Shown here: positions 1 through 64,000 of the stretch, piece after piece
Layout: each line of letters begins with the position of its first letter
How positions within the stretch are numbered: the first letter of the stretch is position 1
Source: Paenibacillus aestuarii
GTDB taxonomy: Bacteria > Bacillota > Bacilli > Paenibacillales > NBRC-103111
Direction of reading: 5' to 3'
DNA: 64,000 nt
NCBI RefSeq assembly: GCF_027789125.1
Contig: NZ_JAQFVF010000005.1
Span: forward strand, 62,001-126,000
Position numbers and translations under genes: made by a program
Notes under the pieces: generated by a model
The model's input: only the letters and a program-made list of their open reading frames with translations
What the model was told of the DNA's origin: nothing
The model's database searches: none

Positions 1-1074
1 ACAGCCGATGATATTGTCCGTGCTATCGGGAAATTACCCAAAGATATAACCTATTATTACGTTAATTCTGATAATCCTGGCCATATTCAGATTGTTGACG
101 TTGTTTTACCCGAAGGTCCGATTTACATCAAACGTTGGAATCCTATAGAAGGCGGTAACTATCAAAGCGCCGCTACCGAGACGATCTCATCGCAGTTGAT
201 TTGGCGGATCGCTAATGCCTTTATGCCAGGACACCCGATTAATTTTGACAGAGTGTTAGGCGGAAGTTATAATACCAGATCGGTTTTAGAGGCGCTGCTT
301 GCGCACACACCGTATTTTTATTACTGCCGCCCAGGCAGAATTGAAGTGATCAGCAATAACTCCAAAATAAAAAAGGGCCACAAGCACCTCATGTGGCTTC
401 CTGAACAACCTCATGAAATGGGGAGAATGGTTCAGGCTGAAACGGAAATGGTCATTTCAGAGATCCCGACGGAAGTTGTATATGATGCTCTGGTTGTGCC
501 AGCTGAAGCGCATGCCTCGGATATGAGCGAAATGGCGCGTCGCAGGCATTCACAAATTCAAATTGCTTTGATTGAAATCGGTGAGCAGCTCGGGTTCCGT
601 ACCTGGGTTGCGCAAAATGATAAGGGCATTACATATAAAAATCAAAAGATCGGTGAGATGAAAAGCGTCATCAGTTCGCTCCGAAACGACAAAACGGTGA
701 TTTCTGCTTGGGAAGAGGCGCAGCGTGCTGCTCGGCTGATTGACTGCATTTGGTTTAAAAACGGCAAGCTGATGCCCGCCGTTATGGAGGTGGAACACTC
801 TACCGGCGTTACATCGGGACTTACGCGCATGAAGGGACTTCAGGATGCGCTGCCGCCGTTTCCGACGCGCTATGTGATCGTGGCTCCCGATGAGGAGCGG
901 GATAAAGTGTTTCGTGAGTCAAACCGCCCGCAGTTCCAGACGCTAGATACCAAGTATTTTTCATACTCGGCTGTGGAAGAGCTTTATTCGCTTTGCAAAA
1001 GACGGAAGATCCGCGGCGTAACTGAGGAATTTCTGGATTGTTTTATGGAACCGACGCTTGAACGGCTTGCTTAA
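1..1074 (+). CDS. Restriction-endonuclease-like protein (5' end outside window)
   Basis: The reading frame is open from the first base and ends at TAA 1072-1074, so the start lies left of the window. The visible 357 residues show a candidate PD-(D/E)xK core in the C-terminal half: an acidic residue in 'LIDCIWF' followed by a strand with 'AVMEVEHST' (E-x-E), then 'TRYVIVAPDEERDKV'. This D...E-x-(E/K) spacing plus an Arg-rich C-terminus resembles stand-alone type II restriction enzymes, so DNA cleavage is the likely role; specificity cannot be read. A TTG at 196 could be taken as a start, but the protein-like frame continues upstream without a break, so it is probably internal. A methyltransferase partner, if any, would be left of the window. 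A terminator follows at 1191-1226. Family assignment is inference. Confidence 0.6.
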   Translation, partial: TADDIVRAIGKLPKDITYYYVNSDNPGHIQIVDVVLPEGPIYIKRWNPIEGGNYQSAATETISSQLIWRIANAFMPGHPINFDRVLGGSYNTRSVLEALLAHTPYFYYCRPGRIEVISNNSKIKKGHKHLMWLPEQPHEMGRMVQAETEMVISEIPTEVVYDALVVPAEAHASDMSEMARRRHSQIQIALIEIGEQLGFRTWVAQNDKGITYKNQKIGEMKSVISSLRNDKTVISAWEEAQRAARLIDCIWFKNGKLMPAVMEVEHSTGVTSGLTRMKGLQDALPPFPTRYVIVAPDEERDKVFRESNRPQFQTLDTKYFSYSAVEELYSLCKRRKIRGVTEEFLDCFMEPTLERLA

Positions 1075-1190
1075 TGTAGCATTACAATTACTGATAACAG
1101 TTGAAGAAGGAATTCTCGGCTTAAAAATCTCTTGGAAGCAATATCGAAAGTACAAGTTATCAATATTTAAATATATAAAACTAATAAAAT

Positions 1191-1226
1191 GCCAGACATC
1201 ATTTATATTAATGTCGGGCTTTTTAT
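1191..1226 (+). terminator. Rho-independent terminator after the nuclease gene
   Basis: GCCAGACAT (1191-1199) pairs with ATGTCGGGC (1211-1219) with one mismatch, followed directly by a T-run. It lies 115 bp after the nuclease stop and just before the convergent recombinase gene. Confidence 0.7.
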
Positions 1227-1246
1227 TATAAACATTTTAACCATTT

Positions 1247-2215
1247 TTAATTTTTCTCAAGGTAGATTCTCTTGATTCTACTAAACAATTCTTCGTTTTC
1301 CTTTATATGAATACCATAATTTCTAGTATAATTGGGATGAATGTATTGTTTTGTTATACTCATATCTTGATGTCCCAACAATTGTTGAATCAATGGCAGT
1401 TGAACACCTGATTCGTATAATACAGTGGCGAATGAATGGCGTATGCCATGGATACGAAATTTTCCAACTCCTGCTTTTTCACAACAACTATCAAGAAGCT
1501 TTTTTAGATGATAAGGGGTCATTGGCTTTTCATTAGCTTGTCTAAATATATAATCCTTGTCATTAATCCTTTCTAATATACAATATCTTTTTATAAGTGT
1601 TCCCATGTTTTCCATCATGGCAACGAAGCGCTGCCTTCCGTTTTTTGTGTTGACTAATTTAAAGCTATTGTTATCATAATCTATTTGCCAAACTTGTAGT
1701 GATAAAATTTCAGACCGTCGACATCCAGTTGAAAATAAAAGACAGAATAGAAGTAGGTCTCTAACTAAATTTTCGCTTTGCTGTACAAGAACATGGTGAA
1801 TCTTTAATATTTCGTGTCGAGTTAATGCTTTCGATTGCCGAATGGTTGGTTTTATATCATCTAAATTAAATGTCATATTTAATAATGGATTTTTAAAATG
1901 GTAATTGCGTTCTAAATAGCGAAAAAAGCTACTTAAAAATTTACGGGTTTGTTTTAACATAGAATACGTTGACGATAGAGTATGAAAATATTCGTCAATA
2001 ATTCGATGATCCAAGGGTTTATATGTCACAATTTCCCCGTTTTTATCCTTTAAAACATAAATGCGTTCCAAATCTATTTTTTCTTTGGGGAGAGCCAGTT
2101 TATATGCTAGAAATTCTGCGAAATGAAGAAACTTTTTGCGGTAGGCTTGATCCGTTCCAGATGAGTATCGCGCTTGTTTGAAAAAATTAGCGGCATCACT
2201 AATAAGCATGCGCAT
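1247..2215 (-). CDS. Tyrosine recombinase, third gene of recombinase trio
   Basis: Phage-integrase family site-specific recombinase of 322 residues, normal length for the XerC/D-like group. It has an N-terminal SAM-like core-binding region ('YSSGTDQAYRKKF') and a C-terminal catalytic domain. Catalytic signatures are visible: first Arg in 'STGCRRSEILSL', H-x-x-R in 'IHGIRHSFATV', then 'LLGHQDMSITKQYIH' carrying the late His and the nucleophilic Tyr. A good Shine-Dalgarno (GAAAGGAGC in transcript sense) supports the ATG at 2215. It is last in a minus-strand series of three recombinases, 55 bp after the previous gene. In RIT (recombinase-in-trio) elements three such genes act together in movement of the element; that role is inferred from the arrangement. 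Confidence 0.85.
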   Translation of the reverse strand: MRMLISDAANFFKQARYSSGTDQAYRKKFLHFAEFLAYKLALPKEKIDLERIYVLKDKNGEIVTYKPLDHRIIDEYFHTLSSTYSMLKQTRKFLSSFFRYLERNYHFKNPLLNMTFNLDDIKPTIRQSKALTRHEILKIHHVLVQQSENLVRDLLLFCLLFSTGCRRSEILSLQVWQIDYDNNSFKLVNTKNGRQRFVAMMENMGTLIKRYCILERINDKDYIFRQANEKPMTPYHLKKLLDSCCEKAGVGKFRIHGIRHSFATVLYESGVQLPLIQQLLGHQDMSITKQYIHPNYTRNYGIHIKENEELFSRIKRIYLEKN

Positions 2216-2270
2216 AAAAGTGCTCCTTTCAATGTTAGTTTCTAAATTATTTTCCGTCTCCAGTACGAAA

Positions 2271-3359
2271 TTACTCGCTTTTTAGAACTTGAAATAATAA
2301 TTTGTTAAAAGCAAAAGGGAATTTTTGGGTCAGTACTTCTCCGAGGTCCTGTGGCAATAGCTGCAAATAAATGTAGGTTGTTTTCGGGTCAGTATGTCCA
2401 AGAATTTGGCTAAGGTATTCGATTTTCATACCTGCCTTTAAGCAATTAACAGAAAACGTATGGCGAAGGCTGTGTGGAGTATAATATTCTTCAAACCTTA
2501 GTTTACTGCATAGGCGCCGAAACATTTTTTCAATGCCTGCCTTTGTTAAGGGGATTCTACGTTCTTCTCCAAAATCTTTTGCGAATAGAAACCCTGTTAT
2601 ATTTTTACTCCAGACTCTTATCCCTGTAAGATTTAGATAATCTAATATAATATTTTCGACTTCTGGAAATATGGGTACGTAACGATCTTTATCTCCTTTT
2701 CCTCCACGAACATGTATTATTTTTTTTTCGATATTAAAATCACATGTTCGGAGTTTAACAAGTTCACTTATTCGCAATCCTGTTCCTACTAAAAAACTTA
2801 GAATAGCATGACTTCGATATCCATTAATTAATTGAAGGGAAGCTCGTAGAAGTTCATCCAGTTGAGAGTTTGGTAAGTATCTTGGGAGCAATGGAGGTTT
2901 GGTCCAGTCAAAACGCTTACTAATATCCCTGTTGATAAACCCCTTATCCTTACAATAAGCAATCAGTCCCTTGATTATTGCGGTATAGGTGTTTATCGTA
3001 TATGTAGATAGGGATGTTGTCTTTCTGGATTTACACGTCTCGAGGAAATTAAGTACAACTATTTCATCTAAACGTAGTACTGTTAGATCTGAATGAAAAG
3101 TCTGAATGAAGTTATTTAATCGTTGTAGCACGTTTCGGTAACTTTCAAGGGTACGAAGAGATCTCTTTTTGCGTAGAACGAGTAGCTCAAGGTTTTCCAA
3201 AAATTTAGGAATAGCTTCGGAAATCAAAATATCCTGTTCCAGTTCAAGCATCTCATGATTATTTCTATTGTTAATAAAATTCATTAAATCATGTAGTGAA
3301 ATACCTAAATCTTCACAGACCTTGTTTAAGTCGTAGTCTAAAGAAACTTCAATGCTCAT
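2271..3359 (-). CDS. Tyrosine recombinase, second gene of trio
   Basis: Site-specific recombinase of 362 residues. The catalytic domain shows 'GTGLRISELVKLR' (Arg I), 'TPHSLRHTFSVNC' (H-x-x-R) and 'ILGHTDPKTTYIYL' (His and Tyr nucleophile), so all key residues appear present. The N-terminal half carries the SAM-like DNA-binding fold ('LRTLESYRNVLQRL'). Its ATG directly abuts the TAA of the upstream recombinase (TAAATG), indicating translational coupling; the site AAGGGG lies within the end of that gene. Size (about 360) is close to TnpA of Tn554-type elements, but the partners differ in size and order, so I call it RIT-like rather than Tn554. Confidence 0.85.
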   Translation of the reverse strand: MSIEVSLDYDLNKVCEDLGISLHDLMNFINNRNNHEMLELEQDILISEAIPKFLENLELLVLRKKRSLRTLESYRNVLQRLNNFIQTFHSDLTVLRLDEIVVLNFLETCKSRKTTSLSTYTINTYTAIIKGLIAYCKDKGFINRDISKRFDWTKPPLLPRYLPNSQLDELLRASLQLINGYRSHAILSFLVGTGLRISELVKLRTCDFNIEKKIIHVRGGKGDKDRYVPIFPEVENIILDYLNLTGIRVWSKNITGFLFAKDFGEERRIPLTKAGIEKMFRRLCSKLRFEEYYTPHSLRHTFSVNCLKAGMKIEYLSQILGHTDPKTTYIYLQLLPQDLGEVLTQKFPFAFNKLLFQVLKSE

Positions 3360-4958
3360 TTAGTGGTTCCCCTTCGTCATTGGATTGTAAGGTAGGGTGT
3401 GAGATAACAATGTAGGGATACTGCGGTATAAATAATGCATGGTCGAACACCACTTTTTGTGCCCCACCGATTCAGAGACAGCGTTAAAATCATTTCTGTT
3501 ATTTAAAGCGTCAGTGATGTAGGTGTGTCGAAATGACTTTGCTGAGAATTTGGTTTCACTAAAAGCAACTTGATTATATTTTCTAATCATGCAACTTATT
3601 ATTTGTGTATTTATTGGTGCGTCAAAACGAGTAACAAATAAGGGTGCATGAGGGAGAGTATGGGCTCTTTCAGTCTTAATAAAGTCCGAAAGGACGCTTA
3701 TCACAAATGGTGTTACTTTTAAGGTTCGTGTACGTGATTTTTTTGAAAAAAGTGAAATAGTGTGTTCTTTGATATCAATGTCTATTATTCTAAGTGTACT
3801 TATTTCAAGGGGACGGCAACCTGTTTCAATAAATAGTAAAACGATACAGAAGTCCCTTTTGCGGTTTTTTACTGATGAGTTTAGTATATATGTGAGGAAA
3901 TTTTCGCGGCTTTCGACGTCAACATATTCATTGTCTCGTGTCAACTTTGGACGAAACTTTTCCGGAACTACATATTGAAATGAAATATAGTCGTTTCTAT
4001 ATAGAAAATTTATAAATCTTCTAATATGGTGTAATATTGTAAAGGCTGAACACTGCTTGATTTCTTCGAATAAAACTCGCTGCATAAGTATAGATTCAAA
4101 AGTTTGAATATGACGAGGATGTAATGATTCGATATTCTTCGATACTTCGTTACCTAAATGACGCAAAAACATTCTGATTTGTACAATAAAAGAGGCAATT
4201 GTTAAATGATTTTTATCAACAAGTTCCTCAATAAATTTTCGGAACGCTGTGCAACCCAGGTCATCGAATAATGGATATAGTGGGTTGGCTATCGGTTTTT
4301 CTAGTGTAAAAACAAGATCTTTAATTCTTGCTAAAAATCTAAAATACAAATCTAGACTAAATAAACGTTGGTGATACTCATTGCGTTTTAGCTTGTTTGC
4401 AAGTACAAGTTCATAAAGGTATCGTTTATATTCCTTTAACCCATATGTTAGTTTTCCTTCGAATAATTCATTATTTATTATGTTTCTTGCAATACAATAA
4501 AAAAAGAAGCTCAATATATTCTCCTCATGTCGCTTTTCGTATTTAATGCCAATAGTCCTAATAAATTCTATAAATTCATTAGTGTCAGATTGACCTGGAT
4601 TTTGAGGAATGCCATTAAGCTCATCTGCGTTGTTTCTTTCATTGAATAGTTCTTGTTTATAGTAGTTGTTTGTTCTACGTGAATTCAATCCAGAAACCAA
4701 TGCATATTCAATATTTGAAGAAGAGGATTTTGAAATAATCTCTTGGGATATCTCCACTGAACATATTGTTGGATTTAAAAGTTCTTTGCAGCGAGCGTCC
4801 AAAAAGATATTAAATTTTTTATAGTCTCGACTGATCTTCAGTTTTGCAAGCGTAAAAACCTCATCTCTTATTGCTTTATTTTGCAAATCTGATACTGTTG
4901 CGGAAGTTAAGAAAGTCATAACAACCTCGTTCGATTCGATGAACTGAAATTCACTCAT
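3360..4958 (-). CDS. Large tyrosine recombinase, first gene of trio
   Basis: A 532-residue member of the tyrosine recombinase family with a long (about 330 residue) N-terminal region before the catalytic domain. Catalytic motifs: 'IETGCRPLEISTLRI' (Arg I), 'SAKSFRHTYITDALN' (H-x-x-R-like: F-R-H-T) and 'VGHKKWCSTMHYLYR' (late His and the probable Tyr). The H-x-x-R box is atypical: Ser-Phe-Arg-His instead of His-x-x-Arg, so the first His may be replaced by Lys or Ser. The ATG at 4958 has AAAGGGGA upstream in transcript sense. It is first in the three-gene operon and abuts the next recombinase. The long N-terminus may bind the structured upstream region (inference). Confidence 0.8.
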   Translation of the reverse strand: MSEFQFIESNEVVMTFLTSATVSDLQNKAIRDEVFTLAKLKISRDYKKFNIFLDARCKELLNPTICSVEISQEIISKSSSSNIEYALVSGLNSRRTNNYYKQELFNERNNADELNGIPQNPGQSDTNEFIEFIRTIGIKYEKRHEENILSFFFYCIARNIINNELFEGKLTYGLKEYKRYLYELVLANKLKRNEYHQRLFSLDLYFRFLARIKDLVFTLEKPIANPLYPLFDDLGCTAFRKFIEELVDKNHLTIASFIVQIRMFLRHLGNEVSKNIESLHPRHIQTFESILMQRVLFEEIKQCSAFTILHHIRRFINFLYRNDYISFQYVVPEKFRPKLTRDNEYVDVESRENFLTYILNSSVKNRKRDFCIVLLFIETGCRPLEISTLRIIDIDIKEHTISLFSKKSRTRTLKVTPFVISVLSDFIKTERAHTLPHAPLFVTRFDAPINTQIISCMIRKYNQVAFSETKFSAKSFRHTYITDALNNRNDFNAVSESVGHKKWCSTMHYLYRSIPTLLSHTLPYNPMTKGNH

Positions 4959-5092
4959 AGGTCTGATCCCCTTTATTCTTTATTTGCGATTTATCATTCA
5001 ATATTCCGATGTTTTTACTCCCATACTTCTCTAAAATAAGATACAATAGGTCATGGGTAGACTTTTTGCTGGGAAATAATACGATTCTTTTG

Positions 5093-5737
5093 AAGGCCTA
5101 AAGCCTTATTCTAGGATCAACTCATAATCGTTTACCACGTTTGTGGGTTGGCTCCGAATTTACTGCTTCCGCAAATCAGGAAGATAAAATAAAGGCTGAA
5201 CTAATAGCCTTTTCTTAAAATTCAATTATCAAACGGATTGTAATCGTTGATAGTTGAACGCTAAATATTAACTTCCGCGTAAAATTGGAAGACTGATCTG
5301 GCCAAATAGCCATTTTGTAAATTCAACCAAGGAACGGATAATTCATTTCTTGGTTTGGTTAAACATTGCTATTTTCTCATTCGCTGGATATGCCGATTCT
5401 CTATTGCGATATCCGTAAGTGGGGGAAATTCATTTCAAGACATAACTTGGTACTCACCTAGGTTGGCTGCCTTAGCCGCTAGCTGACGAGAATTATTGAC
5501 CATAATATTATTATGCCCAATAATTACCATTTTAGACTAAAAGTGTCTCTCTAATTGGAGTTAAAGTGGATTCTTACTTTTCCTGATTAAAGAGAATATT
5601 GTAAAATTTAGGCGATCATCAGTCATTTGTTGGTGGTTTCTGTTTGTGTGCCAAAAATACTAAAACGTGCTCCGTAATACGGAGTAATTTGTTTAGACAA
5701 AGTTGGGTTAATATTCCTCAGAGTGGGCAATCACTCT
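5093..5737. repeat. Hairpin-rich non-coding region upstream of the recombinase trio
   Basis: The 1 kb between the divergent genes (4959-5976) has no convincing coding frame but at least ten inverted repeats spaced roughly 30-90 bp apart. Clear ones: 5093-5107 (AAGGC/GCCTT), 5135-5146 (CCAC/GTGG), 5166-5183 (CTTCC/GGAAG), 5191-5213 (AAAGGCT/AGCCTTT), 5221-5258 (12-bp arms), 5272-5291 (CTTCC/GGAAG), 5325-5355 (AACCAAG/CTTGGTT), 5396-5424 (GGATAT/ATATCC), 5465-5477 (GGCT/AGCC), 5491-5525 (nested AATTATTG/CAATAATT and CATAAT/ATTATG), 5670-5684 (CTCCGTA/TACGGAG), 5720-5737 (AGAGTG/CACTCT). It could be a structured leader or ncRNA, or an array of recombinase-binding sites. Function unknown. Confidence 0.5.
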
Positions 5738-5976
5738 ATTCCAATCTATCCTCTCGCTATTCCTCATGTTTGTCTGTGTGTTCTTTTCTTTTATGTTCGA
5801 AGTATACCCATTAGGTAATAAGACACTCATTATTCCATTCCAATGTAATTATTTTAAGTTCTTCCTGAAGTCGAACTGCGAAAAAGCTCGTAATCGGCAA
5901 CTAATGTTACATCCGAGTGGAATCACATCTATTTTCATTTAATCTGTATTAAACTAAAGTTGGAGTGATTATAAAA

Positions 5977-6831
5977 ATGAATATAAAGGTTAAGATACCG
6001 GCAACACCTGAACAAGAAGATGATTTGAAAAGATGGTTAGCATCAATCCATGCGAATGAGATTAATTTAGACACTAAATTGCTTCTTAAGTACGACTACT
6101 TTTATGCAAATGGCTGGATGAACGAGGAACAATTTATTAAAAATCACAGCGGTATTCGACTTCGTCAGTGGCCCGAAGCAAAATATTTATTACGAGATAA
6201 CAGAATCTGCGACCTAATTCTTAGAAAATTAGGAGTGGGAGGCAGACGTAATTTGCTCGCAGCCCTACAAGGCTTTACAACAGATGTTGAGATTTCTCGT
6301 TTGCTGGGCTTTAAGAGTAGTAGTCAAGTAGCGGCATTACTTGATCCCGAAAATCAGCCGAATTCATTTCCAGGTACGATCACGTTATTAGCAAAATTAT
6401 TAGATATTACTGACGAACATATTACATTTGAAAAGATACTTCATGTAGATAATCACTATAATAATTATCATCAAAACTCATCTTCTATTAAACTGAGCAA
6501 CTTCTATTCACATGTCGGTAGATCAGATCGAGAATGGTTCTGGATAGTAAATGATTTACCATATCTTAAAGCCAAGAATTTATATGCGAGAATTAACACA
6601 AACGAAGAATATCAATCCATTGAAGTTTATAACTTAAATGAAAATTCTGTTGAAGTACATGATTTCCGATCTTGTTTAGATAGATCCTTTTCCGAAATTG
6701 TTATTACGTCTGCAGTTCTTCGTAATGTAAAAAAAGTTATCTACTTTAGGGCGCTGACTAAAAATAGTGTTTCGTTGAAGCAGCATTTACATGAACTGAG
6801 TCTTCGGAAATATACAAAATTTGTTCCATAG
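5977..6831 (+). CDS. Protein of unknown function with possible HTH region
   Basis: A 284-residue protein that I do not recognise. The start is ATG 5977 with GGAG at 5962-5965; a GTG 12 bases upstream overlaps that ribosome site and is less likely. Residues around 95-150 ('VEISRLLGFKSSSQVAALL' then 'TITLLAKLLDITDEHITFEKIL') look like a helix-turn-helix or helical repressor-type segment. The remainder is mixed alpha/beta without membrane segments or signal peptide. It sits divergently from the recombinase trio and 70 bp upstream of an excisionase-like gene, so a regulatory or accessory role in the mobile element is plausible (inference). A terminator-like hairpin follows at 6867-6899. Confidence 0.65.
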   Translation: MNIKVKIPATPEQEDDLKRWLASIHANEINLDTKLLLKYDYFYANGWMNEEQFIKNHSGIRLRQWPEAKYLLRDNRICDLILRKLGVGGRRNLLAALQGFTTDVEISRLLGFKSSSQVAALLDPENQPNSFPGTITLLAKLLDITDEHITFEKILHVDNHYNNYHQNSSSIKLSNFYSHVGRSDREWFWIVNDLPYLKAKNLYARINTNEEYQSIEVYNLNENSVEVHDFRSCLDRSFSEIVITSAVLRNVKKVIYFRALTKNSVSLKQHLHELSLRKYTKFVP

Positions 6832-6866
6832 CAATGGAATCCTGATAATGTAACTAGACTTATGAC

Positions 6867-6899
6867 AAACCTTCTTGTATAAAAACAAGGAGGTTTTTT
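6867..6899 (+). terminator. Terminator-like hairpin that contains the next gene's ribosome site
   Basis: AAACCTTCTTGT (6867-6878) pairs with ACAAGGAGGTTT (6885-6896) with one mismatch, followed by Ts. The 3' arm contains AAGGAGG, the Shine-Dalgarno of the ATG at 6902. On a read-through transcript the ribosome site would be sequestered, while a transcript starting inside the loop would expose it. Confidence 0.6.
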
Positions 6900-6901
6900 A
6901 T

Positions 6902-7204
6902 ATGTTAGTTGATAAAAAGTTAAGGCAAACATTGCTCGAAATACTTATAGCATGGGAAATGGAGTTGCTAGAAAAAAATGATACACCTTGCGAACTTATA
7001 ACTTCTAAAGTAGAGAACAATGATGGAAAGATGCCAACCAAGGTTATCCTTTCAGTAAAGGAACTGTCAGTGTATCTGGGGATATCACAGGATTGCTTGT
7101 ACGCAATGGTAAGAGAGAATCAGATTCCATTCATCCGGGTTAGGAGAAGAATTTTATTTTATAAAGAATCGATCGATGCTTGGTTGAAGAAACAGCAGCC
7201 GTAA
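6902..7204 (+). CDS. Excisionase-like HTH DNA-binding protein
   Basis: A 100-residue protein with a C-terminal MerR/excisionase-type winged helix ('ILSVKELSVYLGISQDCLYA' then 'IPFIRVRRRILFYKESIDAW'), the HTH_17 pattern used by Xis proteins and small regulators. The N-terminal 45 residues are helical and acidic, possibly for dimerisation. Start ATG 6902 is set by AAGGAGG at 6888-6894; an in-frame codon at 6875 lies in the terminator hairpin and has no ribosome site. In this context it is a likely recombination directionality factor or regulator for the adjacent tyrosine recombinases; that is inferred from family and position. Confidence 0.8.
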   Translation: MLVDKKLRQTLLEILIAWEMELLEKNDTPCELITSKVENNDGKMPTKVILSVKELSVYLGISQDCLYAMVRENQIPFIRVRRRILFYKESIDAWLKKQQP

Positions 7205-7259
7205 ATATCTACTTCCCATATTTCTTGTTGATACAAGCAGCAATTACGCAAAATAAAAG

Positions 7260-7532
7260 CGAGGAAGGGGACAAGCTTCGGTTAGTCGAATGATTGAGTT
7301 GGAGAGTGTGTTCGGGCAAATGAAGAATAACAGGGGATTCCGGCGATTTCTGCTTTGAGGCTTTCCGAACGTAAGCCTTCAGGCCGGGCTGTTTTCTCTC
7401 GCCCATAATTTGCTCAAGAAGGCAGTAATAGAACGAAAGCCAGAAATGGCGGTGTAGGGATAGTCTCCCTGACACCGCCATTTCTTTATTTTCGCCGACT
7501 TTTAGATCCAAACTATTTTTGAGACAGCCCCT
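7260..7532 (+). mobile_element. Truncated IS1182-family element, right end
   Basis: Contains the transposase remnant and ends with TTTTTGAGACAGCCCC (7517-7532), typical of IS1182-family termini in Paenibacillus-like genomes. The left end and most of the transposase are absent, so the copy is dead. It marks the junction between the recombinase segment and the defence genes. Confidence 0.6.
7287..7457 (+). pseudogene. Remnant of IS1182-family transposase C-terminus
   Basis: Frame +3 reads 'VFGQMKNNRGFRRFLL', an in-frame TGA at 7356-7358 where the family has Arg, then 'GFPNVSLQAGLFSLAHNLLK', ending at TAG 7455-7457. This is the diagnostic C-terminal block of IS1182-type DDE transposases; the rest of the gene is missing. 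A strong inverted repeat (GGCGGTG with CACCGCC, about 7448-7484) and an IS end follow. Confidence 0.75.
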
Positions 7533-7783
7533 TTTTTGTATTCAAACACATAGTCAGACAGTAAAGTCCTAGTAGAATTAAGGTAATTTAAGGTAATATA
7601 ACCGTTGGAGTAAATAGTGTAGCTACCGTTGTAAATTCATAACTGTTCATGAAAATAAATTAATATTGTTTGGTAAATTTTATCACGACATAGTTTTTTG
7701 TGGTCTGTCGCTAAATGCATAGTATCTAGGAGTTGATTCCATATATTGTTACCCTAGTAACAACTAAAAAGTAAGTTAGCATA

Positions 7784-7952
7784 GTGGAGGATTATGTAAA
7801 ACTTTGTAGAAACAATAGGGAATACATTCCAGAAAATATTGGCAACTGGATTATGGATAATACAGAACCTAAAACGGGCTGTTATCGGTTCAAAAATTAA
7901 AAATGATTATTATCAGAAAGATATAGAATATTTAGAATCTCATTTTTTATAA
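7784..7952 (+). pseudogene. Short protein-like ORF with a probable frameshift
   Basis: A GTG at 7784 opens 38 codons ending at TAA 7898 ('EYIPENIGNWIMDNTEPKTG'). A second frame, +1 relative to it, continues as 'KIKNDYYQKDIEYLESHFL' and stops at 7950-7952, 18 bp before the helicase start. The composition is protein-like, and the A-rich junction at 7892-7905 could be a frameshift. It may be a remnant of a small gene of the downstream operon. Weak evidence; the region 7533-7970 otherwise shows no gene. Confidence 0.25.
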
Positions 7953-7970
7953 GGTATGGAGTGATTAATT

Positions 7971-10900
7971 ATGCAGGAGTTAATCAAGAATTTTTGCGAG
8001 GAAAAAGACACAGGCATATTTCTTATTGATATGCCAACAGGCTTCGGAAAAACTTACAATGTCCTTGAGTTCATAACTAATTATTATGATCGAGTAGAAG
8101 GGAAAATTTTGTTTCTGACCACACTAAAAAAGAATCTCCCTTTTGATGAGCTTCGAGAACACTTTGTGAAAAAGGGGATCGGTGATAGATTTGATGAACT
8201 ATGTATAAAAATTGAAGCTAATGCTAATGGCGTAATTCTTAACCTCATGTATGTATACAAGGATATACCGCAACGCTTTAAAGATAGTAAAGAGTACCAC
8301 GATTTATTTAATGCTGTTAAGCTTGTACATGAATGGACCAACAAAAAAAAGGATGAGACGATATCCGCTATTGTCAAAACTACGGAAAAAGCTATCATTG
8401 AACAGTATGAAAGGGCCTTTCGTGTTTTAATTGAAAAGGATTTAAAAAAATTTTCGAAACCTGTTGAAAGGTTATTGCAGATCAAGACAAATCGAGAGTA
8501 TCAATGGGTTGGGAAATTGTATCCTGCAGTATTTACAAAAGATAAGAAGATATTGTTCATGTCTATGGATAAGTTTTTGTTAGGAAACTCCACACTAATC
8601 GAGCCTACCTACAGCTTCTATAATAATCCCATAATTGATAAGGCAGTTGTTTTTATTGATGAGTTTGACGCGACAAAAGATACCATATTAAAGAGGATTA
8701 TTGATAAAGGGCTAGAGAATCGTGTCGATTATCTCAATCTCTTCAAGCAAGTGAATTCTGCCCTTAGTACTAGAGAATTCCCACACCAGTTATTAATTGA
8801 TTCAAAGAAACAAGATGAGTATAAGCAGAACAATCCTAGAAAGAAAATGAACTCCAGTGCAGCAATTGTTTCAGGTTTTCAGGAAATCTTCAGTGACACG
8901 TACAAGAAGTTTAACATCCAGTATAGTTACAAGACATCGGGAAGTGTTGAAGATAAAAAGCGTAACTTTATCTTTAATGATTTGCAATTTCACTCTGTAT
9001 TTTCCGGGGGAAATTCATATATAGGCATTGAAAGTGATGATGTAGCAAAACAGAATTGGATTAAGTTTCTCAAGACAAAACCAGAGAACGTTGATGGCGG
9101 AATTATTTATCTTCTATCCAGCGTTAAAGGATGTATTTCTTATTTCCAAAAAGGTTGTAGTAGGCTGGCCTATAACTATAAGAATGTGGTGGATGAAGGA
9201 AAACGTCTTGGTGATGATGATTTTACTTTAGAGCAGGCAATTAATTCGTTACTTTCTGAATTTCATTTATCAAGAGAATATGTTCGATATTTGACTTCAC
9301 ATATTTTATCTGGCCAGAGAAGTAGAAAACAGAAGGCGAAGAATGATAAGTTATCTATCGACTTCTTTGATATGTCAATTTATAATCGAGGTTTTCGTTA
9401 TTTCGACTTTATTGATGAGCCAGAGCATAATCTTCAATCGAAGATTATGGTCTATGATTTTCCGGATACACCAGAAAAGTTTCTTGTGAACATAAGTGAA
9501 CGGGCAAAGGTGATTGGTATATCTGCTACTGCATCTTTAGATACCGTCATTGGAAATTATGATGTTTCGTATTTAAAGAAGGCTCTTGGGGATGGTTATT
9601 ATGAGATGTCTTTCAAAGATAAACAACGCCTAAATAAAAAGTTTCAGGACTTTATTCAGGGCTATGAGAATGTAGACATCTATGTGGAGCCAGTGGGCTA
9701 TTGCCAGAGCATTGAAACGGAACTTATGGAGATATTTTCAAGTAAAGACTTCGCGAAAAAATACAAAGAGAAACTCGAAAGACAATATCAAGGGTACGAA
9801 TATGCCATGGAAAACTTCATAAAAGTTCTAAAGGCATTTAAAGCATTTATTTGCAATGATGATCTGCAGTCCTTTTTGTGCTTAACAAATAAGTTAGCAA
9901 AAGAAGGTAAAAGCCTTTTCGATCTAAAACTTTTGAAAGAAATAGGTGACCATATTATAAGGATATGTAACAAACCATATAAGATAGATTCGGTTATGGT
10001 ACAAATTGATAGTGATGATTTTGATACCAAAAAACAGAATCTTATTTCTAGACTTAAAAATAATGAAAAAGTATTTGTACTATCAGCTTATCAAACCCTT
10101 GGAGCAGGACAAAACATCCAATATCCAATGCCGGTAAACAAAAAATTCGTCACTATAAACGAATTCGCAAGAGGTAGAGGAGAAAAAGATTTTGATGGTA
10201 TATACCTTGAGAAACCAACAAATCTTCTTGTGAATATTAGAGAAGGATTAGAAGAAGAAGAATTAGTTAAGTATATTTATCAAATTGAGTTCTTAATGGA
10301 ACGTGGAGAACTTTCATTGGTAGAAGGAATTAGTCTGATAAAAGATGCATTTCGTTCTTTCAGTGGAGTGAAGAACAATTTCACTGGATTCAAGGCGAAT
10401 GTTTATGGAAGCAAATCGGTCGAAAATTATGCACTTCGAGTACTTATTCAGGCGGTTGGTCGCTTATGTCGCACCGGTATTAAGAACAAGGAAATCTGTC
10501 TTTATGTTGATGAAAGCATCTTTAGAATGAATTTTCAAATTGAGGACGATCGTTTACTGAATCCGGAGTTTGCAAAGATAGTAGAAAAGCGAAGATCTTA
10601 TTGTGAAATAAAAGACGAAACATACGAAACAAAGAACACCTATGAAAATAATGCCAATACTCTTTCAATTAAAACGGTGCATATCATTAAAAATCTGATG
10701 CGAAAGTGGGATGAGAATAGTATTGAAATATGGAAAGAACTACGCAGTGTATGTCTTAAGCATCCAACAATGTCAGAAGATGGGCTTAGAAGAATGCCAT
10801 GGGCACAAAACTTATATATCAAGGCTCCAACGAAGATCAATGGTTATACATATACACAAGAAGATGATTACGAAAAGAACATTACCATTAAATTTGATGG

Positions 10901-11438
10901 GAGTCTAAAGCAAGTGGTGTCTGAAAACGATGTGAGATTGAATTTGCTCATGCGGATACCTAGGATAAGGGAGCATTTTATTCAAATGGATTATGCTACA
11001 GAGTTCATAGCTAATGAATATTTCCTTACGCCTCCACTATATAACAACATTTACAAAGGAGCTTTAGGTGAAGTAATTGGCAAATTTTTATTGAAGGAAT
11101 ATTGGCATCTTGACCTAAAGGAAATTGATAATGAGGAAATCTTTGAGTTTTTTGACTTTAGATTAGGCGACGATATCTATATTGACTTTAAGCTTTGGAA
11201 GGAGACCAATTCATTTGATGCCGAAGAGCAAAAGAATAAGATTATTAAGAAGCTGGAAGCCTGTGGTGGAAAACGTGCAATTATCATTAATATTATGGCT
11301 GATGCATCTAACTATAAAATTACAACTAGTGGAGATGGTAAAATTGTAGAAATCCCACTGCTATGTGATATACGTACGGGAAAATTAGATCCAACCATCT
11401 ATGAACAGATTAGACATGGAGGTTATTTTACATGTTGA
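7971..11438 (+). CDS. ddmD: DdmD-like SF2 helicase with C-terminal PD-(D/E)xK nuclease
   Basis: A 1155-residue protein. The N-terminal superfamily-2 helicase has Walker A 'MPTGFGKT' (residues 21-28), DE box 'VVFIDEFD' (D230, E231), motif III-like 'IGISATASLD', 'VLSAYQTLGAGQNIQYP' and motif VI 'IQAVGRLCRTG' (around 826-836). The C-terminus carries a PD-(D/E)xK nuclease: 'GALGEVIGK' (E1034), then 'RLGDDIYIDFKLW' (D1067/D1068, D1072, K1074). Helicase-nuclease of this size directly followed by a roughly 690-residue Argonaute-like gene matches DdmDE, where the Argonaute-like DdmE recognises plasmid DNA with a DNA guide and recruits DdmD to unwind and degrade it. Start ATG 7971 has GGAGTG upstream. 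The 3' end overlaps the next gene by 7 bp. The match is by architecture and motifs, not by a database search. Confidence 0.72.
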   Translation: MQELIKNFCEEKDTGIFLIDMPTGFGKTYNVLEFITNYYDRVEGKILFLTTLKKNLPFDELREHFVKKGIGDRFDELCIKIEANANGVILNLMYVYKDIPQRFKDSKEYHDLFNAVKLVHEWTNKKKDETISAIVKTTEKAIIEQYERAFRVLIEKDLKKFSKPVERLLQIKTNREYQWVGKLYPAVFTKDKKILFMSMDKFLLGNSTLIEPTYSFYNNPIIDKAVVFIDEFDATKDTILKRIIDKGLENRVDYLNLFKQVNSALSTREFPHQLLIDSKKQDEYKQNNPRKKMNSSAAIVSGFQEIFSDTYKKFNIQYSYKTSGSVEDKKRNFIFNDLQFHSVFSGGNSYIGIESDDVAKQNWIKFLKTKPENVDGGIIYLLSSVKGCISYFQKGCSRLAYNYKNVVDEGKRLGDDDFTLEQAINSLLSEFHLSREYVRYLTSHILSGQRSRKQKAKNDKLSIDFFDMSIYNRGFRYFDFIDEPEHNLQSKIMVYDFPDTPEKFLVNISERAKVIGISATASLDTVIGNYDVSYLKKALGDGYYEMSFKDKQRLNKKFQDFIQGYENVDIYVEPVGYCQSIETELMEIFSSKDFAKKYKEKLERQYQGYEYAMENFIKVLKAFKAFICNDDLQSFLCLTNKLAKEGKSLFDLKLLKEIGDHIIRICNKPYKIDSVMVQIDSDDFDTKKQNLISRLKNNEKVFVLSAYQTLGAGQNIQYPMPVNKKFVTINEFARGRGEKDFDGIYLEKPTNLLVNIREGLEEEELVKYIYQIEFLMERGELSLVEGISLIKDAFRSFSGVKNNFTGFKANVYGSKSVENYALRVLIQAVGRLCRTGIKNKEICLYVDESIFRMNFQIEDDRLLNPEFAKIVEKRRSYCEIKDETYETKNTYENNANTLSIKTVHIIKNLMRKWDENSIEIWKELRSVCLKHPTMSEDGLRRMPWAQNLYIKAPTKINGYTYTQEDDYEKNITIKFDGSLKQVVSENDVRLNLLMRIPRIREHFIQMDYATEFIANEYFLTPPLYNNIYKGALGEVIGKFLLKEYWHLDLKEIDNEEIFEFFDFRLGDDIYIDFKLWKETNSFDAEEQKNKIIKKLEACGGKRAIIINIMADASNYKITTSGDGKIVEIPLLCDIRTGKLDPTIYEQIRHGGYFTC

Positions 11439-13513
11439 AGTCAATACGGACAAATAAAATATGTGCGGAGTTTTCTTTACAGAACATTCAGAGGGATTTT
11501 GACATTTATAAAATTACAACAACTGAAAAGTATATTCCTGGCGGCGCTTATCTATTGGATAAGCCGTTAATAAAAGCTAAATCAATCGTGTATGAATATG
11601 GAAAGAGCTTTTATATACTTTATACGAAAAATACGATGATGGTTAATGACCTGAAAAAAAGCCTACAGCCAGAAGAAAAAGGAGATACCTTATCGTTTGA
11701 GTGTATACGGGTAGAGAAGATACCGAAGCATTTGCTAGTTCAACTTTTCTTAAACAGTATAAACAATCCCAACAATGAGTTATTGTCCTTCAATAACCTC
11801 ACAGGAAAACTGATTTGTTATCGAAATGATTGGATTAATACAGATAAGAAGAATTTTATCTGGGGACTTGATTGTTTGGAACTTAAGATTGGAAATGATA
11901 TGTGTTTGCATTTATTAGCCCATCGATTGTCCGCTTATGCCTTGAAGAATAAGATGGAATTTAAGAAAAGACGAATTCATGAATACCCGCAGTATAATTT
12001 TACAGACCATAACCATACCTTAAAGCGTGCTGATAAAAAGGAATTAAATCGAAGCGAAAACTTTATAATGAAGCCAGTGGAAGGCGAACGAGGAGGAATC
12101 ACATATTTAAATTTTCAAGATCAGGAAAAATTTGAATACACTAAGATAGGTGTTCTTTATAACATATTATCGATTCTAAAAAATGAATATAATGAGTATT
12201 TAAAAGTTGACTTTGAAAAATCTGTAGTTAGTAAGTGTCTCGAGTACAAGAAATCAGACTTGAACAAATTCAAAGATGTCGTAAATAAATTGGTCTTATC
12301 TAATGGTATTATGTTACTTGATGGTGTTAAGGATGAAACATCAGAATTATATTTAAGAAAATTGAGAGAACGTCTAGAAGCGGTATTTCCTGCGGTAGAA
12401 GTATCCGTGGGAAAACATGTATCTAAACAGAAGTTAAATATTAAACTGATTCATCATAAAGCCTACTATGAAAAAATGACCCACGATCCTCATAATGACA
12501 TCCATGAAGGCGCGGCGGTTCAACACATAACACTAGAAAACTTTAAATTAGCTGCAGATGCAGCTGTAGAGAATGTATTAAAAGAACTGGTCATCAAGAA
12601 AGACCTAATTAACAGAAAAATCTCATTGGTGGACTGGCGAAGTTACGAATATCAAAGTGACTGGATATTTGGAATACAAGATGGTGGGAAATATTATTTT
12701 ATGACAGTTCATCCAGATGGTACGTTTGAAATAAAACGAATGAAACGTAATTTATTTAATATATCCGATTATGATAAGTATATGGACTACTTAGGTAATA
12801 ACGCAGACACAAAAAAGCATGACTATCGTCAAGCAATAGGTTTGGTTAGAGATGTGGCAGGTAATATTAATATAATTAGTGATACGAATCAGATAACTAT
12901 GCCGGAAGTTTCGACACTTGGCGATTCTCTGGTACTTGCAGCAAAAGACGTAAAGTTTCCAGGAAATTATATAATAAATGTAATAGAACGATTGATTCAG
13001 TCTGGGGATGCGCATGATAAATATTTAGATATATTAACAGAAGCTAAAGACCGCTTTGTAGCAGATGAAGAGTATGATAAAACCTACATTACGAGTATAG
13101 TAAAGAACAAGTCGGCAAGAAAGGTATTAACAGATTTTGTTTATGAAGATACCGGTGAACTTCTTTACTTGTACCTTAGAAATCAAGAAAAGAGAAATGT
13201 GCTGTTTTCTGGTTTACTAGATATTAATTACAGTCAAATAGATTCTCGAGAAGCTATTTTTAACGTTGGAATTGTAGGGGCCGGAATGCAGACATTTATG
13301 GAACGTGCAAGCGTGATACGTAAGGTCGAAGCTGTCGATGATGGGGAATTATTCTTTGAAGAGCTGTTACCATTAATGGGTGTTGAGTTTGTCCGATATG
13401 GCATGCTAACTGTAATGCCATTCCCATTTAAGTATTTAAGAGAGTTCTCATTATTGGAAGGTAGCTTAATAGAGTCACAAGCTTTGAAAAAGGAGTTGTT
13501 TTCTAGTATCTAA
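11432..13513 (+). CDS. ddmE: DdmE-like (Argonaute-related) protein
   Basis: A 693-residue soluble protein, the size of DdmE-type prokaryotic Argonautes. It starts at ATG 11432, with GGAGG (11418-11422) inside the helicase gene, so the two are translationally coupled. Overall alpha/beta make-up and a conserved-looking MID/PIWI-like block 'HDPHNDIHEGAAVQHITLEN' (from H351), followed by 'LVDWRSYEYQSDWIFGIQDG', suit a pAgo fold. I see no clear DEDX catalytic tetrad, consistent with the inactive PIWI reported for DdmE; the nuclease is supplied by the partner. Role: guide-directed recognition of invading plasmid DNA (known for the family, inferred here). Alternative: an unrelated partner of the helicase-nuclease. 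Confidence 0.65.
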   Translation: MLKSIRTNKICAEFSLQNIQRDFDIYKITTTEKYIPGGAYLLDKPLIKAKSIVYEYGKSFYILYTKNTMMVNDLKKSLQPEEKGDTLSFECIRVEKIPKHLLVQLFLNSINNPNNELLSFNNLTGKLICYRNDWINTDKKNFIWGLDCLELKIGNDMCLHLLAHRLSAYALKNKMEFKKRRIHEYPQYNFTDHNHTLKRADKKELNRSENFIMKPVEGERGGITYLNFQDQEKFEYTKIGVLYNILSILKNEYNEYLKVDFEKSVVSKCLEYKKSDLNKFKDVVNKLVLSNGIMLLDGVKDETSELYLRKLRERLEAVFPAVEVSVGKHVSKQKLNIKLIHHKAYYEKMTHDPHNDIHEGAAVQHITLENFKLAADAAVENVLKELVIKKDLINRKISLVDWRSYEYQSDWIFGIQDGGKYYFMTVHPDGTFEIKRMKRNLFNISDYDKYMDYLGNNADTKKHDYRQAIGLVRDVAGNINIISDTNQITMPEVSTLGDSLVLAAKDVKFPGNYIINVIERLIQSGDAHDKYLDILTEAKDRFVADEEYDKTYITSIVKNKSARKVLTDFVYEDTGELLYLYLRNQEKRNVLFSGLLDINYSQIDSREAIFNVGIVGAGMQTFMERASVIRKVEAVDDGELFFEELLPLMGVEFVRYGMLTVMPFPFKYLREFSLLEGSLIESQALKKELFSSI

Positions 13514-13580
13514 TAAAAATACTTCTTTTAAATTCATTTATTAGCATAAGACACCTTTACGGAACCACAATTGAATGTAT

Positions 13581-13737
13581 AAAGCCTTTTTTAATTTAGG
13601 CTTTAGCCCACCGCGGTAGATGGGGAAAGAGTACTTGAGGATCTATGCTCCAGCAAACTTATCGAAAGATAAGTAGGCTAGGTTATGGGCCGAAAGCAAA
13701 AGAAGCTTTGGTTGCCAGATAAATTATTTTGTGATGG
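13581..13737 (+). ncRNA. Candidate structured RNA downstream of ddmE
   Basis: Between the ddmE stop and a terminator lie several hairpins in a row: AAAGCC/GGCTTT (13581-13604), ACTTATC-GAAA-GATAAGT (13657-13674, a perfect stem capped by a GNRA tetraloop) and AAAGC/GCTTT (13693-13709). AGCAA (13652-13656) could pair with TTGC(C) (13712-13716) to close a multi-branch core around the last two. A terminator follows at 13738. The GNRA-capped arm and core recall small riboswitch-like folds, but the hallmark bases of the c-di-GMP-I class are missing and I cannot assign a family. It may also be a structured 3' UTR. No protein frame is present. Confidence 0.4.
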
Positions 13738-13768
13738 AAAACTACCACGGAATTGCGGGGTAGTTTTT
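13738..13768 (+). terminator. Rho-independent terminator after ddmDE / candidate RNA
   Basis: AAAACTACC (13738-13746) pairs perfectly with GGTAGTTTT (13759-13767), followed by further Ts. Confidence 0.8.
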
Positions 13769-14123
13769 TGATTCCTTTAAACCCAAATAGAAAGGTGAAA
13801 AGTAAAGCCCAATCTCATATGTAGTTATAACGTGTTGCTGTGGTAATAGCCTTATCTTATTAACATTCTAAGATACAAAAGTAAAATAGAAATAGGATGT
13901 GCTTTTATATACGGTTATAGCTCTTTCCGAATGTAGTATGCTTATGGTTCAAAAAACACCTTCATTAAAACGTCTGAAAGTCTTGTTTTTTTGTTTTTGA
14001 GTTGAATTTATTCCTCCTAGACTTGAATGGAAAGCCTTTAAAGGCAATTCTGTGGTTTAGGGGAAAGATCTAAAGAAGAGTATTCGGTTTTGGCGAATGG
14101 TTTAGAACTGAATTGGTTAAAAG
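13769..14123. other. Intergenic stretch without recognised features
   Basis: AT-rich DNA between the ddmDE terminator and the convergent HerA terminator. I see no gene, RNA or clear repeat in it. Confidence 0.5.
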
Positions 14124-14155
14124 AAGCGGACTCCCTTATTCGGAAGAATCCGCTT
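14124..14155 (-). terminator. Terminator of the SIR2-HerA operon
   Basis: AAGCGGA and TCCGCTT (14125-14155 as read on +) form the outer arms of a hairpin followed on the minus strand by a T-rich run, 44 bp beyond the HerA stop codon. Confidence 0.65.
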
Positions 14156-14198
14156 AAATACTTTGAATCAATCAGATTCATTGAGTATGATTGTTGAT

Positions 14199-15950
14199 TT
14201 ATCCATCTGAATTAGCGCTACTCTGTCTTCTTAGATTTTTAATGGCAAGACTGAGGTTCTGTTCGTTTTCTGCATTACTCCATTCCTCCCAAAACTTTAC
14301 TGAACCAGAATTGGGTTTGTATTCAGGCTCTTGGATTTTGATTCTGCTTGGCAATAAACAGGAATCTCCGACAACAATTGCTTCACCAACCCCTAGTGTT
14401 GGTAATTGGTCCTGTATTCCACCAAGATTTTCTGGAAGTAAGTTTGAAACGGCATTTTTGTCCGATTGATTTGAAAGTCTAAGCGCTACTACATTATTAC
14501 ATTGACTCATGACAGTTGTATTTAGCTCAGATGGGCGCTGGCTGATGATAAGAAGGCTTACTCCGTATTTTCGTCCTTCCTTCGCAATTCTTTCAAAATG
14601 CGCTAAAGCCCTTGCCTCAGCTGCATCAGCTGCTAAACGATTAGGTAAATATAAGTGCGCCTCATCGCAAACAATTGCAATGGGATGCCTTGTTGAACTG
14701 TCAGACCATTGCTGTATTTGGAATACTAGTCTTGCTACTAAACTAAGAACAATAGGTAAGATATCAGAAGGTACTTCACTAAAATCAATTATTTTAACAC
14801 CCTCGTTTTCTTTGGTATTAGCCTTCATTAAACTTTCGACTAAATAATCCAAATAATTAACAGCAAGTTGTTCTTCTTTCAATGAAAATAAAAATCCATG
14901 TCTACGATCACTTCTTTTTGAGGCGAGACGAGGGAGGAAACGATTAAATTTTCCATTAAATGGACCATTGATCAAACCGTTTTTTCCTTGAACTTTACCT
15001 TCGTTCAACTCTGTAATATCATTAATAACATCATCTAAACTGTACGGAACAGGACTATCTATTGTGAATGTCTCTAATTCTTTCTGCATGTCTTCTTTTG
15101 TCAATTCCTCTTTTTTTGCTTTAATGACTGCATTGCTAAAAGCCATCGCCTGATTCGGTGCATTTTCATCGCTTCTATCCAGAATTAATGCCAGCATATC
15201 CTCATAACCGAGCAACCAGTATGGTAAAAAAAGTACGTCTTCATTAGGATTATCTAAATCCGCAGGCCCAGCAATTCTATATCTTTTAATATGAGGATGG
15301 ATCGATAATGGTTCATATTCGCCGTGCAAGTCAAATACAATCATATTGGAATTTGTAAGACCTGCAACTTGTTCTACAATCTTAGCAACCGTCCACGATT
15401 TACCAGAGCCAGTTGAACCAACAACCATAGCGTGTCTTTGGAAGAAGGCATTACCATCTAAAATTGCAAGTGCATCAGAAGCCATAGTATAGGTGCCTAA
15501 TGTTAAAGGAGTTTTAGATTTTGCTGTCTCGTCTGCGATTAATCCAGTAAAAAGAGTTAGGTACCCTCCAAGAAGTAAAAAGCATTTTGCGCCAATTTCA
15601 GGTAAATTTTCGACTGCACGAGTAAATTTTGCAGTCTCTCTTCCCCCCCCCGGTCCTTTTAATGTACCCAAAGCGTTTACAGTGATGTCATTATTAGTGT
15701 TATTTTTTTCTTCATCGGTATCGTCGTCATAATTATTCGGCTCGTATTCAAGCCTTACAACTCGCTCAATACGTCCAATTAACCGAGTATTAGGATCAGA
15801 AGTATGCATTATTACATAACCGTTAACGTTAACTCTTCTAAGTTTTTCTTCGTCTGTAGTGAAGATATTGACGCTATAGCTATCAACTTTATTTACGAAT
15901 CCAATAAACTGCTCATCTGCAATGTTAAACAGATCTAGACACTGTTGCAC
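14199..15950 (-). CDS. HerA-type ATPase/DNA translocase (SIR2-HerA defence partner)
   Basis: A 583-residue FtsK/HerA-family hexameric ATPase. It has an N-terminal HAS-barrel-like region (residues 1-150) containing an acidic, Asn-rich linker, Walker A 'GSTGSGKS' (178-185), 'VFDLHGEYEPL' around 205-215, and Walker B 'IAIVCDEAHLYLP' (D429, E430). A sensor/arginine block 'RKYGVSLLIISQRPSEL' follows. HerA paired with a SIR2 gene forms the SIR2-HerA (Nezha) anti-phage complex, in which HerA assembles with SIR2 and NAD+ is consumed on infection (family knowledge). GTG start at 15950 with GGGGAG upstream; it overlaps the SIR2 gene by 26 bp, so it is second in the operon. A run of nine G's in the coding strand (15643-15651) lies in the linker and could slip. 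Confidence 0.85.
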   Translation of the reverse strand: MQQCLDLFNIADEQFIGFVNKVDSYSVNIFTTDEEKLRRVNVNGYVIMHTSDPNTRLIGRIERVVRLEYEPNNYDDDTDEEKNNTNNDITVNALGTLKGPGGGRETAKFTRAVENLPEIGAKCFLLLGGYLTLFTGLIADETAKSKTPLTLGTYTMASDALAILDGNAFFQRHAMVVGSTGSGKSWTVAKIVEQVAGLTNSNMIVFDLHGEYEPLSIHPHIKRYRIAGPADLDNPNEDVLFLPYWLLGYEDMLALILDRSDENAPNQAMAFSNAVIKAKKEELTKEDMQKELETFTIDSPVPYSLDDVINDITELNEGKVQGKNGLINGPFNGKFNRFLPRLASKRSDRRHGFLFSLKEEQLAVNYLDYLVESLMKANTKENEGVKIIDFSEVPSDILPIVLSLVARLVFQIQQWSDSSTRHPIAIVCDEAHLYLPNRLAADAAEARALAHFERIAKEGRKYGVSLLIISQRPSELNTTVMSQCNNVVALRLSNQSDKNAVSNLLPENLGGIQDQLPTLGVGEAIVVGDSCLLPSRIKIQEPEYKPNSGSVKFWEEWSNAENEQNLSLAIKNLRRQSSANSDG

Positions 15951-17040
15951 TAATATCAGCTCCCCATGCTTGATTTAGTAATACTTTTAATGTCCAATGC
16001 TCAGGCTCATCGGTTATAAATGGTTCGAATACGTCGCTTATCACTTGGCTACCATTTTCGTATTTTTGGACGGCGATGAAGTTTTTTATTTTTTTGCTCT
16101 CAATTAGTTCCTTGGCGTTATCAGAAAGTCCCATTGCTAATATGACTTTTTTTACTGAGTCACTTCGAAGAATAGAATCAAAATTCCCTTGAATATGCAA
16201 ATCATTAAATCCAAAGCCCACAAAAACAAGAGCTTTACTGCTATCTAATACCTGTTTCATTTCCGAGAGTACAATGTTATAAGGCTCTTTATGTGTTTCT
16301 AGATATTTTCCTATTCCAGGGGTAACTATAGTCGGAATGATCTGAATCCTCCCTAACATTGGAAGTAAATGATTCCCAATACCTTGCACTTTTTTAACTT
16401 GACCATCAGGAAATTTAAACCAGCTTAGTGAACCATGGGGTTTATAAATTCTTAGATGTTGGTGTCTTCTAGTCACAGGTTTCTTTCCAACTATTGAAAC
16501 AATCTTCATTCTCTCATTTAATTCAGAGACAGAAAGAGGTGATCCAATAGATCCTTCGTGGAATCCATCCCAGATTCTCCATCCAGAATTTGATGCGGAC
16601 CATTCTATCAAATGATCATAATTTGTTGTGATAATATGTATTATTTCGGTATTCGAGTTTTTAAATTTATTAAAATAGCGTACAAATCCAGTTGGATCGT
16701 TATCGTTTGAGATATCAAGAATCAGTTTTTGTTCATCATTCGAAATACAACACCAAGTCTGTTGGATAATTTCTTTAAGAAGTTGCTTACTGATAGCATC
16801 GCCAGAATCTTGAAGTGCCTCTTCTAATCCTTTATTTTCCGTGATAAGTCTACTCTTAATTTGCTCCCATTCGTTTAAATCATCCTGCTCAAACTTGTCG
16901 ATATTTACATTTTGGATCAAGTATGTAGCCAATTTTCCCATCCCTGAAATTCCAGCACCAGCTGAGAGACCACTTCCTACAATAAAGACAGGGTTTAATT
17001 TTATAATGCTCTCTATGTATTCGACATAAGCTTTTTTCAT
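15925..17040 (-). CDS. SIR2-family NADase (SIR2-HerA defence)
   Basis: A 371-residue SIR2-domain protein. NAD-binding signatures are 'IVGSGLSAGAG' (residues 20-30), 'TTNYDHLIE' (138-146), 'KPHGSLSWF' with the catalytic-type His at 202, and 'LVFVGFGFND' near 280. Defence SIR2 proteins hydrolyse NAD+ to cause abortive infection. The C-terminus (about 310-371) is variable. Start ATG 17040 has AAGGGGAA eight bases upstream. It is first in a two-gene operon, overlapping the HerA start. Family and pairing are clear; anti-phage activity is inferred from homologous systems. Confidence 0.87.
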   Translation of the reverse strand: MKKAYVEYIESIIKLNPVFIVGSGLSAGAGISGMGKLATYLIQNVNIDKFEQDDLNEWEQIKSRLITENKGLEEALQDSGDAISKQLLKEIIQQTWCCISNDEQKLILDISNDNDPTGFVRYFNKFKNSNTEIIHIITTNYDHLIEWSASNSGWRIWDGFHEGSIGSPLSVSELNERMKIVSIVGKKPVTRRHQHLRIYKPHGSLSWFKFPDGQVKKVQGIGNHLLPMLGRIQIIPTIVTPGIGKYLETHKEPYNIVLSEMKQVLDSSKALVFVGFGFNDLHIQGNFDSILRSDSVKKVILAMGLSDNAKELIESKKIKNFIAVQKYENGSQVISDVFEPFITDEPEHWTLKVLLNQAWGADISATVSRSV

Positions 17041-17665
17041 TAATAGTTCCCCTTAAACAATTACAATTTACATTTATTAGCATATAACAAATTCGACAAA
17101 ATGGGTGGAAAATCCTTCTAATATTGTAGAACGTAATCGGATGTTGACTTTGAGGGGGAGATTAAGAGAGACAAGCAGAATTTGCCCCATTGCTACTACT
17201 CTTCCGAGAGGCAATAATGAATCAATTTATAATATGTTTGTTTTATTATTTGAATATTTTCAACACCCAATTCCTCACTGTTAAGTTATCTTGTTTGAAC
17301 AAAAGTATCCGATTTATATGGTTCTCATTCAAATACTTAGTACGACTTCATATGCGAAATAACTTCTTTATAGAAAATCATCATCCTTTCGCCACGGCAG
17401 GAACCGCGATTCGTAACAGGACTTTAATTATCCGAGAAACGGGAGCAATTATATTAGTTCCTGGCTCTATTTTTTGCTTGATTGTTCCTTAGTTAACTTA
17501 GTTATGTTGATAAAATAGTATTATAGTAAGGTCTCATAATCAGTACTAGGTAACCCAAGTAGGATCCTTGTTAACAGAATGCTATTTCACTTTGGAGGAA
17601 ATTGTAAATTTTTGTAGAAAAGAAAGAGTGGTAATCAAAAAAAGTAATTAGAAGGGGAATTAACA
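17041..17665. other. Divergent promoter region, no gene recognised
   Basis: This separates the SIR2-HerA operon from the plus-strand nuclease gene. A 100-codon plus frame (17190-17492) exists but has no ribosome site and an unconvincing composition. I see no RNA gene or strong repeat. Promoters for both flanking operons should lie here but are not obvious. Confidence 0.5.
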
Positions 17666-18772
17666 TTGGAAGATACTTTCTTTGAAACGCTATCAGTTGC
17701 TCATTTAGAAAAAATCCACTCACAAATGTTATGTTGGATTCTTAATGGAGATATTTTAGACTTAGCTCAAAAAACTAGAATGCTTAATAGTATATTTGGG
17801 ACAAGTGAAACAACATTTTCTAAACTAGATTGTTACACTGAATACAAATCGATGGATATAGTAGTTGTAACAGACAAGATAACCTTTATTATCGAGAACA
17901 AACTAAAATCTTCACAACATAGCGATCAACTTGAAAGATACATGGAAATAATTCAAGAAGACAGTCGGTTTAAGGATACTATTTCAAAATTTGGATTTCT
18001 CACACTAGTAGGCGAGGAATCAAAACACTCGGAGTGGAAGAATATTATCTATAGGGAATTATTAGATTCGCTGAGGAATGTTTTTGTCTACAATGAAGAA
18101 ATCAGGAATCCGTCCCACATTATTTTTAATGAGTATTTAAAAACGCTCGCTAACTTAGTTGATACATTTGAAAAATTTGATAAAAACCATAAAGATTTTC
18201 AGAACGTTTTTGAAGAGGCAACTAAGAAAAAATATGAGAAATTAAATACGAATTACGGGTCAGAAGAGAAAAAATATATCTCTCGTGTCAACTTGGAATC
18301 TGTGTTTCAGGAGCACTTTTTGCGTAAGATTGCTCAGAAAATAATAGATATTAATAAATATAGTTATCACATTGGAAATACAAATGGTAACGCATTGCTA
18401 CACATAGATTTATCTACAAACAATAAAATTAATGGTTTTGATTTTAATTTAGGATTCCAGTATCAAGATAATACATTAAAATTTAATATTGGCGCGGTCC
18501 TTTATAAACAATCAAACTCAAGTTGGTTACCACAGGAAGTCTACGACTATTTTGAGAATTTATCAAAAAACACTAAATTTAGTAAATACAACCCTCCTAA
18601 ATACAGAGCTTATACATCGGTATCCAAAAAATTGGATAAAGAAGTATATGAATTAGATGAGGGTGAGTTCGTGCAAATCCTAAATGAATATATTGATGAA
18701 TGTAAGGTCCTAATAGGCATGTTTACCGAAGTAAGTAAGCAAAAAAAATGGGAGAGAATCTACAAGAGATAA
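17666..18772 (+). CDS. PD-(D/E)xK-superfamily nuclease-like protein
   Basis: A 368-residue protein starting at TTG 17666 (GGGGAA upstream at 17653-17658). Residues 60-85 contain a PD-(D/E)xK core: 'YKSMDIVVV' (D64) followed by 'ITFIIENKLKS' (E77-x-K79) and an amphipathic helix 'SDQLERYMEI'. This matches the PDDEXK_4-type stand-alone nuclease families often found in defence islands. The C-terminal half (about 190-360) is a separate alpha/beta region with no recognised motif. It is monocistronic, between the SIR2-HerA operon and the RES gene. Nuclease fold is likely; target and role are unknown. Confidence 0.7.
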   Translation: MEDTFFETLSVAHLEKIHSQMLCWILNGDILDLAQKTRMLNSIFGTSETTFSKLDCYTEYKSMDIVVVTDKITFIIENKLKSSQHSDQLERYMEIIQEDSRFKDTISKFGFLTLVGEESKHSEWKNIIYRELLDSLRNVFVYNEEIRNPSHIIFNEYLKTLANLVDTFEKFDKNHKDFQNVFEEATKKKYEKLNTNYGSEEKKYISRVNLESVFQEHFLRKIAQKIIDINKYSYHIGNTNGNALLHIDLSTNNKINGFDFNLGFQYQDNTLKFNIGAVLYKQSNSSWLPQEVYDYFENLSKNTKFSKYNPPKYRAYTSVSKKLDKEVYELDEGEFVQILNEYIDECKVLIGMFTEVSKQKKWERIYKR

Positions 18773-18785
18773 CCCACCTCTCCCA
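18749..18785 (+). terminator. Hairpin at the end of the nuclease gene
   Basis: TGGGAGAG (18749-18756) and CTCTCCCA (18778-18785) are perfect complements straddling the stop codon. Only a weak T-tract follows, so termination is probable, not certain. Confidence 0.5.
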
Positions 18786-19237
18786 TCTTGGGACTATATA
18801 TCAAGCCTGACGGTAAGCTTAGCTTGTTCGTGTTGCAATACCAGTTAACAATGAGAGTGTGCAGACGCTCAGTAACTTCAGTATTGGTTAATTTGGAAGA
18901 TACGGAAAGCATTGAAGCGGCCTTATTGAAACATAAGAGAAGGTGAGGGGTCCGCTTCCAACTTTAGAACCTTGAGTCGATATGATCTACAGAACTTTCC
19001 GCCGCTAACATATTCTTTGGGACTCTGCGGTGTGGTTATCTCTTTAAATTCAAACCATTTACTCAAGAACCATGGAGACTTTTTATGTAGTACTTCCTGT
19101 AGCTTTATATCATCAACTGATGGTGAATAATATTCTGTTTGAAAAATGCAATCCTTGTACTGATGTATCTTGTATGGGGAAATTATGCTCTAGTTTGCAG
19201 TGACAACACATTATTAATTAATAAAGGCGGTATTTGC
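18786..19237. other. Intergenic stretch upstream of the RES gene
   Basis: No convincing gene. An in-frame extension of the RES gene runs back to 19139 but lacks a ribosome site. No clear promoter could be assigned. Confidence 0.45.
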
Positions 19238-20473
19238 TTGGGACATTCTAAGAGACTGTTAGAACGCGAGATGCTTTTCCATTCGAATGGAGATAAACAT
19301 CTTTGTTCAGATTGTGTTGATGATTATGCACTTAAAGAATATATTGAATCCAATGGTAATGAAGGATTCTGTGATTATTGCGAAAACGAAGACACAAATG
19401 TAGTTAGTTTTGATGACTTTATGGAATTTTTCTTGGAAGGTATTGATTCAGAATGGGATCAACCGGGAAATTGGATGGGTTATGATGGTAGAGAAGGCGG
19501 TTGGCAAGGTGCCGATGTTTATGATGGTTGGGATCTAATTGATGCACTTGATCCGTTTTCGGAAAACGATGATTTAATAACTGACATAAGGTCAGCTTTG
19601 GTTGATAGAGAATTTTGTGAAATAGATCCCTATTCTCTTAGAAGAAACCAAGAAGATTATTATAACTGGCAGCAGTTTTCTGATCAAGTAAAATATAAAA
19701 CAAGGTTTGTGTTTTATAGAGTGGAAAACCCTCAACATGACCCATACGAGCTCTCCCAACCATATGAAATTTTAGACAGAATATGTGATTTGGTTTCTGA
19801 TCTAACGTTATTTAGTGTAATTCCGAAGGGAGAAGTAATCAAACGATTTCGCAGACATAATGAAAATGAATATTTCGACAGCTACAAGGATATAGGTCCT
19901 CCTTCTAAGGGGAATGCGAAATTTTCGAATAGAATGAGTCCTGCAGGAATTCCTATGTTTTACGGATTTTTTGATCACAATGTACCTTTAAAGTATTGGT
20001 ACAAACACATGACAAAGAACAAAGGAACGTTTGAAAATGCTGTAACAATTGGTTTCTTTGAAAGTGTAAAGGATTTAAAAGTTATGGATTTAACATCATT
20101 ACCACCAGTTCCAAGCATTTTCGATCAAGATAATCGATCTAAGAGGATGGGAATCATCTTTTTAAGATCATTCTTGGGGGATTTTAGTAAAGAAGTAAAA
20201 AAAGACGGCTCGGAACATATTGATTACGTTCCTACTCAAATTTTTACTGAATATTTTAGACATATTTATCGGACGCCAGATGGTGATCCATTGTATGGAA
20301 TTATCTACCCAAGTTCTATGATGGATGGGGTGGTCGAATGCGTTTTATTTTTGGATTCAGATAATTGTATGCAAGATAATATACCCCCAGATAATAATGA
20401 AATATATGAAATATTACCAAAAGAAAAAATTCTGTCATTATTATCAGATAAAACCGAGAGACATGTTTTTTAA
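19238..20473 (+). CDS. RES-domain protein with zinc-binding N-terminal domain
   Basis: About 411 residues. I place the start at TTG 19238, since AAAGGCGG (19223-19230) sits seven bases upstream and the resulting N-terminus 'LGHSKRLLE' matches how this family begins; a longer frame from 19139 is less likely. The N-terminal domain has a paired-cysteine site ('HLCSDCVDD' then 'GFCDYCENE'), as in HEPN/RES N-terminal proteins. The C-terminal RES domain shows 'VFYRVEN', 'GNAKFSNRMSPAGIPMFYG' and 'DYVPTQIFTEYFRH', with the Arg/Ser/Glu-rich pocket typical of the family. RES toxins degrade NAD+ by phosphorolysis, so this may be an NAD-depleting effector. It is followed 24 bp later by a small two-helix membrane protein. 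Effector role is inference. Confidence 0.78.
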   Translation: MGHSKRLLEREMLFHSNGDKHLCSDCVDDYALKEYIESNGNEGFCDYCENEDTNVVSFDDFMEFFLEGIDSEWDQPGNWMGYDGREGGWQGADVYDGWDLIDALDPFSENDDLITDIRSALVDREFCEIDPYSLRRNQEDYYNWQQFSDQVKYKTRFVFYRVENPQHDPYELSQPYEILDRICDLVSDLTLFSVIPKGEVIKRFRRHNENEYFDSYKDIGPPSKGNAKFSNRMSPAGIPMFYGFFDHNVPLKYWYKHMTKNKGTFENAVTIGFFESVKDLKVMDLTSLPPVPSIFDQDNRSKRMGIIFLRSFLGDFSKEVKKDGSEHIDYVPTQIFTEYFRHIYRTPDGDPLYGIIYPSSMMDGVVECVLFLDSDNCMQDNIPPDNNEIYEILPKEKILSLLSDKTERHVF

Positions 20474-20497
20474 TAATTATTATGATTGGGTGAAATT

Positions 20498-20968
20498 ATG
20501 AGCTCTAATGAAAAGGCAAAGTTTTTGCAACAGGAAATTCAAGATATGATTCTCTTTTTTCAAAAACGGAAAAGAAGAAATAAGAAAAAAGCGTTTTATA
20601 TAAAATTATTAACTATAATTTGCTCTGCTTTAATTTCTGTACTTTTAGGGCTAAAAGATATTAATGCAGGAAACTTGTTGGTGAACATATCGATTGGACT
20701 GGGAGCGTTTATTACAGTTCTTAATTTTATAGAAAGCTTTTATAATCATAAAGAACTTTGGATAAAAGAAGCAAAAGCTCACATTGAACTTCTTGAGCTA
20801 AAAACGAATATCGATTTTTATATTGTTGGAGAAGATAATTCTAATATAAAACTGACAGACCTTGAGAAATTTAAAGATAGATTTAATGAAATTATTAATA
20901 CTAATGCGAATAATTGGGCTAGTATGCATCATAAGACAACTAATAAAGAGGATTCTCATGAAAAATAA
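20498..20968 (+). CDS. SLATT-like (DUF4231-type) two-helix membrane protein
   Basis: A 156-residue protein. A basic N-terminal helix ('FFQKRKRRNKKKAFYIK') is followed by two hydrophobic segments, 'LLTIICSALISVLLGL' and 'LLVNISIGLGAFITVLNFI'. Next come 'FYNHKELWIKEAKAHIELLE' and a soluble C-terminus. This is the layout of SLATT/DUF4231 membrane proteins, which are predicted pore-forming effectors beside nucleotide-signal or toxin genes. Start ATG 20498 is preceded by a weak GGGTG; an upstream in-frame TTG (20486) is possible. It sits 24 bp after the RES gene and probably shares its transcript. Function in this pair is not known. Confidence 0.62.
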   Translation: MSSNEKAKFLQQEIQDMILFFQKRKRRNKKKAFYIKLLTIICSALISVLLGLKDINAGNLLVNISIGLGAFITVLNFIESFYNHKELWIKEAKAHIELLELKTNIDFYIVGEDNSNIKLTDLEKFKDRFNEIINTNANNWASMHHKTTNKEDSHEK

Positions 20969-20990
20969 TATATTCATTTTCTGACTTATG

Positions 20991-21019
20991 AACTCATATC
21001 TCTAATGATATGGGTTTTT
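20991..21019 (+). terminator. Terminator of the RES/membrane-protein operon
   Basis: AACTCATATC (20991-21000) pairs with GATATGGGTT (21007-21016) with one wobble, followed by a T-run. Confidence 0.75.
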
Positions 21020-21233
21020 CCTTTGATCGGAAGGTATGATAAACTCGACATATAACAAAATGCTTAAAAACAAAACGAAGTAGTGCCCCACGATACGAAT
21101 AGTAAAAGCAATAGATTTGTAAAGGAAAATCGTCGTATCTGCTTCAAAACACATACAATGCCGGTAAAATAAAATTCCCTAATTTTTAACCATATTTGCT
21201 AATTTTTTTTGTTTGAAAGGTGAGAAAGATAGA

Positions 21234-21594
21234 ATGGAAACTTTAGAAGAGCTATTAGATGCACCATATTACTTGGACTTGTAATCTAAAATATCTTCAC
21301 TACAAAAATGATGCTAACTATTTTACACAAATGCAAGAATTTAGTTTGGGTATAAAAGACAACCCAGATTTCGGTTATAGTAATTACATGTTTGCCGGAA
21401 CTGAACAAATCGATGAGTTCATTAAAGAGTTTAAAGTAAGCCAATTGTAATTAATCAAACAAAATGTAATCTCTTATTTAGAAGGTTTGATCTAGACCTT
21501 ATTTTGGAAACATTTGAGGCTTTACACATTAGAAGAATCAAAAGAATTGTTAAAGAAATACATCGATGTTTACATAAAAGAAGAAACGATTTAA
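21234..21594 (+). pseudogene. Decayed small gene(s), frame-disrupted
   Basis: ATG 21234 with GAAAGGTGAG upstream opens 'METLEELLDAPYYLDL' and stops at 21282. Another frame then reads 'QMQEFSLGIKDNPDFGYSNY' to a stop at 21448-21450. A third protein-like piece 'LYTLEESKELLKKYIDVYIK' ends at 21594. The genuine ribosome site and protein-like fragments suggest one or two small genes broken by indels. I do not recognise the family. Confidence 0.35.
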
Positions 21595-21794
21595 ATAATC
21601 GAAAAAAATCTCTAACACTCGTTCGTTCAGTTGCAAGGAAAAAAAGATCCGTTTTACGACGTTTAAATCCACATAATTGTTATTATGAGAACATTAACCC
21701 CAGTTGAATAATGAATAATGGTTATTATGATGTGTAGCGACACAAACATGCTATCATTCAAATACACGTTGCTAAAAGGATTATTAAATGAAAA

Positions 21795-21836
21795 GAAGTA
21801 AGTTTGCGTCGCAAGCCTACGACGCAAACTTACTTC
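21795..21836. repeat. Perfect 17-bp inverted repeat with 8-nt loop
   Basis: GAAGTAAGTTTGCGTCG (21795-21811) is the exact complement of CGACGCAAACTTACTTC (21820-21836). No T-run follows on either strand, so it is not a standard terminator. It lies between decayed genes and the zinc-ribbon nuclease; it could be a MITE relic, protein-binding palindrome or structured leader. Confidence 0.75.
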
Positions 21837-21974
21837 ATTACTAAGAGCGCGATAAAAACATACTTTCTTTATTCGTGTTTTTTTGATGCTCGCGAGTATT
21901 CGGAGCAATTAATATTCGTTGAACCGCATGAATCAGTCGTGATTTTGAATAGCGTTTACGAAAGGGGGAGAGAC

Positions 21975-23948
21975 ATGGCAATAGCAATAGGGACAAGTAT
22001 AGGTGAGAAATTCCCGATATTGATCAAAGAGTGGCACTTAACCAAAAACGGCGACCACACGCCTTATAACACAGGATGCGGTTCAGAAAAGAAAATATGG
22101 TGGCTTTGCGAAAAAGGTCATGAATGGTCAGCGACTCCTTACAACAGAACAAAAGGGAAAACCGGCTGCCCATATTGTTCTGGGAGACGGGCGACACTCG
22201 AAAATTGTTTAGAAACCAAAAACAAAGAGTTAAGCGCGGAGTGGCATCCATCCAAGAATGGGACATTATCACCAAGGAATGTTGTGAGTGGAACTAAAAG
22301 AAAATTTTGGTGGAAATGCGAAAAGGGACATGAGTGGGAAGCATCCGTATGGAATAGAGCTAAACCTAAAAACGCAACGGGCTGCCCTCGCTGTTCAGGT
22401 TACATATTAACCGAAGAAAAATCTCTAGCTAATTCCAAGCCTGAACTTGCAAAAGAATGGCACCCGATAAAAAATGGTAGCGAGACTCAGAATGACGTAT
22501 TTATAGGTTCATCGAAGAAAGTATGGTGGCTCTGCCAAAACGGTCATGAGTGGCAGGCGATTATTTCGAGTAGAAGCAAAAAGAACGGAAACGGTTGCCC
22601 GTATTGTTCAGGGCAACTAGCGAGTCCTGAATACTGTTTGGCTGTATCAAAGCCAAATTTAGCAAAGCAATGGCATCCAACTAAGAACGGCACTTTGACT
22701 CCCTACGACGTGACTCCTGGTTCAGGAAAAGCTGTATGGTGGATATGCAAAAAAGGGCATGAAAGAAAAGTCGCGGTCAACAGTTGTTCTGACAAAGATG
22801 ATATCTGTCCGATCTGTTCGGCGGAAAACAAGACGTCGTTTATGGAACAGGCTCTTTATTTTTATATCAAAAGAGTATTCGCAAATGCATCAAATCGGGA
22901 AATAATCGAGTTTATGGGAAAGAAAAGCGAAGCAGACATATTCATTCCCGAATTGAACCTCGCCATCGAATATGATGGTTTTCATCATAAAAAGTCCGGA
23001 AATATCAAAAAGGACGAGAGAAAAAACCGTTTTTTTTACTTAAACGGAATCCGATTAATTCGAATAAGAGGTGCAGACTTTCCAGACTTACAAGCATTCG
23101 GATCATCAGTAATTACTCAGTATTCGAACAAGGAAGAAGAAATTACAAGTGTAGTACAAGAAATATTTCAATTCATCCGAAGCGAGTTCGTGTTGTCCCA
23201 AACAACAATAAAAGAAATGATAAAACAAAGAGATGCTCAACTGGATGCCGATAGGGGAAATATACTCGAACAGTACATTCTGTCCGTGAAAGAGAGAAAT
23301 TTGTCGGAAGCAAACCCTGATATAGCGAAAGAGTGGCATCCGACAAAGAATGGTTCGTTACTCCCTGAGAACGTTTTTCTCAATAGCATTAAAAAAGTTT
23401 GGTGGATTTGCGAAAAAGGTCACGAATGGCCGAGTACCATTAATCATCGTACAAATAACGGAAAAAGAAAAGGAACAGGATGCCCTTTTTGCGCGAACAA
23501 AAAAGTTAACGCAGAAAACTCATTGGCTTTAACAAACCCAGAGTTGGCCAATCAGTGGCACCCAACAAAAAATAAAGAGAAACCGACCGAGGTTTTTGAA
23601 GAAAGCAACAAGAAAGCGTGGTGGCTGTGCAAGAAAGGGCATGAATGGTACACGTCCCCAAATTTGAGGAAAGGTGGACGAAATGGTTGTCCAATATGTT
23701 CTAATCGAATAATCACAATGGAAACAAGCCTTGGCGCTGTTAATCCAAAGTTAGCGAAAGAATGGCACCCAATAAAAAACGGAGAAATGACGCCATTTGA
23801 TGTGCCACCGGTCGGTGCGAAAAAAGTGTGGTGGCTTTGCGAAAAAGGTCATGAATGGCAATCGCGCATAGCAAATCGGAGTTACGGAAACGGCTGCAAG
23901 CAATGTGACTTAGAGAGACGGAAAAATAGAAAAAAAGAAACGACCTAA
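21975..23948 (+). CDS. Seven-zinc-ribbon protein with embedded Vsr-like nuclease domain
   Basis: A 657-residue protein. Start ATG 21975 is set by AAGGGGGAGAG; an open frame extends to 21804 but crosses the palindrome and lacks a ribosome site. It has seven repeats of the treble-clef 'EWHPxKNG ... WWxCxKGHEW ... CPxC' unit (DUF4379-type), four before and three after a central domain of about 170 residues. That domain contains 'SFMEQALYFYI', 'SEADIFIPELNLAIEYDGF' and 'FFYLNGIRLIRIRG', the layout of PD-(D/E)xK/Vsr-like endonucleases. Repeat 4 is degenerate ('KGHERKVAVNSCSDKDD'). Such proteins probably use the ribbons for nucleic-acid recognition; found singly in defence or mobile islands. Target unknown. 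Its terminator overlaps the stop codon. Confidence 0.75.
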   Translation: MAIAIGTSIGEKFPILIKEWHLTKNGDHTPYNTGCGSEKKIWWLCEKGHEWSATPYNRTKGKTGCPYCSGRRATLENCLETKNKELSAEWHPSKNGTLSPRNVVSGTKRKFWWKCEKGHEWEASVWNRAKPKNATGCPRCSGYILTEEKSLANSKPELAKEWHPIKNGSETQNDVFIGSSKKVWWLCQNGHEWQAIISSRSKKNGNGCPYCSGQLASPEYCLAVSKPNLAKQWHPTKNGTLTPYDVTPGSGKAVWWICKKGHERKVAVNSCSDKDDICPICSAENKTSFMEQALYFYIKRVFANASNREIIEFMGKKSEADIFIPELNLAIEYDGFHHKKSGNIKKDERKNRFFYLNGIRLIRIRGADFPDLQAFGSSVITQYSNKEEEITSVVQEIFQFIRSEFVLSQTTIKEMIKQRDAQLDADRGNILEQYILSVKERNLSEANPDIAKEWHPTKNGSLLPENVFLNSIKKVWWICEKGHEWPSTINHRTNNGKRKGTGCPFCANKKVNAENSLALTNPELANQWHPTKNKEKPTEVFEESNKKAWWLCKKGHEWYTSPNLRKGGRNGCPICSNRIITMETSLGAVNPKLAKEWHPIKNGEMTPFDVPPVGAKKVWWLCEKGHEWQSRIANRSYGNGCKQCDLERRKNRKKETT

Positions 23949-23966
23949 AAAAAGGTCGTTTCTTTT
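23937..23966 (+). terminator. Terminator of the zinc-ribbon nuclease gene
   Basis: GAAACGACCT (23937-23946) pairs perfectly with AGGTCGTTTC (23953-23962), followed by TTTT. The stem includes the stop codon. Confidence 0.85.
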
Positions 23967-24227
23967 AATTATGTAGGGATGTATATTTGAGGCGCTTTTA
24001 TGATATGATGCATGATCATGTCGTAAAGGAAAGTATGATCGTGACGCTGGACATATGAGGCGTAACCTAATACAAGGAGGGTTGTGCCTCTTTTAATGAA
24101 ACATACATAATGCAATTGTGTATGATTCATAAAAAATAATATATTCCCATAAGATATATCCAAATATGATCCAAATCACAAGCAATCGTCCGAATGCATG
24201 AGATTATTAATGAGGTTTTCCAAGATG
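23967..24227. other. Intergenic stretch without recognised gene
   Basis: AT-rich. A 64-codon minus-strand frame (23969-24163) has no supporting features. Nothing else seen. Confidence 0.45.
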
Positions 24228-24265
24228 AAGCCTGTTTGAGTTTCAAACTCAAACAGGCTTTTGTT
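24228..24265. terminator. Long perfect hairpin at island / sugar-module border
   Basis: AAGCCTGTTTGAGTTT (24228-24243) and AAACTCAAACAGGCTT (24245-24260) form a 16-bp perfect stem with a T-rich tail on the plus strand. No intact gene directly precedes it, so it may terminate a lost gene or insulate the regulator downstream. Confidence 0.7.
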
Positions 24266-24350
24266 TCATGTTGCAACACTTGAAAAATAAGGTAAAATGA
24301 ATATTACGGTTACTGATAACGGAAAAGATTAGGGTAGGAGCTGTGATTGC

Positions 24351-25268
24351 ATGTTAGAATTAACGATAGACGCACCGGATCGATTGATTAAAGTTGCGCA
24401 CGCTTTATCCTCGGAGGTTCGTGTTAATATTTTAAAACTTTTGAACAATAGAAAAGAAAATATTGTGGATATTGCAGAAAAATTAAATCTACCTATATCA
24501 ACAGTTGCTTCCAATGTCAAAGTAATGGAAGATGCGGGTATAATTATGACGGAGATCCGGCGTGCCTCAAGAGGAACAATGAAAGTTTGTGCTAGAACTT
24601 TTGATGACATCCATATGAATCTCAATGTTAATGTCGGTTATAATAACCCAAACTGTTACCAAATTGAAATGCCTGTAGGATGTTATACGGATTGTGAGAT
24701 CCATCCGACGTGTGGTTTAATCAATAATAACGGAGTTTTAAAACCTGACGACGAACCGTCGGCTTTTTTTCATCCGACAAGAATGTCCGCTCAAATGATT
24801 TGGTTCCGTCGAGGCTTCGTTGAGTATAAATTCCCAACATTGACGGTACCTAATGCCAAAATTCAATCCATTCAATTTTCTATGGAGTTATGTTCTGAAG
24901 CACCGAGATTTGATCACAACTGGCCATCGGATATTACCGTATGGATTAATCATAAAGAAATTGGTACATGGACCTGTCCGGGAGATTTCGGTGATAGAAG
25001 GGGAAAATTAAATCCACATTGGTTCCCTGATAATCATACACAATACGGCTTATTAAAAACATGGAAGGTGGACGAATCGGGAAGTTATCTGGATGATGTG
25101 AAAATATCTGAAGTAACATTGAATGATATTCAGCTCAAAATGAATACATGTATTCATTTTCGAGTAGGCAATAAACCGACTGCTGAGCATATAGGCGGGA
25201 TTAACCTTTTTGGAAAAGAGTTGGGTGATCACGATCAGGATATCATCATGAGAATTATATACACATAA
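24351..25268 (+). CDS. ArsR-type HTH regulator with large C-terminal domain
   Basis: A 305-residue regulator. Residues 1-85 form a winged HTH of ArsR type ('VAHALSSEVRVNILKLL', recognition helix 'LNLPISTVASNVKVME', wing 'RRASRGTMKVCART'). The remaining 210 residues are beta-rich with 'EMPVGCYTDCEIHPTCG', 'WPSDITVWINHKEIGTWTC' and an unusual number of Trp and Cys; it resembles a sugar-binding-type beta-sandwich, unlike classical metal-sensing ArsR proteins of about 100 residues. Such fused regulators are found beside MsmEFG-type sugar transporters in Paenibacillus-like genomes. Start ATG 24351 has GGAG ten bases before it. It probably controls the transporter operon downstream through the promoter at 25419-25447 (inference). 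Confidence 0.75.
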   Translation: MLELTIDAPDRLIKVAHALSSEVRVNILKLLNNRKENIVDIAEKLNLPISTVASNVKVMEDAGIIMTEIRRASRGTMKVCARTFDDIHMNLNVNVGYNNPNCYQIEMPVGCYTDCEIHPTCGLINNNGVLKPDDEPSAFFHPTRMSAQMIWFRRGFVEYKFPTLTVPNAKIQSIQFSMELCSEAPRFDHNWPSDITVWINHKEIGTWTCPGDFGDRRGKLNPHWFPDNHTQYGLLKTWKVDESGSYLDDVKISEVTLNDIQLKMNTCIHFRVGNKPTAEHIGGINLFGKELGDHDQDIIMRIIYT

Positions 25269-25276
25269 TTCCATAG

Positions 25277-25325
25277 AAAAGAGCCATTGAGATTTCACTA
25301 TCGGTGAAACTTAATGGCTCTTTTT
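25277..25325 (+). terminator. Terminator of the ArsR-type regulator gene
   Basis: GAGCCATT and AATGGCTC (outer arms), with an inner TTTCAC/GTGAAA stem, are followed by TTTTT at 25321-25325. Confidence 0.85.
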
Positions 25326-25418
25326 GTCGGATTCTAAGAGACATATAATGGAAAATAGTTTAGTTATAATGAATCATTACGGATATTTTGTAACAAACAT
25401 AAAATCGAGAAAAAACCA

Positions 25419-25447
25419 TTGACACGCTAAACTTACTTGGGTAAAGT
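25419..25447 (+). promoter_or_regulatory. Candidate sigma-A promoter with overlapping palindrome, sugar operon
   Basis: TTGACA (25419-25424) is spaced 17 bp from TAAAGT (25442-25447). An inverted repeat AACTTAC-TTGG-GTAAAGTT (25430-25448) overlaps the -10 region and is a good operator candidate for the adjacent HTH regulator. A 5' leader of about 240 nt follows up to the binding-protein gene. Confidence 0.55.
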
Positions 25448-25692
25448 TGTATTAACGAAACCGGGAACGTTAACATGAACGCTAAAGAAAACACATCAAC
25501 CGGTTCGGTAGATTCGAGGGGGGGCTATGGAGGAGCATAGGACAAGGATCAGTAACGTAAATAAAGAATTATGTAAGCGAATACATTTCTATTTATGTGA
25601 CTATTTTCCATGTAGACTGACCCCGTTGTTTTACGACTTGAAGTGGAATAATACGAAACTTGGATTAAAATTTTTGAATGGGAGGAATTTCA

Positions 25693-27078
25693 TTGAAACA
25701 ATCTAAAATTTTAACTTTATTTTCGAGTATTGTATTAGTTTCATCTATTTTAAGCGCATGTTCTAACACTGCCAATAACGCTACTAATGCAAAGGCTACA
25801 GATAAGGCTACAGATAAGGCTACAGATGCAAAGGCTACAGATGCAAAGGCCACAGATAAGGCTGCAGATGGCAACGCTTCCAATAAAGAAGGGAAAGTAA
25901 CGATCACTTACTGGAACTTGTTTGGTGGCGGTGACGGAGAAATCATGAATCAAATGGTTAAGAAATTTAACGATGAGTTCAAGGATAAAATTGAAGTAAA
26001 AGCTTTAACGCAAGACTGGGGACAATATTACACAAAGCTTCAAACAGCAGTTGCAGGTGGGGTAGCTCCAGATGTAGGCATTTCGCATACTTCCAAGTTG
26101 TCTGAAATGGTTAAACTCGGAATTATTGAGCCACTTGATGAATATGCCCAAGCCGGTGGGGTCTCTTGGAGTGGATATAACCAAAATATCTTGAACGCGA
26201 CAATTTTTGATTCAAAACATTACGCTTTGCCCTTGGATGCACATCCGTTTATCTTATACTACAACAAGAAAATTTTGAAAGATATGAGCTTGCTTAGCGA
26301 TGATGGAAAACCGAAAATCGAGCCAGGTCCTGATGGATTCGTGAGTTTTTTAACTAAAATTAAACAAAATGCTCCTCAAGGTATTTATCCTATGTTGCTT
26401 TCTTCCACGGGTGAGGATCCTTATAGACTTTGGTGGGCTTTCTATAATCAAATGAACGGTCCTGGTTTGTTGGATCAGTCGGGTACAAAAGCGACTTTTA
26501 ACAACGATCAAGGTAAAAAAGCAGCAGAATACGTGTTTAATCTTTTTAATAAGGGGCTTATTCCGAAGAATTTCCAAAAAATAGGGGAAACGTTCCAAGC
26601 GGGAAAAGCAGCACTTTTACCATCCGGGGTATGGTTTACCGGTACACTCGAAGCGACAAAGGGGCTTGAGTTTGGAGCCATTCCATTCCCCCAAATTTAT
26701 GATAAACCGGCTACTTGGATCGATTCCCATACATTGGTAATCCCGATACAGAAAAAAAATAAAGATCCGAAGAAGGTTCAAGCGGCCATTACCTTTGCGA
26801 AATGGATTACTGAACAAGGAGCGATGTGGGCGAAAGCTGGTCATATTCCAGCCTCAACTACTGCTGTAGAATCCCAAGATTTCAAGAGTTTGCCACTGCG
26901 TTCTGATTATCTCAAAGCCGCTAATGATGGTGTTTATTTGCCTCAATCCCCGAAATTGTGGCCGGCCAAAGATCAACTTGTACAGTCGTTGGATGCGATT
27001 TGGGCGGGAAAAGAACCGGTGGATAAAGGATTGGAGAAGGCCGTACAAAATGTAGAGAAGGTTGTGTCTCAACAATAA
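25693..27078 (+). CDS. Sugar ABC transporter substrate-binding lipoprotein
   Basis: About 461 residues. TTG 25693 is chosen because GGAGG (25681-25685) lies seven bases before it. The N-terminus is a lipoprotein signal with lipobox 'LSAC' (Cys23). A low-complexity linker of Lys-Ala-Thr-Asp repeats (residues 33-60) follows, then the mature family-1 extracellular solute-binding fold ('ITYWNLFGGGDGEIMNQMVK', 'YYTKLQTAVAGGVAPDVG'). It delivers an oligosaccharide to the two permeases encoded next. No ATPase gene is present, so a shared MsmX-type ATPase is expected. The neighbouring GH2 gene suggests a beta-linked glycan or glucuronide substrate, but this cannot be read from sequence. Confidence 0.9.
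   Translation: MKQSKILTLFSSIVLVSSILSACSNTANNATNAKATDKATDKATDAKATDAKATDKAADGNASNKEGKVTITYWNLFGGGDGEIMNQMVKKFNDEFKDKIEVKALTQDWGQYYTKLQTAVAGGVAPDVGISHTSKLSEMVKLGIIEPLDEYAQAGGVSWSGYNQNILNATIFDSKHYALPLDAHPFILYYNKKILKDMSLLSDDGKPKIEPGPDGFVSFLTKIKQNAPQGIYPMLLSSTGEDPYRLWWAFYNQMNGPGLLDQSGTKATFNNDQGKKAAEYVFNLFNKGLIPKNFQKIGETFQAGKAALLPSGVWFTGTLEATKGLEFGAIPFPQIYDKPATWIDSHTLVIPIQKKNKDPKKVQAAITFAKWITEQGAMWAKAGHIPASTTAVESQDFKSLPLRSDYLKAANDGVYLPQSPKLWPAKDQLVQSLDAIWAGKEPVDKGLEKAVQNVEKVVSQQ
25791..25875 (+). repeat. In-frame tandem repeat in the lipoprotein linker
   Basis: About six units of a 12-15 bp repeat, AAGGCTACAGAT with or without GCA, encode (A)KATD repeats between the lipidated Cys and the binding fold. 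Length may vary between strains by slippage. Confidence 0.8.
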
Positions 27079-27135
27079 TTGGTGTCATGCATTGGGGTTA
27101 CGCGGTAACCCCAATGCAATACTGGAGGTAGTCAC

Positions 27136-28065
27136 ATGAGTACGGTAACGACGATGGAGAATCAAGAATCTGCCAAAACAGCCAGATATAAAAGAAAATT
27201 AAATATTTACAATGAAATGTTGGGCACGGCATTTATTGCTCCTTATTTTATTTTCTTTATCATCTTTTCGATCGTTCCTATTTTTTATGGTCTGTGGGTC
27301 AGTTTTCATAAGTGGACCTTGGTGGGGAAAGATCATTTTGTCGGTCTGGAAAATTATATCTATGCGCTTAAAGACATAGATTTTTGGTTATCGCTTTGGC
27401 ATACAACTTTGTTCGTCATGATCTCCACGCCAGTATTAGTTACTATTCCTTTCGTACTTGCTCTCGTAATCGACCAAAAGATGAGAGGCAGGACGCTACT
27501 GAGAACCGTTTTTTTTACACCCAATATTTTGTCGGTATCCGTTGTTAGTAGTGTTTGGATTTTCGTGCTTCAGCCTTATAGTGGATTATTAAATACTTTG
27601 TTGCACAAAATCGGCATACAGCAGGAATTATTTTGGCTTAGCGAACCCGGTTTGGCATGGATTTCGATCGTTATGATTACTCTATGGTGGACCGAAGGCT
27701 TTAATATGATGATTTACTTAGCCGGATTGCAAGATATCCCTACTGAGCATTATGAGGCGGCAACAATAGATGGTGCAGGCGCATGGCAAAAATTAAGATA
27801 CATCACATTGCCTGCGATGCGGGGGGTTTTTGTACTTTTAACCGTCCTTCAGGTCATTGCTAATTTTAAAATATTCGGTCAGGTATGGTTAGTCACTCAC
27901 GGAGGACCCGGGAATCAGACCAGAACCATGATCCAGTATATTTACGAAACGGGGTTTTCAGCTAACGAACTTGGACGCGCAACGGCCATGTCATTTATTT
28001 TCTTTGTCCTTTTAATTACCCTTTCATTTTTGCAGTTTAAATTTTTTAGCGGAAAGAAAGACTGA
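27136..28065 (+). CDS. Sugar ABC transporter permease (MalF/MsmF-type)
   Basis: 309 residues with six predicted transmembrane segments, the first 'IAPYFIFFIIFSIVPIFYG'. The ATPase-coupling EAA loop is 'YEAATIDGAGAWQKLRYITL' near residues 210-230. Together with the next gene it forms the membrane channel of a CUT1-family importer. GGAGG precedes the ATG. It lies 57 bp after the binding protein, separated by a short hairpin-forming repeat (GGGGTTACGCGGTAACCCC region, 27093-27111) that may set expression differences between the binding protein and the permeases. Confidence 0.9.
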   Translation: MSTVTTMENQESAKTARYKRKLNIYNEMLGTAFIAPYFIFFIIFSIVPIFYGLWVSFHKWTLVGKDHFVGLENYIYALKDIDFWLSLWHTTLFVMISTPVLVTIPFVLALVIDQKMRGRTLLRTVFFTPNILSVSVVSSVWIFVLQPYSGLLNTLLHKIGIQQELFWLSEPGLAWISIVMITLWWTEGFNMMIYLAGLQDIPTEHYEAATIDGAGAWQKLRYITLPAMRGVFVLLTVLQVIANFKIFGQVWLVTHGGPGNQTRTMIQYIYETGFSANELGRATAMSFIFFVLLITLSFLQFKFFSGKKD

Positions 28066-28075
28066 GGGGAAAATA

Positions 28076-28918
28076 ATGAACGAATACGCAGGAAATCGAA
28101 AAGTTTCTATAGGGAAAATACTTCTGTATACATTTGGTTACACCTTGGCTGCTGGAATAGCATTTCCGGTTATTTGGATGATTGTTACTTCTTTTAAGCC
28201 GCAAGGCAGCCCAATTTCAGAGCTCAGTCAAAGGTTTTCACCACCGTTTTCCATAGATAACTTCGTATATATTTTCGAAAACGCGCCTGTCTTGAAATGG
28301 ACCATGAACAGTTTGATTGTGTCTTGTGTTGTACCCATTTTTAGCTTAACGCTGGGAGCTCTGGCCGCCTTTGCCCTTTCTAGAATAGATTTCAGTTACA
28401 GGAAAATTGCTTTCTGGATTATTTTGAGCGGGATGATGATTCCAGGTGAAGCAACCATCATTTCACTATATATTGTTTCGAATAGCTTGAACATTCTGAA
28501 TACGTATTTTGCGTTAATTTTACCTTCTCTGGCTGGCCCGTTAGGCGTGCTTGTGCTTAAGCAGTTTTTTGATGGACTTCCTAATGAGTTGGTGGATGCC
28601 GCTAAGATTGACGGCTGCAGCATGTTTCGAATTTGGTGGAACATTTTCCTTCCATTATCCAAACCTGTTATTGCCTCTTTGATGATTTTTGCATTTTTAG
28701 GCTCCTGGAATGATTTTTTATGGCCGTTTTTATCGATTACTTCAGAAGATTTAATGACCTTGCCAGTCGGTATCCCATTCTTTAACAGTTCCTATACCCA
28801 GGACGAAACACTGCCTATGACGATCAATGCCTACGCATCCATTCCGATTATTATCGTATTTGTCATTTTCCAAAAATATATTGTAAAAGGAATAACACTT
28901 TCTGGAATCAAAGGTTGA
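28076..28918 (+). CDS. Sugar ABC transporter permease (MalG/MsmG-type)
   Basis: 280 residues, six transmembrane segments, EAA loop 'VDAAKIDGCSMFRIWWNIF' near 180-200. The start ATG 28076 has GAGGGG just upstream and follows the previous permease by 10 bp, so the two are co-translated. It is the CUT1 partner permease. Confidence 0.9.
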   Translation: MNEYAGNRKVSIGKILLYTFGYTLAAGIAFPVIWMIVTSFKPQGSPISELSQRFSPPFSIDNFVYIFENAPVLKWTMNSLIVSCVVPIFSLTLGALAAFALSRIDFSYRKIAFWIILSGMMIPGEATIISLYIVSNSLNILNTYFALILPSLAGPLGVLVLKQFFDGLPNELVDAAKIDGCSMFRIWWNIFLPLSKPVIASLMIFAFLGSWNDFLWPFLSITSEDLMTLPVGIPFFNSSYTQDETLPMTINAYASIPIIIVFVIFQKYIVKGITLSGIKG

Positions 28919-28992
28919 CCAACGAAGAAAAGGTGGCCAATAAGGCTGTTGAAATCATTAAAAACAATTCTAATAGAAGGTAGTGGTAGAAC

Positions 28993-31752
28993 GTGTCGGT
29001 AGCTGAAACCTGTCAGAGCCTAGAAAAGCAAATTCCAAGATCTGAGTATCCGAGACCCGATTGGCAAAGAAACGATTGGCTGAATTTAAACGGCAGCTGG
29101 GATTTCATGTTTGATAGCGAGGATAAAGGCAACAACGAGGAATGGTATTTGGCAGGCTGTCCGACATTTGCTCAGCAGATCCATGTACCTTTTTCCTGGG
29201 TAAGTCCTCTATCGGGAATCGGACAGGATGTAAAAGGAATCGCCTGGTATAGCAGAAATGTGCGCTGGGCTCCTAAGCAGCAGGAAAGCCGTGTATTCCT
29301 CCGTTTCGGTGCGGTGGATTACCGTTGCGACTTATGGGTTAATCAAATTCTAATAGGTACTCATGAAGGCGGGTATGGTGCATTTGAATTTGACGTTACA
29401 GATGTATGGAACCATGAAGAAGATAATCGAATTGTAGTTCGCGTTCAGGATGATGATGAAGCTTATCAAACTCGCGGTAAACAAGGTTATGGCGAGATTC
29501 GTGGTATTTGGCAGACGGTATGGCTGGAGTCCCGCCCGCAAAATTATGTTGCATCGGCGCGGTTCTATACGTGTATCGATGGGAGTGTTGAAATTACAGG
29601 TACGGTGCAGTCCCATCGTCCGGTGGGTGCTGTTCTTCGATTCTTTTTTGATAATGGCGTTGTAGACCATCGCCTTAAACTGGAGTTGTCTGAAGGGATA
29701 AATCAGTTTCGGACATCCTTTCAAGTGGATTCACCGAATCTTTGGAGTACAGAGTCGCCGTATCTCTATGAAGGAACAGTAGAGCTTGAAAGTGAGACAG
29801 CCATTAGCGGAAACGATACGATCTCAACCTACTTCGGCATTCGTGAGATTGGTACGGCGAAGTTTGACGGACGGGACCATAAGTGGATTACGTTAAATGG
29901 AAAGCCAGTATTTCTGAATGGTACGTTGGACCAATCGTTTATCCCGGATGGTTACTTTACGTTCCCAAGCGAGGACTACATTCGAGATGAAATATGGAGA
30001 CTAAAGCGACTGGGTTTAAATTTTGTCCGTATTCACATCAAACCGGAGGAACCGCGAAAGCTTTATTGGGCCGACAAGCTTGGTGTGCTGGTTATGGAAG
30101 ATATGCCTTGTTTTTGGGGTGAACCTGATGAGAGAGCCCGAGATGCCTATGAAAGAGAAGCCAAAGAGATCATTCAGCGCGATTTCAATCATCCGTCGAT
30201 CATTTCCTGGGTTGTTTTCAATGAAACTTGGGGCCTGTTCACGAAAGATACAAAAGATAAAAGAAAATATCTCCCGGAAACGCAGGAATGGGTGCGTTCC
30301 GTCTACAAATGGGCGAAGCAGGAAGATCCGACAAGGCTTATTGAAGATAATTCCCCCTGTAATTATGACCATGTCGAGTCAGATTTAAATACATGGCATT
30401 TCTATTTAAACGGATACGAAGCAGTCCGCAGTCATGTGCAGGAAGTTGTGGATAAGACCTATGTGGGGTCTGATTTTAACTACATCGGCGGCAATTTGCA
30501 GACTGACGCACCCCTAATGAATAGCGAGTGCGGAGCCGTATGGGGGATTGAAGGAAGCGCAGGAGACAGTGACCTCGCATGGCATTACCGCTACATGATT
30601 AACGAATTCCGTCGACATGACAAGATGTGTGGGTTTATTTTTACCGAGTTTCACGATGTCATTAACGAGTTTAACGGGTATTACAGGATGGATCGTCAGG
30701 AGAAGGATTTCGGTTATAGTTCGTTCTGTTCGGACATGAGTTTGCGAGATCTGCATTCACCTGATTTTATCGTGATTGATGCGCCTCCTTGCCGCACGGT
30801 ATTACCAGGCCAAGCCGTTGAAGTGCCACTCTTGGCGTCAAGCTACTCGGACCGCTACCATGGGCAAACGTTGCAATTAAAGTGGGAAGTATATTACGAC
30901 AACTTCGGTGATAAAGCGATTGCGGGGACAGAAACTGTCAATATGGAATGGAATGGATACGGGGTACGTCCACTGCAGGAGCTGCAGCTTACGATGCCGC
31001 AGGTTGATGCCGTTGCAGTTCTTACAGTAGTTTTACAAACCTTGGAAGGAACCGTAATTGCCCGCAACTTTATTACTTTCGATGTGAGGAGCGGTCATTC
31101 TAATGGCATTTACGCCATGGAGGGCGAGTGGCTAAGCGTACGCCCGGCGGCTTACACATCATCCCAGTGGGAATATGAATGGAAGGCACTGGACGATCAC
31201 AAAGTGAACGGAGCTTCAACGGGCTTTTTCGAATATGACATCGCTTTGCCTGAGGGTATAAGAAATGCATCAGTAAACGATATTGAAGTAATTTTCGAAG
31301 CCGGGGCCAAAGCGGTTTTAGGTAAAGACAAGGAGATGATTGCGTACAAACCAAGCGATATCTCTTATATGCATGGAGCCAAAATGGATCCGGGTATGAA
31401 CATTAATTCTTATTTCATGTCGGATGAAAGCTGCCATCCATCCTATGTCGATGTTTTGGTGGACGGGGAACCTATTCGCACGATCTGTTTGCAAGACGAT
31501 CCTGCGGACAGCAGAGGCGTACTATCGTGGCATTATCAGTCGAATGACCGCAAGCTGGAAGAGGCCGGTTCTTACGGTTACCTTCAGCGAATCTGTATTC
31601 CAAGCCGTCTAACCGCCCGTATTATCGAAAAAAACAGCTTTACTTTACGGCTATCCGTACCGGAAGGCACGTCTGAAGGCGAAGGTGGAATCGCTATTTA
31701 TGGACGGAATACGGGGCGTTATCCCATTGACATCATCATTCGCTGGAAGTAA
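28993..31752 (+). CDS. Glycoside hydrolase family 2 protein
   Basis: 919 residues starting at GTG 28993 (AAGGTAGTGG upstream). Domain order: N-terminal sugar-binding jelly roll ('WLNLNGSWDFMFD' through 'VWNHEEDNRIVVRV'), immunoglobulin-like domain, TIM barrel ('FVRIHIKPEEPRKLYWADKL'), and C-terminal beta domains. Acid/base Glu411 is in 'VVFNETWG' and nucleophile Glu512 in 'LMNSECGAVWG', both at family positions. GH2 enzymes are retaining beta-galactosidases, beta-glucuronidases or beta-mannosidases; specificity is not assigned. No signal peptide, so it acts on imported oligosaccharide in the cytoplasm. It is the last gene of the transporter operon. Confidence 0.9.
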   Translation: MSVAETCQSLEKQIPRSEYPRPDWQRNDWLNLNGSWDFMFDSEDKGNNEEWYLAGCPTFAQQIHVPFSWVSPLSGIGQDVKGIAWYSRNVRWAPKQQESRVFLRFGAVDYRCDLWVNQILIGTHEGGYGAFEFDVTDVWNHEEDNRIVVRVQDDDEAYQTRGKQGYGEIRGIWQTVWLESRPQNYVASARFYTCIDGSVEITGTVQSHRPVGAVLRFFFDNGVVDHRLKLELSEGINQFRTSFQVDSPNLWSTESPYLYEGTVELESETAISGNDTISTYFGIREIGTAKFDGRDHKWITLNGKPVFLNGTLDQSFIPDGYFTFPSEDYIRDEIWRLKRLGLNFVRIHIKPEEPRKLYWADKLGVLVMEDMPCFWGEPDERARDAYEREAKEIIQRDFNHPSIISWVVFNETWGLFTKDTKDKRKYLPETQEWVRSVYKWAKQEDPTRLIEDNSPCNYDHVESDLNTWHFYLNGYEAVRSHVQEVVDKTYVGSDFNYIGGNLQTDAPLMNSECGAVWGIEGSAGDSDLAWHYRYMINEFRRHDKMCGFIFTEFHDVINEFNGYYRMDRQEKDFGYSSFCSDMSLRDLHSPDFIVIDAPPCRTVLPGQAVEVPLLASSYSDRYHGQTLQLKWEVYYDNFGDKAIAGTETVNMEWNGYGVRPLQELQLTMPQVDAVAVLTVVLQTLEGTVIARNFITFDVRSGHSNGIYAMEGEWLSVRPAAYTSSQWEYEWKALDDHKVNGASTGFFEYDIALPEGIRNASVNDIEVIFEAGAKAVLGKDKEMIAYKPSDISYMHGAKMDPGMNINSYFMSDESCHPSYVDVLVDGEPIRTICLQDDPADSRGVLSWHYQSNDRKLEEAGSYGYLQRICIPSRLTARIIEKNSFTLRLSVPEGTSEGEGGIAIYGRNTGRYPIDIIIRWK

Positions 31753-31782
31753 ATAAAGGTTTGAGTCAAAACGCTTATTCGG

Positions 31783-31830
31783 GTTTCTTCTTTTCAGAAA
31801 TGAAAGGAAGGAACCCGTAATAATTTCAAA
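31783..31830 (+). repeat. Imperfect long inverted repeat after the GH2 gene
   Basis: TTATTCGGGTT (31783-31793) pairs with AACCCGTAATAA (31819-31830), with further pairing inside (pyrimidine-rich arm against purine-rich arm). No T-run follows. It may be a processing or weak termination structure. Confidence 0.4.
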
Positions 31831-31897
31831 ATGCAAAAATGAATGTGAGATTAGTAGCACAATTTGTTAGTAGAAACATGACAAAGGAGGGTTAGAG

Positions 31898-32923
31898 TTG
31901 CGGCAGCGAGACCAAGTGATTGATGTTTTTAAGGGGCTCTTAGTATTGGGGATGGTCTACACCCATATACTACAATTCTTTTGTCATTTCGATAAGCATC
32001 ACTTAGCGGAAGTATTTCAAAATTACGTGAACATCATTACGTTCTCGGGCTTTGTCTTCAGTTTCGGGTTTGTCTGCCAAAAAGCTTATTACAACAAGTC
32101 ATTTCAAGCAGCCTCCGGAAAAATGGCGCTTAATGGTTTAAAAACATTAGTCGCGTTTTATATCTCCGGCTCATATTTTCGAATTCTTATCGATAATAAG
32201 CGTTTTGAGTGGGACACTTTTCGCCAAATACTGATTTTACAGGATATCCCCGGCTGGTCCGAATTCTTAATCTCCTTTACTTTGTATATTTTCGTCGGTC
32301 TCGTATTCTTTAAGCCATTTCAACTGTTGGTAGAGAAAAAGTGGGTGTTTTGGCTTGTCCTTGCTCTTTGCTTAGTAACGACTTATATGAACTACAGCAA
32401 AATCACTATTAACCAAATAGGTCTATTAATCGGAACAAAGCAATTTGCATCTTTTCCTATTGTGCAGTATATGCCTTTTTATTTAATTGGCATGTATTTG
32501 GCTCGGTATGGAGTGAAGTCTCATCTAGGAATTTTGATTGGGGCTACTGTTTCAACAGTAGTAGCAGCGGTTTTCTTCATGAAGAAAGGAAAATTACCCG
32601 GTCGATTTCCTCCATCATTAGAATGGATCCTGGCACCGTCTTTGTTTCTGTATATCTATTATCTGGCGGCAAGGAGGTTTGAATTTGTTTCGTACCTCAG
32701 GAAGCCTTTGACTTTCCTGGGACGGAACGTGCTCATCTATTTACTGCTGAGCAATATTTTCATTTTTACACTGAAAAGCAATCAAAGGGCGTTAGAGTTA
32801 ACCCCTGCTCAGTGCTTAATACTCGCCGTTCTGAACTTTGCCATTATCGGTTATTTCATATCGATTATAACGAATGGGAAGCCAAAACAAACAGAGGTTG
32901 TGGTGCGAGAACTACATTCGTGA
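31898..32923 (+). CDS. Membrane acyltransferase-family protein
   Basis: 341 residues starting at TTG 31898 with AAAGGAGGG in front. About nine hydrophobic segments span the protein. The N-terminus 'VIDVFKGLLVLGMVYTHIL' with the R/D...H pattern is characteristic of the acyltransferase-3/OpgC/DUF1624 group, which transfer acyl (often acetyl) groups to sugars at the membrane. It follows the GH2 gene by 145 bp with its own ribosome site and may modify a cell-surface polysaccharide; substrate unknown. Confidence 0.7.
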   Translation: MRQRDQVIDVFKGLLVLGMVYTHILQFFCHFDKHHLAEVFQNYVNIITFSGFVFSFGFVCQKAYYNKSFQAASGKMALNGLKTLVAFYISGSYFRILIDNKRFEWDTFRQILILQDIPGWSEFLISFTLYIFVGLVFFKPFQLLVEKKWVFWLVLALCLVTTYMNYSKITINQIGLLIGTKQFASFPIVQYMPFYLIGMYLARYGVKSHLGILIGATVSTVVAAVFFMKKGKLPGRFPPSLEWILAPSLFLYIYYLAARRFEFVSYLRKPLTFLGRNVLIYLLLSNIFIFTLKSNQRALELTPAQCLILAVLNFAIIGYFISIITNGKPKQTEVVVRELHS

Positions 32924-33048
32924 TAAGTCCGGAAATACATATTTCTCTAAAAGTCTGAATCTATTGCATAACCACCCTCCATCGACCAACTATGATTTAA
33001 CCACAATTTGTTTGGTATGAAAATTCAACGGGTCTATCGAAAAATATT

Positions 33049-33096
33049 TAAAAAGCAGTGGCAGAGGTACTTAGTACCTGCTACCACTGCTTTTTG
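33049..33096. terminator. Bidirectional terminator between convergent operons
   Basis: AAAAGCAGTGG (33049-33059) and CCACTGCTTTTT form a strong stem with an inner AGGTACT/AGTACCT arm. T-runs flank it on both strands, so it serves the acyltransferase gene and the minus-strand amino-sugar operon. Confidence 0.85.
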
Positions 33097-33125
33097 TGAT
33101 ACGTAGCCGCTTGTGACCGACCGCC

Positions 33126-33884
33126 TTATAGTTTCTTAATTCTGCCTTTGAACTTTTGAATGAAGCGTGCATTGGACTCATCGCCGCCGCTTGCGTTGCC
33201 GCTCATCCAAATGGGTGGTTGAATGCCGTCCTTGACCAGTAGGTCGATCGTTTCCGACACGAGCGCATTTAAAAGGTAGGCATTAGCGAAGGTGGACATG
33301 GCGGCAACCCGTTGCTCAAGTCCCTCGATTTCAACCACAGCATCGCCTACATCAATTTTAGTGTCGAGTACAATATCGACCAGGTCATGCAAGTTTTGCT
33401 TGGATGGATGACGGGCCACATGGTTTTCGGGTGTGGCGAGCGCGTGCCTGACAGAAGTGACCCCGATGGTTTTGACTCCGCGCGATTTGGCCACCAAGGC
33501 CGAATCAATGGTAGCAGAGTTGATGCCATAGGCGTTGATGATGATTAATAAATCCCCTTGCTTCAGCCCATAATCGTCCATCACGATGTTGGCATAGCCG
33601 GGTGTCCGCTCGACTGCCATGGATCGCAGCGCTCCCCCGCTGAGCAGAGTGCCTTCATCCAGTATGGCACTGATATGCATAAGTCCGCCAGCCCTGAAAA
33701 AAATCTCCTGGGAGCCGAGATTCGAATGTCCGCCCGGTCCATAAGCATAAACGATGTTATCTTGTTTGATGTGTTCCGCCATCATTTGAGCCGCTTTGGC
33801 AACCGAATCTTGTTCTTCTTGATGAAGCAGCTCCAGGTGATGAATAATTTTATGAAGGTACTGCGTCATAACGGCTGTGCTCAT
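33126..33884 (-). CDS. SIS-domain sugar isomerase-like protein (UPF0309 type)
   Basis: About 252 residues. A SIS fold with phosphosugar-binding elements 'NIVYAYGPGGHSNLGSQEIF' and 'GDLLIIINAYGINSATID', and the C-terminal 'PPIWMSGNASGGDESN' typical of UPF0309 proteins. I set the start at ATG 33884, eight bases after AAGGAGTG; the upstream in-frame GTG (33893) overlaps that site. It is the last gene of the amino-sugar operon, five bases after nagA. It likely isomerises or senses a phospho-amino-sugar (inference). Confidence 0.8.
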   Translation of the reverse strand: MSTAVMTQYLHKIIHHLELLHQEEQDSVAKAAQMMAEHIKQDNIVYAYGPGGHSNLGSQEIFFRAGGLMHISAILDEGTLLSGGALRSMAVERTPGYANIVMDDYGLKQGDLLIIINAYGINSATIDSALVAKSRGVKTIGVTSVRHALATPENHVARHPSKQNLHDLVDIVLDTKIDVGDAVVEIEGLEQRVAAMSTFANAYLLNALVSETIDLLVKDGIQPPIWMSGNASGGDESNARFIQKFKGRIKKL

Positions 33885-33889
33885 GCGCT

Positions 33890-35074
33890 TCACTCCTTGG
33901 TTGATGTAGTCAAATCGAAGACTCGATTGCCTTGCTTGTAGGTTTGAACGATGGTCATGCGTTGTTCTATCAGTTCAAACAAGACCAGATCGGCTGGCGC
34001 ACCGATAGTGAGTCCGTTCTGGGAAGGCAAATTCATAAAAGCGGAGGGACGGACCGAGGCCATGTCCCAAGCTTCCTCCAGCGCTGCCAAACCATTTTTC
34101 ACAAGATGGGATATGCCCCAGGGAAGCAGCTGCGCCGATCCTGCCAGCAATCCGGGATTTTCCGCAAGATGCAGTCTTCCTTCCGGTGTAAGCACGACTC
34201 GACCGCCGATATGATTATCGTAAGTTCCGGGCGCCATGCCACTTAAGTAAACGGCATCACTAACAAGTAGAGTCTTCTCGCCCTTGGTGCGCAAAATAAC
34301 CTTTAATACCGATTCGGGCAGATGAAACCCATCGGCAATGATACAAGCCGATAGCCCGTCTTGGCTTAATTGCTCCCATATATAGTTGGGATGGCGGGGC
34401 AGCATCAAGTGGGCGCCGTTTCCGAGATGAGTGGACATTCTCGCGCCGGCCTTGACGGCTTCGTCGATTTGCTCGGCTGAGGCTGAAGTGTGCCCTATCG
34501 ATACGGTAACGCCTTGATCCACACAACGCTCAACAAAATCAATCGTCCCTGGCCATTCGGGTGACAGCGTAATGATTTTGATTCGGCCTCGGGCGGCCTC
34601 CTGCCACTTTTGAAATAAAGGCCAGCTCGGCGCTTTTGCATAGCTCTTGTCATGCGCTCCACGGGGACCGTCCTCGGGCGAAATGAAAGGGCCCTCCAGA
34701 TGAATGCCTTTGACTCCAGCCTGGGAAACAGGATCTCCGTCGCAGGCAGCTGCAATGGATTGCAGCGCCTGTTCGATTTCCTCATCCCCGTTGGTAATAA
34801 CCGTAGGATAGTAGGAGGTCACGCCTTCTTTCCAAAGCCCGCGCGTAGTGTTCTCGACCGATCCCTTGGCAATAGGGATCGTGTTGAAGTCAGAGCCGTA
34901 GTACCCGTTAATTTGCAAATCCACCAGTCCAGGAGCAATCCAGGGCAGTGAATCATTATTTTTATCCGGAGCTATCGGTTGGATATCCTTGATCCGGCCG
35001 TGCTCGATGTGAATCGTAACGGGTTCCTTTGTCTTATAATGAATTCCTTCTACCGTCGTTACGCTTCCCAACAT
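33890..35074 (-). CDS. nagA: N-acetylglucosamine-6-phosphate deacetylase
   Basis: About 394 residues of the amidohydrolase superfamily. Visible signatures: 'PGLVDLQINGYYGSDF', 'GIHLEGPFISPEDGPRGAHD' (metal-binding Glu), 'SIGHTSASAEQ', 'STHLGNGAHLMLPRH' and 'LVSDAVYLSGMAPG' with the catalytic Asp. It removes acetate from GlcNAc-6-P to give GlcN-6-P for NagB. The probable start is the ATG at 35074, nine bases after AGGGG; ATG 35083 touches that site. It lies directly downstream of nagB and overlaps the upstream codons of the SIS gene. Confidence 0.92.
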   Translation of the reverse strand: MLGSVTTVEGIHYKTKEPVTIHIEHGRIKDIQPIAPDKNNDSLPWIAPGLVDLQINGYYGSDFNTIPIAKGSVENTTRGLWKEGVTSYYPTVITNGDEEIEQALQSIAAACDGDPVSQAGVKGIHLEGPFISPEDGPRGAHDKSYAKAPSWPLFQKWQEAARGRIKIITLSPEWPGTIDFVERCVDQGVTVSIGHTSASAEQIDEAVKAGARMSTHLGNGAHLMLPRHPNYIWEQLSQDGLSACIIADGFHLPESVLKVILRTKGEKTLLVSDAVYLSGMAPGTYDNHIGGRVVLTPEGRLHLAENPGLLAGSAQLLPWGISHLVKNGLAALEEAWDMASVRPSAFMNLPSQNGLTIGAPADLVLFELIEQRMTIVQTYKQGNRVFDLTTSTKE

Positions 35075-35086
35075 ATCATTCATCCC

Positions 35087-35869
35087 CTAACCGATGCTTC
35101 CATCATATGAGTCTGTGTCCACATATAGCGTGCAGTCCGGATGCTTGCGGAGAATAGTGGAAGGGCATGCCGTTGAAATGGCATCGTTCAGCGTTTGATG
35201 AACTGCCGCGGTTTTGGTCTTACCTGGGGCCATACAGTATAAGTGCGCGCCCGAGAATAGGGCAGGAATCGTCAACGTAAGTGCATGACTTGGAACGTCC
35301 TGCAGGCTGGCGAAGCAGCCGTCATTGACCTGCTGTTGTCTGCAAGACTGTTCAAGCTCAACGCTCTTCACCAGTGATGTATCGTTAAAATCAGCGACAG
35401 GCGGATCGTTGAATGCAATATGACCGTTCTCTCCGATGCCTAAGCAAACGATATCGATGGGCGCCTCTCCGAGCAACCCTGCGTATCGCTGGCATTCCTC
35501 ATCAAGATCACCGGAGCTGTCGATCAAATGGACTTCCCCCGGCTTTACCTCGTCAAACAGCCGCTCTTGGAGGAACGTTCCGAAACGTTGTGGCGCCTCT
35601 TTGGCAAGACCGATATATTCGTCCATGTGAAAAACCGTAACACGAGACCAGTCAATCCCATCAATGGTTTTTAAGGTTTGTAAAAATTCATTTTGCGACG
35701 GAGCTGCAGCGAAAACCATCCGAATATGGTTGTTGCTGCCCAGAAGCTCTTTCATCTTATCGGCCACATGGTTCCCGGCTGCTTTTCCAAGTTCCGCTCT
35801 GTTTTCGTATATACGTACATGTAACCGATCAACGGTTGTAATTTGCAGTGGTTGTATGGTTTCATTCAT
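35087..35869 (-). CDS. nagB: Glucosamine-6-phosphate deaminase
   Basis: 260 residues, normal length for NagB. 'FHMDEYIGL' carries the proton-donor/acceptor Asp, and 'CLGIGENGHIAFNDPPVADF' is the family signature with the active-site His-Glu. It converts GlcN-6-P to fructose-6-P and ammonia. ATG 35869 has GGAGAGG upstream and overlaps the end of the ceramidase-like gene by 8 bp, showing coupled translation in the operon. Confidence 0.93.
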   Translation of the reverse strand: MNETIQPLQITTVDRLHVRIYENRAELGKAAGNHVADKMKELLGSNNHIRMVFAAAPSQNEFLQTLKTIDGIDWSRVTVFHMDEYIGLAKEAPQRFGTFLQERLFDEVKPGEVHLIDSSGDLDEECQRYAGLLGEAPIDIVCLGIGENGHIAFNDPPVADFNDTSLVKSVELEQSCRQQQVNDGCFASLQDVPSHALTLTIPALFSGAHLYCMAPGKTKTAAVHQTLNDAISTACPSTILRKHPDCTLYVDTDSYDGSIG

Positions 35870-37160
35870 GATTCTGTTCCTCTCCTATGAGTTGGGATAT
35901 AGTGCTGCAGATGATACCCTCAACTTGAGGGTGAAAGGGCGACGGCAAGCCAAAATAAGGGACGGAGCCTTGGGATTCGTAACCCCCTTGAGCAAGCTGT
36001 TCCGAGGTTGGTACATACCCGATCATTCCATTGGTATAGCCAAGGGGAAGTATTCTTCCATGGGATGTGTCCTTGACAAAAGTACCGTAATCGACCACGA
36101 TTTCCGCATTAAACGTTAGGAATGACAGTTCTTTCGCCAAGTCCAGCCGCGTAATTTCTAAGGGAATACTCGCTTTACTGCGTTGCGGTTGACGGAGCAG
36201 GAGGCGGGCACACTCACCGTGGACGTCTGTTCGATTGGCTTGTTCTTCAAGCTCGTTAACGGTCGGAACCGATTGGAAAGCCAGCGGCAGCACGATCGTC
36301 GTACTTTTTAGATCAGCAGGGGTAAGCTCATCCATCGGTAAGCTATTGATACGAAGCACTTCCTCGCTTAACCAACTTCCGAAGCGCTCGACTTCCATGC
36401 GGTGGCCTCTATAAAATTCACCGTCGTTGACAAGCGCGGGCCGAATATCCCCGCAGCATCCTTGTAAAAAGGCGCCGACGACGTACTCCCCCAAGGATTG
36501 CTCGATTCGCTCCATGGCCACACCGCAGTACTCTGAAGTAATTTCGTTATCCCCGGTCGTTGTTGGGTGGCAGGTATAGTGGACAAACAGCCCCTTGATC
36601 CTGCCGCTTAACGCGCGAAATCGAATCACCGTTACGGACGAATCAACAGGTCCACTTTCGTTCGGGGCCATGACGATTTGTCCGTCGACTTCTTTTCTAC
36701 GGTTCATGCCGATCAGGCATTGCCCGGTACCCCGTTGAATTGTTACGGGCTCCATATTTTGCAGTGCCTGTTCGATTCCGACCAGCAGCCTTTGCTCCAT
36801 AGCCTCCAAATAATGGGGATCGGGCTTGCCGAGAGCTTCCAAGAAGCAGTCGCTGGTTTGGGGGCCGGAATGGGTATGGGTCGCATGGAGGACCACCGTT
36901 TGAAATCCGTAGCGTTCCTTCAGCTTGGGCGTCAGCTTTTCCACGAGGTCGGTTCCCCACCAAATCAAATCCGCGGAAACCAGGAGCGCTGTAGTCTTGG
37001 TTCCCAAGTCGTCCGATTGTTCAAAACAATGAATTCTTGCGTATAACTGGTGGGCGATATGCTTGAATTCCCCAGTTCGATGCGCGAAGCCTGCGAGTGG
37101 AATGGGGGTTACTGGGGTGATATCCATTTTAGCAGTGCCTAACTTTAATGGTGTCTTCAT
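35862..37160 (-). CDS. Neutral-ceramidase-like (alkaline ceramidase N-domain) amidohydrolase
   Basis: About 432 residues resembling the N-terminal catalytic domain of neutral/alkaline ceramidases: 'GTAKMDITPVTPIPLAGF' at the start, 'VVLHATHTHSGPQTS' (zinc-binding H-x-H), 'FVHYTCHPTTTGDN' and 'VGAFLQGCCGDIRPA'. There is no signal peptide, so it is cytoplasmic, and it lacks the C-terminal domain of secreted ceramidases. I use ATG 37160 because AAAGGTG precedes it; ATG 37175 overlaps the previous stop. Embedded between an epimerase and nagB, it probably cleaves an amide or related bond on an amino sugar and not a sphingolipid (inference from context). Confidence 0.78.
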   Translation of the reverse strand: MKTPLKLGTAKMDITPVTPIPLAGFAHRTGEFKHIAHQLYARIHCFEQSDDLGTKTTALLVSADLIWWGTDLVEKLTPKLKERYGFQTVVLHATHTHSGPQTSDCFLEALGKPDPHYLEAMEQRLLVGIEQALQNMEPVTIQRGTGQCLIGMNRRKEVDGQIVMAPNESGPVDSSVTVIRFRALSGRIKGLFVHYTCHPTTTGDNEITSEYCGVAMERIEQSLGEYVVGAFLQGCCGDIRPALVNDGEFYRGHRMEVERFGSWLSEEVLRINSLPMDELTPADLKSTTIVLPLAFQSVPTVNELEEQANRTDVHGECARLLLRQPQRSKASIPLEITRLDLAKELSFLTFNAEIVVDYGTFVKDTSHGRILPLGYTNGMIGYVPTSEQLAQGGYESQGSVPYFGLPSPFHPQVEGIICSTISQLIGEEQNHE

Positions 37161-37174
37161 CGGTTCACCTTTCA

Positions 37175-38452
37175 TTAATCCGAGGCTTTAGAATAAAGCT
37201 CGATGATAAGCAGCACGTTGCGAATGATATGAAAAGGGTCTTTGACGGGTAACGCGACAACTTTATCCATAGGATTTCCATCGCGGTCTCGAATCTGAAT
37301 CCACTCCCCGATCTGCTGATCCGGATGGGGGAAGATCCTGAAGACGTAGTCGTGCGTTTTTTCATAGAGATCTTTGAATCTTGTATCGTTGGATATCTCA
37401 AAAGCCATTAAAGAACAGTACAATGCTTCCGAATGAGGCCACCATAACTTGGAATCCCATGTTTCTAAAATTAACGTTTCGTAGGGGTCGCCTGTTTGCT
37501 CCCCTTTCGGCAGCCCGCCATCTTGATCGACAAAGCGCAGCAATCCGCCTTTTTCCGTATCCCATCCCAGCTCGAACGCTTTCTGGATGACCGGAAGAGA
37601 TTGTGCGGCAAGATCCTCCCGATGGAGTCGGGTTGCAGCTTGAATAACAAACCACATGCACTCGAGTGTATGTCCCGGATTAGTATGCCGGCAAAGAACG
37701 GTAGGTGGCACCTCGCCCTCTATAGGAAGCAGTTCGGCAATCCGGTGATCGGGCATCCGGAACTCCGTCATAATTCGCTCCGTATAGGCAAGGCAATCCC
37801 TCTTTAGACGCTCGTATGCGGGATGATGGAAATCTCCCAAGGTCACCATGAGTTGCTCCGAAATATTCAATAGAATCATAGAGACGGAATGGGATTTCAG
37901 GCCATGCGGGATGGGATAGGGCTCGCTGCGGATATGTCCGCTGCTGCAGCGGGCCCGAATCCGGTCATACAATCCGAGAGCCTCCTCAGCGATATCATTC
38001 CGTCCGCTAACGCTAGCAAATTCAGAAAATCCCAACACAACGAAGCAATCCGCATAAAAGCTCGTATCGTACCCTTCACCGGGAATGCTTTCTTTCTTAT
38101 GTCCGTCCTCCGTCAATATAAACGCACAATTTCCGTTTTCCAAGAAAACGTTGTCTCTGAGAAAAGCTACAGCGTGTTCTGCTTCCTTCTTAAAGGTTGC
38201 GGCGTCGCCGGGCAGATCACCTTGTTCGATTAACCGCGCGATTCGGGACCATATCCAGATGAATCTTCCTTGTGACCAGGTGTACTTGTCCGTACTAATC
38301 AGCTTATCTCCCGAATTTGTAAAGCAGGTATACATACCGCCGTGCTGTTGATCCACAGCTTTGCTCCAGAAAGGCAGCAAATCATCGAGCAAATGGCGCT
38401 TGTAAAACTGTTGCAGCGCGCGGGTATCCCATGCTTCATTCACGATGCTCAT
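37175..38452 (-). CDS. AGE-family epimerase (N-acylglucosamine 2-epimerase-like)
   Basis: 425 residues of an (alpha/alpha)6-barrel epimerase. Family features: 'LLPFWSKAVDQQHGGMYTCF' at the N-terminus, 'DKYTWSQGRFIWIWSRIA', 'RHTNPGHTLECMWFVIQAA' and 'WWPHSEALYCSLMAF', containing the conserved His/Glu residues. AGE enzymes interconvert GlcNAc and ManNAc or related free sugars. In this operon it could feed ManNAc-type or other N-acyl sugars into the NagA/NagB route. GGGAGGG precedes ATG 38452. No kinase gene is present in the operon, so phosphorylation must come from elsewhere. Confidence 0.85.
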   Translation of the reverse strand: MSIVNEAWDTRALQQFYKRHLLDDLLPFWSKAVDQQHGGMYTCFTNSGDKLISTDKYTWSQGRFIWIWSRIARLIEQGDLPGDAATFKKEAEHAVAFLRDNVFLENGNCAFILTEDGHKKESIPGEGYDTSFYADCFVVLGFSEFASVSGRNDIAEEALGLYDRIRARCSSGHIRSEPYPIPHGLKSHSVSMILLNISEQLMVTLGDFHHPAYERLKRDCLAYTERIMTEFRMPDHRIAELLPIEGEVPPTVLCRHTNPGHTLECMWFVIQAATRLHREDLAAQSLPVIQKAFELGWDTEKGGLLRFVDQDGGLPKGEQTGDPYETLILETWDSKLWWPHSEALYCSLMAFEISNDTRFKDLYEKTHDYVFRIFPHPDQQIGEWIQIRDRDGNPMDKVVALPVKDPFHIIRNVLLIIELYSKASD

Positions 38453-38534
38453 TCCGAATCCCTCCCGATGTTACTAAGAACAGGTCCGTTCATCTGTTCG
38501 GATGCTCGGGCCTGCTCCCAAAGAAACGTTCGTT

Positions 38535-40043
38535 TTATGCTTTAATTCCATGCTCACGAGTGTTCGCTTCGTTTACATCGCTGCTTAGTGAATCCAGCAG
38601 CTTCTCCACTTTCGGTGCGACCGGTGTGTTTCGATTTAACCAGCCCATGCCGATAAACAGGATAGCCGACACGAGTACAGGAGAAGCAACCAGCGTGGCC
38701 GTGCTAACAGTAAGGACATATTTTACAATAATGAACGTAATAATCCCGGCAGCCCACGACACAATAGCTGCTTTAGAGTCGCTCCGTTTGAAGGCGGGAA
38801 TCAAGCCCAAAAGCATCGGAATCGAGATTGGACCTACCAGTGCACCGAACCAAACGATGAGTAGACTCAATATACCGCCAAACGTACTGGAGTACACCGC
38901 GATAATTAAGGTGAGCACGACGAAAGTGACCATCGCCCCACGGGCTACTCGAAGCGCGGCCTTCTCGCTGAGTGTACGGTATTTTTTGGAGATAACAGGT
39001 AAAATATCGCGTGTAATAACTGCCGTAATCGCATTGGCGTCTGATGTGGTCATGGCCATCGTATGAGCAAACATGGAGGCCAGCACCAACCCGATCAAGC
39101 CGTGCGGCAGCAGATCCATTGTCATCATAGAATAGGACTGGGTCGGATCTTTCAAGTTTTGGTAAAAGAGAGGGGCAGCCCACATCGGGAAAAATAAAAT
39201 GAGCGGCCAAATCAGGTATAATGCGCCAGAAAGGACAGCCGCCTTGCGTGCTGAAGAACCGCTTGGAGAAGCGATGTAGCGCTGCGCCAGATTCCATGTG
39301 CCGCCGTTATAGCTGAGAAAATCAATCAGGATATAAGCAAGTACAAACCCCATCGTATAAGGACCAGCAAGAGGTTGGCTATGCGTCGCAGGGAGTTTAT
39401 CCCAAATTCCTGTAATCGCTCCCAATCCGCCTAATTTCATGACAACGATGATGAACATGGACACTCCTGCGATCAATTGAACGATAAACTGGGCAAAATC
39501 CGTCCATGCATCCGCCCATAAGCCGCCGATTGCCGAATACACAAGGGAGATCAGACCGGATAAGAAAATGCCTGCTGCCAAAGGAACCCCTGCGAATACA
39601 TTCAAGATGACCGCAATGGCCGCCCATTTGGCACCAACGTCAAAAAGCTTGAGCAGCACGCCACTCCACGCCATAAGCTGCTGCGTAGGGACATTGTACC
39701 TAGTGGAAAGATACTCCATGGGGGATTCGATGTTCATGCGTTGACGCAGGCGAGCCCATCTTGGAGCAATAATGGCAGCACCTACAAAAACGGCAATGGA
39801 TACCGGAACGGCCCACCATATATAGAGAGTAAACCCGTAGGTATAAGCCACTCCCGCATAGGCGACGAAGACCGCTGCACTATAACCGGACATGTGATGA
39901 GAAATACCGGACAGCCACCAAGGCATTTTACCGCCTGCCGCAAAGAAGTCTTGAGTACCGCTGATTTGGCGAAAAGACCAAACCCCGATGCCCACCATGA
40001 GAAGGAAAAAAAGTCCCAAAACGATCCAGTCCAACGTTGCCAT
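38535..40043 (-). CDS. Sodium:solute symporter (SSS family)
   Basis: About 502 residues with 13 predicted transmembrane segments, starting 'LDWIVLGLFFLLMVGIGVW' followed by the family motif region 'DFFAAGGKMPWWLSGISHHM'. I place the start at ATG 40043, after GAGGTGAA; an in-frame ATG at 40082 is inside the promoter. It is the first gene of the amino-sugar operon, so it is the probable uptake route for the sugar or an N-acyl derivative (SSS members include sialic-acid and sugar transporters). An operator-like palindrome lies 63-79 bp upstream of the start. Confidence 0.88.
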   Translation of the reverse strand: MATLDWIVLGLFFLLMVGIGVWSFRQISGTQDFFAAGGKMPWWLSGISHHMSGYSAAVFVAYAGVAYTYGFTLYIWWAVPVSIAVFVGAAIIAPRWARLRQRMNIESPMEYLSTRYNVPTQQLMAWSGVLLKLFDVGAKWAAIAVILNVFAGVPLAAGIFLSGLISLVYSAIGGLWADAWTDFAQFIVQLIAGVSMFIIVVMKLGGLGAITGIWDKLPATHSQPLAGPYTMGFVLAYILIDFLSYNGGTWNLAQRYIASPSGSSARKAAVLSGALYLIWPLILFFPMWAAPLFYQNLKDPTQSYSMMTMDLLPHGLIGLVLASMFAHTMAMTTSDANAITAVITRDILPVISKKYRTLSEKAALRVARGAMVTFVVLTLIIAVYSSTFGGILSLLIVWFGALVGPISIPMLLGLIPAFKRSDSKAAIVSWAAGIITFIIVKYVLTVSTATLVASPVLVSAILFIGMGWLNRNTPVAPKVEKLLDSLSSDVNEANTREHGIKA

Positions 40044-40081
40044 AATGGAGTTCACCTCTACATTTTTATATGAACCTAGCA

Positions 40082-40122
40082 ATTAATCCTAGACTAGGAC
40101 TAATTGTTAATTTAAAATTAAC
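40082..40122 (-). promoter_or_regulatory. Promoter and ROK-type operator of the amino-sugar operon
   Basis: Reading the minus strand, TTAACA (40110-40105) is followed 17 bp later by ATTAAT (40087-40082). A perfect palindrome GTTAATTT-A-AAATTAAC (40106-40122) overlaps the -35 element, and a second, TCCTA-GAC-TAGGA (40087-40099), lies in the spacer. The first is of the kind bound by ROK repressors; the ROK gene is adjacent. Confidence 0.6.
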
Positions 40123-40174
40123 ACGCATACATTCAGCATGTCAATCTACTTTTCACATTTTTGTCACTTTACAC

Positions 40175-40214
40175 AAAAAAGCTGTTATTCCTTTTCAAAA
40201 TCAAGAATAACAGC
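40175..40214 (-). terminator. Terminator of the ROK regulator gene
   Basis: GCTGTTATTC (40181-40190) and GAATAACAGC (40205-40214) are perfect complements. On the minus strand the stem is followed by a T-run. It overlaps the 3' end of the ROK coding region and separates it from the operon promoter. Confidence 0.85.
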
Positions 40215-41327
40215 GAAAGCAGCCCCGATACTGGAGGCGAAGTGGCTTTTGATGAACAATATCTTTGTCTTTTCCTTTGGAAACATTAACGCCCGGCTTT
40301 CCACAGAGGACAGTACCGACTGTTTGAAGGCGTCCAGCTTTTCAAATGGACTATCAATTACGATATATCCTGGGTTTATCAGTAAAATAATTTGCGAAAC
40401 GGCCATGCCGACGTACTGACCGGATCTACGCATGATCTCATCGAAAGCAGGGAACTGTGTTCCTTTGCTGTTTAAATAATACTCAAGATCGCCGTCGATT
40501 TTTATCTCAGGAAGCTGTTGTTGAACTTGTTTAAGAATCGCAGGGATACTGACCAAAGCCTCCAGACAGCCCCTTTGACCGCAGCTGCATAGTGGGCCGT
40601 CTGGTTCCATGCACAAGTGTCCCACTTCACCTGCTGTCCAACTCGCGCCGCTGTAGATTTGGCTATCCATAATATGGGCCCCGCCGATACCTTCATCGAT
40701 ACGCAAATAAAAGGAGTTAGATCCATTCTCCGTTGGCATTCCGGTAGAGGGGGCGATGGCAGCGGCCTTCACGAGGTTGAGAACCTTGGTTTTTACCGGA
40801 AGCCCGGCATCCATTTTTTCCTTCAGCGGGATATTTCGCCAGCTCAAATGGGAGGAAAAGTAGACAACCCCTTCGATCGGATCGACAAGGGCCGGGACAG
40901 CAATGCCCACGCCAAGTACCTCTGGATGCTGCTCTATTAATGTGTTACATACACGAATAATTTTTGCAATGTACTGATCAGGATCATCTCCATCCATCGC
41001 GATACTGCCCTTGTCCAAAATAGTAGAGCAATAATCCGTGACAACATACTGGAAATACGAGTTTTGGATCAAGATCCCGATACTCTTATAAGCTTCCGTC
41101 TGTAGGCTCAGCTGAATGCGGGGCCTGCCGACGCCTCCTTGTTCATCAATGCCGACTTCCTTAATGATGCCGTCCTTTATAAATTTATCAACAATTAACG
41201 AAATGGTATTTTTACTCAAGCCCAAAGCTGTAGCTATTTCTTGCCTGGAGCTTAGTTTCCCTGTGCGAAGGATCGCCAATGTCCGTTTTTCATTTTGCTG
41301 TCTTAGCAGGGCTGTACCTTTGCTCAT
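40185..41327 (-). CDS. ROK-family transcriptional repressor (NagC/XylR-like)
   Basis: 380 residues: N-terminal winged HTH ('SSRQEIATALGLSKNTISLI') plus a ROK domain with 'GVGIAVPALVDPIEG', the zinc-binding 'CSCGQRGCLEALVS' and a C-terminal actin-like ATPase fold ('IVIDSPFEKLDAFKQSVL'). ROK repressors release DNA on binding a sugar or sugar phosphate. It lies directly upstream of, and on the same strand as, the amino-sugar operon but has its own terminator. The palindrome core AATTTAAATT occurs in both its own upstream region and the operon promoter, suggesting autoregulation. Start ATG 41327 is preceded by AAGGGGGC. Confidence 0.88.
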   Translation of the reverse strand: MSKGTALLRQQNEKRTLAILRTGKLSSRQEIATALGLSKNTISLIVDKFIKDGIIKEVGIDEQGGVGRPRIQLSLQTEAYKSIGILIQNSYFQYVVTDYCSTILDKGSIAMDGDDPDQYIAKIIRVCNTLIEQHPEVLGVGIAVPALVDPIEGVVYFSSHLSWRNIPLKEKMDAGLPVKTKVLNLVKAAAIAPSTGMPTENGSNSFYLRIDEGIGGAHIMDSQIYSGASWTAGEVGHLCMEPDGPLCSCGQRGCLEALVSIPAILKQVQQQLPEIKIDGDLEYYLNSKGTQFPAFDEIMRRSGQYVGMAVSQIILLINPGYIVIDSPFEKLDAFKQSVLSSVESRALMFPKEKTKILFIKSHFASSIGAAFAVILDFEKE

Positions 41328-41379
41328 AAATTACGACGCCCCCTTAGTAAAATATATTTCTTACGTTTCATGATAGCAT

Positions 41380-41389
41380 AATTTAAATT
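41380..41389 (-). promoter_or_regulatory. Second AATTTAAATT site upstream of the ROK gene
   Basis: The 10-bp palindrome AATTTAAATT (41380-41389) shares its core with the operator at 40106-40122 and sits just upstream of a TATCAT-like -10 element for the ROK gene. Confidence 0.4.
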
Positions 41390-41913
41390 GTCCAAGCTAA
41401 TCGTCCTCAAGGTGGACGCCATTACTATGCAATTGTCCGAAATAAATGATGGGATTTTTTATATCCGAACAAATGCTCCATGACAATATGCTGTCATAGC
41501 AATTTGATAAGATTAGAACAGTTTTTAGTACACTAATTGTCTTAAAAACTATTCATCATGGCAATCGCTCTCGGTCGATTTCCCTGCAGCAGAATAACGC
41601 AGTATGCAATCCCAGAGGGGTGATTAATTTGTCCTTACTTGATGATGGGGGACGTGACAATCCGATTATTGAATGGAAAGGCAATACTAGATTGGTAATT
41701 TTCCGAAAAGAAAAGTGATCTTTTTCCTAATGGTCATGTGTTATAAAATCAAAAGTAGAATGAACATCGGTAATATTGAAGGGGCATGGGTAGCGCTGTT
41801 ATATCCAAATGAAATTATTAAGTTCATATTCATTTCATAAAGCAATTAAATCAAAACAAGCAGTATGCCCTTGTAGCTTCAAAATTGTGATTAATAATAA
41901 ATGGGGGATTGCC
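41390..41913. other. Intergenic region with one possible 29-codon ORF
   Basis: Mostly empty. A TTG at 41629 with GAGGGGTG upstream opens 29 codons ('RDNPIIEWKGNTRLVIF') to TGA 41716-41718. The composition is protein-like, so it may be a micro-protein or the head of a lost gene. Nothing else recognised. Confidence 0.3.
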
Positions 41914-42373
41914 ATGCCGTATGAAATTCCTAATGAAAAATTGTTATTAGAACGTATGCCAAAACCAGAGCAAGAAATTATGGAGCTAACTAAATTTGCT
42001 CTAACTTTTGACGGTTATAAATATTGGGGGCAGGACTGTGGTGAGATTGCAAGCCTTGTCGGTACTTATTATGATGAACATGGATACTTACCTGATTCTC
42101 CGCGCGTGTCTTTTTTATGCACAACGTTGTTTGAGAAATGCTGACCAAATGATAGGTTTCGTAAACGATGAGGGGGAAGTATTTGTTCCTAGACCCAATA
42201 CAAAAGGTATTGAAGAATTTATGCGCTATCTTGTATCAAGAATAGCTAGAGTTATATATGAAAAGAAACAAAATCAACAAAAGATTAACTCTTTAAATAA
42301 TTTTTTGGAAATTGGAATTATCAACTCTAAACAATTTAAGAAAACCATTAATTCTTTTGTGGATTTTGAGTAA
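41914..42373 (+). pseudogene. Frameshifted gene of unknown function
   Basis: ATG 41914 (GGGGG upstream) opens 'MPYEIPNEKLLLERMPKPEQ', reading on to 'YYDEHGYLPDS'. At about 42095-42105 the sensible frame switches to 'LRACLFYAQRCLRNADQMIG', continuing to 42373. Both halves look like one helical protein of about 150 residues, broken by a single indel; family not recognised. A sequencing error or programmed shift cannot be excluded. Confidence 0.55.
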
Positions 42374-42430
42374 GTTATTAAGGAATGGTATAAGGGACTT
42401 TTATATGACTGATTAAATAGGAGGAATAAC

Positions 42431-43195
42431 ATGCAAAACCATTTGTACCATTATACTTCCTATTCTAAGCGGGAGAGTATCATGAAAGAAGGGTTGCGTG
42501 TTCCAAGCCAACAGACAAAAAAGAGTTATTCAAGTTCGAATGAAATAAATATGGTCTTAACTGAGTATCGTCCCGATAGCTTACCGAATTTAATTAAGCG
42601 AGAGGATTGCTTATTTCTGCATCCTGAACCGACAAATTATATTACCGCAGACAATATTATCGTTATTGTCGATCCAGCGGACCTTAATTTAGATAAACTC
42701 TACGTCTGTGACTATAATCATGCGGATCGGATTTGGGGGGATGTTGTTGATGGCCCGTATTCTGGCATTTATTCTGGAATTCCTTTAAAGGAAACTGCTG
42801 AGGCTTATTGGAAAAGTTTAATTCCTTACGTAGAATACCAATCTGAACATTTCTCTGGTAGAGCAGAGATACTATATTTCGATTCTATCCCAGCAGAGAA
42901 TTTAATTATAGAAAACGATCAACTACGACCCGAGCTTAAAGTATGGATGGAAGAGTTTGCAGATTTGTACGAAATAAGTGTTGTTTCAGCTAATGGATTT
43001 AATGCAAAAATTGGCAATCATCATATTAATATTCACTATTTTCCGGACACAAAAACGTTACATATAAATGCCACTCCTAATTCCCGGAAAATTCATCCTT
43101 TTATACAAAGAGTGACTAGCTCGATTTCGTTCGAGTCCAAGAAATCAGGAGAAAATGGTTTTCATGCATATTCAAATGTAGTGTTCTTACCCTAG
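42431..43195 (+). CDS. Hypothetical protein with HYT motif (possible ADP-ribosyltransferase fold)
   Basis: 254 residues; ATG 42431 preceded by AGGAGG. The N-terminus 'LYHYTSYSKRESIMKEGL' has the H-Y-T ... I-x-x-x-G-L pattern seen at the start of many ADP-ribosyltransferase-like folds (DarT/RNA 2'-phosphotransferase relatives), but no complete catalytic set is evident, so the link is weak. The middle ('NIIVIVDPADLNLDKLYVCD') looks like a conserved beta/alpha core. It lies between a broken gene and a Fic gene. Confidence 0.45.
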   Translation: MQNHLYHYTSYSKRESIMKEGLRVPSQQTKKSYSSSNEINMVLTEYRPDSLPNLIKREDCLFLHPEPTNYITADNIIVIVDPADLNLDKLYVCDYNHADRIWGDVVDGPYSGIYSGIPLKETAEAYWKSLIPYVEYQSEHFSGRAEILYFDSIPAENLIIENDQLRPELKVWMEEFADLYEISVVSANGFNAKIGNHHINIHYFPDTKTLHINATPNSRKIHPFIQRVTSSISFESKKSGENGFHAYSNVVFLP

Positions 43196-43320
43196 AATTT
43201 TTAACGGAATAACCCAGATGAGCTCAGGTGAACATTAATAACCTTGGTTTGAATGTAAAAGAAGGATAGGATGCTTTTCCCCAGAGAGTAATCAGTCAAG
43301 CGTCTAATTCGTGTTAATCG

Positions 43321-43329
43321 TGATATAAT
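43321..43329 (+). promoter_or_regulatory. Extended -10 promoter of the Fic gene
   Basis: TGATATAAT is a perfect extended -10 (TGnTATAAT) 28 bp before the TTG start at 43357. The -35 is weak. Confidence 0.6.
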
Positions 43330-43356
43330 GGTAATAAGAGTAGGGAGGGGGCTAAC

Positions 43357-44097
43357 TTGAACTTTGGTAAAATAGATATATTAAAAAATGAATTAGATAA
43401 ATTACGTCCTCTGCCAGCAGCTGCTGTAAGAAATTTGGAACAAGTATATCGGGTCGAATGGACGTACAACTCTAATGCGATTGAAGGTAACACATTAACA
43501 CTTTTAGAAACCAAGTTGGTTTTAGAAGAAGGTTTAACAATAGGTGGTAAAAAGCTGAGTGAGCATTTTGAAGTCGTTAACCATTCAGAAGCGATTAATT
43601 ACGTACAAGATGTAGTAAATAGAAACATGGAATTGACTGAGTATGTCATAAAATCAATTCATCATCTAGTACTTAAAAACATTGACGATGAGAATGCAGG
43701 GCGATATCGGATGATCAACGTTTTGATATCAGGCTCTGAGCATATCCCCCCAAACTTTTCAGTGCTCGCGGAAAAAATGGAACAGTTGATTCAATGGTAT
43801 GATGAACACAAAGATAAATTGCACCCAGTTGAACTAGCCGCGGAGTTTCAATTCCGTTTTGTATACATCCATCCTTTTTCTGATGGTAATGGGCGTACAG
43901 CACGGCTTTTAATGAATTTAATTTTAATGAAATATGGATTTCCACCAGCTATTGTTAAAGCCGCAAATGATGCTCGTTTGAGATATTATGAAACTTTAGA
44001 ATTAGCAAGTATGGGGGAAAATTTAAAACCATTCGTACAATTAATTGCCGAATGTGTTGAGGATAGTTTGAAAAAGTACATAGGTGCGGTAAAGTGA
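43357..44097 (+). CDS. Fic-family AMPylating protein (class II)
   Basis: 246 residues starting at TTG 43357 after GGGAGGGGG. The Fic core 'HPFSDGNGRTARLL' (catalytic His172) is intact. The N-terminal inhibitory helix 'SNAIEGN' (S39, E43, G44) matches the [S/T]xxxE[G/N] motif of class II Fic proteins, in which the Glu blocks ATP binding until relieved. The protein probably adds AMP (or another NMP) to target proteins. No antitoxin is needed with the built-in inhibitor. Target unknown. It is monocistronic, with its own promoter and terminator. Confidence 0.9.
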   Translation: MNFGKIDILKNELDKLRPLPAAAVRNLEQVYRVEWTYNSNAIEGNTLTLLETKLVLEEGLTIGGKKLSEHFEVVNHSEAINYVQDVVNRNMELTEYVIKSIHHLVLKNIDDENAGRYRMINVLISGSEHIPPNFSVLAEKMEQLIQWYDEHKDKLHPVELAAEFQFRFVYIHPFSDGNGRTARLLMNLILMKYGFPPAIVKAANDARLRYYETLELASMGENLKPFVQLIAECVEDSLKKYIGAVK

Positions 44098-44133
44098 CTT
44101 GTGTTATTTAATTGATATAAACTAGATTAACAA

Positions 44134-44173
44134 GCCAGAGAAGGAAATATAAATTCCTTCCCTGGCTGTTTTT
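44134..44173 (+). terminator. Terminator of the Fic gene
   Basis: GCCAGAGAAGGAA (44134-44146) pairs with TTCCTTCCCTGGC (44154-44166) with one mismatch, followed by TGTTTTT. Confidence 0.85.
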
Positions 44174-44827
44174 AATTACATTTTTTACGAGAGCTCCATT
44201 GTTAGATACACAATAGAAATATGAATTTCAATGAATTACGAATTACAATACATTGCTTATCAAATCAGTATTCTTCCACTCCAAAGAAACCAATTCGCCA
44301 AGGTGGAGCTCGTTCTTCAAAAGCCCTTACATAATCCGACAGTGAATATAAATTGTTTATTATATTTCTGCGGTGAAAAGACTCCGAGTAAAGATGTGTC
44401 CTGTTTCTCCGGAGTACTGGAAGGATTCCTTTTTTCTTAGAATGAAACATCTCAGTATCGATCAGATACCCTCATTGTATTCAAAACGTATTCATTCAAT
44501 TTATCTTAGAAGTTTAAGTTGACGCAAAAAACAGTGCCTCGTCATGAGTTTAAGCATATACGCTGAAGACTTAGCCGCACAATTGCAAGTATGATGTTTG
44601 AACCAAACTACATGCACCTATTTTCAACTAACTAAAATTGGTGTAGAAAAGGAATCAAAAGTAGTTTAGGCCCTTTCTAAATCTACATTCAGCAGCTCCG
44701 TGAACAAGGCATTAATTGGGGATAAGCGGTAAAAGTTGGTGCTATATTCTTTAGTATTTCACCCGAAACTAACGTGCAATTACATTTGAAGAATGTATTT
44801 TCGCGGATTTTTAACAACATGTATCTC
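44174..44827. other. Non-coding stretch after the Fic gene
   Basis: No gene recognised. Contains one copy of ACATGCACC (44610-44618) and isolated GGTGTA/GGTGCT motifs (44640, 44739) related to the array downstream. Confidence 0.45.
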
Positions 44828-44862
44828 TTTGGGTGCATGTTGTAAACCTACATGCACCCAAA
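44828..44862. repeat. 13-bp perfect inverted repeat containing ACATGCACC
   Basis: TTTGGGTGCATGT (44828-44840) and ACATGCACCCAAA (44850-44862) are exact complements with a 9-nt loop. No T-run follows. The same 9-mer recurs at 44610-44618 and, inverted, at 45172-45180. Confidence 0.75.
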
Positions 44863-44946
44863 ATGATATTCATGTCTCCTTTAAATGAACCCATACAGAT
44901 TTCTATGGGAACATGTATCCAGTAATGTGCCATTTTTGGTACTATT

Positions 44947-45047
44947 GGTGTAAATATTGGTGTAAATATGGTGTAAATCCAGGTGTAATTATTGGTGTAA
45001 AAAAATTGGTGTAAAACTGGTGAAAAGTTGGTGTAAAATTGATGAAA
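44947..45047 (+). repeat. Phased GGTGTAAA repeat array
   Basis: GGTGTAA(A) or a one-base variant starts at 44947, 44959, 44970, 44982, 44994, 45009, 45019 and 45030, with GATGAAAA at 45041. Spacings are mostly 10-12 bp, about one helical turn, so all copies face the same side of the DNA. This resembles an iteron or multi-site binding array; no replication gene is near. Confidence 0.75.
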
Positions 45048-45114
45048 AAACTTCTCCTAAACTAACAAAACGAGCCTAAGCGAACATATTGGGTACGTCA
45101 AAAGTCCAGTAAAA

Positions 45115-45273
45115 TCAAGGCTTCAGCTGACTATAACAGTCTCTACAAAACTCGCGTTTTGACTCGCATACGGTGCATGTAGGATCGGCGGCGCTACTTG
45201 TACGGGATGAAATGTACGCATCAAAATTAGCTTGCCACTCCACACTTAATATCTGCCACTGAGCAAAATAAGC
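45115..45273 (-). pseudogene. 3' remnant of a small Cys-rich protein gene
   Basis: On the minus strand an open stretch reads 'YFAQWQILSVEWQANFDAYI', then 'CTVCESKREFCRDCYSQLKP' and stops at 45117-45115. The paired C-x-x-C suggest a zinc knuckle. A stop precedes the stretch and there is no start with a ribosome site, so it looks like a broken gene; a GTG at about 45238 could give a 42-residue product. Confidence 0.35.
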
Positions 45274-45278
45274 TTACC

Positions 45279-45585
45279 TCAGAGCCGATCGAAATCAGGC
45301 ATTTGTCCTGATATTCGATCGGCTTTTTCTTTTCGAGAGCGATCTACCAGGTTGATAAACCCATCATCCGTCGTGGCAACTTTAAACCCTGATTTAATCT
45401 CAATTCTCTAGTTCTGATGATTAAGAGCCCAAATCAAACCCCTTGCCAATTCTATGTTTTCTCCTTTTGGTACCTCTCCAATTGTTTACACAGTTTTTTC
45501 GCAATCCGATCTCTAATTATTCTTCTCAAGCTTGGTAAATGCTTCCCCTAAGCGTTTACCAAATCTAATTCGCCTCCCAAACTCA
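45279..45585 (-). pseudogene. Decayed helical protein gene
   Basis: Minus-strand pieces in different frames read 'FGKRLGEAFTKLEKNN', 'RDRIAKKLCKQLE' and 'KGENIELARGLIWALNHQN'. An in-frame TAG follows, then 'EIKSGFKVATTDDGFINLVD' and a final piece ending 'PDFDRL' at the stop 45281-45279. This is clearly protein-like but broken by at least one stop and two frameshifts. Family unknown. A palindrome (45283-45324, AGCCGATCGAA/TTCGATCGGCT) lies in its 3' end and is followed by Ts on the plus strand. Confidence 0.45.
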
Positions 45586-45900
45586 GTCCTCCAAGGGCAT
45601 TTCTCTGCCCTCCGCGTCAAACTTATTCTGCTTTGACAGATTGGAGAATGGGACGGCCAAACGCAATATCCGCCAAATTTACTCCCTATTTTTTCAATAA
45701 CTACTCTATTTACATGAAATTATCCCCTTTTAACAATCTGCTCACAATCTTTTAAATCTTTGATAACACAATTCAAATTTCGAAAACAATGCTCTTGAAT
45801 TGCTCACAATGTTTAATACTTTGAAAACAGACAATTGCACTTTCCTGTCGTACCATGACAATAGACAGCAGAACTAAGCAAACTATCGAAGGTGAATATG
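45586..45900. other. Upstream region of the polysaccharide operon
   Basis: AT-rich leader with several TTGAAAA-like motifs; a promoter for the following long operon should be here, but no -35/-10 pair with good spacing stands out. No gene. Confidence 0.4.
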
Positions 45901-48141
45901 ATGCGCCAGTGGCTCAAATTGTTGTTTAAGATAGGTCTTGTCATTGCGATTGTAGCCGGTGCGCTTTATTATGGGCTGCGTCCGCTTTTGGTCAGAATCG
46001 AAAGCACGACGCTGGCTAGCGGCATACATGTAAAGTTTAGGACCCAGGGAACGAATGTAGAAGAATACACGAATCAAGCCTGGCAGCCCTATTTCGCCAA
46101 GGGGGTAAATATGGGGGCAACGGTCCCCGGGCATTTTCCTGGTGAGCTGGCCATTTCCGAGGACGAATATGAGAGATGGTTTGGCATGATTCAGGACATG
46201 GGGGCGAATGTGATCCGGGTGTATACAATCATGATGCCCGAGTTTTACGAGGCGCTTTCCAAATACAATATGAAGCATCAGAAAAATCCGCTTTTCTTTC
46301 TGCAGGGCATTTGGAGCCCCGAGGAACAGCTGATTGAAGGGCAAGACGCTTTCGATCCCAAGATCAAGCAAAAATTCGAGCAAGAGATTAAGGATGCGGT
46401 TGCGGCGGTTTATGGAAAAACGACACTCACACCCGAACCGCACTCAGGAAAAGCAGGAGGTGCTTATAAGTATAATGCAGGTCCTTATCTCATGAGCTGG
46501 ATTGTCGGAACGGAATGGGATCCGAAGATGGTGAAAGGGACCAATAATTTGCACGCGGACACCGCAGATTACACAGGGAAATATTTTCGGAATAAACCGG
46601 GAGCGAACGCCTTTGAAAAGTGGCTGGCCTTGATGGTGGACACGGCGGCGCAAACGGAAATTCAGTTTGGCTGGCAGCATCCCATGGCCTTCGCCAATTG
46701 GGTGACGACGGACCCGCTCACGCATCCGGGCGAGCCGTTGGTTGAAGAGGATCTGGTTAGCGTCGATCCAACGCATATTGAGGCGGCGGATTGGGAGGCG
46801 GGCTATTTTGCCTCGTACCATGTGTATCCGTATTATCCGGATTTTTTTACTTTTGATAAGTCGTTTCAGGAAATGACCAACAGCAAAGGGCAAATCGATA
46901 GTTACTACACCTATCTGAATAAATTAAAAGAAGCACATCCCAATCTGCCAGTCATGATTACGGAATATGGCGTGCCGGCATCCTTGGGCGTAGCCCACTT
47001 GGGCTCGCTCGGCCGCAATCAAGGCGGTCATAACGAGACGCAGCAGGGAGAGATCGATGCGGAATTACTGCAGCAGATCCACGAGTCCGGCTATTCCGGA
47101 GCGATATTGTTCACGTGGCAGGACGAATGGTTTAAGAAGACGTGGAACACCCAACGTTACGATGAAGCGGATCGCCGGGCGTACTGGTATAACACGCTCA
47201 CGAACGAGTCTTTCTTCGGGGTACTCGGGATGTTCCCGAGCAAAGACGATGATATTCACATCGATGGGGACGACTTGGATTGGAACAAGCTGGGGAATGG
47301 GAAGAAGAAGCTCGATGTGCAGGCTCCCGGCTTTGAGGAGATTTGGGCCTCGCATGACGAAGGCTACCTTTACTTAATGGCCAAGCTATCTGAGCCATTC
47401 GACCCATCAAAGGAAAGCATCTATTTCGGGGCGGATACGCTGCCCGGTGGCAATCGTCACGGACCGGAGCTTCACGGCATGACACTAGATGAAGGATTGG
47501 AAACATTAATCGAGCTGTCGGATGAAAATAAAGGACACATGACGATCGCTTCCAACTACGATATTCATGCCCGCTTATATGAGCATTCCGGACTGCCGGA
47601 CATCGATCCGAAGGAAAAGCAGGATGACTCGGGGATTTTCAAGCCTTGGAAACTTGCTGTCAATTATCTTCTGGAATATCCCGACTCCCGGGTGAACCAC
47701 CCCTTCGGGGATGTAGAGGTTGGCCTCTTAGAGAGAGGCTACAGCGATCCGGCGCGTCCTGAATACAATTCGAAGGCGATGTGGCAGGTTCAAGGGCAGG
47801 TGCTCGAAATGCGTATACCATGGATGCTGCTCGGATTCAGTGATCCAAGCTCTCTGAGCGTTATCAACTATAATCCGCCGAGCAAGAACAAATTTGAAGT
47901 GACGCAAGTGAAAGGTGTTCGTCTTGTTCCGTGGATTGTAAAGAATGATCAAGTTGTTGGCCGGGATAACTCAGCTGCGGCGCAGCCGCTTCCGGTGACC
48001 GCTATGCCGTTATACACATGGCAGCGCTGGGAGGATAAGGTGAATTACGTAGAACGGCCGAAACAAAGCTACTACATCATGAAAGAGGCGTTGCATAAGA
48101 TCAACGGCCCCGTGACCAGTACCGATCAATCGGACAGCTGA
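45901..48141 (+). CDS. Membrane-anchored glycosidase-like protein
   Basis: About 746 residues. ATG 45901 is best placed for AAGG at 45889-45892; ATG 45898 and GTG 45892 are close alternatives. An N-terminal anchor ('LLFKIGLVIAIVAGALYYGL') is followed by an extracellular TIM-barrel region: 'FAKGVNMGATVPGHFPGEL', 'MGANVIRVYTIMMPEFYEAL', 'VMITEYGVPAS' (candidate nucleophile Glu) and 'AILFTWQDEW'. The last 250 residues form a beta-rich domain with Asp/Gly repeats. It resembles GH2/GH5-type clan A hydrolases. As first gene of an exopolysaccharide operon it may trim or release the polymer at the cell surface (inference). Confidence 0.7.
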   Translation: MRQWLKLLFKIGLVIAIVAGALYYGLRPLLVRIESTTLASGIHVKFRTQGTNVEEYTNQAWQPYFAKGVNMGATVPGHFPGELAISEDEYERWFGMIQDMGANVIRVYTIMMPEFYEALSKYNMKHQKNPLFFLQGIWSPEEQLIEGQDAFDPKIKQKFEQEIKDAVAAVYGKTTLTPEPHSGKAGGAYKYNAGPYLMSWIVGTEWDPKMVKGTNNLHADTADYTGKYFRNKPGANAFEKWLALMVDTAAQTEIQFGWQHPMAFANWVTTDPLTHPGEPLVEEDLVSVDPTHIEAADWEAGYFASYHVYPYYPDFFTFDKSFQEMTNSKGQIDSYYTYLNKLKEAHPNLPVMITEYGVPASLGVAHLGSLGRNQGGHNETQQGEIDAELLQQIHESGYSGAILFTWQDEWFKKTWNTQRYDEADRRAYWYNTLTNESFFGVLGMFPSKDDDIHIDGDDLDWNKLGNGKKKLDVQAPGFEEIWASHDEGYLYLMAKLSEPFDPSKESIYFGADTLPGGNRHGPELHGMTLDEGLETLIELSDENKGHMTIASNYDIHARLYEHSGLPDIDPKEKQDDSGIFKPWKLAVNYLLEYPDSRVNHPFGDVEVGLLERGYSDPARPEYNSKAMWQVQGQVLEMRIPWMLLGFSDPSSLSVINYNPPSKNKFEVTQVKGVRLVPWIVKNDQVVGRDNSAAAQPLPVTAMPLYTWQRWEDKVNYVERPKQSYYIMKEALHKINGPVTSTDQSDS

Positions 48142-48160
48142 AGCAGAGGAGAGTGCAGGC

Positions 48161-49330
48161 GTGTACACCAATCTTAATGCAGCCATACAAGCTTTATATA
48201 TTATTTTGGCTTTTAATCTGGTTTGTGTGGCCATCATTTATGCCATTAAGTTGAGAAGCATAAGAAAGAGAAAGCTGAACGACCGATTCCAAACGAAGTT
48301 TAAGGATTACTTGACTTATGTTCAAGCCAATCTGGATGGGATGGAGCCGTTAAGGGTCCCTCCCTGGACGATGAACCCGGTGGAAAGGGAGGCGATGCAG
48401 GAGAAGCTGAATGATATGATGGAATGCTTCTCTGGCGAACAGCGGCACAAGCTGGTGCGGCTTTGCGTAGATTTGGGGCTCGCGCAGCACCATCTGGAGC
48501 GCTTTAACAGCCGATCTTATCGGGTGAAGCTGGATGCCGCTTATCATTTGGGGTGCATGCGGGTGAAGGAGGCGGTGCCGGCTTTACTGGACATGCTCAA
48601 GGAGCATCCGCTCAATTCGGCTCTGTTTGTCGTAGCCCGAGCTGTCGCCAAGTGTGCCCGCAGCCAGCAGGAGCTCGAAGCCATGGTTCAGATGCTACTT
48701 CAGCACAACAAGAAATGCTACGAGCTGATTGTGAATATGATAGCCGATTCAGAAGTGGATGCCGGTTCCTTGTACACGGGCTATGTGAGCCATGAGAACC
48801 CGGCTTACGTTCGGATTGGGCTGATCGGGTTGAATATCTACACCGATCCAGCAGCGGCCTCTGCAGTCTACCGTCTCATAGATTCCGAGCATGAGGATAT
48901 TCAAATCAAAGCGGTGGATTTGTACCTGAAAAGCTCCCGTCTGCTGCCGAGAAACGTCGTTAGCAAGCTGCTGAGTCATCCAAATCTCAACGTTCGCCGA
49001 TTGACGATAGAAGTTTTGGCCGACATCAAAAATACGGCTTACGTCGGGCTGATGAAAACCAGTCTGAGCGACGCTGATCAGCGAATCGTGTATGCGTCGG
49101 CCAAAGGGTTGCTCCGTATGGGAGAAGAAGGTATGGTGGCGCTTTGTGAGAGTGCCGCAGCGGTTCAAAGTACGGAACGCGGGCAATTCATGCAGCAGCT
49201 GATTGATGATGAGATCAAGCATCTGTATATGCAGCTGTACAATTGGAATAAGCTCATGCAATATAACCTGCTCATGTATACCTATGACAAAATATTTCAC
49301 AAATCTAAACGTATATATCGTGTCGTATAG
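48161..49330 (+). CDS. Membrane-anchored HEAT-repeat protein
   Basis: 389 residues from GTG 48161. One N-terminal transmembrane helix ('ALYIILAFNLVCVAIIYAI') and a long array of HEAT-like helical repeats, e.g. 'VKLDAAYHLGCMRVKEAVPA', 'QIKAVDLYLKSSRLLPRNVV' and 'IVYASAKGLLRMGEEGMVAL'. It probably serves as a scaffold for the adjacent synthase. It lies 20 bp after the glycosidase-like gene and 16 bp before the GT2 gene, so it is co-expressed. Confidence 0.75.
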   Translation: MYTNLNAAIQALYIILAFNLVCVAIIYAIKLRSIRKRKLNDRFQTKFKDYLTYVQANLDGMEPLRVPPWTMNPVEREAMQEKLNDMMECFSGEQRHKLVRLCVDLGLAQHHLERFNSRSYRVKLDAAYHLGCMRVKEAVPALLDMLKEHPLNSALFVVARAVAKCARSQQELEAMVQMLLQHNKKCYELIVNMIADSEVDAGSLYTGYVSHENPAYVRIGLIGLNIYTDPAAASAVYRLIDSEHEDIQIKAVDLYLKSSRLLPRNVVSKLLSHPNLNVRRLTIEVLADIKNTAYVGLMKTSLSDADQRIVYASAKGLLRMGEEGMVALCESAAAVQSTERGQFMQQLIDDEIKHLYMQLYNWNKLMQYNLLMYTYDKIFHKSKRIYRVV

Positions 49331-49345
49331 GAGGGTTGCGTAAAC

Positions 49346-50794
49346 ATGTGGGTTTTCGGATATCAAGTGATGTTGGATTCATTCTTGAAAGGGCTAAGGG
49401 AGTTTTTGCTCTATTACAGCTACGTCGCACTCTTTTACGTTATTCTCGTCACACTGCTCTATTATTTTATCTTCGGATTTTCGATTCGGCATATTTTTTC
49501 GATCAAGCGGGGGATCCAGTACAATCGAATCAATAAGCTGTCCAGTTCCAGCCAGCTCCCGCCGGTTTCCTTGTTGGTGCCGGCCTATAACGAGGAGTTA
49601 ACCATTATTGAGAACGTAAGATCGCTGCTGGCGCTCAATTATGCTGAATATGAGGTGATCGTCGTCAATGACGGTTCACAGGACCGGACATTAAAGTGCA
49701 TGCTTGAAGAATTCAAGCTGGAGCTCATTCATCCGGTGCATTCCAGCAGCATTAAGACCGGAAAAATCAGAGGGGTGTACCATAATCCCGAGTATCCCAA
49801 TCTATATTTGGTGGATAAAGAAAATGGAGGGAAGGCGGATTCGTTAAACGCAGGCATCAACCTTTCCCACTATGCGTTGATCTCAACGATTGATGCGGAC
49901 TCTTTGCTTGAAAAGGACGCTTTAACGAGGATTGCCCGGGTATACATGGAAAACCCCGAAGAGACGGTCGCCGTTGGGGGCAATGTTCGAATCGTTAACA
50001 GCTGCACGGTGGAAGACGGCATTGTTAAGGATGTTCAATTTCCTCGTAAGCTGCTGCCGGCACTGCAACACGTCGAATATACGAAAGCCTTCCTCGGCGG
50101 AAGGATCGGCTGGAGCGCCGTCAATGGTCTCATTATTATTTCGGGAGCCTTCGGCGTGTTTCAAAAGGAGATGGTCATCGCAGTCGGCGGTTACCGTGGG
50201 GGCTACCCCGGTGAAGATATGAACATTGTGATTAAGCTTCACCGTCATTGCTTAGACAATAAAATCCCATACCGGGTAGCGTTTTGCCCGGATGCCGTTT
50301 GCTGGACACAAGCCCCTGATTCGTACCGGATCTTGAGCAGCCAACGCAAGCGCTGGGGGCGGGGAAACCTGAAAAATATGATTGAGGAAGGTATTCACAT
50401 GGTGCTGCGCCCGAAATACAAAGTATTCGGAATGCTGACACTTCCATATAACATTGTGTTTGAAACACTGAATCCGTATTTCCGCCTCAGCGGCCTGTTA
50501 GCTATATTGGGCTACTGGATGTTGAATATGACGGATTGGTACACCGTCATTATCTTTTCGTTAGTCAATTTATTTTCCTGCTTTGCTTTAAGCCTGGGGG
50601 CCTTGTTTATTGAAGAGACGGCCTTCAGCCGATATCCCAAGCTGGGTGACCTGAACAAAATGATCTTGTATTCTCTCTTAATGTTTGCAGGGTATCGGCA
50701 AATTGGTGTTTGGTGGAGGTTAAACGGACATGTCCAATTCCTGCGTAATAACAACTCGTGGGGAACGATGGTCCGCACCAATTTTAATAAATAG
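49346..50794 (+). CDS. Processive family-2 glycosyltransferase (polysaccharide synthase)
   Basis: 482 residues: an N-terminal membrane segment, cytosolic GT-A domain and C-terminal membrane helices, as in hyaluronan/NodC/cellulose-type synthases. The D,D,D,QxxRW set is present: 'LLVPAYNEELTI' and 'VIVVNDGSQDRT' (UDP-binding Asp), 'ISTIDADSL' (D-x-D), 'GYPGEDMNIVI' (catalytic Asp) and 'QRKRWGRGN' (QxxRW). It polymerises a UDP-sugar and extrudes the chain. Neighbouring genes make UDP-GlcNAc and oxidise UDP-HexNAc, so the polymer likely contains GlcNAc and/or HexNAc-uronic acid (inference). No PilZ domain. Confidence 0.88.
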   Translation: MWVFGYQVMLDSFLKGLREFLLYYSYVALFYVILVTLLYYFIFGFSIRHIFSIKRGIQYNRINKLSSSSQLPPVSLLVPAYNEELTIIENVRSLLALNYAEYEVIVVNDGSQDRTLKCMLEEFKLELIHPVHSSSIKTGKIRGVYHNPEYPNLYLVDKENGGKADSLNAGINLSHYALISTIDADSLLEKDALTRIARVYMENPEETVAVGGNVRIVNSCTVEDGIVKDVQFPRKLLPALQHVEYTKAFLGGRIGWSAVNGLIIISGAFGVFQKEMVIAVGGYRGGYPGEDMNIVIKLHRHCLDNKIPYRVAFCPDAVCWTQAPDSYRILSSQRKRWGRGNLKNMIEEGIHMVLRPKYKVFGMLTLPYNIVFETLNPYFRLSGLLAILGYWMLNMTDWYTVIIFSLVNLFSCFALSLGALFIEETAFSRYPKLGDLNKMILYSLLMFAGYRQIGVWWRLNGHVQFLRNNNSWGTMVRTNFNK

Positions 50795-50827
50795 CAATCC
50801 TAAACAGAGACAAGAGGAGTGGAGAAG

Positions 50828-51643
50828 ATGGCGGTATTAGTTCATGATCCGATTCAAGAAGCAATTTTGCAATTAGCAGAACAAGTTCAGGCTTCCTATG
50901 AAAAGGGTGCTCCATGCGGGATGATCCTTGCGCCATGCGCAGCGGTCAATCAGAAGGTGCTGGAAAAAATGCAGTCCTATATGAGCGGCTTTGAGCCGGA
51001 AATACCCCTTCATTGCTTCTACTTGGAACAAAGCAGCCTGCTTGGAATCGTTCTGTCCGGGCAAAAGCTTATCAATGCCCATTATGCATCGCTCGTGCTC
51101 AAAGAGTTCCTGGAACAGCAGGATTTGCTCGAAGGTCAGATGATAGTCGCCAGTTTCCCGGAGAGTGGGGAGTTGACGGAACAGTCGTTGTCACAGCTGC
51201 TCCATATGTCACTGCAAGGGAAAGGGGAGAGCAGAGATATTCACTTGTTCATGAATCATGGACTTCAGCAGGGAATGACATCGATTCTTATCGCCGATCC
51301 GGACGAAGTGAGCAGAGAGTTCGTCAAGCTGCGGCTTGAGATCAACGGTTACAAGGTAGAAGAGGCCAAGGATGGCAGTGAAGCGCTCGAGAAATTTGAG
51401 AAAACAATGCCGAACCTGGTGATCACGGAGCTGAACCTGCCAATTCTTGACGGGTACCAGTTGATCGACAAAATCAAGAGGGATTATGCCGGCGAAGGAC
51501 AAGTCATCGTTCTAACGGATAAGCAGCTGCCGAAAAGTATGGACCGTGCCTTTGAATTGGGCGCATCCGATTATGTGACAAAGCCCTTCTCCATTTCGGA
51601 GCTGGAGTGGAGAATCAAAAAGCTGATTTCCCGTGTGGGCTAA
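50828..51643 (+). CDS. Two-domain protein with degenerate receiver domain
   Basis: About 271 residues; ATG 50828 after GAGGAG. Residues 1-150 form an alpha/beta domain ('GMILAPCAAVNQK', 'MIVASFPESGELTEQSL') that may be a degenerate GGDEF-like fold; this is uncertain. Residues 155-271 are a CheY-like receiver ('SILIADPDEVSREFVKLRL', 'GASDYVTKPFS' with the conserved Lys), but the phosphoacceptor position is Glu201 in 'VITELNLPILDG' instead of Asp. It could be constitutively active or sense a non-phosphate input. It sits inside the polysaccharide operon between the synthase and the dehydrogenase, suggesting a local post-translational control role. Confidence 0.75.
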   Translation: MAVLVHDPIQEAILQLAEQVQASYEKGAPCGMILAPCAAVNQKVLEKMQSYMSGFEPEIPLHCFYLEQSSLLGIVLSGQKLINAHYASLVLKEFLEQQDLLEGQMIVASFPESGELTEQSLSQLLHMSLQGKGESRDIHLFMNHGLQQGMTSILIADPDEVSREFVKLRLEINGYKVEEAKDGSEALEKFEKTMPNLVITELNLPILDGYQLIDKIKRDYAGEGQVIVLTDKQLPKSMDRAFELGASDYVTKPFSISELEWRIKKLISRVG

Positions 51644-51675
51644 TAAAGGTAAAAACATAGGAGGGTGGAATCATC

Positions 51676-53031
51676 ATGAACACATTTAACAATTTAAAAT
51701 ATAAATTTCAGACAAAAACGGCCGAAATTGGGGTCATCGGTCTCGGCTATGTAGGGCTGCCTTTATGCATGGAGATGGCGAAGGGCGGGTTTACGGTATA
51801 CGGCATCGATCTCGATTTCCGGAAGGTAGAATCACTTCAAAACGGCCGATCGTATATTCAAGACGTTCCGAACGAAGAAGTGGCGAAAGCGGTCGAGTCT
51901 GGCCGGTTTATTCCGACTGACGACTACCATACGGTTCAAAGGCTGGATGCGATCAGCATCTGCGTACCGACGCCACTCAGTGAAAACCAAGATCCGGATA
52001 CCTCTTATATTCAGAGTGTAGTCCGGGAAATCAAGAAAAATCTCAAGCGCGGAGCTTTGATCATCCTGGAGAGCACCACCTATCCGGGAACGACGGAGGA
52101 GCTCATCCAGTTCGAGCTAGAAGCGCAAGGACTCAAGGTGGGCAAAGATTTCTTCCTCTGCTTCTCGCCGGAGCGGGTCGATCCGGGTAATCCCCAATTC
52201 AACACCTTTAATACGCCAAAGGTTATCGGCGGTACGACGGAAGCGTGCATCGACCTCGGCGTGACTTTATACAGCCATGTAGTGAAGGACGTCGTACCTG
52301 TCTCCTCGCCGAAAGTAGCGGAGATGTCCAAGCTGCTGGAGAATACGTTCCGCAGTATTAACATTGCGTTCATTAACGAAATGGCCATGATGTGCGACAA
52401 AATGGATATTGATGTCTGGGAGGTCATTAAGGCTGCGTCGACGAAGCCATTCGGCTTTATGCCGTTCCATCCGGGACCTGGCATCGGCGGTCACTGCATC
52501 CCGCTGGATCCGATGTATTTGTCGTGGAAGGCAAAGGAGTTCCGCTTCTACAGCAAGTTTATCGAGCTGGCGCAATCCATCAATGATAATATGCCGGAGT
52601 ATGTCCGGTATAAAGCTTCACAGGTTCTCAATATGTATGCGAAATCCATCCGTAATTCGAAGATTCTTATTCTGGGCATGGCGTATAAGCCGAATGTGGA
52701 TGATCTCCGTGAATCGCCGGGGCTGGAGCTGTACGAGCTTCTTCGGGAGAGTGGAGCACAGGTGGAATATTATGATCCGCATGCCGTCTCCTTCCTCGAT
52801 AAAGAAGAGAATACGGTACAATCTGTGAGCTACGATCTGTCCGCTTTTGCCAAATATGACTGCATGGTGCTGATCACGAATCACCGCTGCTTCAATAACC
52901 GTGAACTTGCGGAGCTGGGCGTGCCGATCATCGATACGCGCAACGCTTTTGCAGACATGAAAGCTGACAATATTTATAAATTGGGCACGGGTATTCGCAA
53001 GCAAGAAGTGAGGATCGCTGTAGGCGTTTAA
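51676..53031 (+). CDS. UDP-N-acetyl-hexosamine 6-dehydrogenase (WbpA/WecC type)
   Basis: 451 residues. NAD-binding Rossmann start 'IGVIGLGYVGLPLCMEMA', 'ILESTTYPGTTEELIQ', 'CFSPERVDPGN', and the catalytic-Cys motif 'GPGIGGHCIPLDP' (Cys274). The C-terminal UDP-sugar-binding domain has 'ILGMAYKPNVDDLRESPG'. The GPGIGGHCIP form and length are closer to UDP-GlcNAc/UDP-ManNAc dehydrogenases than to UDP-glucose dehydrogenase. It yields a UDP-N-acetyl-uronic acid. It lies 32 bp after the receiver-like gene and is the key clue that the exported polysaccharide contains an amino-uronic sugar. Confidence 0.88.
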   Translation: MNTFNNLKYKFQTKTAEIGVIGLGYVGLPLCMEMAKGGFTVYGIDLDFRKVESLQNGRSYIQDVPNEEVAKAVESGRFIPTDDYHTVQRLDAISICVPTPLSENQDPDTSYIQSVVREIKKNLKRGALIILESTTYPGTTEELIQFELEAQGLKVGKDFFLCFSPERVDPGNPQFNTFNTPKVIGGTTEACIDLGVTLYSHVVKDVVPVSSPKVAEMSKLLENTFRSINIAFINEMAMMCDKMDIDVWEVIKAASTKPFGFMPFHPGPGIGGHCIPLDPMYLSWKAKEFRFYSKFIELAQSINDNMPEYVRYKASQVLNMYAKSIRNSKILILGMAYKPNVDDLRESPGLELYELLRESGAQVEYYDPHAVSFLDKEENTVQSVSYDLSAFAKYDCMVLITNHRCFNNRELAELGVPIIDTRNAFADMKADNIYKLGTGIRKQEVRIAVGV

Positions 53032-53063
53032 ACCCATCATAGAATAGAGAGGAGAAAATAACG

Positions 53064-54893
53064 ATGTGTGGCATTGTAGGGTATATTGGACAACGGGACG
53101 TACAGCCGATTCTGCTGAACGGATTAAGCAAGCTGGAGTACAGAGGGTATGACTCCGCGGGGATCGCGGTACTGGTGCAGGATCAGGTCAAGATCAGCAA
53201 GGCGGAAGGACGCCTGGCCAATTTAACGGATCAGCTGGACAAGCAGCCGTTGAAGGGATCGGTTGGAATCGGGCATACGCGCTGGGCTACTCACGGCCGA
53301 CCGTCGGATGTAAACTCCCACCCACATACGGATATGTCGGGTAAATTCACTGTCGTGCATAACGGCATCGTGGAAAACTACATGGAGTTGAAGCAAGAGC
53401 TGGAGCAAAAAGGAGTCACCTTTGCTTCCGAGACCGACACCGAGGTGATCGCTCACTTGCTTGCCGAGCATTACGAAGGCGATATCTTCACAGCCATGCA
53501 TGCGGTCATTCAGAGATTGCAAGGGGCTTATTCACTTGGTGTCATGACGGAGTATGAGCCGGATAAGCTTATCGCGGTCAGACAATCGAGTCCGCTTGTG
53601 ATTGGTGCGGGTCAGGGAGAATACTTCATTGCTTCGGACATCTCCGCTCTTATTGAGCATACCCGTGAGGTATATATTTTGGAGGATGGCGATTTGGCCG
53701 TCATTACACAGGAGGGTATTTCCATCACGAAGGTCGAGACAGGGAAGCCGGCGGCATGTAAGCTGCTGCATATCGATTGGAGCGCGGATCAGGTGGAGAA
53801 GGGACCTTACGAGCACTTCATGCTGAAGGAAATTCACGAACAGCCTTTAACGCTGCGCAATACGATGCTCGGACGCATCAACGACCAGGACGAAGTGTGT
53901 TTCCCTGAATTGGCAAACGCAGCTGGCGTCTTCCAACATGTGGATAAAATCTTTATCGTGGCTTGCGGCACCGCCTATCATGCCGGACTTGTCGGCAGTA
54001 CGGTTCTTGAGAAGCTAACGCGGATCCCGGTGCAATGTGATATCGCATCGGAATTCAGATATCGGGACCCGATCATCACAGATCGAACGCTGGTCATCGT
54101 CGTGAGCCAATCTGGGGAAACGGCGGATACGCTCGCTGCCCTGCAAGAGAGCAAAAGGCAAGGCGCTAAAGTATTAGCCATTACGAATGTGCCGACCAGT
54201 TCAATTGCCCGAGATGCGGACTATGTCATCGCAACGAAGGCCGGTCCGGAAATTGCAGTGGCATCGACGAAAGCTTATACCGCTCAGCTGCTCGCTTTCT
54301 ATTTGTTTAGCATTTACTTGACCCAGGAAAGACAAACGCTGTCTACCGTGCTTCATACGGAGCTGGTCAAAGGCTTGAAGTCACTTCCCGTTCAGGTGGA
54401 GAAGGTGCTGGAAAACGCCAAAGAAGTGAAGCTGTATGCGGAATCGATCAAAGATGCGGATAGCCTATTCTTTATCGGTAGGGGCTTGGACTACGCCGTT
54501 GCACTTGAGGGCTCTCTCAAATTGAAGGAAATCTCTTATATCCACTCGGAGGCTTATGCAGCCGGAGAGCTAAAGCACGGCACATTGGCACTGATCGAGA
54601 AGGATACGCCTGTGATTGCGTTGGCTACACATATGGATCTGTACGAAAAAACAGTTAGCAATATTAAAGAAGTCAAGGCCCGCGGAGCGCATGTCATGGG
54701 GATTACGGTGGAAGGCAATGTGGGGCTGTTGAATAGCGTCGATGAAATCTGCTTCATCCCGCCGTCCCTCCAGCTTTTGGCGCCGATATTGGCCGTCGTG
54801 CCGCTTCAGTTAATCTCCTATTACGCCTCCCTGGCTCTGGAGAACGATATTGATAAACCGCGCAACTTGGCCAAAAGCGTGACGGTTGAATAA
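53064..54893 (+). CDS. glmS: Glutamine-fructose-6-phosphate aminotransferase
   Basis: 609 residues, full length. The N-terminal glutaminase begins 'MCGIVGYIGQRDVQ' with the catalytic Cys as residue 2. Two SIS domains follow ('ACGTAYHAGLVGSTVLEKL', 'VSQSGETADTLAALQESK', 'GRGLDYAVALEGSLKLKEI'), ending 'KPRNLAKSVTVE'. It makes GlcN-6-P. Most Bacillota have a housekeeping glmS elsewhere with a ribozyme leader; here there is only a 32-bp spacer and no ribozyme, so this copy is probably dedicated to the polysaccharide operon (inference). Confidence 0.95.
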   Translation: MCGIVGYIGQRDVQPILLNGLSKLEYRGYDSAGIAVLVQDQVKISKAEGRLANLTDQLDKQPLKGSVGIGHTRWATHGRPSDVNSHPHTDMSGKFTVVHNGIVENYMELKQELEQKGVTFASETDTEVIAHLLAEHYEGDIFTAMHAVIQRLQGAYSLGVMTEYEPDKLIAVRQSSPLVIGAGQGEYFIASDISALIEHTREVYILEDGDLAVITQEGISITKVETGKPAACKLLHIDWSADQVEKGPYEHFMLKEIHEQPLTLRNTMLGRINDQDEVCFPELANAAGVFQHVDKIFIVACGTAYHAGLVGSTVLEKLTRIPVQCDIASEFRYRDPIITDRTLVIVVSQSGETADTLAALQESKRQGAKVLAITNVPTSSIARDADYVIATKAGPEIAVASTKAYTAQLLAFYLFSIYLTQERQTLSTVLHTELVKGLKSLPVQVEKVLENAKEVKLYAESIKDADSLFFIGRGLDYAVALEGSLKLKEISYIHSEAYAAGELKHGTLALIEKDTPVIALATHMDLYEKTVSNIKEVKARGAHVMGITVEGNVGLLNSVDEICFIPPSLQLLAPILAVVPLQLISYYASLALENDIDKPRNLAKSVTVE

Positions 54894-54908
54894 CTATTCG
54901 GAGGGGAG

Positions 54909-55682
54909 TTGAACCACCACATGGAAGCATTCGCTATTCTGTTAGCTGCAGGGAAAGGCACACGGATGAAGTCGGAGCTGCCCAAAGTGCTTCATCCCGT
55001 CGGAGGCGTACCGATGATCGGCCGTTTAGTGGGCAAGCTGGAAGCGATGCCTATCACTCGGATTTTGGCAGTGATCGGGCATCGGGGAGAGCTGGTGAAG
55101 AAGTGCTTGGGAACGCGGGTTACCTACGTCCAGCAGGAAAATCAGCTTGGAACGGCTCACGCCGTTCAGCAGACTGAGCGTCTGCTCAGTAACCGCAGCG
55201 GATCGACCTTGGTGCTTACGGGCGATACGCCTCTCATTAGGCAATCCACCATCGAACGGCTGCTGGCGGCGCAGCGGGCAAACACAAGCGCTGGTGTAGT
55301 GTTGACCGCGATCGTTCAGGATCCAACCGGCTATGGAAGAATTATCCGGGATTCTGCAAGCGGCGAAGTTGTCGACATCATTGAAGAGAAGGACGCGACG
55401 CCTGAGCAGAAACGGATAAATGAAATTAACACGGGGATTTTCTGTTTCGATAATGAAAGCTTGTTTCAAGCGCTCCCTGGCATTACCAATGATAATGCAC
55501 AGCAGGAGTACTACTTGACCGATATCGTGAAGGTGATGCGACAGACCGGTATTTCCGGTTGTCAGAAGCGATTTGAGGCGATGATCCTCGATAATCCGAC
55601 AGAGGTGATGGGGATTAACACCCCGGAACAATTGGAGGAGGCGAATCGGGCCTTTTATGAACACATGGGGATTTTTGCCTAA
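54909..55682 (+). CDS. GlmU-like uridylyltransferase domain protein
   Basis: About 257 residues: only the N-terminal pyrophosphorylase half of GlmU. 'LLAAGKGTRMKSELPKVLHP' is the nucleotide-binding loop, and 'EIVDIIEEKDATPEQ'-like ('VVDIIEEKDATPEQKRINEI') and 'NTGIFCFDNE' complete the family. The left-handed beta-helix acetyltransferase domain is missing, so acetylation of GlcN-1-P must come from a full GlmU elsewhere. It makes UDP-GlcNAc from GlcNAc-1-P and UTP. TTG 54909 follows GGAGG closely; ATG 54921 is the alternative start. Confidence 0.88.
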   Translation: MNHHMEAFAILLAAGKGTRMKSELPKVLHPVGGVPMIGRLVGKLEAMPITRILAVIGHRGELVKKCLGTRVTYVQQENQLGTAHAVQQTERLLSNRSGSTLVLTGDTPLIRQSTIERLLAAQRANTSAGVVLTAIVQDPTGYGRIIRDSASGEVVDIIEEKDATPEQKRINEINTGIFCFDNESLFQALPGITNDNAQQEYYLTDIVKVMRQTGISGCQKRFEAMILDNPTEVMGINTPEQLEEANRAFYEHMGIFA

Positions 55683-55706
55683 CAATCGGTAGGGAGGAGA
55701 ATTGAT

Positions 55707-57065
55707 ATGGGAACTATTTTCGGTACAGATGGAGTCAGAGGGGTTGCCAACCGCGAGTTAACGCCAGAGCTAGCCTTTGAACTAGGGCTTATTGTTGGTT
55801 ACATGCTGTCGCGCACATGTGTTGGTTATCGGCCCACCGTCGTCATCGGGCGGGATCCCCGTATCTCCGGGCTCATGCTAGAAGCAGCTTTGACTGCTGG
55901 GTTGTTATCCGCCGGGACGGATGCCGTAAAGCTGGGCGTCCTACCGACGCCGGGTGTGGCTTATATCACACGGCATTGGGGGATGGTTGCAGGGGTGATG
56001 ATCTCCGCATCTCATAATCCGGTGGAGGACAACGGGATTAAATTTTTTGGCAGGGACGGTTTCAAAATGCCGGATGCGTGGGAAGCGGAAGTAGAGAGCC
56101 GCCTACAGGGTGACGAGCATCGGATTTCCCGCCCAACAGGAGCGGGTATTGGCACCATGCGTGATAATTCGCAGGGCGCACTGGACTATGTGAGCTATTT
56201 GAAGTCAACGGCTGCGGTACCGCTGGCAGGCTGCAGAATCGTGCTCGATTGCGCGAACGGAGCGGCTTCCTTGCTAGCTCCGCGGTTGTTCGCCGAATTG
56301 GGTGCGGAGACGGTTCTATTGAATCATCAGCCAGACGGTTTAAATATTAATCAGGATTGCGGCTCAACGCATCCGGAGCCTCTGCGTAAGGCTGTGCTGG
56401 AACATCGAGCCCATGCGGGACTTGCATTCGACGGTGATGCAGACCGGCTGATTGCGGTTGATGAGCGGGGCGAGATTTTGGACGGGGATCAAATCCTCTA
56501 TATCCTTGCCGCTCGTCTGGCCAAGCAGGGACGGCTGAGTCAAAACACCGTCGTTTCTACCGTCATGAGCAACCTTGGCTTTCATCAAGCGCTGCAAACC
56601 ATCGGTCTCGAAGGGTTAAAAAGCAAGGTCGGAGACCGGCATGTCATGGAAGCGATGCGAAGCGGCGGGTACAACTTGGGCGGTGAGTCTTCCGGACATA
56701 TCATTTTACTGGATTATTCGACTACAGGAGATGGTCTGTTATCGGCCGTTCAGCTGCTGCAAGTCATGCTTCAAGAAGGGAAGCCTCTGTCGGAGCTTGT
56801 GTCCCCTGTCGTAAAATACCCTCAGCTGGTGGTTAATGTACGAGTGATCCATAAATACAAGCTGGAAGGCAATCGGCGGATCGATGCCGTAATTCGTCGG
56901 GTGGAAAGGGAGATGGCCGGTCGCGGCCGTGTATTGGTGCGGCCTTCGGGCACGGAGGCACTGGTGCGTGTGATGGCGGAAGGACCGGATGAAAGGGAGT
57001 TGTCCGGTTATATTGAAGGCATTGTAGAGGTGGTAAAGGAAGAGCTTGAATATAGCATGGTTTAA
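55707..57065 (+). CDS. glmM: Phosphoglucosamine mutase
   Basis: 452 residues, full length. 'MGTIFGTDGVRGVANRELTP' start, active-site serine Ser102 in 'MISASHNPVEDNGIKFFG', metal loop 'LAFDGDADRLIAVDE', sugar-binding 'GGESSGHIILL' and phosphate-binding 'VRPSGTEALVRVMAE'. It converts GlcN-6-P to GlcN-1-P between GlmS and the GlmU step. GGGAGGAG precedes the ATG. Like glmS here, it is likely a second copy for polysaccharide precursor supply. Confidence 0.94.
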   Translation: MGTIFGTDGVRGVANRELTPELAFELGLIVGYMLSRTCVGYRPTVVIGRDPRISGLMLEAALTAGLLSAGTDAVKLGVLPTPGVAYITRHWGMVAGVMISASHNPVEDNGIKFFGRDGFKMPDAWEAEVESRLQGDEHRISRPTGAGIGTMRDNSQGALDYVSYLKSTAAVPLAGCRIVLDCANGAASLLAPRLFAELGAETVLLNHQPDGLNINQDCGSTHPEPLRKAVLEHRAHAGLAFDGDADRLIAVDERGEILDGDQILYILAARLAKQGRLSQNTVVSTVMSNLGFHQALQTIGLEGLKSKVGDRHVMEAMRSGGYNLGGESSGHIILLDYSTTGDGLLSAVQLLQVMLQEGKPLSELVSPVVKYPQLVVNVRVIHKYKLEGNRRIDAVIRRVEREMAGRGRVLVRPSGTEALVRVMAEGPDERELSGYIEGIVEVVKEELEYSMV

Positions 57066-57078
57066 TCCGATAGTCCCT

Positions 57079-58329
57079 ATGAAAAAGACGATTGTATGCT
57101 TGATCCTTGTACAAATTTTAATAAGTGTTCCTTTGTTTCTCCCGGCATACTCTCTTATCGCTGAGCTTGGGGTGGAGGTTAACGGGGAGAAGATAGTCTT
57201 TACGGATGCCCAGCCATACATCGATGAACAGACGGGGAGTACAATGGTGCCGGCAAGAGAAATCGCCGAAAAACTGGGTGCCGAAGTGGAATGGAGTCGT
57301 TCCCTGGAACAGGTAACCTTTCGCAGTCAGCACGCTACATCATTATTAACCATTGGTCAGAAAGTTGCTTCAGTTGACGGCAAGCAGGTGGAATTAGACA
57401 CTCCGGCTGTCCTCAAAAATGACCGAACCATGGTTCCGCTGAGAGCTGTCAGTGAGAGCCTCGGGGCCGATGTCGATTGGGTGGGAGAACGGAATTTGGT
57501 ACTGATCACTTCGGCGGACAAAGCACAAAAGTCCACTTGGGTCTGGGACAGCAAGCTGATTGAGACGGATGGTGACCGCATCCTCCAGTTTGCGGCGGAC
57601 CAAAAACTGACTTCCATTTATCTGCGCTATGAAACGTATCCGGGTCAGGACGTTTACCGGAATTTCATCCGCAGAGCTAATGAGCAGGGCATCACGGTTG
57701 AGGCGCTGGCCGGTAAATCGGATTGGATATATGAGCAAAATCATATCTATATCCAGCAATGGATTGCAGCGGTTACGCAATATAACGCTTCGGCAGATGC
57801 TCTAGAACGCTTCCAAGGCTTCCATTTTGACATTGAACCCTACACATTGGACATGTGGAAGATTAATCAGACCTGGGTCCTCGAACGGTGGATGGATACG
57901 ATCAGATTCATTGAATCGGAAGTGAAAAGCTCTGATCGCAGCATGACGATGGCCTTCGATATTCCCTTTTGGATCAACAGCTGTACCGTTCCGGGATCCA
58001 GCTACTCCTTTAGCGCTTGGCTGCTGGAGAAGGCGGATCGTGTCGTCATTATGGCTTATCGTAATACGGCACTCGGCAGCAACGGCATCATTGCCAGATC
58101 CAAGTCGATCATTTTAGAAGCAGCTACGCTGAAGAAACAGGCGGTCATTGCAGTGGATACGATGCCCAGTACGGAAGCTGATTATACGACCTTTTATAAG
58201 TCGAATTCCTTGCTTATGGAGTCGGAATTGAAACAGGTCAAGGAAAGCCTCTCCCTTTATCCGAGCTATGTCGGCATCGCTGTCCATGATTACGTGAGAT
58301 GGATCGAACTATTGAACGCTAATCGTTGA
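57079..58329 (+). CDS. Secreted stalk-domain protein with glycosidase-like C-terminal domain
   Basis: About 416 residues; ATG 57079 gives a standard signal peptide ('KKTIVCLILVQILISVPLFL'). The region up to about 140 carries copper-amine-oxidase-N-like stalk repeats ('MVPAREIAEKLGAEVEWSRS', 'MVPLRAVSESLGADVDWVGE'). The C-terminal 270 residues look like a TIM-barrel fold ('FHFDIEPYTLDMWK', 'MTMAFDIPFWINSCTVPG', 'VVIMAYRNTALGSNG'), with 'DIEP' reminiscent of chitinase-like D-x-x-E patterns. It probably acts on the polysaccharide or cell wall outside the cell; reaction not assigned. It follows glmM by 14 bp. Confidence 0.72.
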   Translation: MKKTIVCLILVQILISVPLFLPAYSLIAELGVEVNGEKIVFTDAQPYIDEQTGSTMVPAREIAEKLGAEVEWSRSLEQVTFRSQHATSLLTIGQKVASVDGKQVELDTPAVLKNDRTMVPLRAVSESLGADVDWVGERNLVLITSADKAQKSTWVWDSKLIETDGDRILQFAADQKLTSIYLRYETYPGQDVYRNFIRRANEQGITVEALAGKSDWIYEQNHIYIQQWIAAVTQYNASADALERFQGFHFDIEPYTLDMWKINQTWVLERWMDTIRFIESEVKSSDRSMTMAFDIPFWINSCTVPGSSYSFSAWLLEKADRVVIMAYRNTALGSNGIIARSKSIILEAATLKKQAVIAVDTMPSTEADYTTFYKSNSLLMESELKQVKESLSLYPSYVGIAVHDYVRWIELLNANR

Positions 58330-58364
58330 ACGGGTTCGATGAACAAGAAGGAGGAGGATGCAAA

Positions 58365-59237
58365 ATGAAAATGACAGGTTTGGTGATCTCTCTGGTGGCT
58401 GGTGCGGCGCTTGGTGTCTCAGGAATGGCCTTCGCAGGCGGCAATGAGACGCCCGGCACCTTTCAGGAATCGTCTTTACCGGGAGGAGGCCTTGAGGTCC
58501 CTCATAATGACCGGATTCATCTTTCTACCGATAAGCAGTGGGTCTCCTCGGAAGGTCACTTGTCGGATCTCATTCGGCTGCAGTGGACGAAAGACCGAGC
58601 GAAGCCGGCCATCGCTTGGCTGGATGAGAATGGGAAGGACAAGGCGGCTATCATCGCTCATGCCAAAGCGAATAACCCGGAGCAGCACGATCATAATCAT
58701 ATGTCGTTCGAAACGACGATGGCACCTGACGGCAAAGACGCCAATGAGCTGTTTACGCGTCTGGAAATTCCGTTCGACCAGGATGTGGCCGAAATTCGCA
58801 CGCATTCCTCTAATTTCAATGTGATGGACGGAATTTTACGGATTGCCGGAACCGGTGGCGTCAACCGTGATCTGACTTGGGCCAAATCGGATGATGGGAA
58901 TGTGACTACGTCGCGCTGGGCGATGCGTGCAGATACCTCCGAGGAAACCGGAGGAAATGCCGGCTCCAATCTGCAAATTATCCGTTATTCGGATGACGGT
59001 AAAGCACTGGACAATCCGTTCACTATTAACCGCAGCAGCGGCAATATCGGTATTGGAAACTCGGACGCCAAGACCAAGCTGGACGTTAGTGATGACAGCA
59101 TTCGCATCAGAAAATCAATGACGCCGGCCTCGTCTACTGCCCCCGGAGAAGTAGGGGAGATGGCATGGGATGACGGGTATGTATATGTTTGTGTGGCACC
59201 TAATACATGGAAAAGGACGGCACTATCGTCGTGGTGA
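58365..59237 (+). CDS. Secreted protein with phage-tail/hyaluronidase-like C-terminal region
   Basis: About 290 residues; ATG 58365 is set by GGAGGAGG, giving signal peptide 'GLVISLVAGAALGVSGMAFA'. The C-terminal 90 residues ('NPFTINRSSGNIGIGNSDAK' and 'GEVGEMAWDDGYVYVCVAPN', then 'WKRTALSSW') match the trimeric tail-fibre/collar-like repeats seen at the ends of phage tail proteins and hyaluronate lyases. The middle ('HDHNHMSFETTMAPDGKDAN') contains a His cluster. Possibly a secreted polymer-binding or cleaving protein, last gene of the operon. Confidence 0.65.
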   Translation: MKMTGLVISLVAGAALGVSGMAFAGGNETPGTFQESSLPGGGLEVPHNDRIHLSTDKQWVSSEGHLSDLIRLQWTKDRAKPAIAWLDENGKDKAAIIAHAKANNPEQHDHNHMSFETTMAPDGKDANELFTRLEIPFDQDVAEIRTHSSNFNVMDGILRIAGTGGVNRDLTWAKSDDGNVTTSRWAMRADTSEETGGNAGSNLQIIRYSDDGKALDNPFTINRSSGNIGIGNSDAKTKLDVSDDSIRIRKSMTPASSTAPGEVGEMAWDDGYVYVCVAPNTWKRTALSSW

Positions 59238-59290
59238 GAAGCATCTAATCTCAGCGACTCACTTTTCATTCATATTTGTTCAGCAGGTAA

Positions 59291-59319
59291 AGCCCTCTAT
59301 TTGATAGAGGGCTTTTTTT
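59291..59319 (+). terminator. Terminator of the polysaccharide operon
   Basis: AGCCCTCTAT (59291-59300) pairs with ATAGAGGGCT (59304-59313), followed by TTTTTT. Confidence 0.9.
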
Positions 59320-59521
59320 AAGAGATGAGCGAAAAATGCCTTGTATGGCGCGGGGGCTGACGGCAATCAACACGCTTCCAAAGCGGCTTTATATCACCTT
59401 TCTTAAAGGTTGTTATGTGATTTCTATGATGGAAAATAAATAATACAACTTCGAGTACCCCCTTAAAATGGAAAAGTTTTCAGAAATCTATGAGAGGATC
59501 ATAGAAAGGTGTGAACCGCCT

Positions 59522-60223
59522 GTGCCTTGGAAAGTGTTGATTGCGGATGATGATCCGAATGTGAGAGAGATCATCCGGCTCTATTTCCGTCAGCAGCTTA
59601 TTGAATTAATCGAAGCCCCTGACGGCGTCTCGGCCCTGACCATGTTAGCGGAAGTTAAGCCTGATATCGTGATACTAGATGTGATGATGCCTGGCCTCGA
59701 CGGTTATGAAACGTGCCGGGAGATTACCAAGCGTTATGATGTGCCGGTCATTATGCTGACGGCGAAGAACGATGAGTTTGATCGGGTGCTGGGCCTTGAG
59801 CTGGGCGCCGACGATTATATGACCAAGCCCTTCAGTCCGAGGGAGCTGGTGGCGCGCATTAAAGCGATTTTTCGCAGAATGCAGAAGGGACATCCGATTA
59901 TTGAGGTGGATGCACCTGTCCAATACGAGTTTGATAATTTAGTCATACATGTGGCCCGCCGAGAGGTGCTCGCGGGGAATATGAAAATTGATATGCGCCC
60001 CAAGGAGTTTGAACTCCTCGCTTTTTTTGCGAAATCTCCGGGCAGCGTATTTACGAGAGAACAGCTGCTGGAGCAGGTGTGGGGATATGATTTTTTAGGC
60101 GATATGAGAACGGTGGACGTTCATATTAAAAAACTTCGTGAAAGGTTAAGCCCGTGTCATCATGTTTGCATTCATACGGTCTGGGGAGTGGGCTATAAAT
60201 TTGAGGTAGCAGCATGTACCTGA
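59522..60223 (+). CDS. OmpR-family response regulator
   Basis: About 233 residues from GTG 59522, where AAAGG is at 59505-59509. A longer frame starts at ATG 59468 but lacks a ribosome site and adds an unusual N-terminus. The receiver domain has 'VLIADDDPNVREI', phosphoacceptor Asp53 in 'IVILDVMMPGLDG' and 'DYMTKPFSPREL'. The C-terminal winged helix ('RPKEFELLAFFAKSPGSVFT' to 'VHIKKLRERL') is of OmpR/PhoB type. It overlaps the sensor kinase gene by 10 bp, so both are translated together. Position after the polysaccharide operon suggests, but does not prove, control of it. Confidence 0.92.
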   Translation: MPWKVLIADDDPNVREIIRLYFRQQLIELIEAPDGVSALTMLAEVKPDIVILDVMMPGLDGYETCREITKRYDVPVIMLTAKNDEFDRVLGLELGADDYMTKPFSPRELVARIKAIFRRMQKGHPIIEVDAPVQYEFDNLVIHVARREVLAGNMKIDMRPKEFELLAFFAKSPGSVFTREQLLEQVWGYDFLGDMRTVDVHIKKLRERLSPCHHVCIHTVWGVGYKFEVAACT

Positions 60224-61692
60224 ATCCAAATAAAAGCATTCTCCGCAAAATGTTGACTAGCTCCATCGTTACGGTGCTTCTTGGCCTATGTGCGGTGGGG
60301 CTCGTTATTTCGTTGTTTGCTAAGGGTTACATCGTCAACTCCAAAAGTAATGAGATGATCCGGCAAGCCAAGCAGGTTAATCTCGCCATTCAAAATCAGA
60401 CGGATCCGACTGATAGATTTAAGGAGCAGCTGCACTTTTTCGATCAAGCCTTTGATTCGCGTATTTGGATATTTGATTTGAATGGAAACATCGTTACGAC
60501 ATCTTCAAAGGATGAGGTGAACGTAGGCAAGGTCGTCAGCACGGATGTGGTCAACCAAGTCCTGAATGGTGAACCTGTCGTATGGAAACAATCCGAAGCT
60601 TTTAAGGAAGGCATGCTTTCGATTGCCGTTCCTTGGGGAAAAGACAACGACGTATACGGTGGTATTGTCCTGCACGCGCCTCTTAAAGGGATGAATGAGA
60701 CTATCGCTCAGCTTAGAGAAACTATCCTCTGGGTGACCCTCCTTGGTATATTCTTTTCATTTGGTGTATCCTCCTATTTATCCTGGTCCATTACCCGACC
60801 TATCCAACAGATCGACAAGGCGGCAGCCAAGATTGCCGTTGGTGATTACAGTGAGAGAATTCAAATCGTTTCCAAGGATGAGATTGGCGAGCTGGCAACG
60901 ACCATTAATCACATGGTGGAGCAGCTTGCGCGCGTAGATCTGGAAAAGAGACAGCTGAATCAGCTGCGGCATGACTTTTTGGCTAATGTTTCCCATGAGT
61001 TGCGAACGCCACTTACGGCGATGCGGGGTTTTTTGGAGGCGCTTCAGGATGGTTTGATCGAAGAAGGGGCGCGGGAAAAATATTACGACATCATGTATAA
61101 CGAAACCCTTCATATGAACAGGCTGGTCGATGATATTACCGATTTAATGAAGCTGGAAAATAAGGAAATCGATCTCGTGTGGTTGGCGGTCGATGTTCAG
61201 GCGATGCTGTCCAAGCTGAGCTTTAAATTCCAACCGGAAGCAGAACTCCGCGGGACGGTTATTCATTGCTTTGTTGATGAAAATTCGCCACAGGCTCACG
61301 CCGATCCGGATCGACTGGAACAAATTTTGAACAATTTGATTAAAAATGCAGTTAAGTTCACCGAGAACGGGACGATAGAATTGAAGGCAATGGCGGTTCC
61401 GTCGGAAGGGTGTGTCCTCATCACGGTAACCGATACGGGAATCGGTATATCACCGGAGGACCAAGGGCTCATCTGGGAGCGCTTCTTCAAAGTGGAGAGG
61501 GGCAGACCCGTGAAGCATAAAGGCTCATCCGGTTTGGGGCTTGCCATTGTGCGAGAGCTTGTCGAGCTTCACAATGGAAGCATTCGCGTGCGAAGCGAAC
61601 CGGGGATCGGAAGTACCTTTGAGGTCAGAATTCCGCTTTATGATAGCCGTCAGAATGTGCAGCCGCTGGTGAATTTGGCCGATGTCGGATAG
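60214..61692 (+). CDS. Sensor histidine kinase with HAMP domain
   Basis: 492 residues: N-terminal transmembrane helix ('SSIVTVLLGLCAVGLVISLF'), an extracellular sensor of about 130 residues ('AFDSRIWIFDLNGNIVTTSS', 'VPWGKDNDVYGGIVLHAPL'), a second membrane helix, HAMP ('ITRPIQQIDKAAAKIAVGDY'), the H-box 'ANVSHELRTPLTAMRGF' (His261) and an ATPase domain with 'NNLIKNAVKFTENG', 'VTDTGIGISPEDQ' and 'GSSGLGLAIVRELVE'. It forms a two-component pair with the overlapping response regulator. Signal unknown. Confidence 0.93.
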   Translation: MYLNPNKSILRKMLTSSIVTVLLGLCAVGLVISLFAKGYIVNSKSNEMIRQAKQVNLAIQNQTDPTDRFKEQLHFFDQAFDSRIWIFDLNGNIVTTSSKDEVNVGKVVSTDVVNQVLNGEPVVWKQSEAFKEGMLSIAVPWGKDNDVYGGIVLHAPLKGMNETIAQLRETILWVTLLGIFFSFGVSSYLSWSITRPIQQIDKAAAKIAVGDYSERIQIVSKDEIGELATTINHMVEQLARVDLEKRQLNQLRHDFLANVSHELRTPLTAMRGFLEALQDGLIEEGAREKYYDIMYNETLHMNRLVDDITDLMKLENKEIDLVWLAVDVQAMLSKLSFKFQPEAELRGTVIHCFVDENSPQAHADPDRLEQILNNLIKNAVKFTENGTIELKAMAVPSEGCVLITVTDTGIGISPEDQGLIWERFFKVERGRPVKHKGSSGLGLAIVRELVELHNGSIRVRSEPGIGSTFEVRIPLYDSRQNVQPLVNLADVG

Positions 61693-61715
61693 TTTGTATC
61701 GAGCTAACGATAGAA

Positions 61716-61757
61716 AGACCGCAGGGAAAGGAGGACTCCTTTTCTGCGGTTTTCTTC
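61716..61757 (+). terminator. Terminator of the two-component operon
   Basis: ACCGCAG (61718-61724) pairs with CTGCGGT (61744-61750) with additional inner pairing, followed by TTTTCTTCTTT. Confidence 0.8.
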
Positions 61758-62079
61758 TTTCAAGTAACATAAAAGCCGCTTCATCTAATTCCAAAAGCCC
61801 ATACAGAACGGAAAGTTAAATGGTCGAGCTCGTCGAACAGATAAGGGGGATCCTCAAGAACAAGCTAACTTGATCGAGGCAACCTCTTTTCTTTATTATG
61901 CCACAAAGTCACCCCCCTCCAAACCACCGCTATCCCTTTCTCCACCCTAACGTGCCAAAAAGAAAATTATGGATATCCAAACTTTTTTACTTTCTTCCAC
62001 TTTAAATAAAAGTTAGAATCTGTTAGGATATAAAGAAATACGATAGATTTAGTGGGAATTAAAAAGGAGGCACCTTTCC
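61758..62079. other. Intergenic region upstream of cysD
   Basis: The region holds short inverted repeats but no full riboswitch of the S-box type. AAAAGGAGG (62063-62071) sets the cysD start. Promoter not assigned. Confidence 0.5.
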
Positions 62080-63003
62080 ATGCAAAAACTGACGCTTGAT
62101 TCGATACATGAAATGACGCATCTGGATCAACTCGAGGCTGAGGCGATTTATATTATCCGCGAAGTAGCGGCGGAGTGTGAGAATCCCGTGATGCTGTATT
62201 CGATCGGGAAGGATAGCTCCGTGATGCTGCATTTGGCGCTGAAAGCTTTCTATCCCGAGAAGCCGCCATTTCCTTTCATGCATATTGACACGACCTGGAA
62301 GTTCAAAGAGATGATCGAGTTCCGCGACCGCAAAGCGAAGGAATTTGGCATCGAGATGATTGTTCACTCGAATCAGGAAGGTGTCGAGCAGGGGATTAAC
62401 CCATTCGATCATGGTTCGGCGTACACGGATATTATGAAAACGCAAGCCTTAAAACAAGGCTTGGACAAATACGGCTTTACGGCTGCCTTCGGCGGCGGAC
62501 GACGTGACGAGGAGAAGTCGCGAGCGAAGGAGCGGATTTTCTCGTTCCGCAATAAGAACCATGCGTGGGATCCGAAAAACCAGCGGCCGGAGATGTGGAA
62601 GCTTTTTAACACAAGAATTAATAAAGGTGAAAGCATCCGCGTATTCCCATTATCCAACTGGACGGAAAAAGATATCTGGCAATACATTCGCAGAGAAAAC
62701 ATTGACATTGTGCCGCTCTATTTTGCTAAGGAAAGACCTGTCGTCAATCGCGATGGACATCTCATCATGGTGGATGATGACCGGATGAAGCTCGAACCGA
62801 ATGAGAAGGTCGAAATGATGAAGATGCGTTTTCGCACGTTAGGCTGCTATCCTTTAACTGGCGGTATTGAGTCCGACGCGAACTCGCTGGATGCGATTAT
62901 CGAGGAAACGCTTGGTGCGGTTTCATCGGAACGGACAAGTCGCGTGATCGACCAGGAAGCTGCTGGAAGCATGGAAAGACGTAAACGGGAGGGCTACTTC
63001 TAA
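62080..63003 (+). CDS. cysD: Sulfate adenylyltransferase subunit 2
   Basis: 307 residues. An adenylylating PAPS-reductase-like fold with the PP-motif '[20 protein letters not shown]', '[16 protein letters not shown]', '[20 protein letters not shown]' and '[15 protein letters not shown]', all diagnostic of CysD. With CysN it forms ATP sulfurylase, making APS from ATP and sulfate, driven by GTP hydrolysis in CysN. The start ATG 62080 has AAAGGAGG upstream. Its TAA overlaps the ATG of cysN (TAATG). Confidence 0.95.
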
Positions 63004-64000
63004 TGAAAAGTCTGCTGAAATTTATTACCTGCGGAAGTGTAGACGACGGCAAATCGACGTTGATTGGACATATGCTTTATGATGCTAAGCTTTTGTTCGC
63101 TGACCAAGAGAGAGCCCTGGAGCTGGACAGTAAGCTTGGCAGCCGCGGCGGCAAAATCGACTATTCCCTGCTGCTTGATGGCCTATTGGCCGAGCGTGAG
63201 CAAGGGATTACGATTGATGTGGCGTACCGGTATTTTACGACGGATCACCGTTCATTCATTGTAGCGGACACGCCGGGGCATGAGGAATATACGCGCAACA
63301 TGGCTGTAGGCGCATCCTTTGCTGATTTGGCTGTTATTTTGGTGGACGCAACCAAAGGGGTTATCACTCAAACCAAGCGCCATGCTCGGATTTGCGCACT
63401 TATGGGCATTAAACATCTTGTATTAGCCGTGAACAAAATGGATTTGGTGGATTTTGATCCTAAGAAGTTTGAAGCGATCAAAGAAGATTTTTCTCGTACA
63501 ACGGCTGAGTTCAACCTTCAAAGCATTCAGGTGATCCCTGTATCTGCCACAGAAGGGGATAATATTACGAAAAAATCGCAAAATACACCTTGGTACGAAG
63601 GTCTTCCATTGCTGGCATATTTAGAAAATGTGGATGTTCATCAGACTGATGATGCGAAACAATTCATGATGCCGATTCAGCGTGTTTGCCGTCCGGACCA
63701 TACGTTCCGCGGTTTCCAAGGCCAGATTGAGACGGGCAGCATCTCGGTTGGCGATGAACTGACAACGCTGCCTAGTCATGAGAAGGCGAAAGTCAAACGC
63801 ATCTTGGTGACCGACCAAGATAGAGATACAGCGTATGCTGGACAGCCTGTCACCATTCAATTGGACCGTGAAGTCGACGTTTCGCGCGGCTGTGTATTCA
63901 CGAAGGACAGTCAAATCCAAGAGGCGGATAGCTTTGCCGCTACGATTCTTTGGATGGACGATTCCGTATTGACGCCTGGCAAGAACTACTTAGTCAAGGT
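63003..64000 (+). CDS. cysN: Sulfate adenylyltransferase subunit 1 (3' end outside window)
   Basis: The first 332 residues of an EF-Tu-like GTPase are present, reading off the window edge. G-motifs are 'CGSVDDGKST' (P-loop, 10-19), 'DVAYRYF' with 'VADTPGHEEYTRN', and 'AVNKMDLVD'. It then enters domain II ('CRPDHTFRGFQGQIETGSIS'). CysN couples GTP hydrolysis to sulfate activation by CysD; a CysC kinase fusion, if present, would lie beyond the window. Translationally coupled to cysD through TAATG. Confidence 0.94.
   Translation, partial: MKSLLKFITCGSVDDGKSTLIGHMLYDAKLLFADQERALELDSKLGSRGGKIDYSLLLDGLLAEREQGITIDVAYRYFTTDHRSFIVADTPGHEEYTRNMAVGASFADLAVILVDATKGVITQTKRHARICALMGIKHLVLAVNKMDLVDFDPKKFEAIKEDFSRTTAEFNLQSIQVIPVSATEGDNITKKSQNTPWYEGLPLLAYLENVDVHQTDDAKQFMMPIQRVCRPDHTFRGFQGQIETGSISVGDELTTLPSHEKAKVKRILVTDQDRDTAYAGQPVTIQLDREVDVSRGCVFTKDSQIQEADSFAATILWMDDSVLTPGKNYLVK

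What the first reader, a model, noticed from the sequence alone, without database searches (positions are those of the whole stretch)
7971..13513. DdmDE-like helicase-nuclease / Argonaute operon in a Gram-positive island
The 1155-residue SF2 helicase has intact Walker A, DE box and motif VI. A C-terminal nuclease (E1034, D1067/68, D1072-x-K1074) is fused to it, and it overlaps a 693-residue Argonaute-like gene, reproducing the size, order and coupling of DdmDE, which clears plasmids in Vibrio. Next to a mobile recombinase segment this may be a plasmid/element-exclusion module, possibly a divergent branch.
Basis: partly seen in the sequence, partly recalled or inferred. Interest (0 to 1): 0.75.

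Follow-up and report, generated by a model that had tools for sequence, protein, structure and literature searches.

The report
DdmDE plasmid-clearing operon in mobile island
The two genes are an intact-looking copy of DdmDE, a known bacterial system in which a catalytically dead Argonaute guides a helicase-nuclease onto plasmids, here carried on a mobile chromosomal island with other defence genes; it is a new member of a known family.

Summary
Window 7971-11438 encodes DdmD and 11432-13513 encodes DdmE. DdmD finds L. casei DdmD (3e-59) and V. cholerae DdmD (4e-46) in the PDB; DdmE finds L. casei DdmE (4e-9). A DdmE profile without gammaproteobacteria finds only DdmE chains in the PDB (2.8e-67, 1e-41). 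AlphaFold models of both (pLDDT 87.5, 86.6) match DdmE (Z 27.6; best other Argonaute 12.0) and DdmD (3e-57). Helicase and nuclease residues are kept; no acidic catalytic set is conserved in PIWI.
One genome scan gave 69 loci from Bacillota, Bacteroidota, cyanobacteria, spirochaetes, gammaproteobacteria and archaea; 67 of 69 have DdmE right after DdmD. The window copy sits in a Bacillota/Treponema branch, apart from the Vibrio-like one.
It lies on a ~59-kb island at the 3' end of rlmD: integrase, repeated rlmD end, an empty site in one congener, and the same integrase with Ssp cargo in another. No match in 29 other congeners. New member of a known kind; plasmid elimination is inferred.

The parts
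7971..11438 (+). ddmD: SF2 helicase with C-terminal PD-(D/E)XK nuclease, 1155 aa
   Evidence: PADLOC DdmD 7.2e-46; PDB L. casei DdmD 9ix4 3e-59 and V. cholerae DdmD about 4e-46; AF2 model Foldseek 3.3e-57 to DdmD
8034..8054 (+). Walker A, residues 22-28 (PTGFGKT)
   Evidence: K27 in 64 of 65 rows
8658..8669 (+). DEFD box, residues 230-233
   Evidence: D230, E231, D233 in 65 of 65 rows
10449..10472 (+). helicase motif VI, residues 827-834 (QAVGRLCR)
   Evidence: Q827, G830, R831, R834 in 65 of 65 rows
11070..11192 (+). nuclease core, residues 1034-1074 (E1034, E1059, D1062, D1072-x-K1074)
   Evidence: all five in 65 of 65 rows
11432..13513 (+). ddmE: long-Argonaute-like guide protein, 693 aa, overlapping ddmD by 7 nt
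   Evidence: PDB L. casei DdmE 4e-9; family profile 2.8e-67 and about 1e-41; AF2 model Z 27.6 to DdmE
6875..7204 (+). HTH_17 / excisionase-like DNA-binding protein upstream of ddmD; link to the operon not shown
   Evidence: HTH_17 8.1e-13, TIGR01764 2.7e-14; no homologue in the other loci held then
1247..4958 (-). three tyrosine recombinase genes (322, 362, 532 aa)
   Evidence: Phage_integrase Pfam hits
14199..17040 (-). HerA (14199-15950) and SIR2 (15925-17040), a neighbouring known defence pair
   Evidence: PADLOC HerA 2.4e-225, SIR2 1.8e-195
45165..45212 (+). right island junction: copy of the 3' end of rlmD (att-like repeat)
   Evidence: 16-bp exact repeat with the left junction; 81-83% over 48 bp to rlmD 3' ends of two congeners

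Best explanation
This is a complete DdmDE module. By homology, DdmE, a catalytically dead long Argonaute, loads short single-stranded DNA guides, finds matching plasmid DNA and opens the target. It then recruits DdmD, which is held as an inactive dimer. DdmD loads on the displaced strand, translocates 5'-to-3' and cuts with its PD-(D/E)XK domain, so the plasmid is lost. Shown here: gene order and overlap, both folds (as predicted models), kept helicase and nuclease residues, absence of a conserved acidic PIWI set, purifying selection, and carriage on an integrated island. Taken from the characterised V. cholerae system: guide loading, recruitment, translocation and plasmid loss. Inferred from context only: it helps island and host keep rival plasmids out.
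For: Sequence matches to DdmD and DdmE. Profiles without gammaproteobacterial rows: a 34-row DdmE profile finds only DdmE in the PDB; 54-row DdmD and 56-row DdmE profiles reach Aliivibrio L071 at 7.6e-115 and 1.6e-42. Folds. Motifs. Operon kept in 67 of 69 loci, overlapping in 65 of the 68 with both genes detected. Selection.
Against: No functional data. DdmE is only 16-18% identical to the solved DdmEs; the single sequence does not reach V. cholerae DdmE significantly (E 0.8); Pfam, PADLOC and NCBIfam give nothing for it, and NCBIfam nothing for DdmD. Both AF2 alignments contained four gammaproteobacterial rows. Guide and target preference may differ. No conserved regulator or convincing promoter was found at the window copy.
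Confidence: 0.95

Rival explanations
1. Same machinery, but the main target in this host is not small plasmids: it acts on phage replicative forms, integrative elements in their circular stage, or large plasmids.
For: The copy sits among Druantia-type and SIR2-HerA genes, and three plasmid records carry a DdmD relative themselves, so not every plasmid can be a target.
Against: The mode described in the review read here is plasmid elimination, mainly of small plasmids (passages of PMC12409362). No match in the phage records and one confirmed locus in the viral-contig scan give no link with phages either way.
Confidence: 0.2
2. A decayed or silent passenger of the island.
For: Several relatives have DdmD or DdmE split in pieces (L044, L055, L061, L062, L075, L076, L077), though assembly errors are not excluded; promoter-like sites are no more frequent than in shuffles.
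Against: Both window ORFs are open, the key residues are kept, and pN is far below pS.
Confidence: 0.05
3. An unrelated helicase-nuclease plus Argonaute pair (DinG- or Cas3-like helicase with another pAgo) that only resembles DdmDE in size and order.
For: Weak DinG and Cas3 hits (PADLOC 1e-4 to 1e-2); DinG and XPD are the next folds.
Against: DdmD wins by about 40 to 50 orders of magnitude in E-value and DdmE by 15 Z units.
Confidence: 0.01

Closest known systems
Lactobacillus casei DdmDE (PDB 9ix4, 9iw3, 9ixm)
   Same: Closest solved relative by single sequence: DdmD 3e-59 over residues 12-1137, DdmE 4e-9; same folds.
   Different: 18-21% identity. Its sequence was not fetched, so it is not in the tree and its distance to the window's branch is not placed.
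Vibrio cholerae DdmDE (PDB 8u0j, 8u3k, 9ezx, 9ezy, 9bf1, 9bgk)
   Same: Helicase plus C-terminal nuclease, dead Argonaute, on a genomic island among other defence genes (passages of PMC12409362).
   Different: 16-20% identity; V. cholerae has a WYL protein gene upstream (VC1772), the window does not.
Copies in Clostridiales MAG GWB2_37_7 (L012), Coprococcus catus (L013), Carnobacterium maltaromaticum (L043), Treponema bryantii (L014)
   Same: Nearest branch: DdmD 69, 50, 48 and 42% identity; starred set of 5 rows with the window.
   Different: No gene near the window copy has a homologue beside these four in the stretches held, at E 1e-4.
Catalytic long Argonautes (T. thermophilus Ago and others)
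   Same: Overall Argonaute fold, Z about 11-12.
   Different: No conserved acidic set in the PIWI half of 69 DdmE rows; the only acidic residue kept in at least 85% from residue 395 on is E671.

Membership tests
DdmDE | DdmD: SF2 helicase with Walker A, DExD and motif VI | tested here: met
   K27 64 of 65; D230, E231, R831, R834 65 of 65 rows; match to DdmD 3e-59
DdmDE | DdmD: fused C-terminal PD-(D/E)XK nuclease | tested here: met
   E1034, E1059, D1062, D1072, K1074 in 65 of 65; D1072-x-K1074 aligns with a D-x-K of V. cholerae DdmD
DdmDE | DdmE: long-Argonaute fold, closest to DdmE | tested here: met
   AF2 pLDDT 87.5; Foldseek 1.4e-39; Z 27.6. The model's alignment held four gammaproteobacterial rows; the profile held none.
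DdmDE | DdmE PIWI catalytically inactive | tested here: met
   From residue 395 on only E671 is an acidic residue kept in at least 85% of 69 rows. By conservation only; no enzyme assay.
DdmDE | DdmE binds DNA guides by their 5' end through MID | tested here: inconclusive
   Q364 66 of 69 and K389 69 of 69 fit the usual Ago pocket (recalled, from no call); binding not testable here
DdmDE | Two-gene operon, ddmD then ddmE | tested here: met
   7-nt overlap in the window; 67 of 69 loci adjacent
DdmDE | DdmD autoinhibited dimer, recruited by DdmE | not testable with these tools
   Described for V. cholerae (passages of PMC12409362)
DdmDE | Eliminates plasmids | not testable with these tools
   Needs a plasmid-stability assay

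The most novel reading that the evidence does not exclude
DdmDE is largely a weapon of mobile elements against one another rather than a host system: the module rides on an rlmD-integrating island here, and directly behind parA-parB or near replication and segregation genes on plasmid records elsewhere (Persicobacter pPP11, Lactobacillus intestinalis), so carrier elements use a DNA-guided Argonaute to evict competing plasmids while sparing themselves.
Probability: 0.3. Interest if true: 0.55.

Novelty: new member of a known kind. Interest (0 to 1): 0.3.

Why it matters
It adds an intact-looking DdmDE in a Bacillota chromosome and a family-wide view: the tree rows fall in six phylum-level groups, including cyanobacteria and archaea (Methanosarcina, Methanoperedens), with a PIWI half that keeps no acidic catalytic set. 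Carriage on an island with an empty site in a congener, and on plasmids, asks how the carrier escapes its own Argonaute, which bears on how DdmE tells plasmid from chromosome.

Tried and rejected
A conserved third operon gene was sought by clustering the neighbouring ORFs of the loci. Apart from recombinase-type genes, none of 13 window neighbours has a homologue in the loci held then; only one Clostridia-rich branch has a recurrent partner, a WYL regulator. The 288-aa protein upstream of ddmD and the HTH_17 protein had no homologue in those loci, and the 288-aa protein none in plasmid records. A short open frame just upstream of ddmD (about 7800-7951) has no convincing homologue in the loci held (best E 0.84). 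Promoter and terminator scans were no better than shuffles (22 found, 31.7 expected; 3 found, 3.5 expected). Rfam found nothing in the window at gathering scores. No phage record matched; the viral-contig scan gave one copy, 24% identical. A literature search with min_terms 2 returned unrelated papers. Three primary DdmDE papers (PMC11614852, PMC11795196, PMC11649018) are not held, so I cannot say whether the wide distribution is in print. What I saw of the literature: passages of the review PMC12409362, passages of PMC12904381, PMC12205087, PMC12287153 and PMC12259885 and search listings with abstract starts.

Rows dropped or added before counts: duplicate or partial loci L001, L005-L008, L011, L070 and L081 were left out; DdmD ORFs under 1000 aa and DdmE ORFs under 500 aa were left out; five DdmE rows (L003, L021, L049, L076, L080) were put in by hand, and a few DdmE rows are from interrupted genes (L044, L055, L062). 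L077 was left out of the tree. No L. casei sequence is in any alignment.
Full report
Observation. Two open reading frames lie at 7971-11438 (1155 aa) and 11432-13513 (693 aa) on the plus strand and overlap by 7 nt. Neither has an internal stop. G+C at 8-14 kb is 33-35%, while 46-64 kb is 46-55%. I take it for a Bacillota because a genome listed as 'same phylum' (G172) has a DdmDE contig of the same length, 25,676 bases, as Pseudoflavonifractor sp. An44 (L070); that is an inference.

Identity of the first protein. PADLOC's only strong hit is DdmD (7.2e-46, residues 297-1114). The six PDB sequences hit are L. casei DdmD (9ix4, 3e-59, residues 12-1137) and five listed as 'Helicase/UvrB N-terminal domain-containing protein' at about 4e-46, whose entries are titled as DdmD structures, V. 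cholerae where the title names a species. A 42-row profile reaches V. cholerae DdmD at 2e-283 and L. casei at 2e-163, but holds four gammaproteobacterial rows. A 54-row profile without them still finds Aliivibrio DdmD (L071) at 7.6e-115. The AlphaFold2 model (pLDDT 86.6, pTM 0.88) matches DdmD at Foldseek 3.3e-57, with query TM-scores of 0.73-0.81 over the first 20 rows; DinG follows at 8e-9.

Identity of the second protein. Pfam, PADLOC and NCBIfam are silent. The single sequence finds L. casei DdmE at 4.2e-9; V. cholerae DdmE scores only 0.8. A profile of 34 DdmE rows without gammaproteobacteria finds four PDB sequences, all DdmE: L. casei 2.8e-67, V. cholerae about 1e-41. The AlphaFold2 model (pLDDT 87.5, pTM 0.86) matches DdmE at 1.4e-39 and at Z 20.9-27.6, whereas the best other Argonaute is Z 12.0. 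The alignment behind the model held four gammaproteobacterial rows, so the model is not independent of Vibrio-like DdmE; the profile is.

Active sites. On 65 DdmD rows: K27 64, D230 65, E231 65, D233 65, Q827 65, R831 65, R834 65, E1034 65, E1059 65, D1062 65, D1072 65, K1074 65. D1067/68 are not among the conserved positions. On 69 DdmE rows the MID-side positions Y346, D352, Q364 and K389 are kept in 66, 69, 66 and 69, which fits a guide 5'-end pocket (recalled). From residue 395 on the only acidic residue kept in at least 85% of rows is E671. Against the nearest relative L012, pN is 0.17 (DdmD) and 0.23 (DdmE) with pS near 0.75, saturated.

Family. One scan of genome contigs with a six-row DdmD alignment gave 142 pattern matches and 69 confirmed loci. 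The pattern was a single motif, so this is a sample. DdmE follows DdmD in 67 of 69; the other two are a contig end (L067) and a DdmE split in two (L077). Of 68 loci with both detected, 65 overlap. The DdmD tree of 64 rows (quick IQ-TREE, SH-aLRT only, several long branches and warnings) holds Bacillota 23, Bacteroidota 15, Cyanobacteriota 8, Pseudomonadota 7, Spirochaetota 3, Methanobacteriota 3 and 5 rows in no group. The window is sister to a Clostridiales MAG (100*) within a starred set of five with Coprococcus, Carnobacterium and Treponema. The mix of phyla suggests transfer. Three of 72,556 plasmid records hold a DdmD relative: Nostoc pn2; a Lactobacillus intestinalis record near a replication-initiation gene and an ATPase annotated to chromosome segregation; and Persicobacter pPP11 immediately after parA- and parB-type genes. 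The L. intestinalis ORF as annotated lacks the Walker A stretch, so it may be truncated or wrongly started. PLSDB types all three as non-mobilizable. No phage record matched.

Distribution near the host. DdmD was found in 1 of 30 genomes of the genus, 1 of 104 of the family, 1 of 398 of the class and 5 of 398 of the phylum samples, the window's own genome being counted in each. Of the four others in the phylum sample two are full-length (G414, G172) and two weak; one of the weak ones (G375, L011) proves a very divergent DdmDE pair with family profiles. This points to acquisition by transfer.

The island. Left of the window on the same contig a tyrosine integrase (L082:6299-7480) abuts the 3' end of rlmD (TIGR00479, 6.8e-169). 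A 16-bp exact direct repeat links the rlmD end (L082:6003) with window 45165. The 48 bp at window 45165-45212 resemble rlmD 3' ends of two congeners at 81-83%. In congener G006 rlmD and the window's right flank are neighbours: L082 4648-6027 matches L116 1678-3054 and window 45663-47988 matches L116 3688-6012, leaving 633 bp between them where the window's genome has 59,635 bp. Congener G014 has an integrase of 93% identity at rlmD but, behind it, SspB, C, D, F, G and H homologues and no DdmD match. Among 29 congener loci with about 1.5 kb of flank, integrase matches near rlmD appear in 5 (L085, L089, L097, L102, L108) and the right-flank gene in 1 (L087, that is G006). So rlmD looks like a hotspot where related integrases carry different cargo. 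In the window's genome the island holds Druantia-type genes (DruF, DruL, DruE, DruK-like), three tyrosine recombinases, DdmDE, HerA and SIR2 and a PDC-S26-like gene, HEPN/RES, a SLATT protein, transport and sugar-metabolism genes and a Fic protein. Whether it is one element or several nested ones is not settled.

Regulators. V. cholerae has a WYL-domain gene upstream of ddmDE (VC1772; passages of PMC12409362). Here homologues of one WYL/WCX protein lie directly upstream of ddmD in 8 loci (L010, L037, L044, L045, L049, L050, L053, L060); Pfam was run on two of them. Seven belong to one 9-row branch of the tree whose other two rows (L038, L040) hold too little upstream sequence to tell. A WYL gene lies divergently upstream in Aliivibrio L066, a WCX-domain regulator just downstream of ddmE in Carboxylicivirga L035, and a HFX_2341_N gene divergently upstream in Methanoperedens L021. 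The window has no WYL hit; its upstream HTH_17 protein is excisionase-like.

Mechanism. As in Best explanation. Steps from guide loading onward are taken from the V. cholerae system as described in the review passages seen; none was tested here.

Novelty. DdmDE, including a Lactobacillus one with solved structures, is known. This is a new member. I make no claim that its wide distribution is unpublished: three primary papers I asked for are not held and the only searches made are.

Corrected: Walker A coordinates, profile E-values, identity ranges, the G+C statement, the scope of the WYL and hotspot counts, the tree's left-out rows, and an unsupported remark on Lactobacillus copies, which was removed.

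Noticed in passing
L082:6003-6073 and window 45165-45663: rlmD 3' end looks like an integration hotspot in this genus: ~59-kb island here, empty site in G006, same integrase with Ssp cargo in G014.
   Followed up: yes
L082:8181-18056: Druantia-type genes (DruF, DruL, DruE, DruK-like) on the same island, left of the window.
   Followed up: partly
L037:6876-7871 and homologues in L010, L044, L045, L049, L050, L053, L060: A WYL/WCX regulator sits directly upstream of ddmD in 8 loci of one Clostridia-rich branch; WYL genes also adjoin ddmDE in Aliivibrio L066 and V. cholerae.
   Followed up: partly
L004:2275-10364: On Persicobacter plasmid pPP11 (46 kb) ddmDE follows parA- and parB-type genes directly: a putative anti-plasmid system on a plasmid (pair confirmed by profiles).
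   Followed up: no
L011:6637-13324: A very divergent DdmD (1458 aa) and DdmE (774 aa) pair in a genome of the same phylum, recognised with family profiles (2.5e-35 and 3.6e-24).
   Followed up: no
window 19139-20968: HEPN/RES-domain gene followed by a SLATT-domain gene, possibly another defence or toxin-like pair.
   Followed up: no
window 21804-23948: 714-aa protein with seven DUF4379 treble-clef stretches and a weak DUF2726 / mREase_II-like segment.
   Followed up: no
window 1247-4958: Three adjacent tyrosine recombinases of 322, 362 and 532 aa, resembling a recombinase trio (name recalled); ends not mapped.
   Followed up: no
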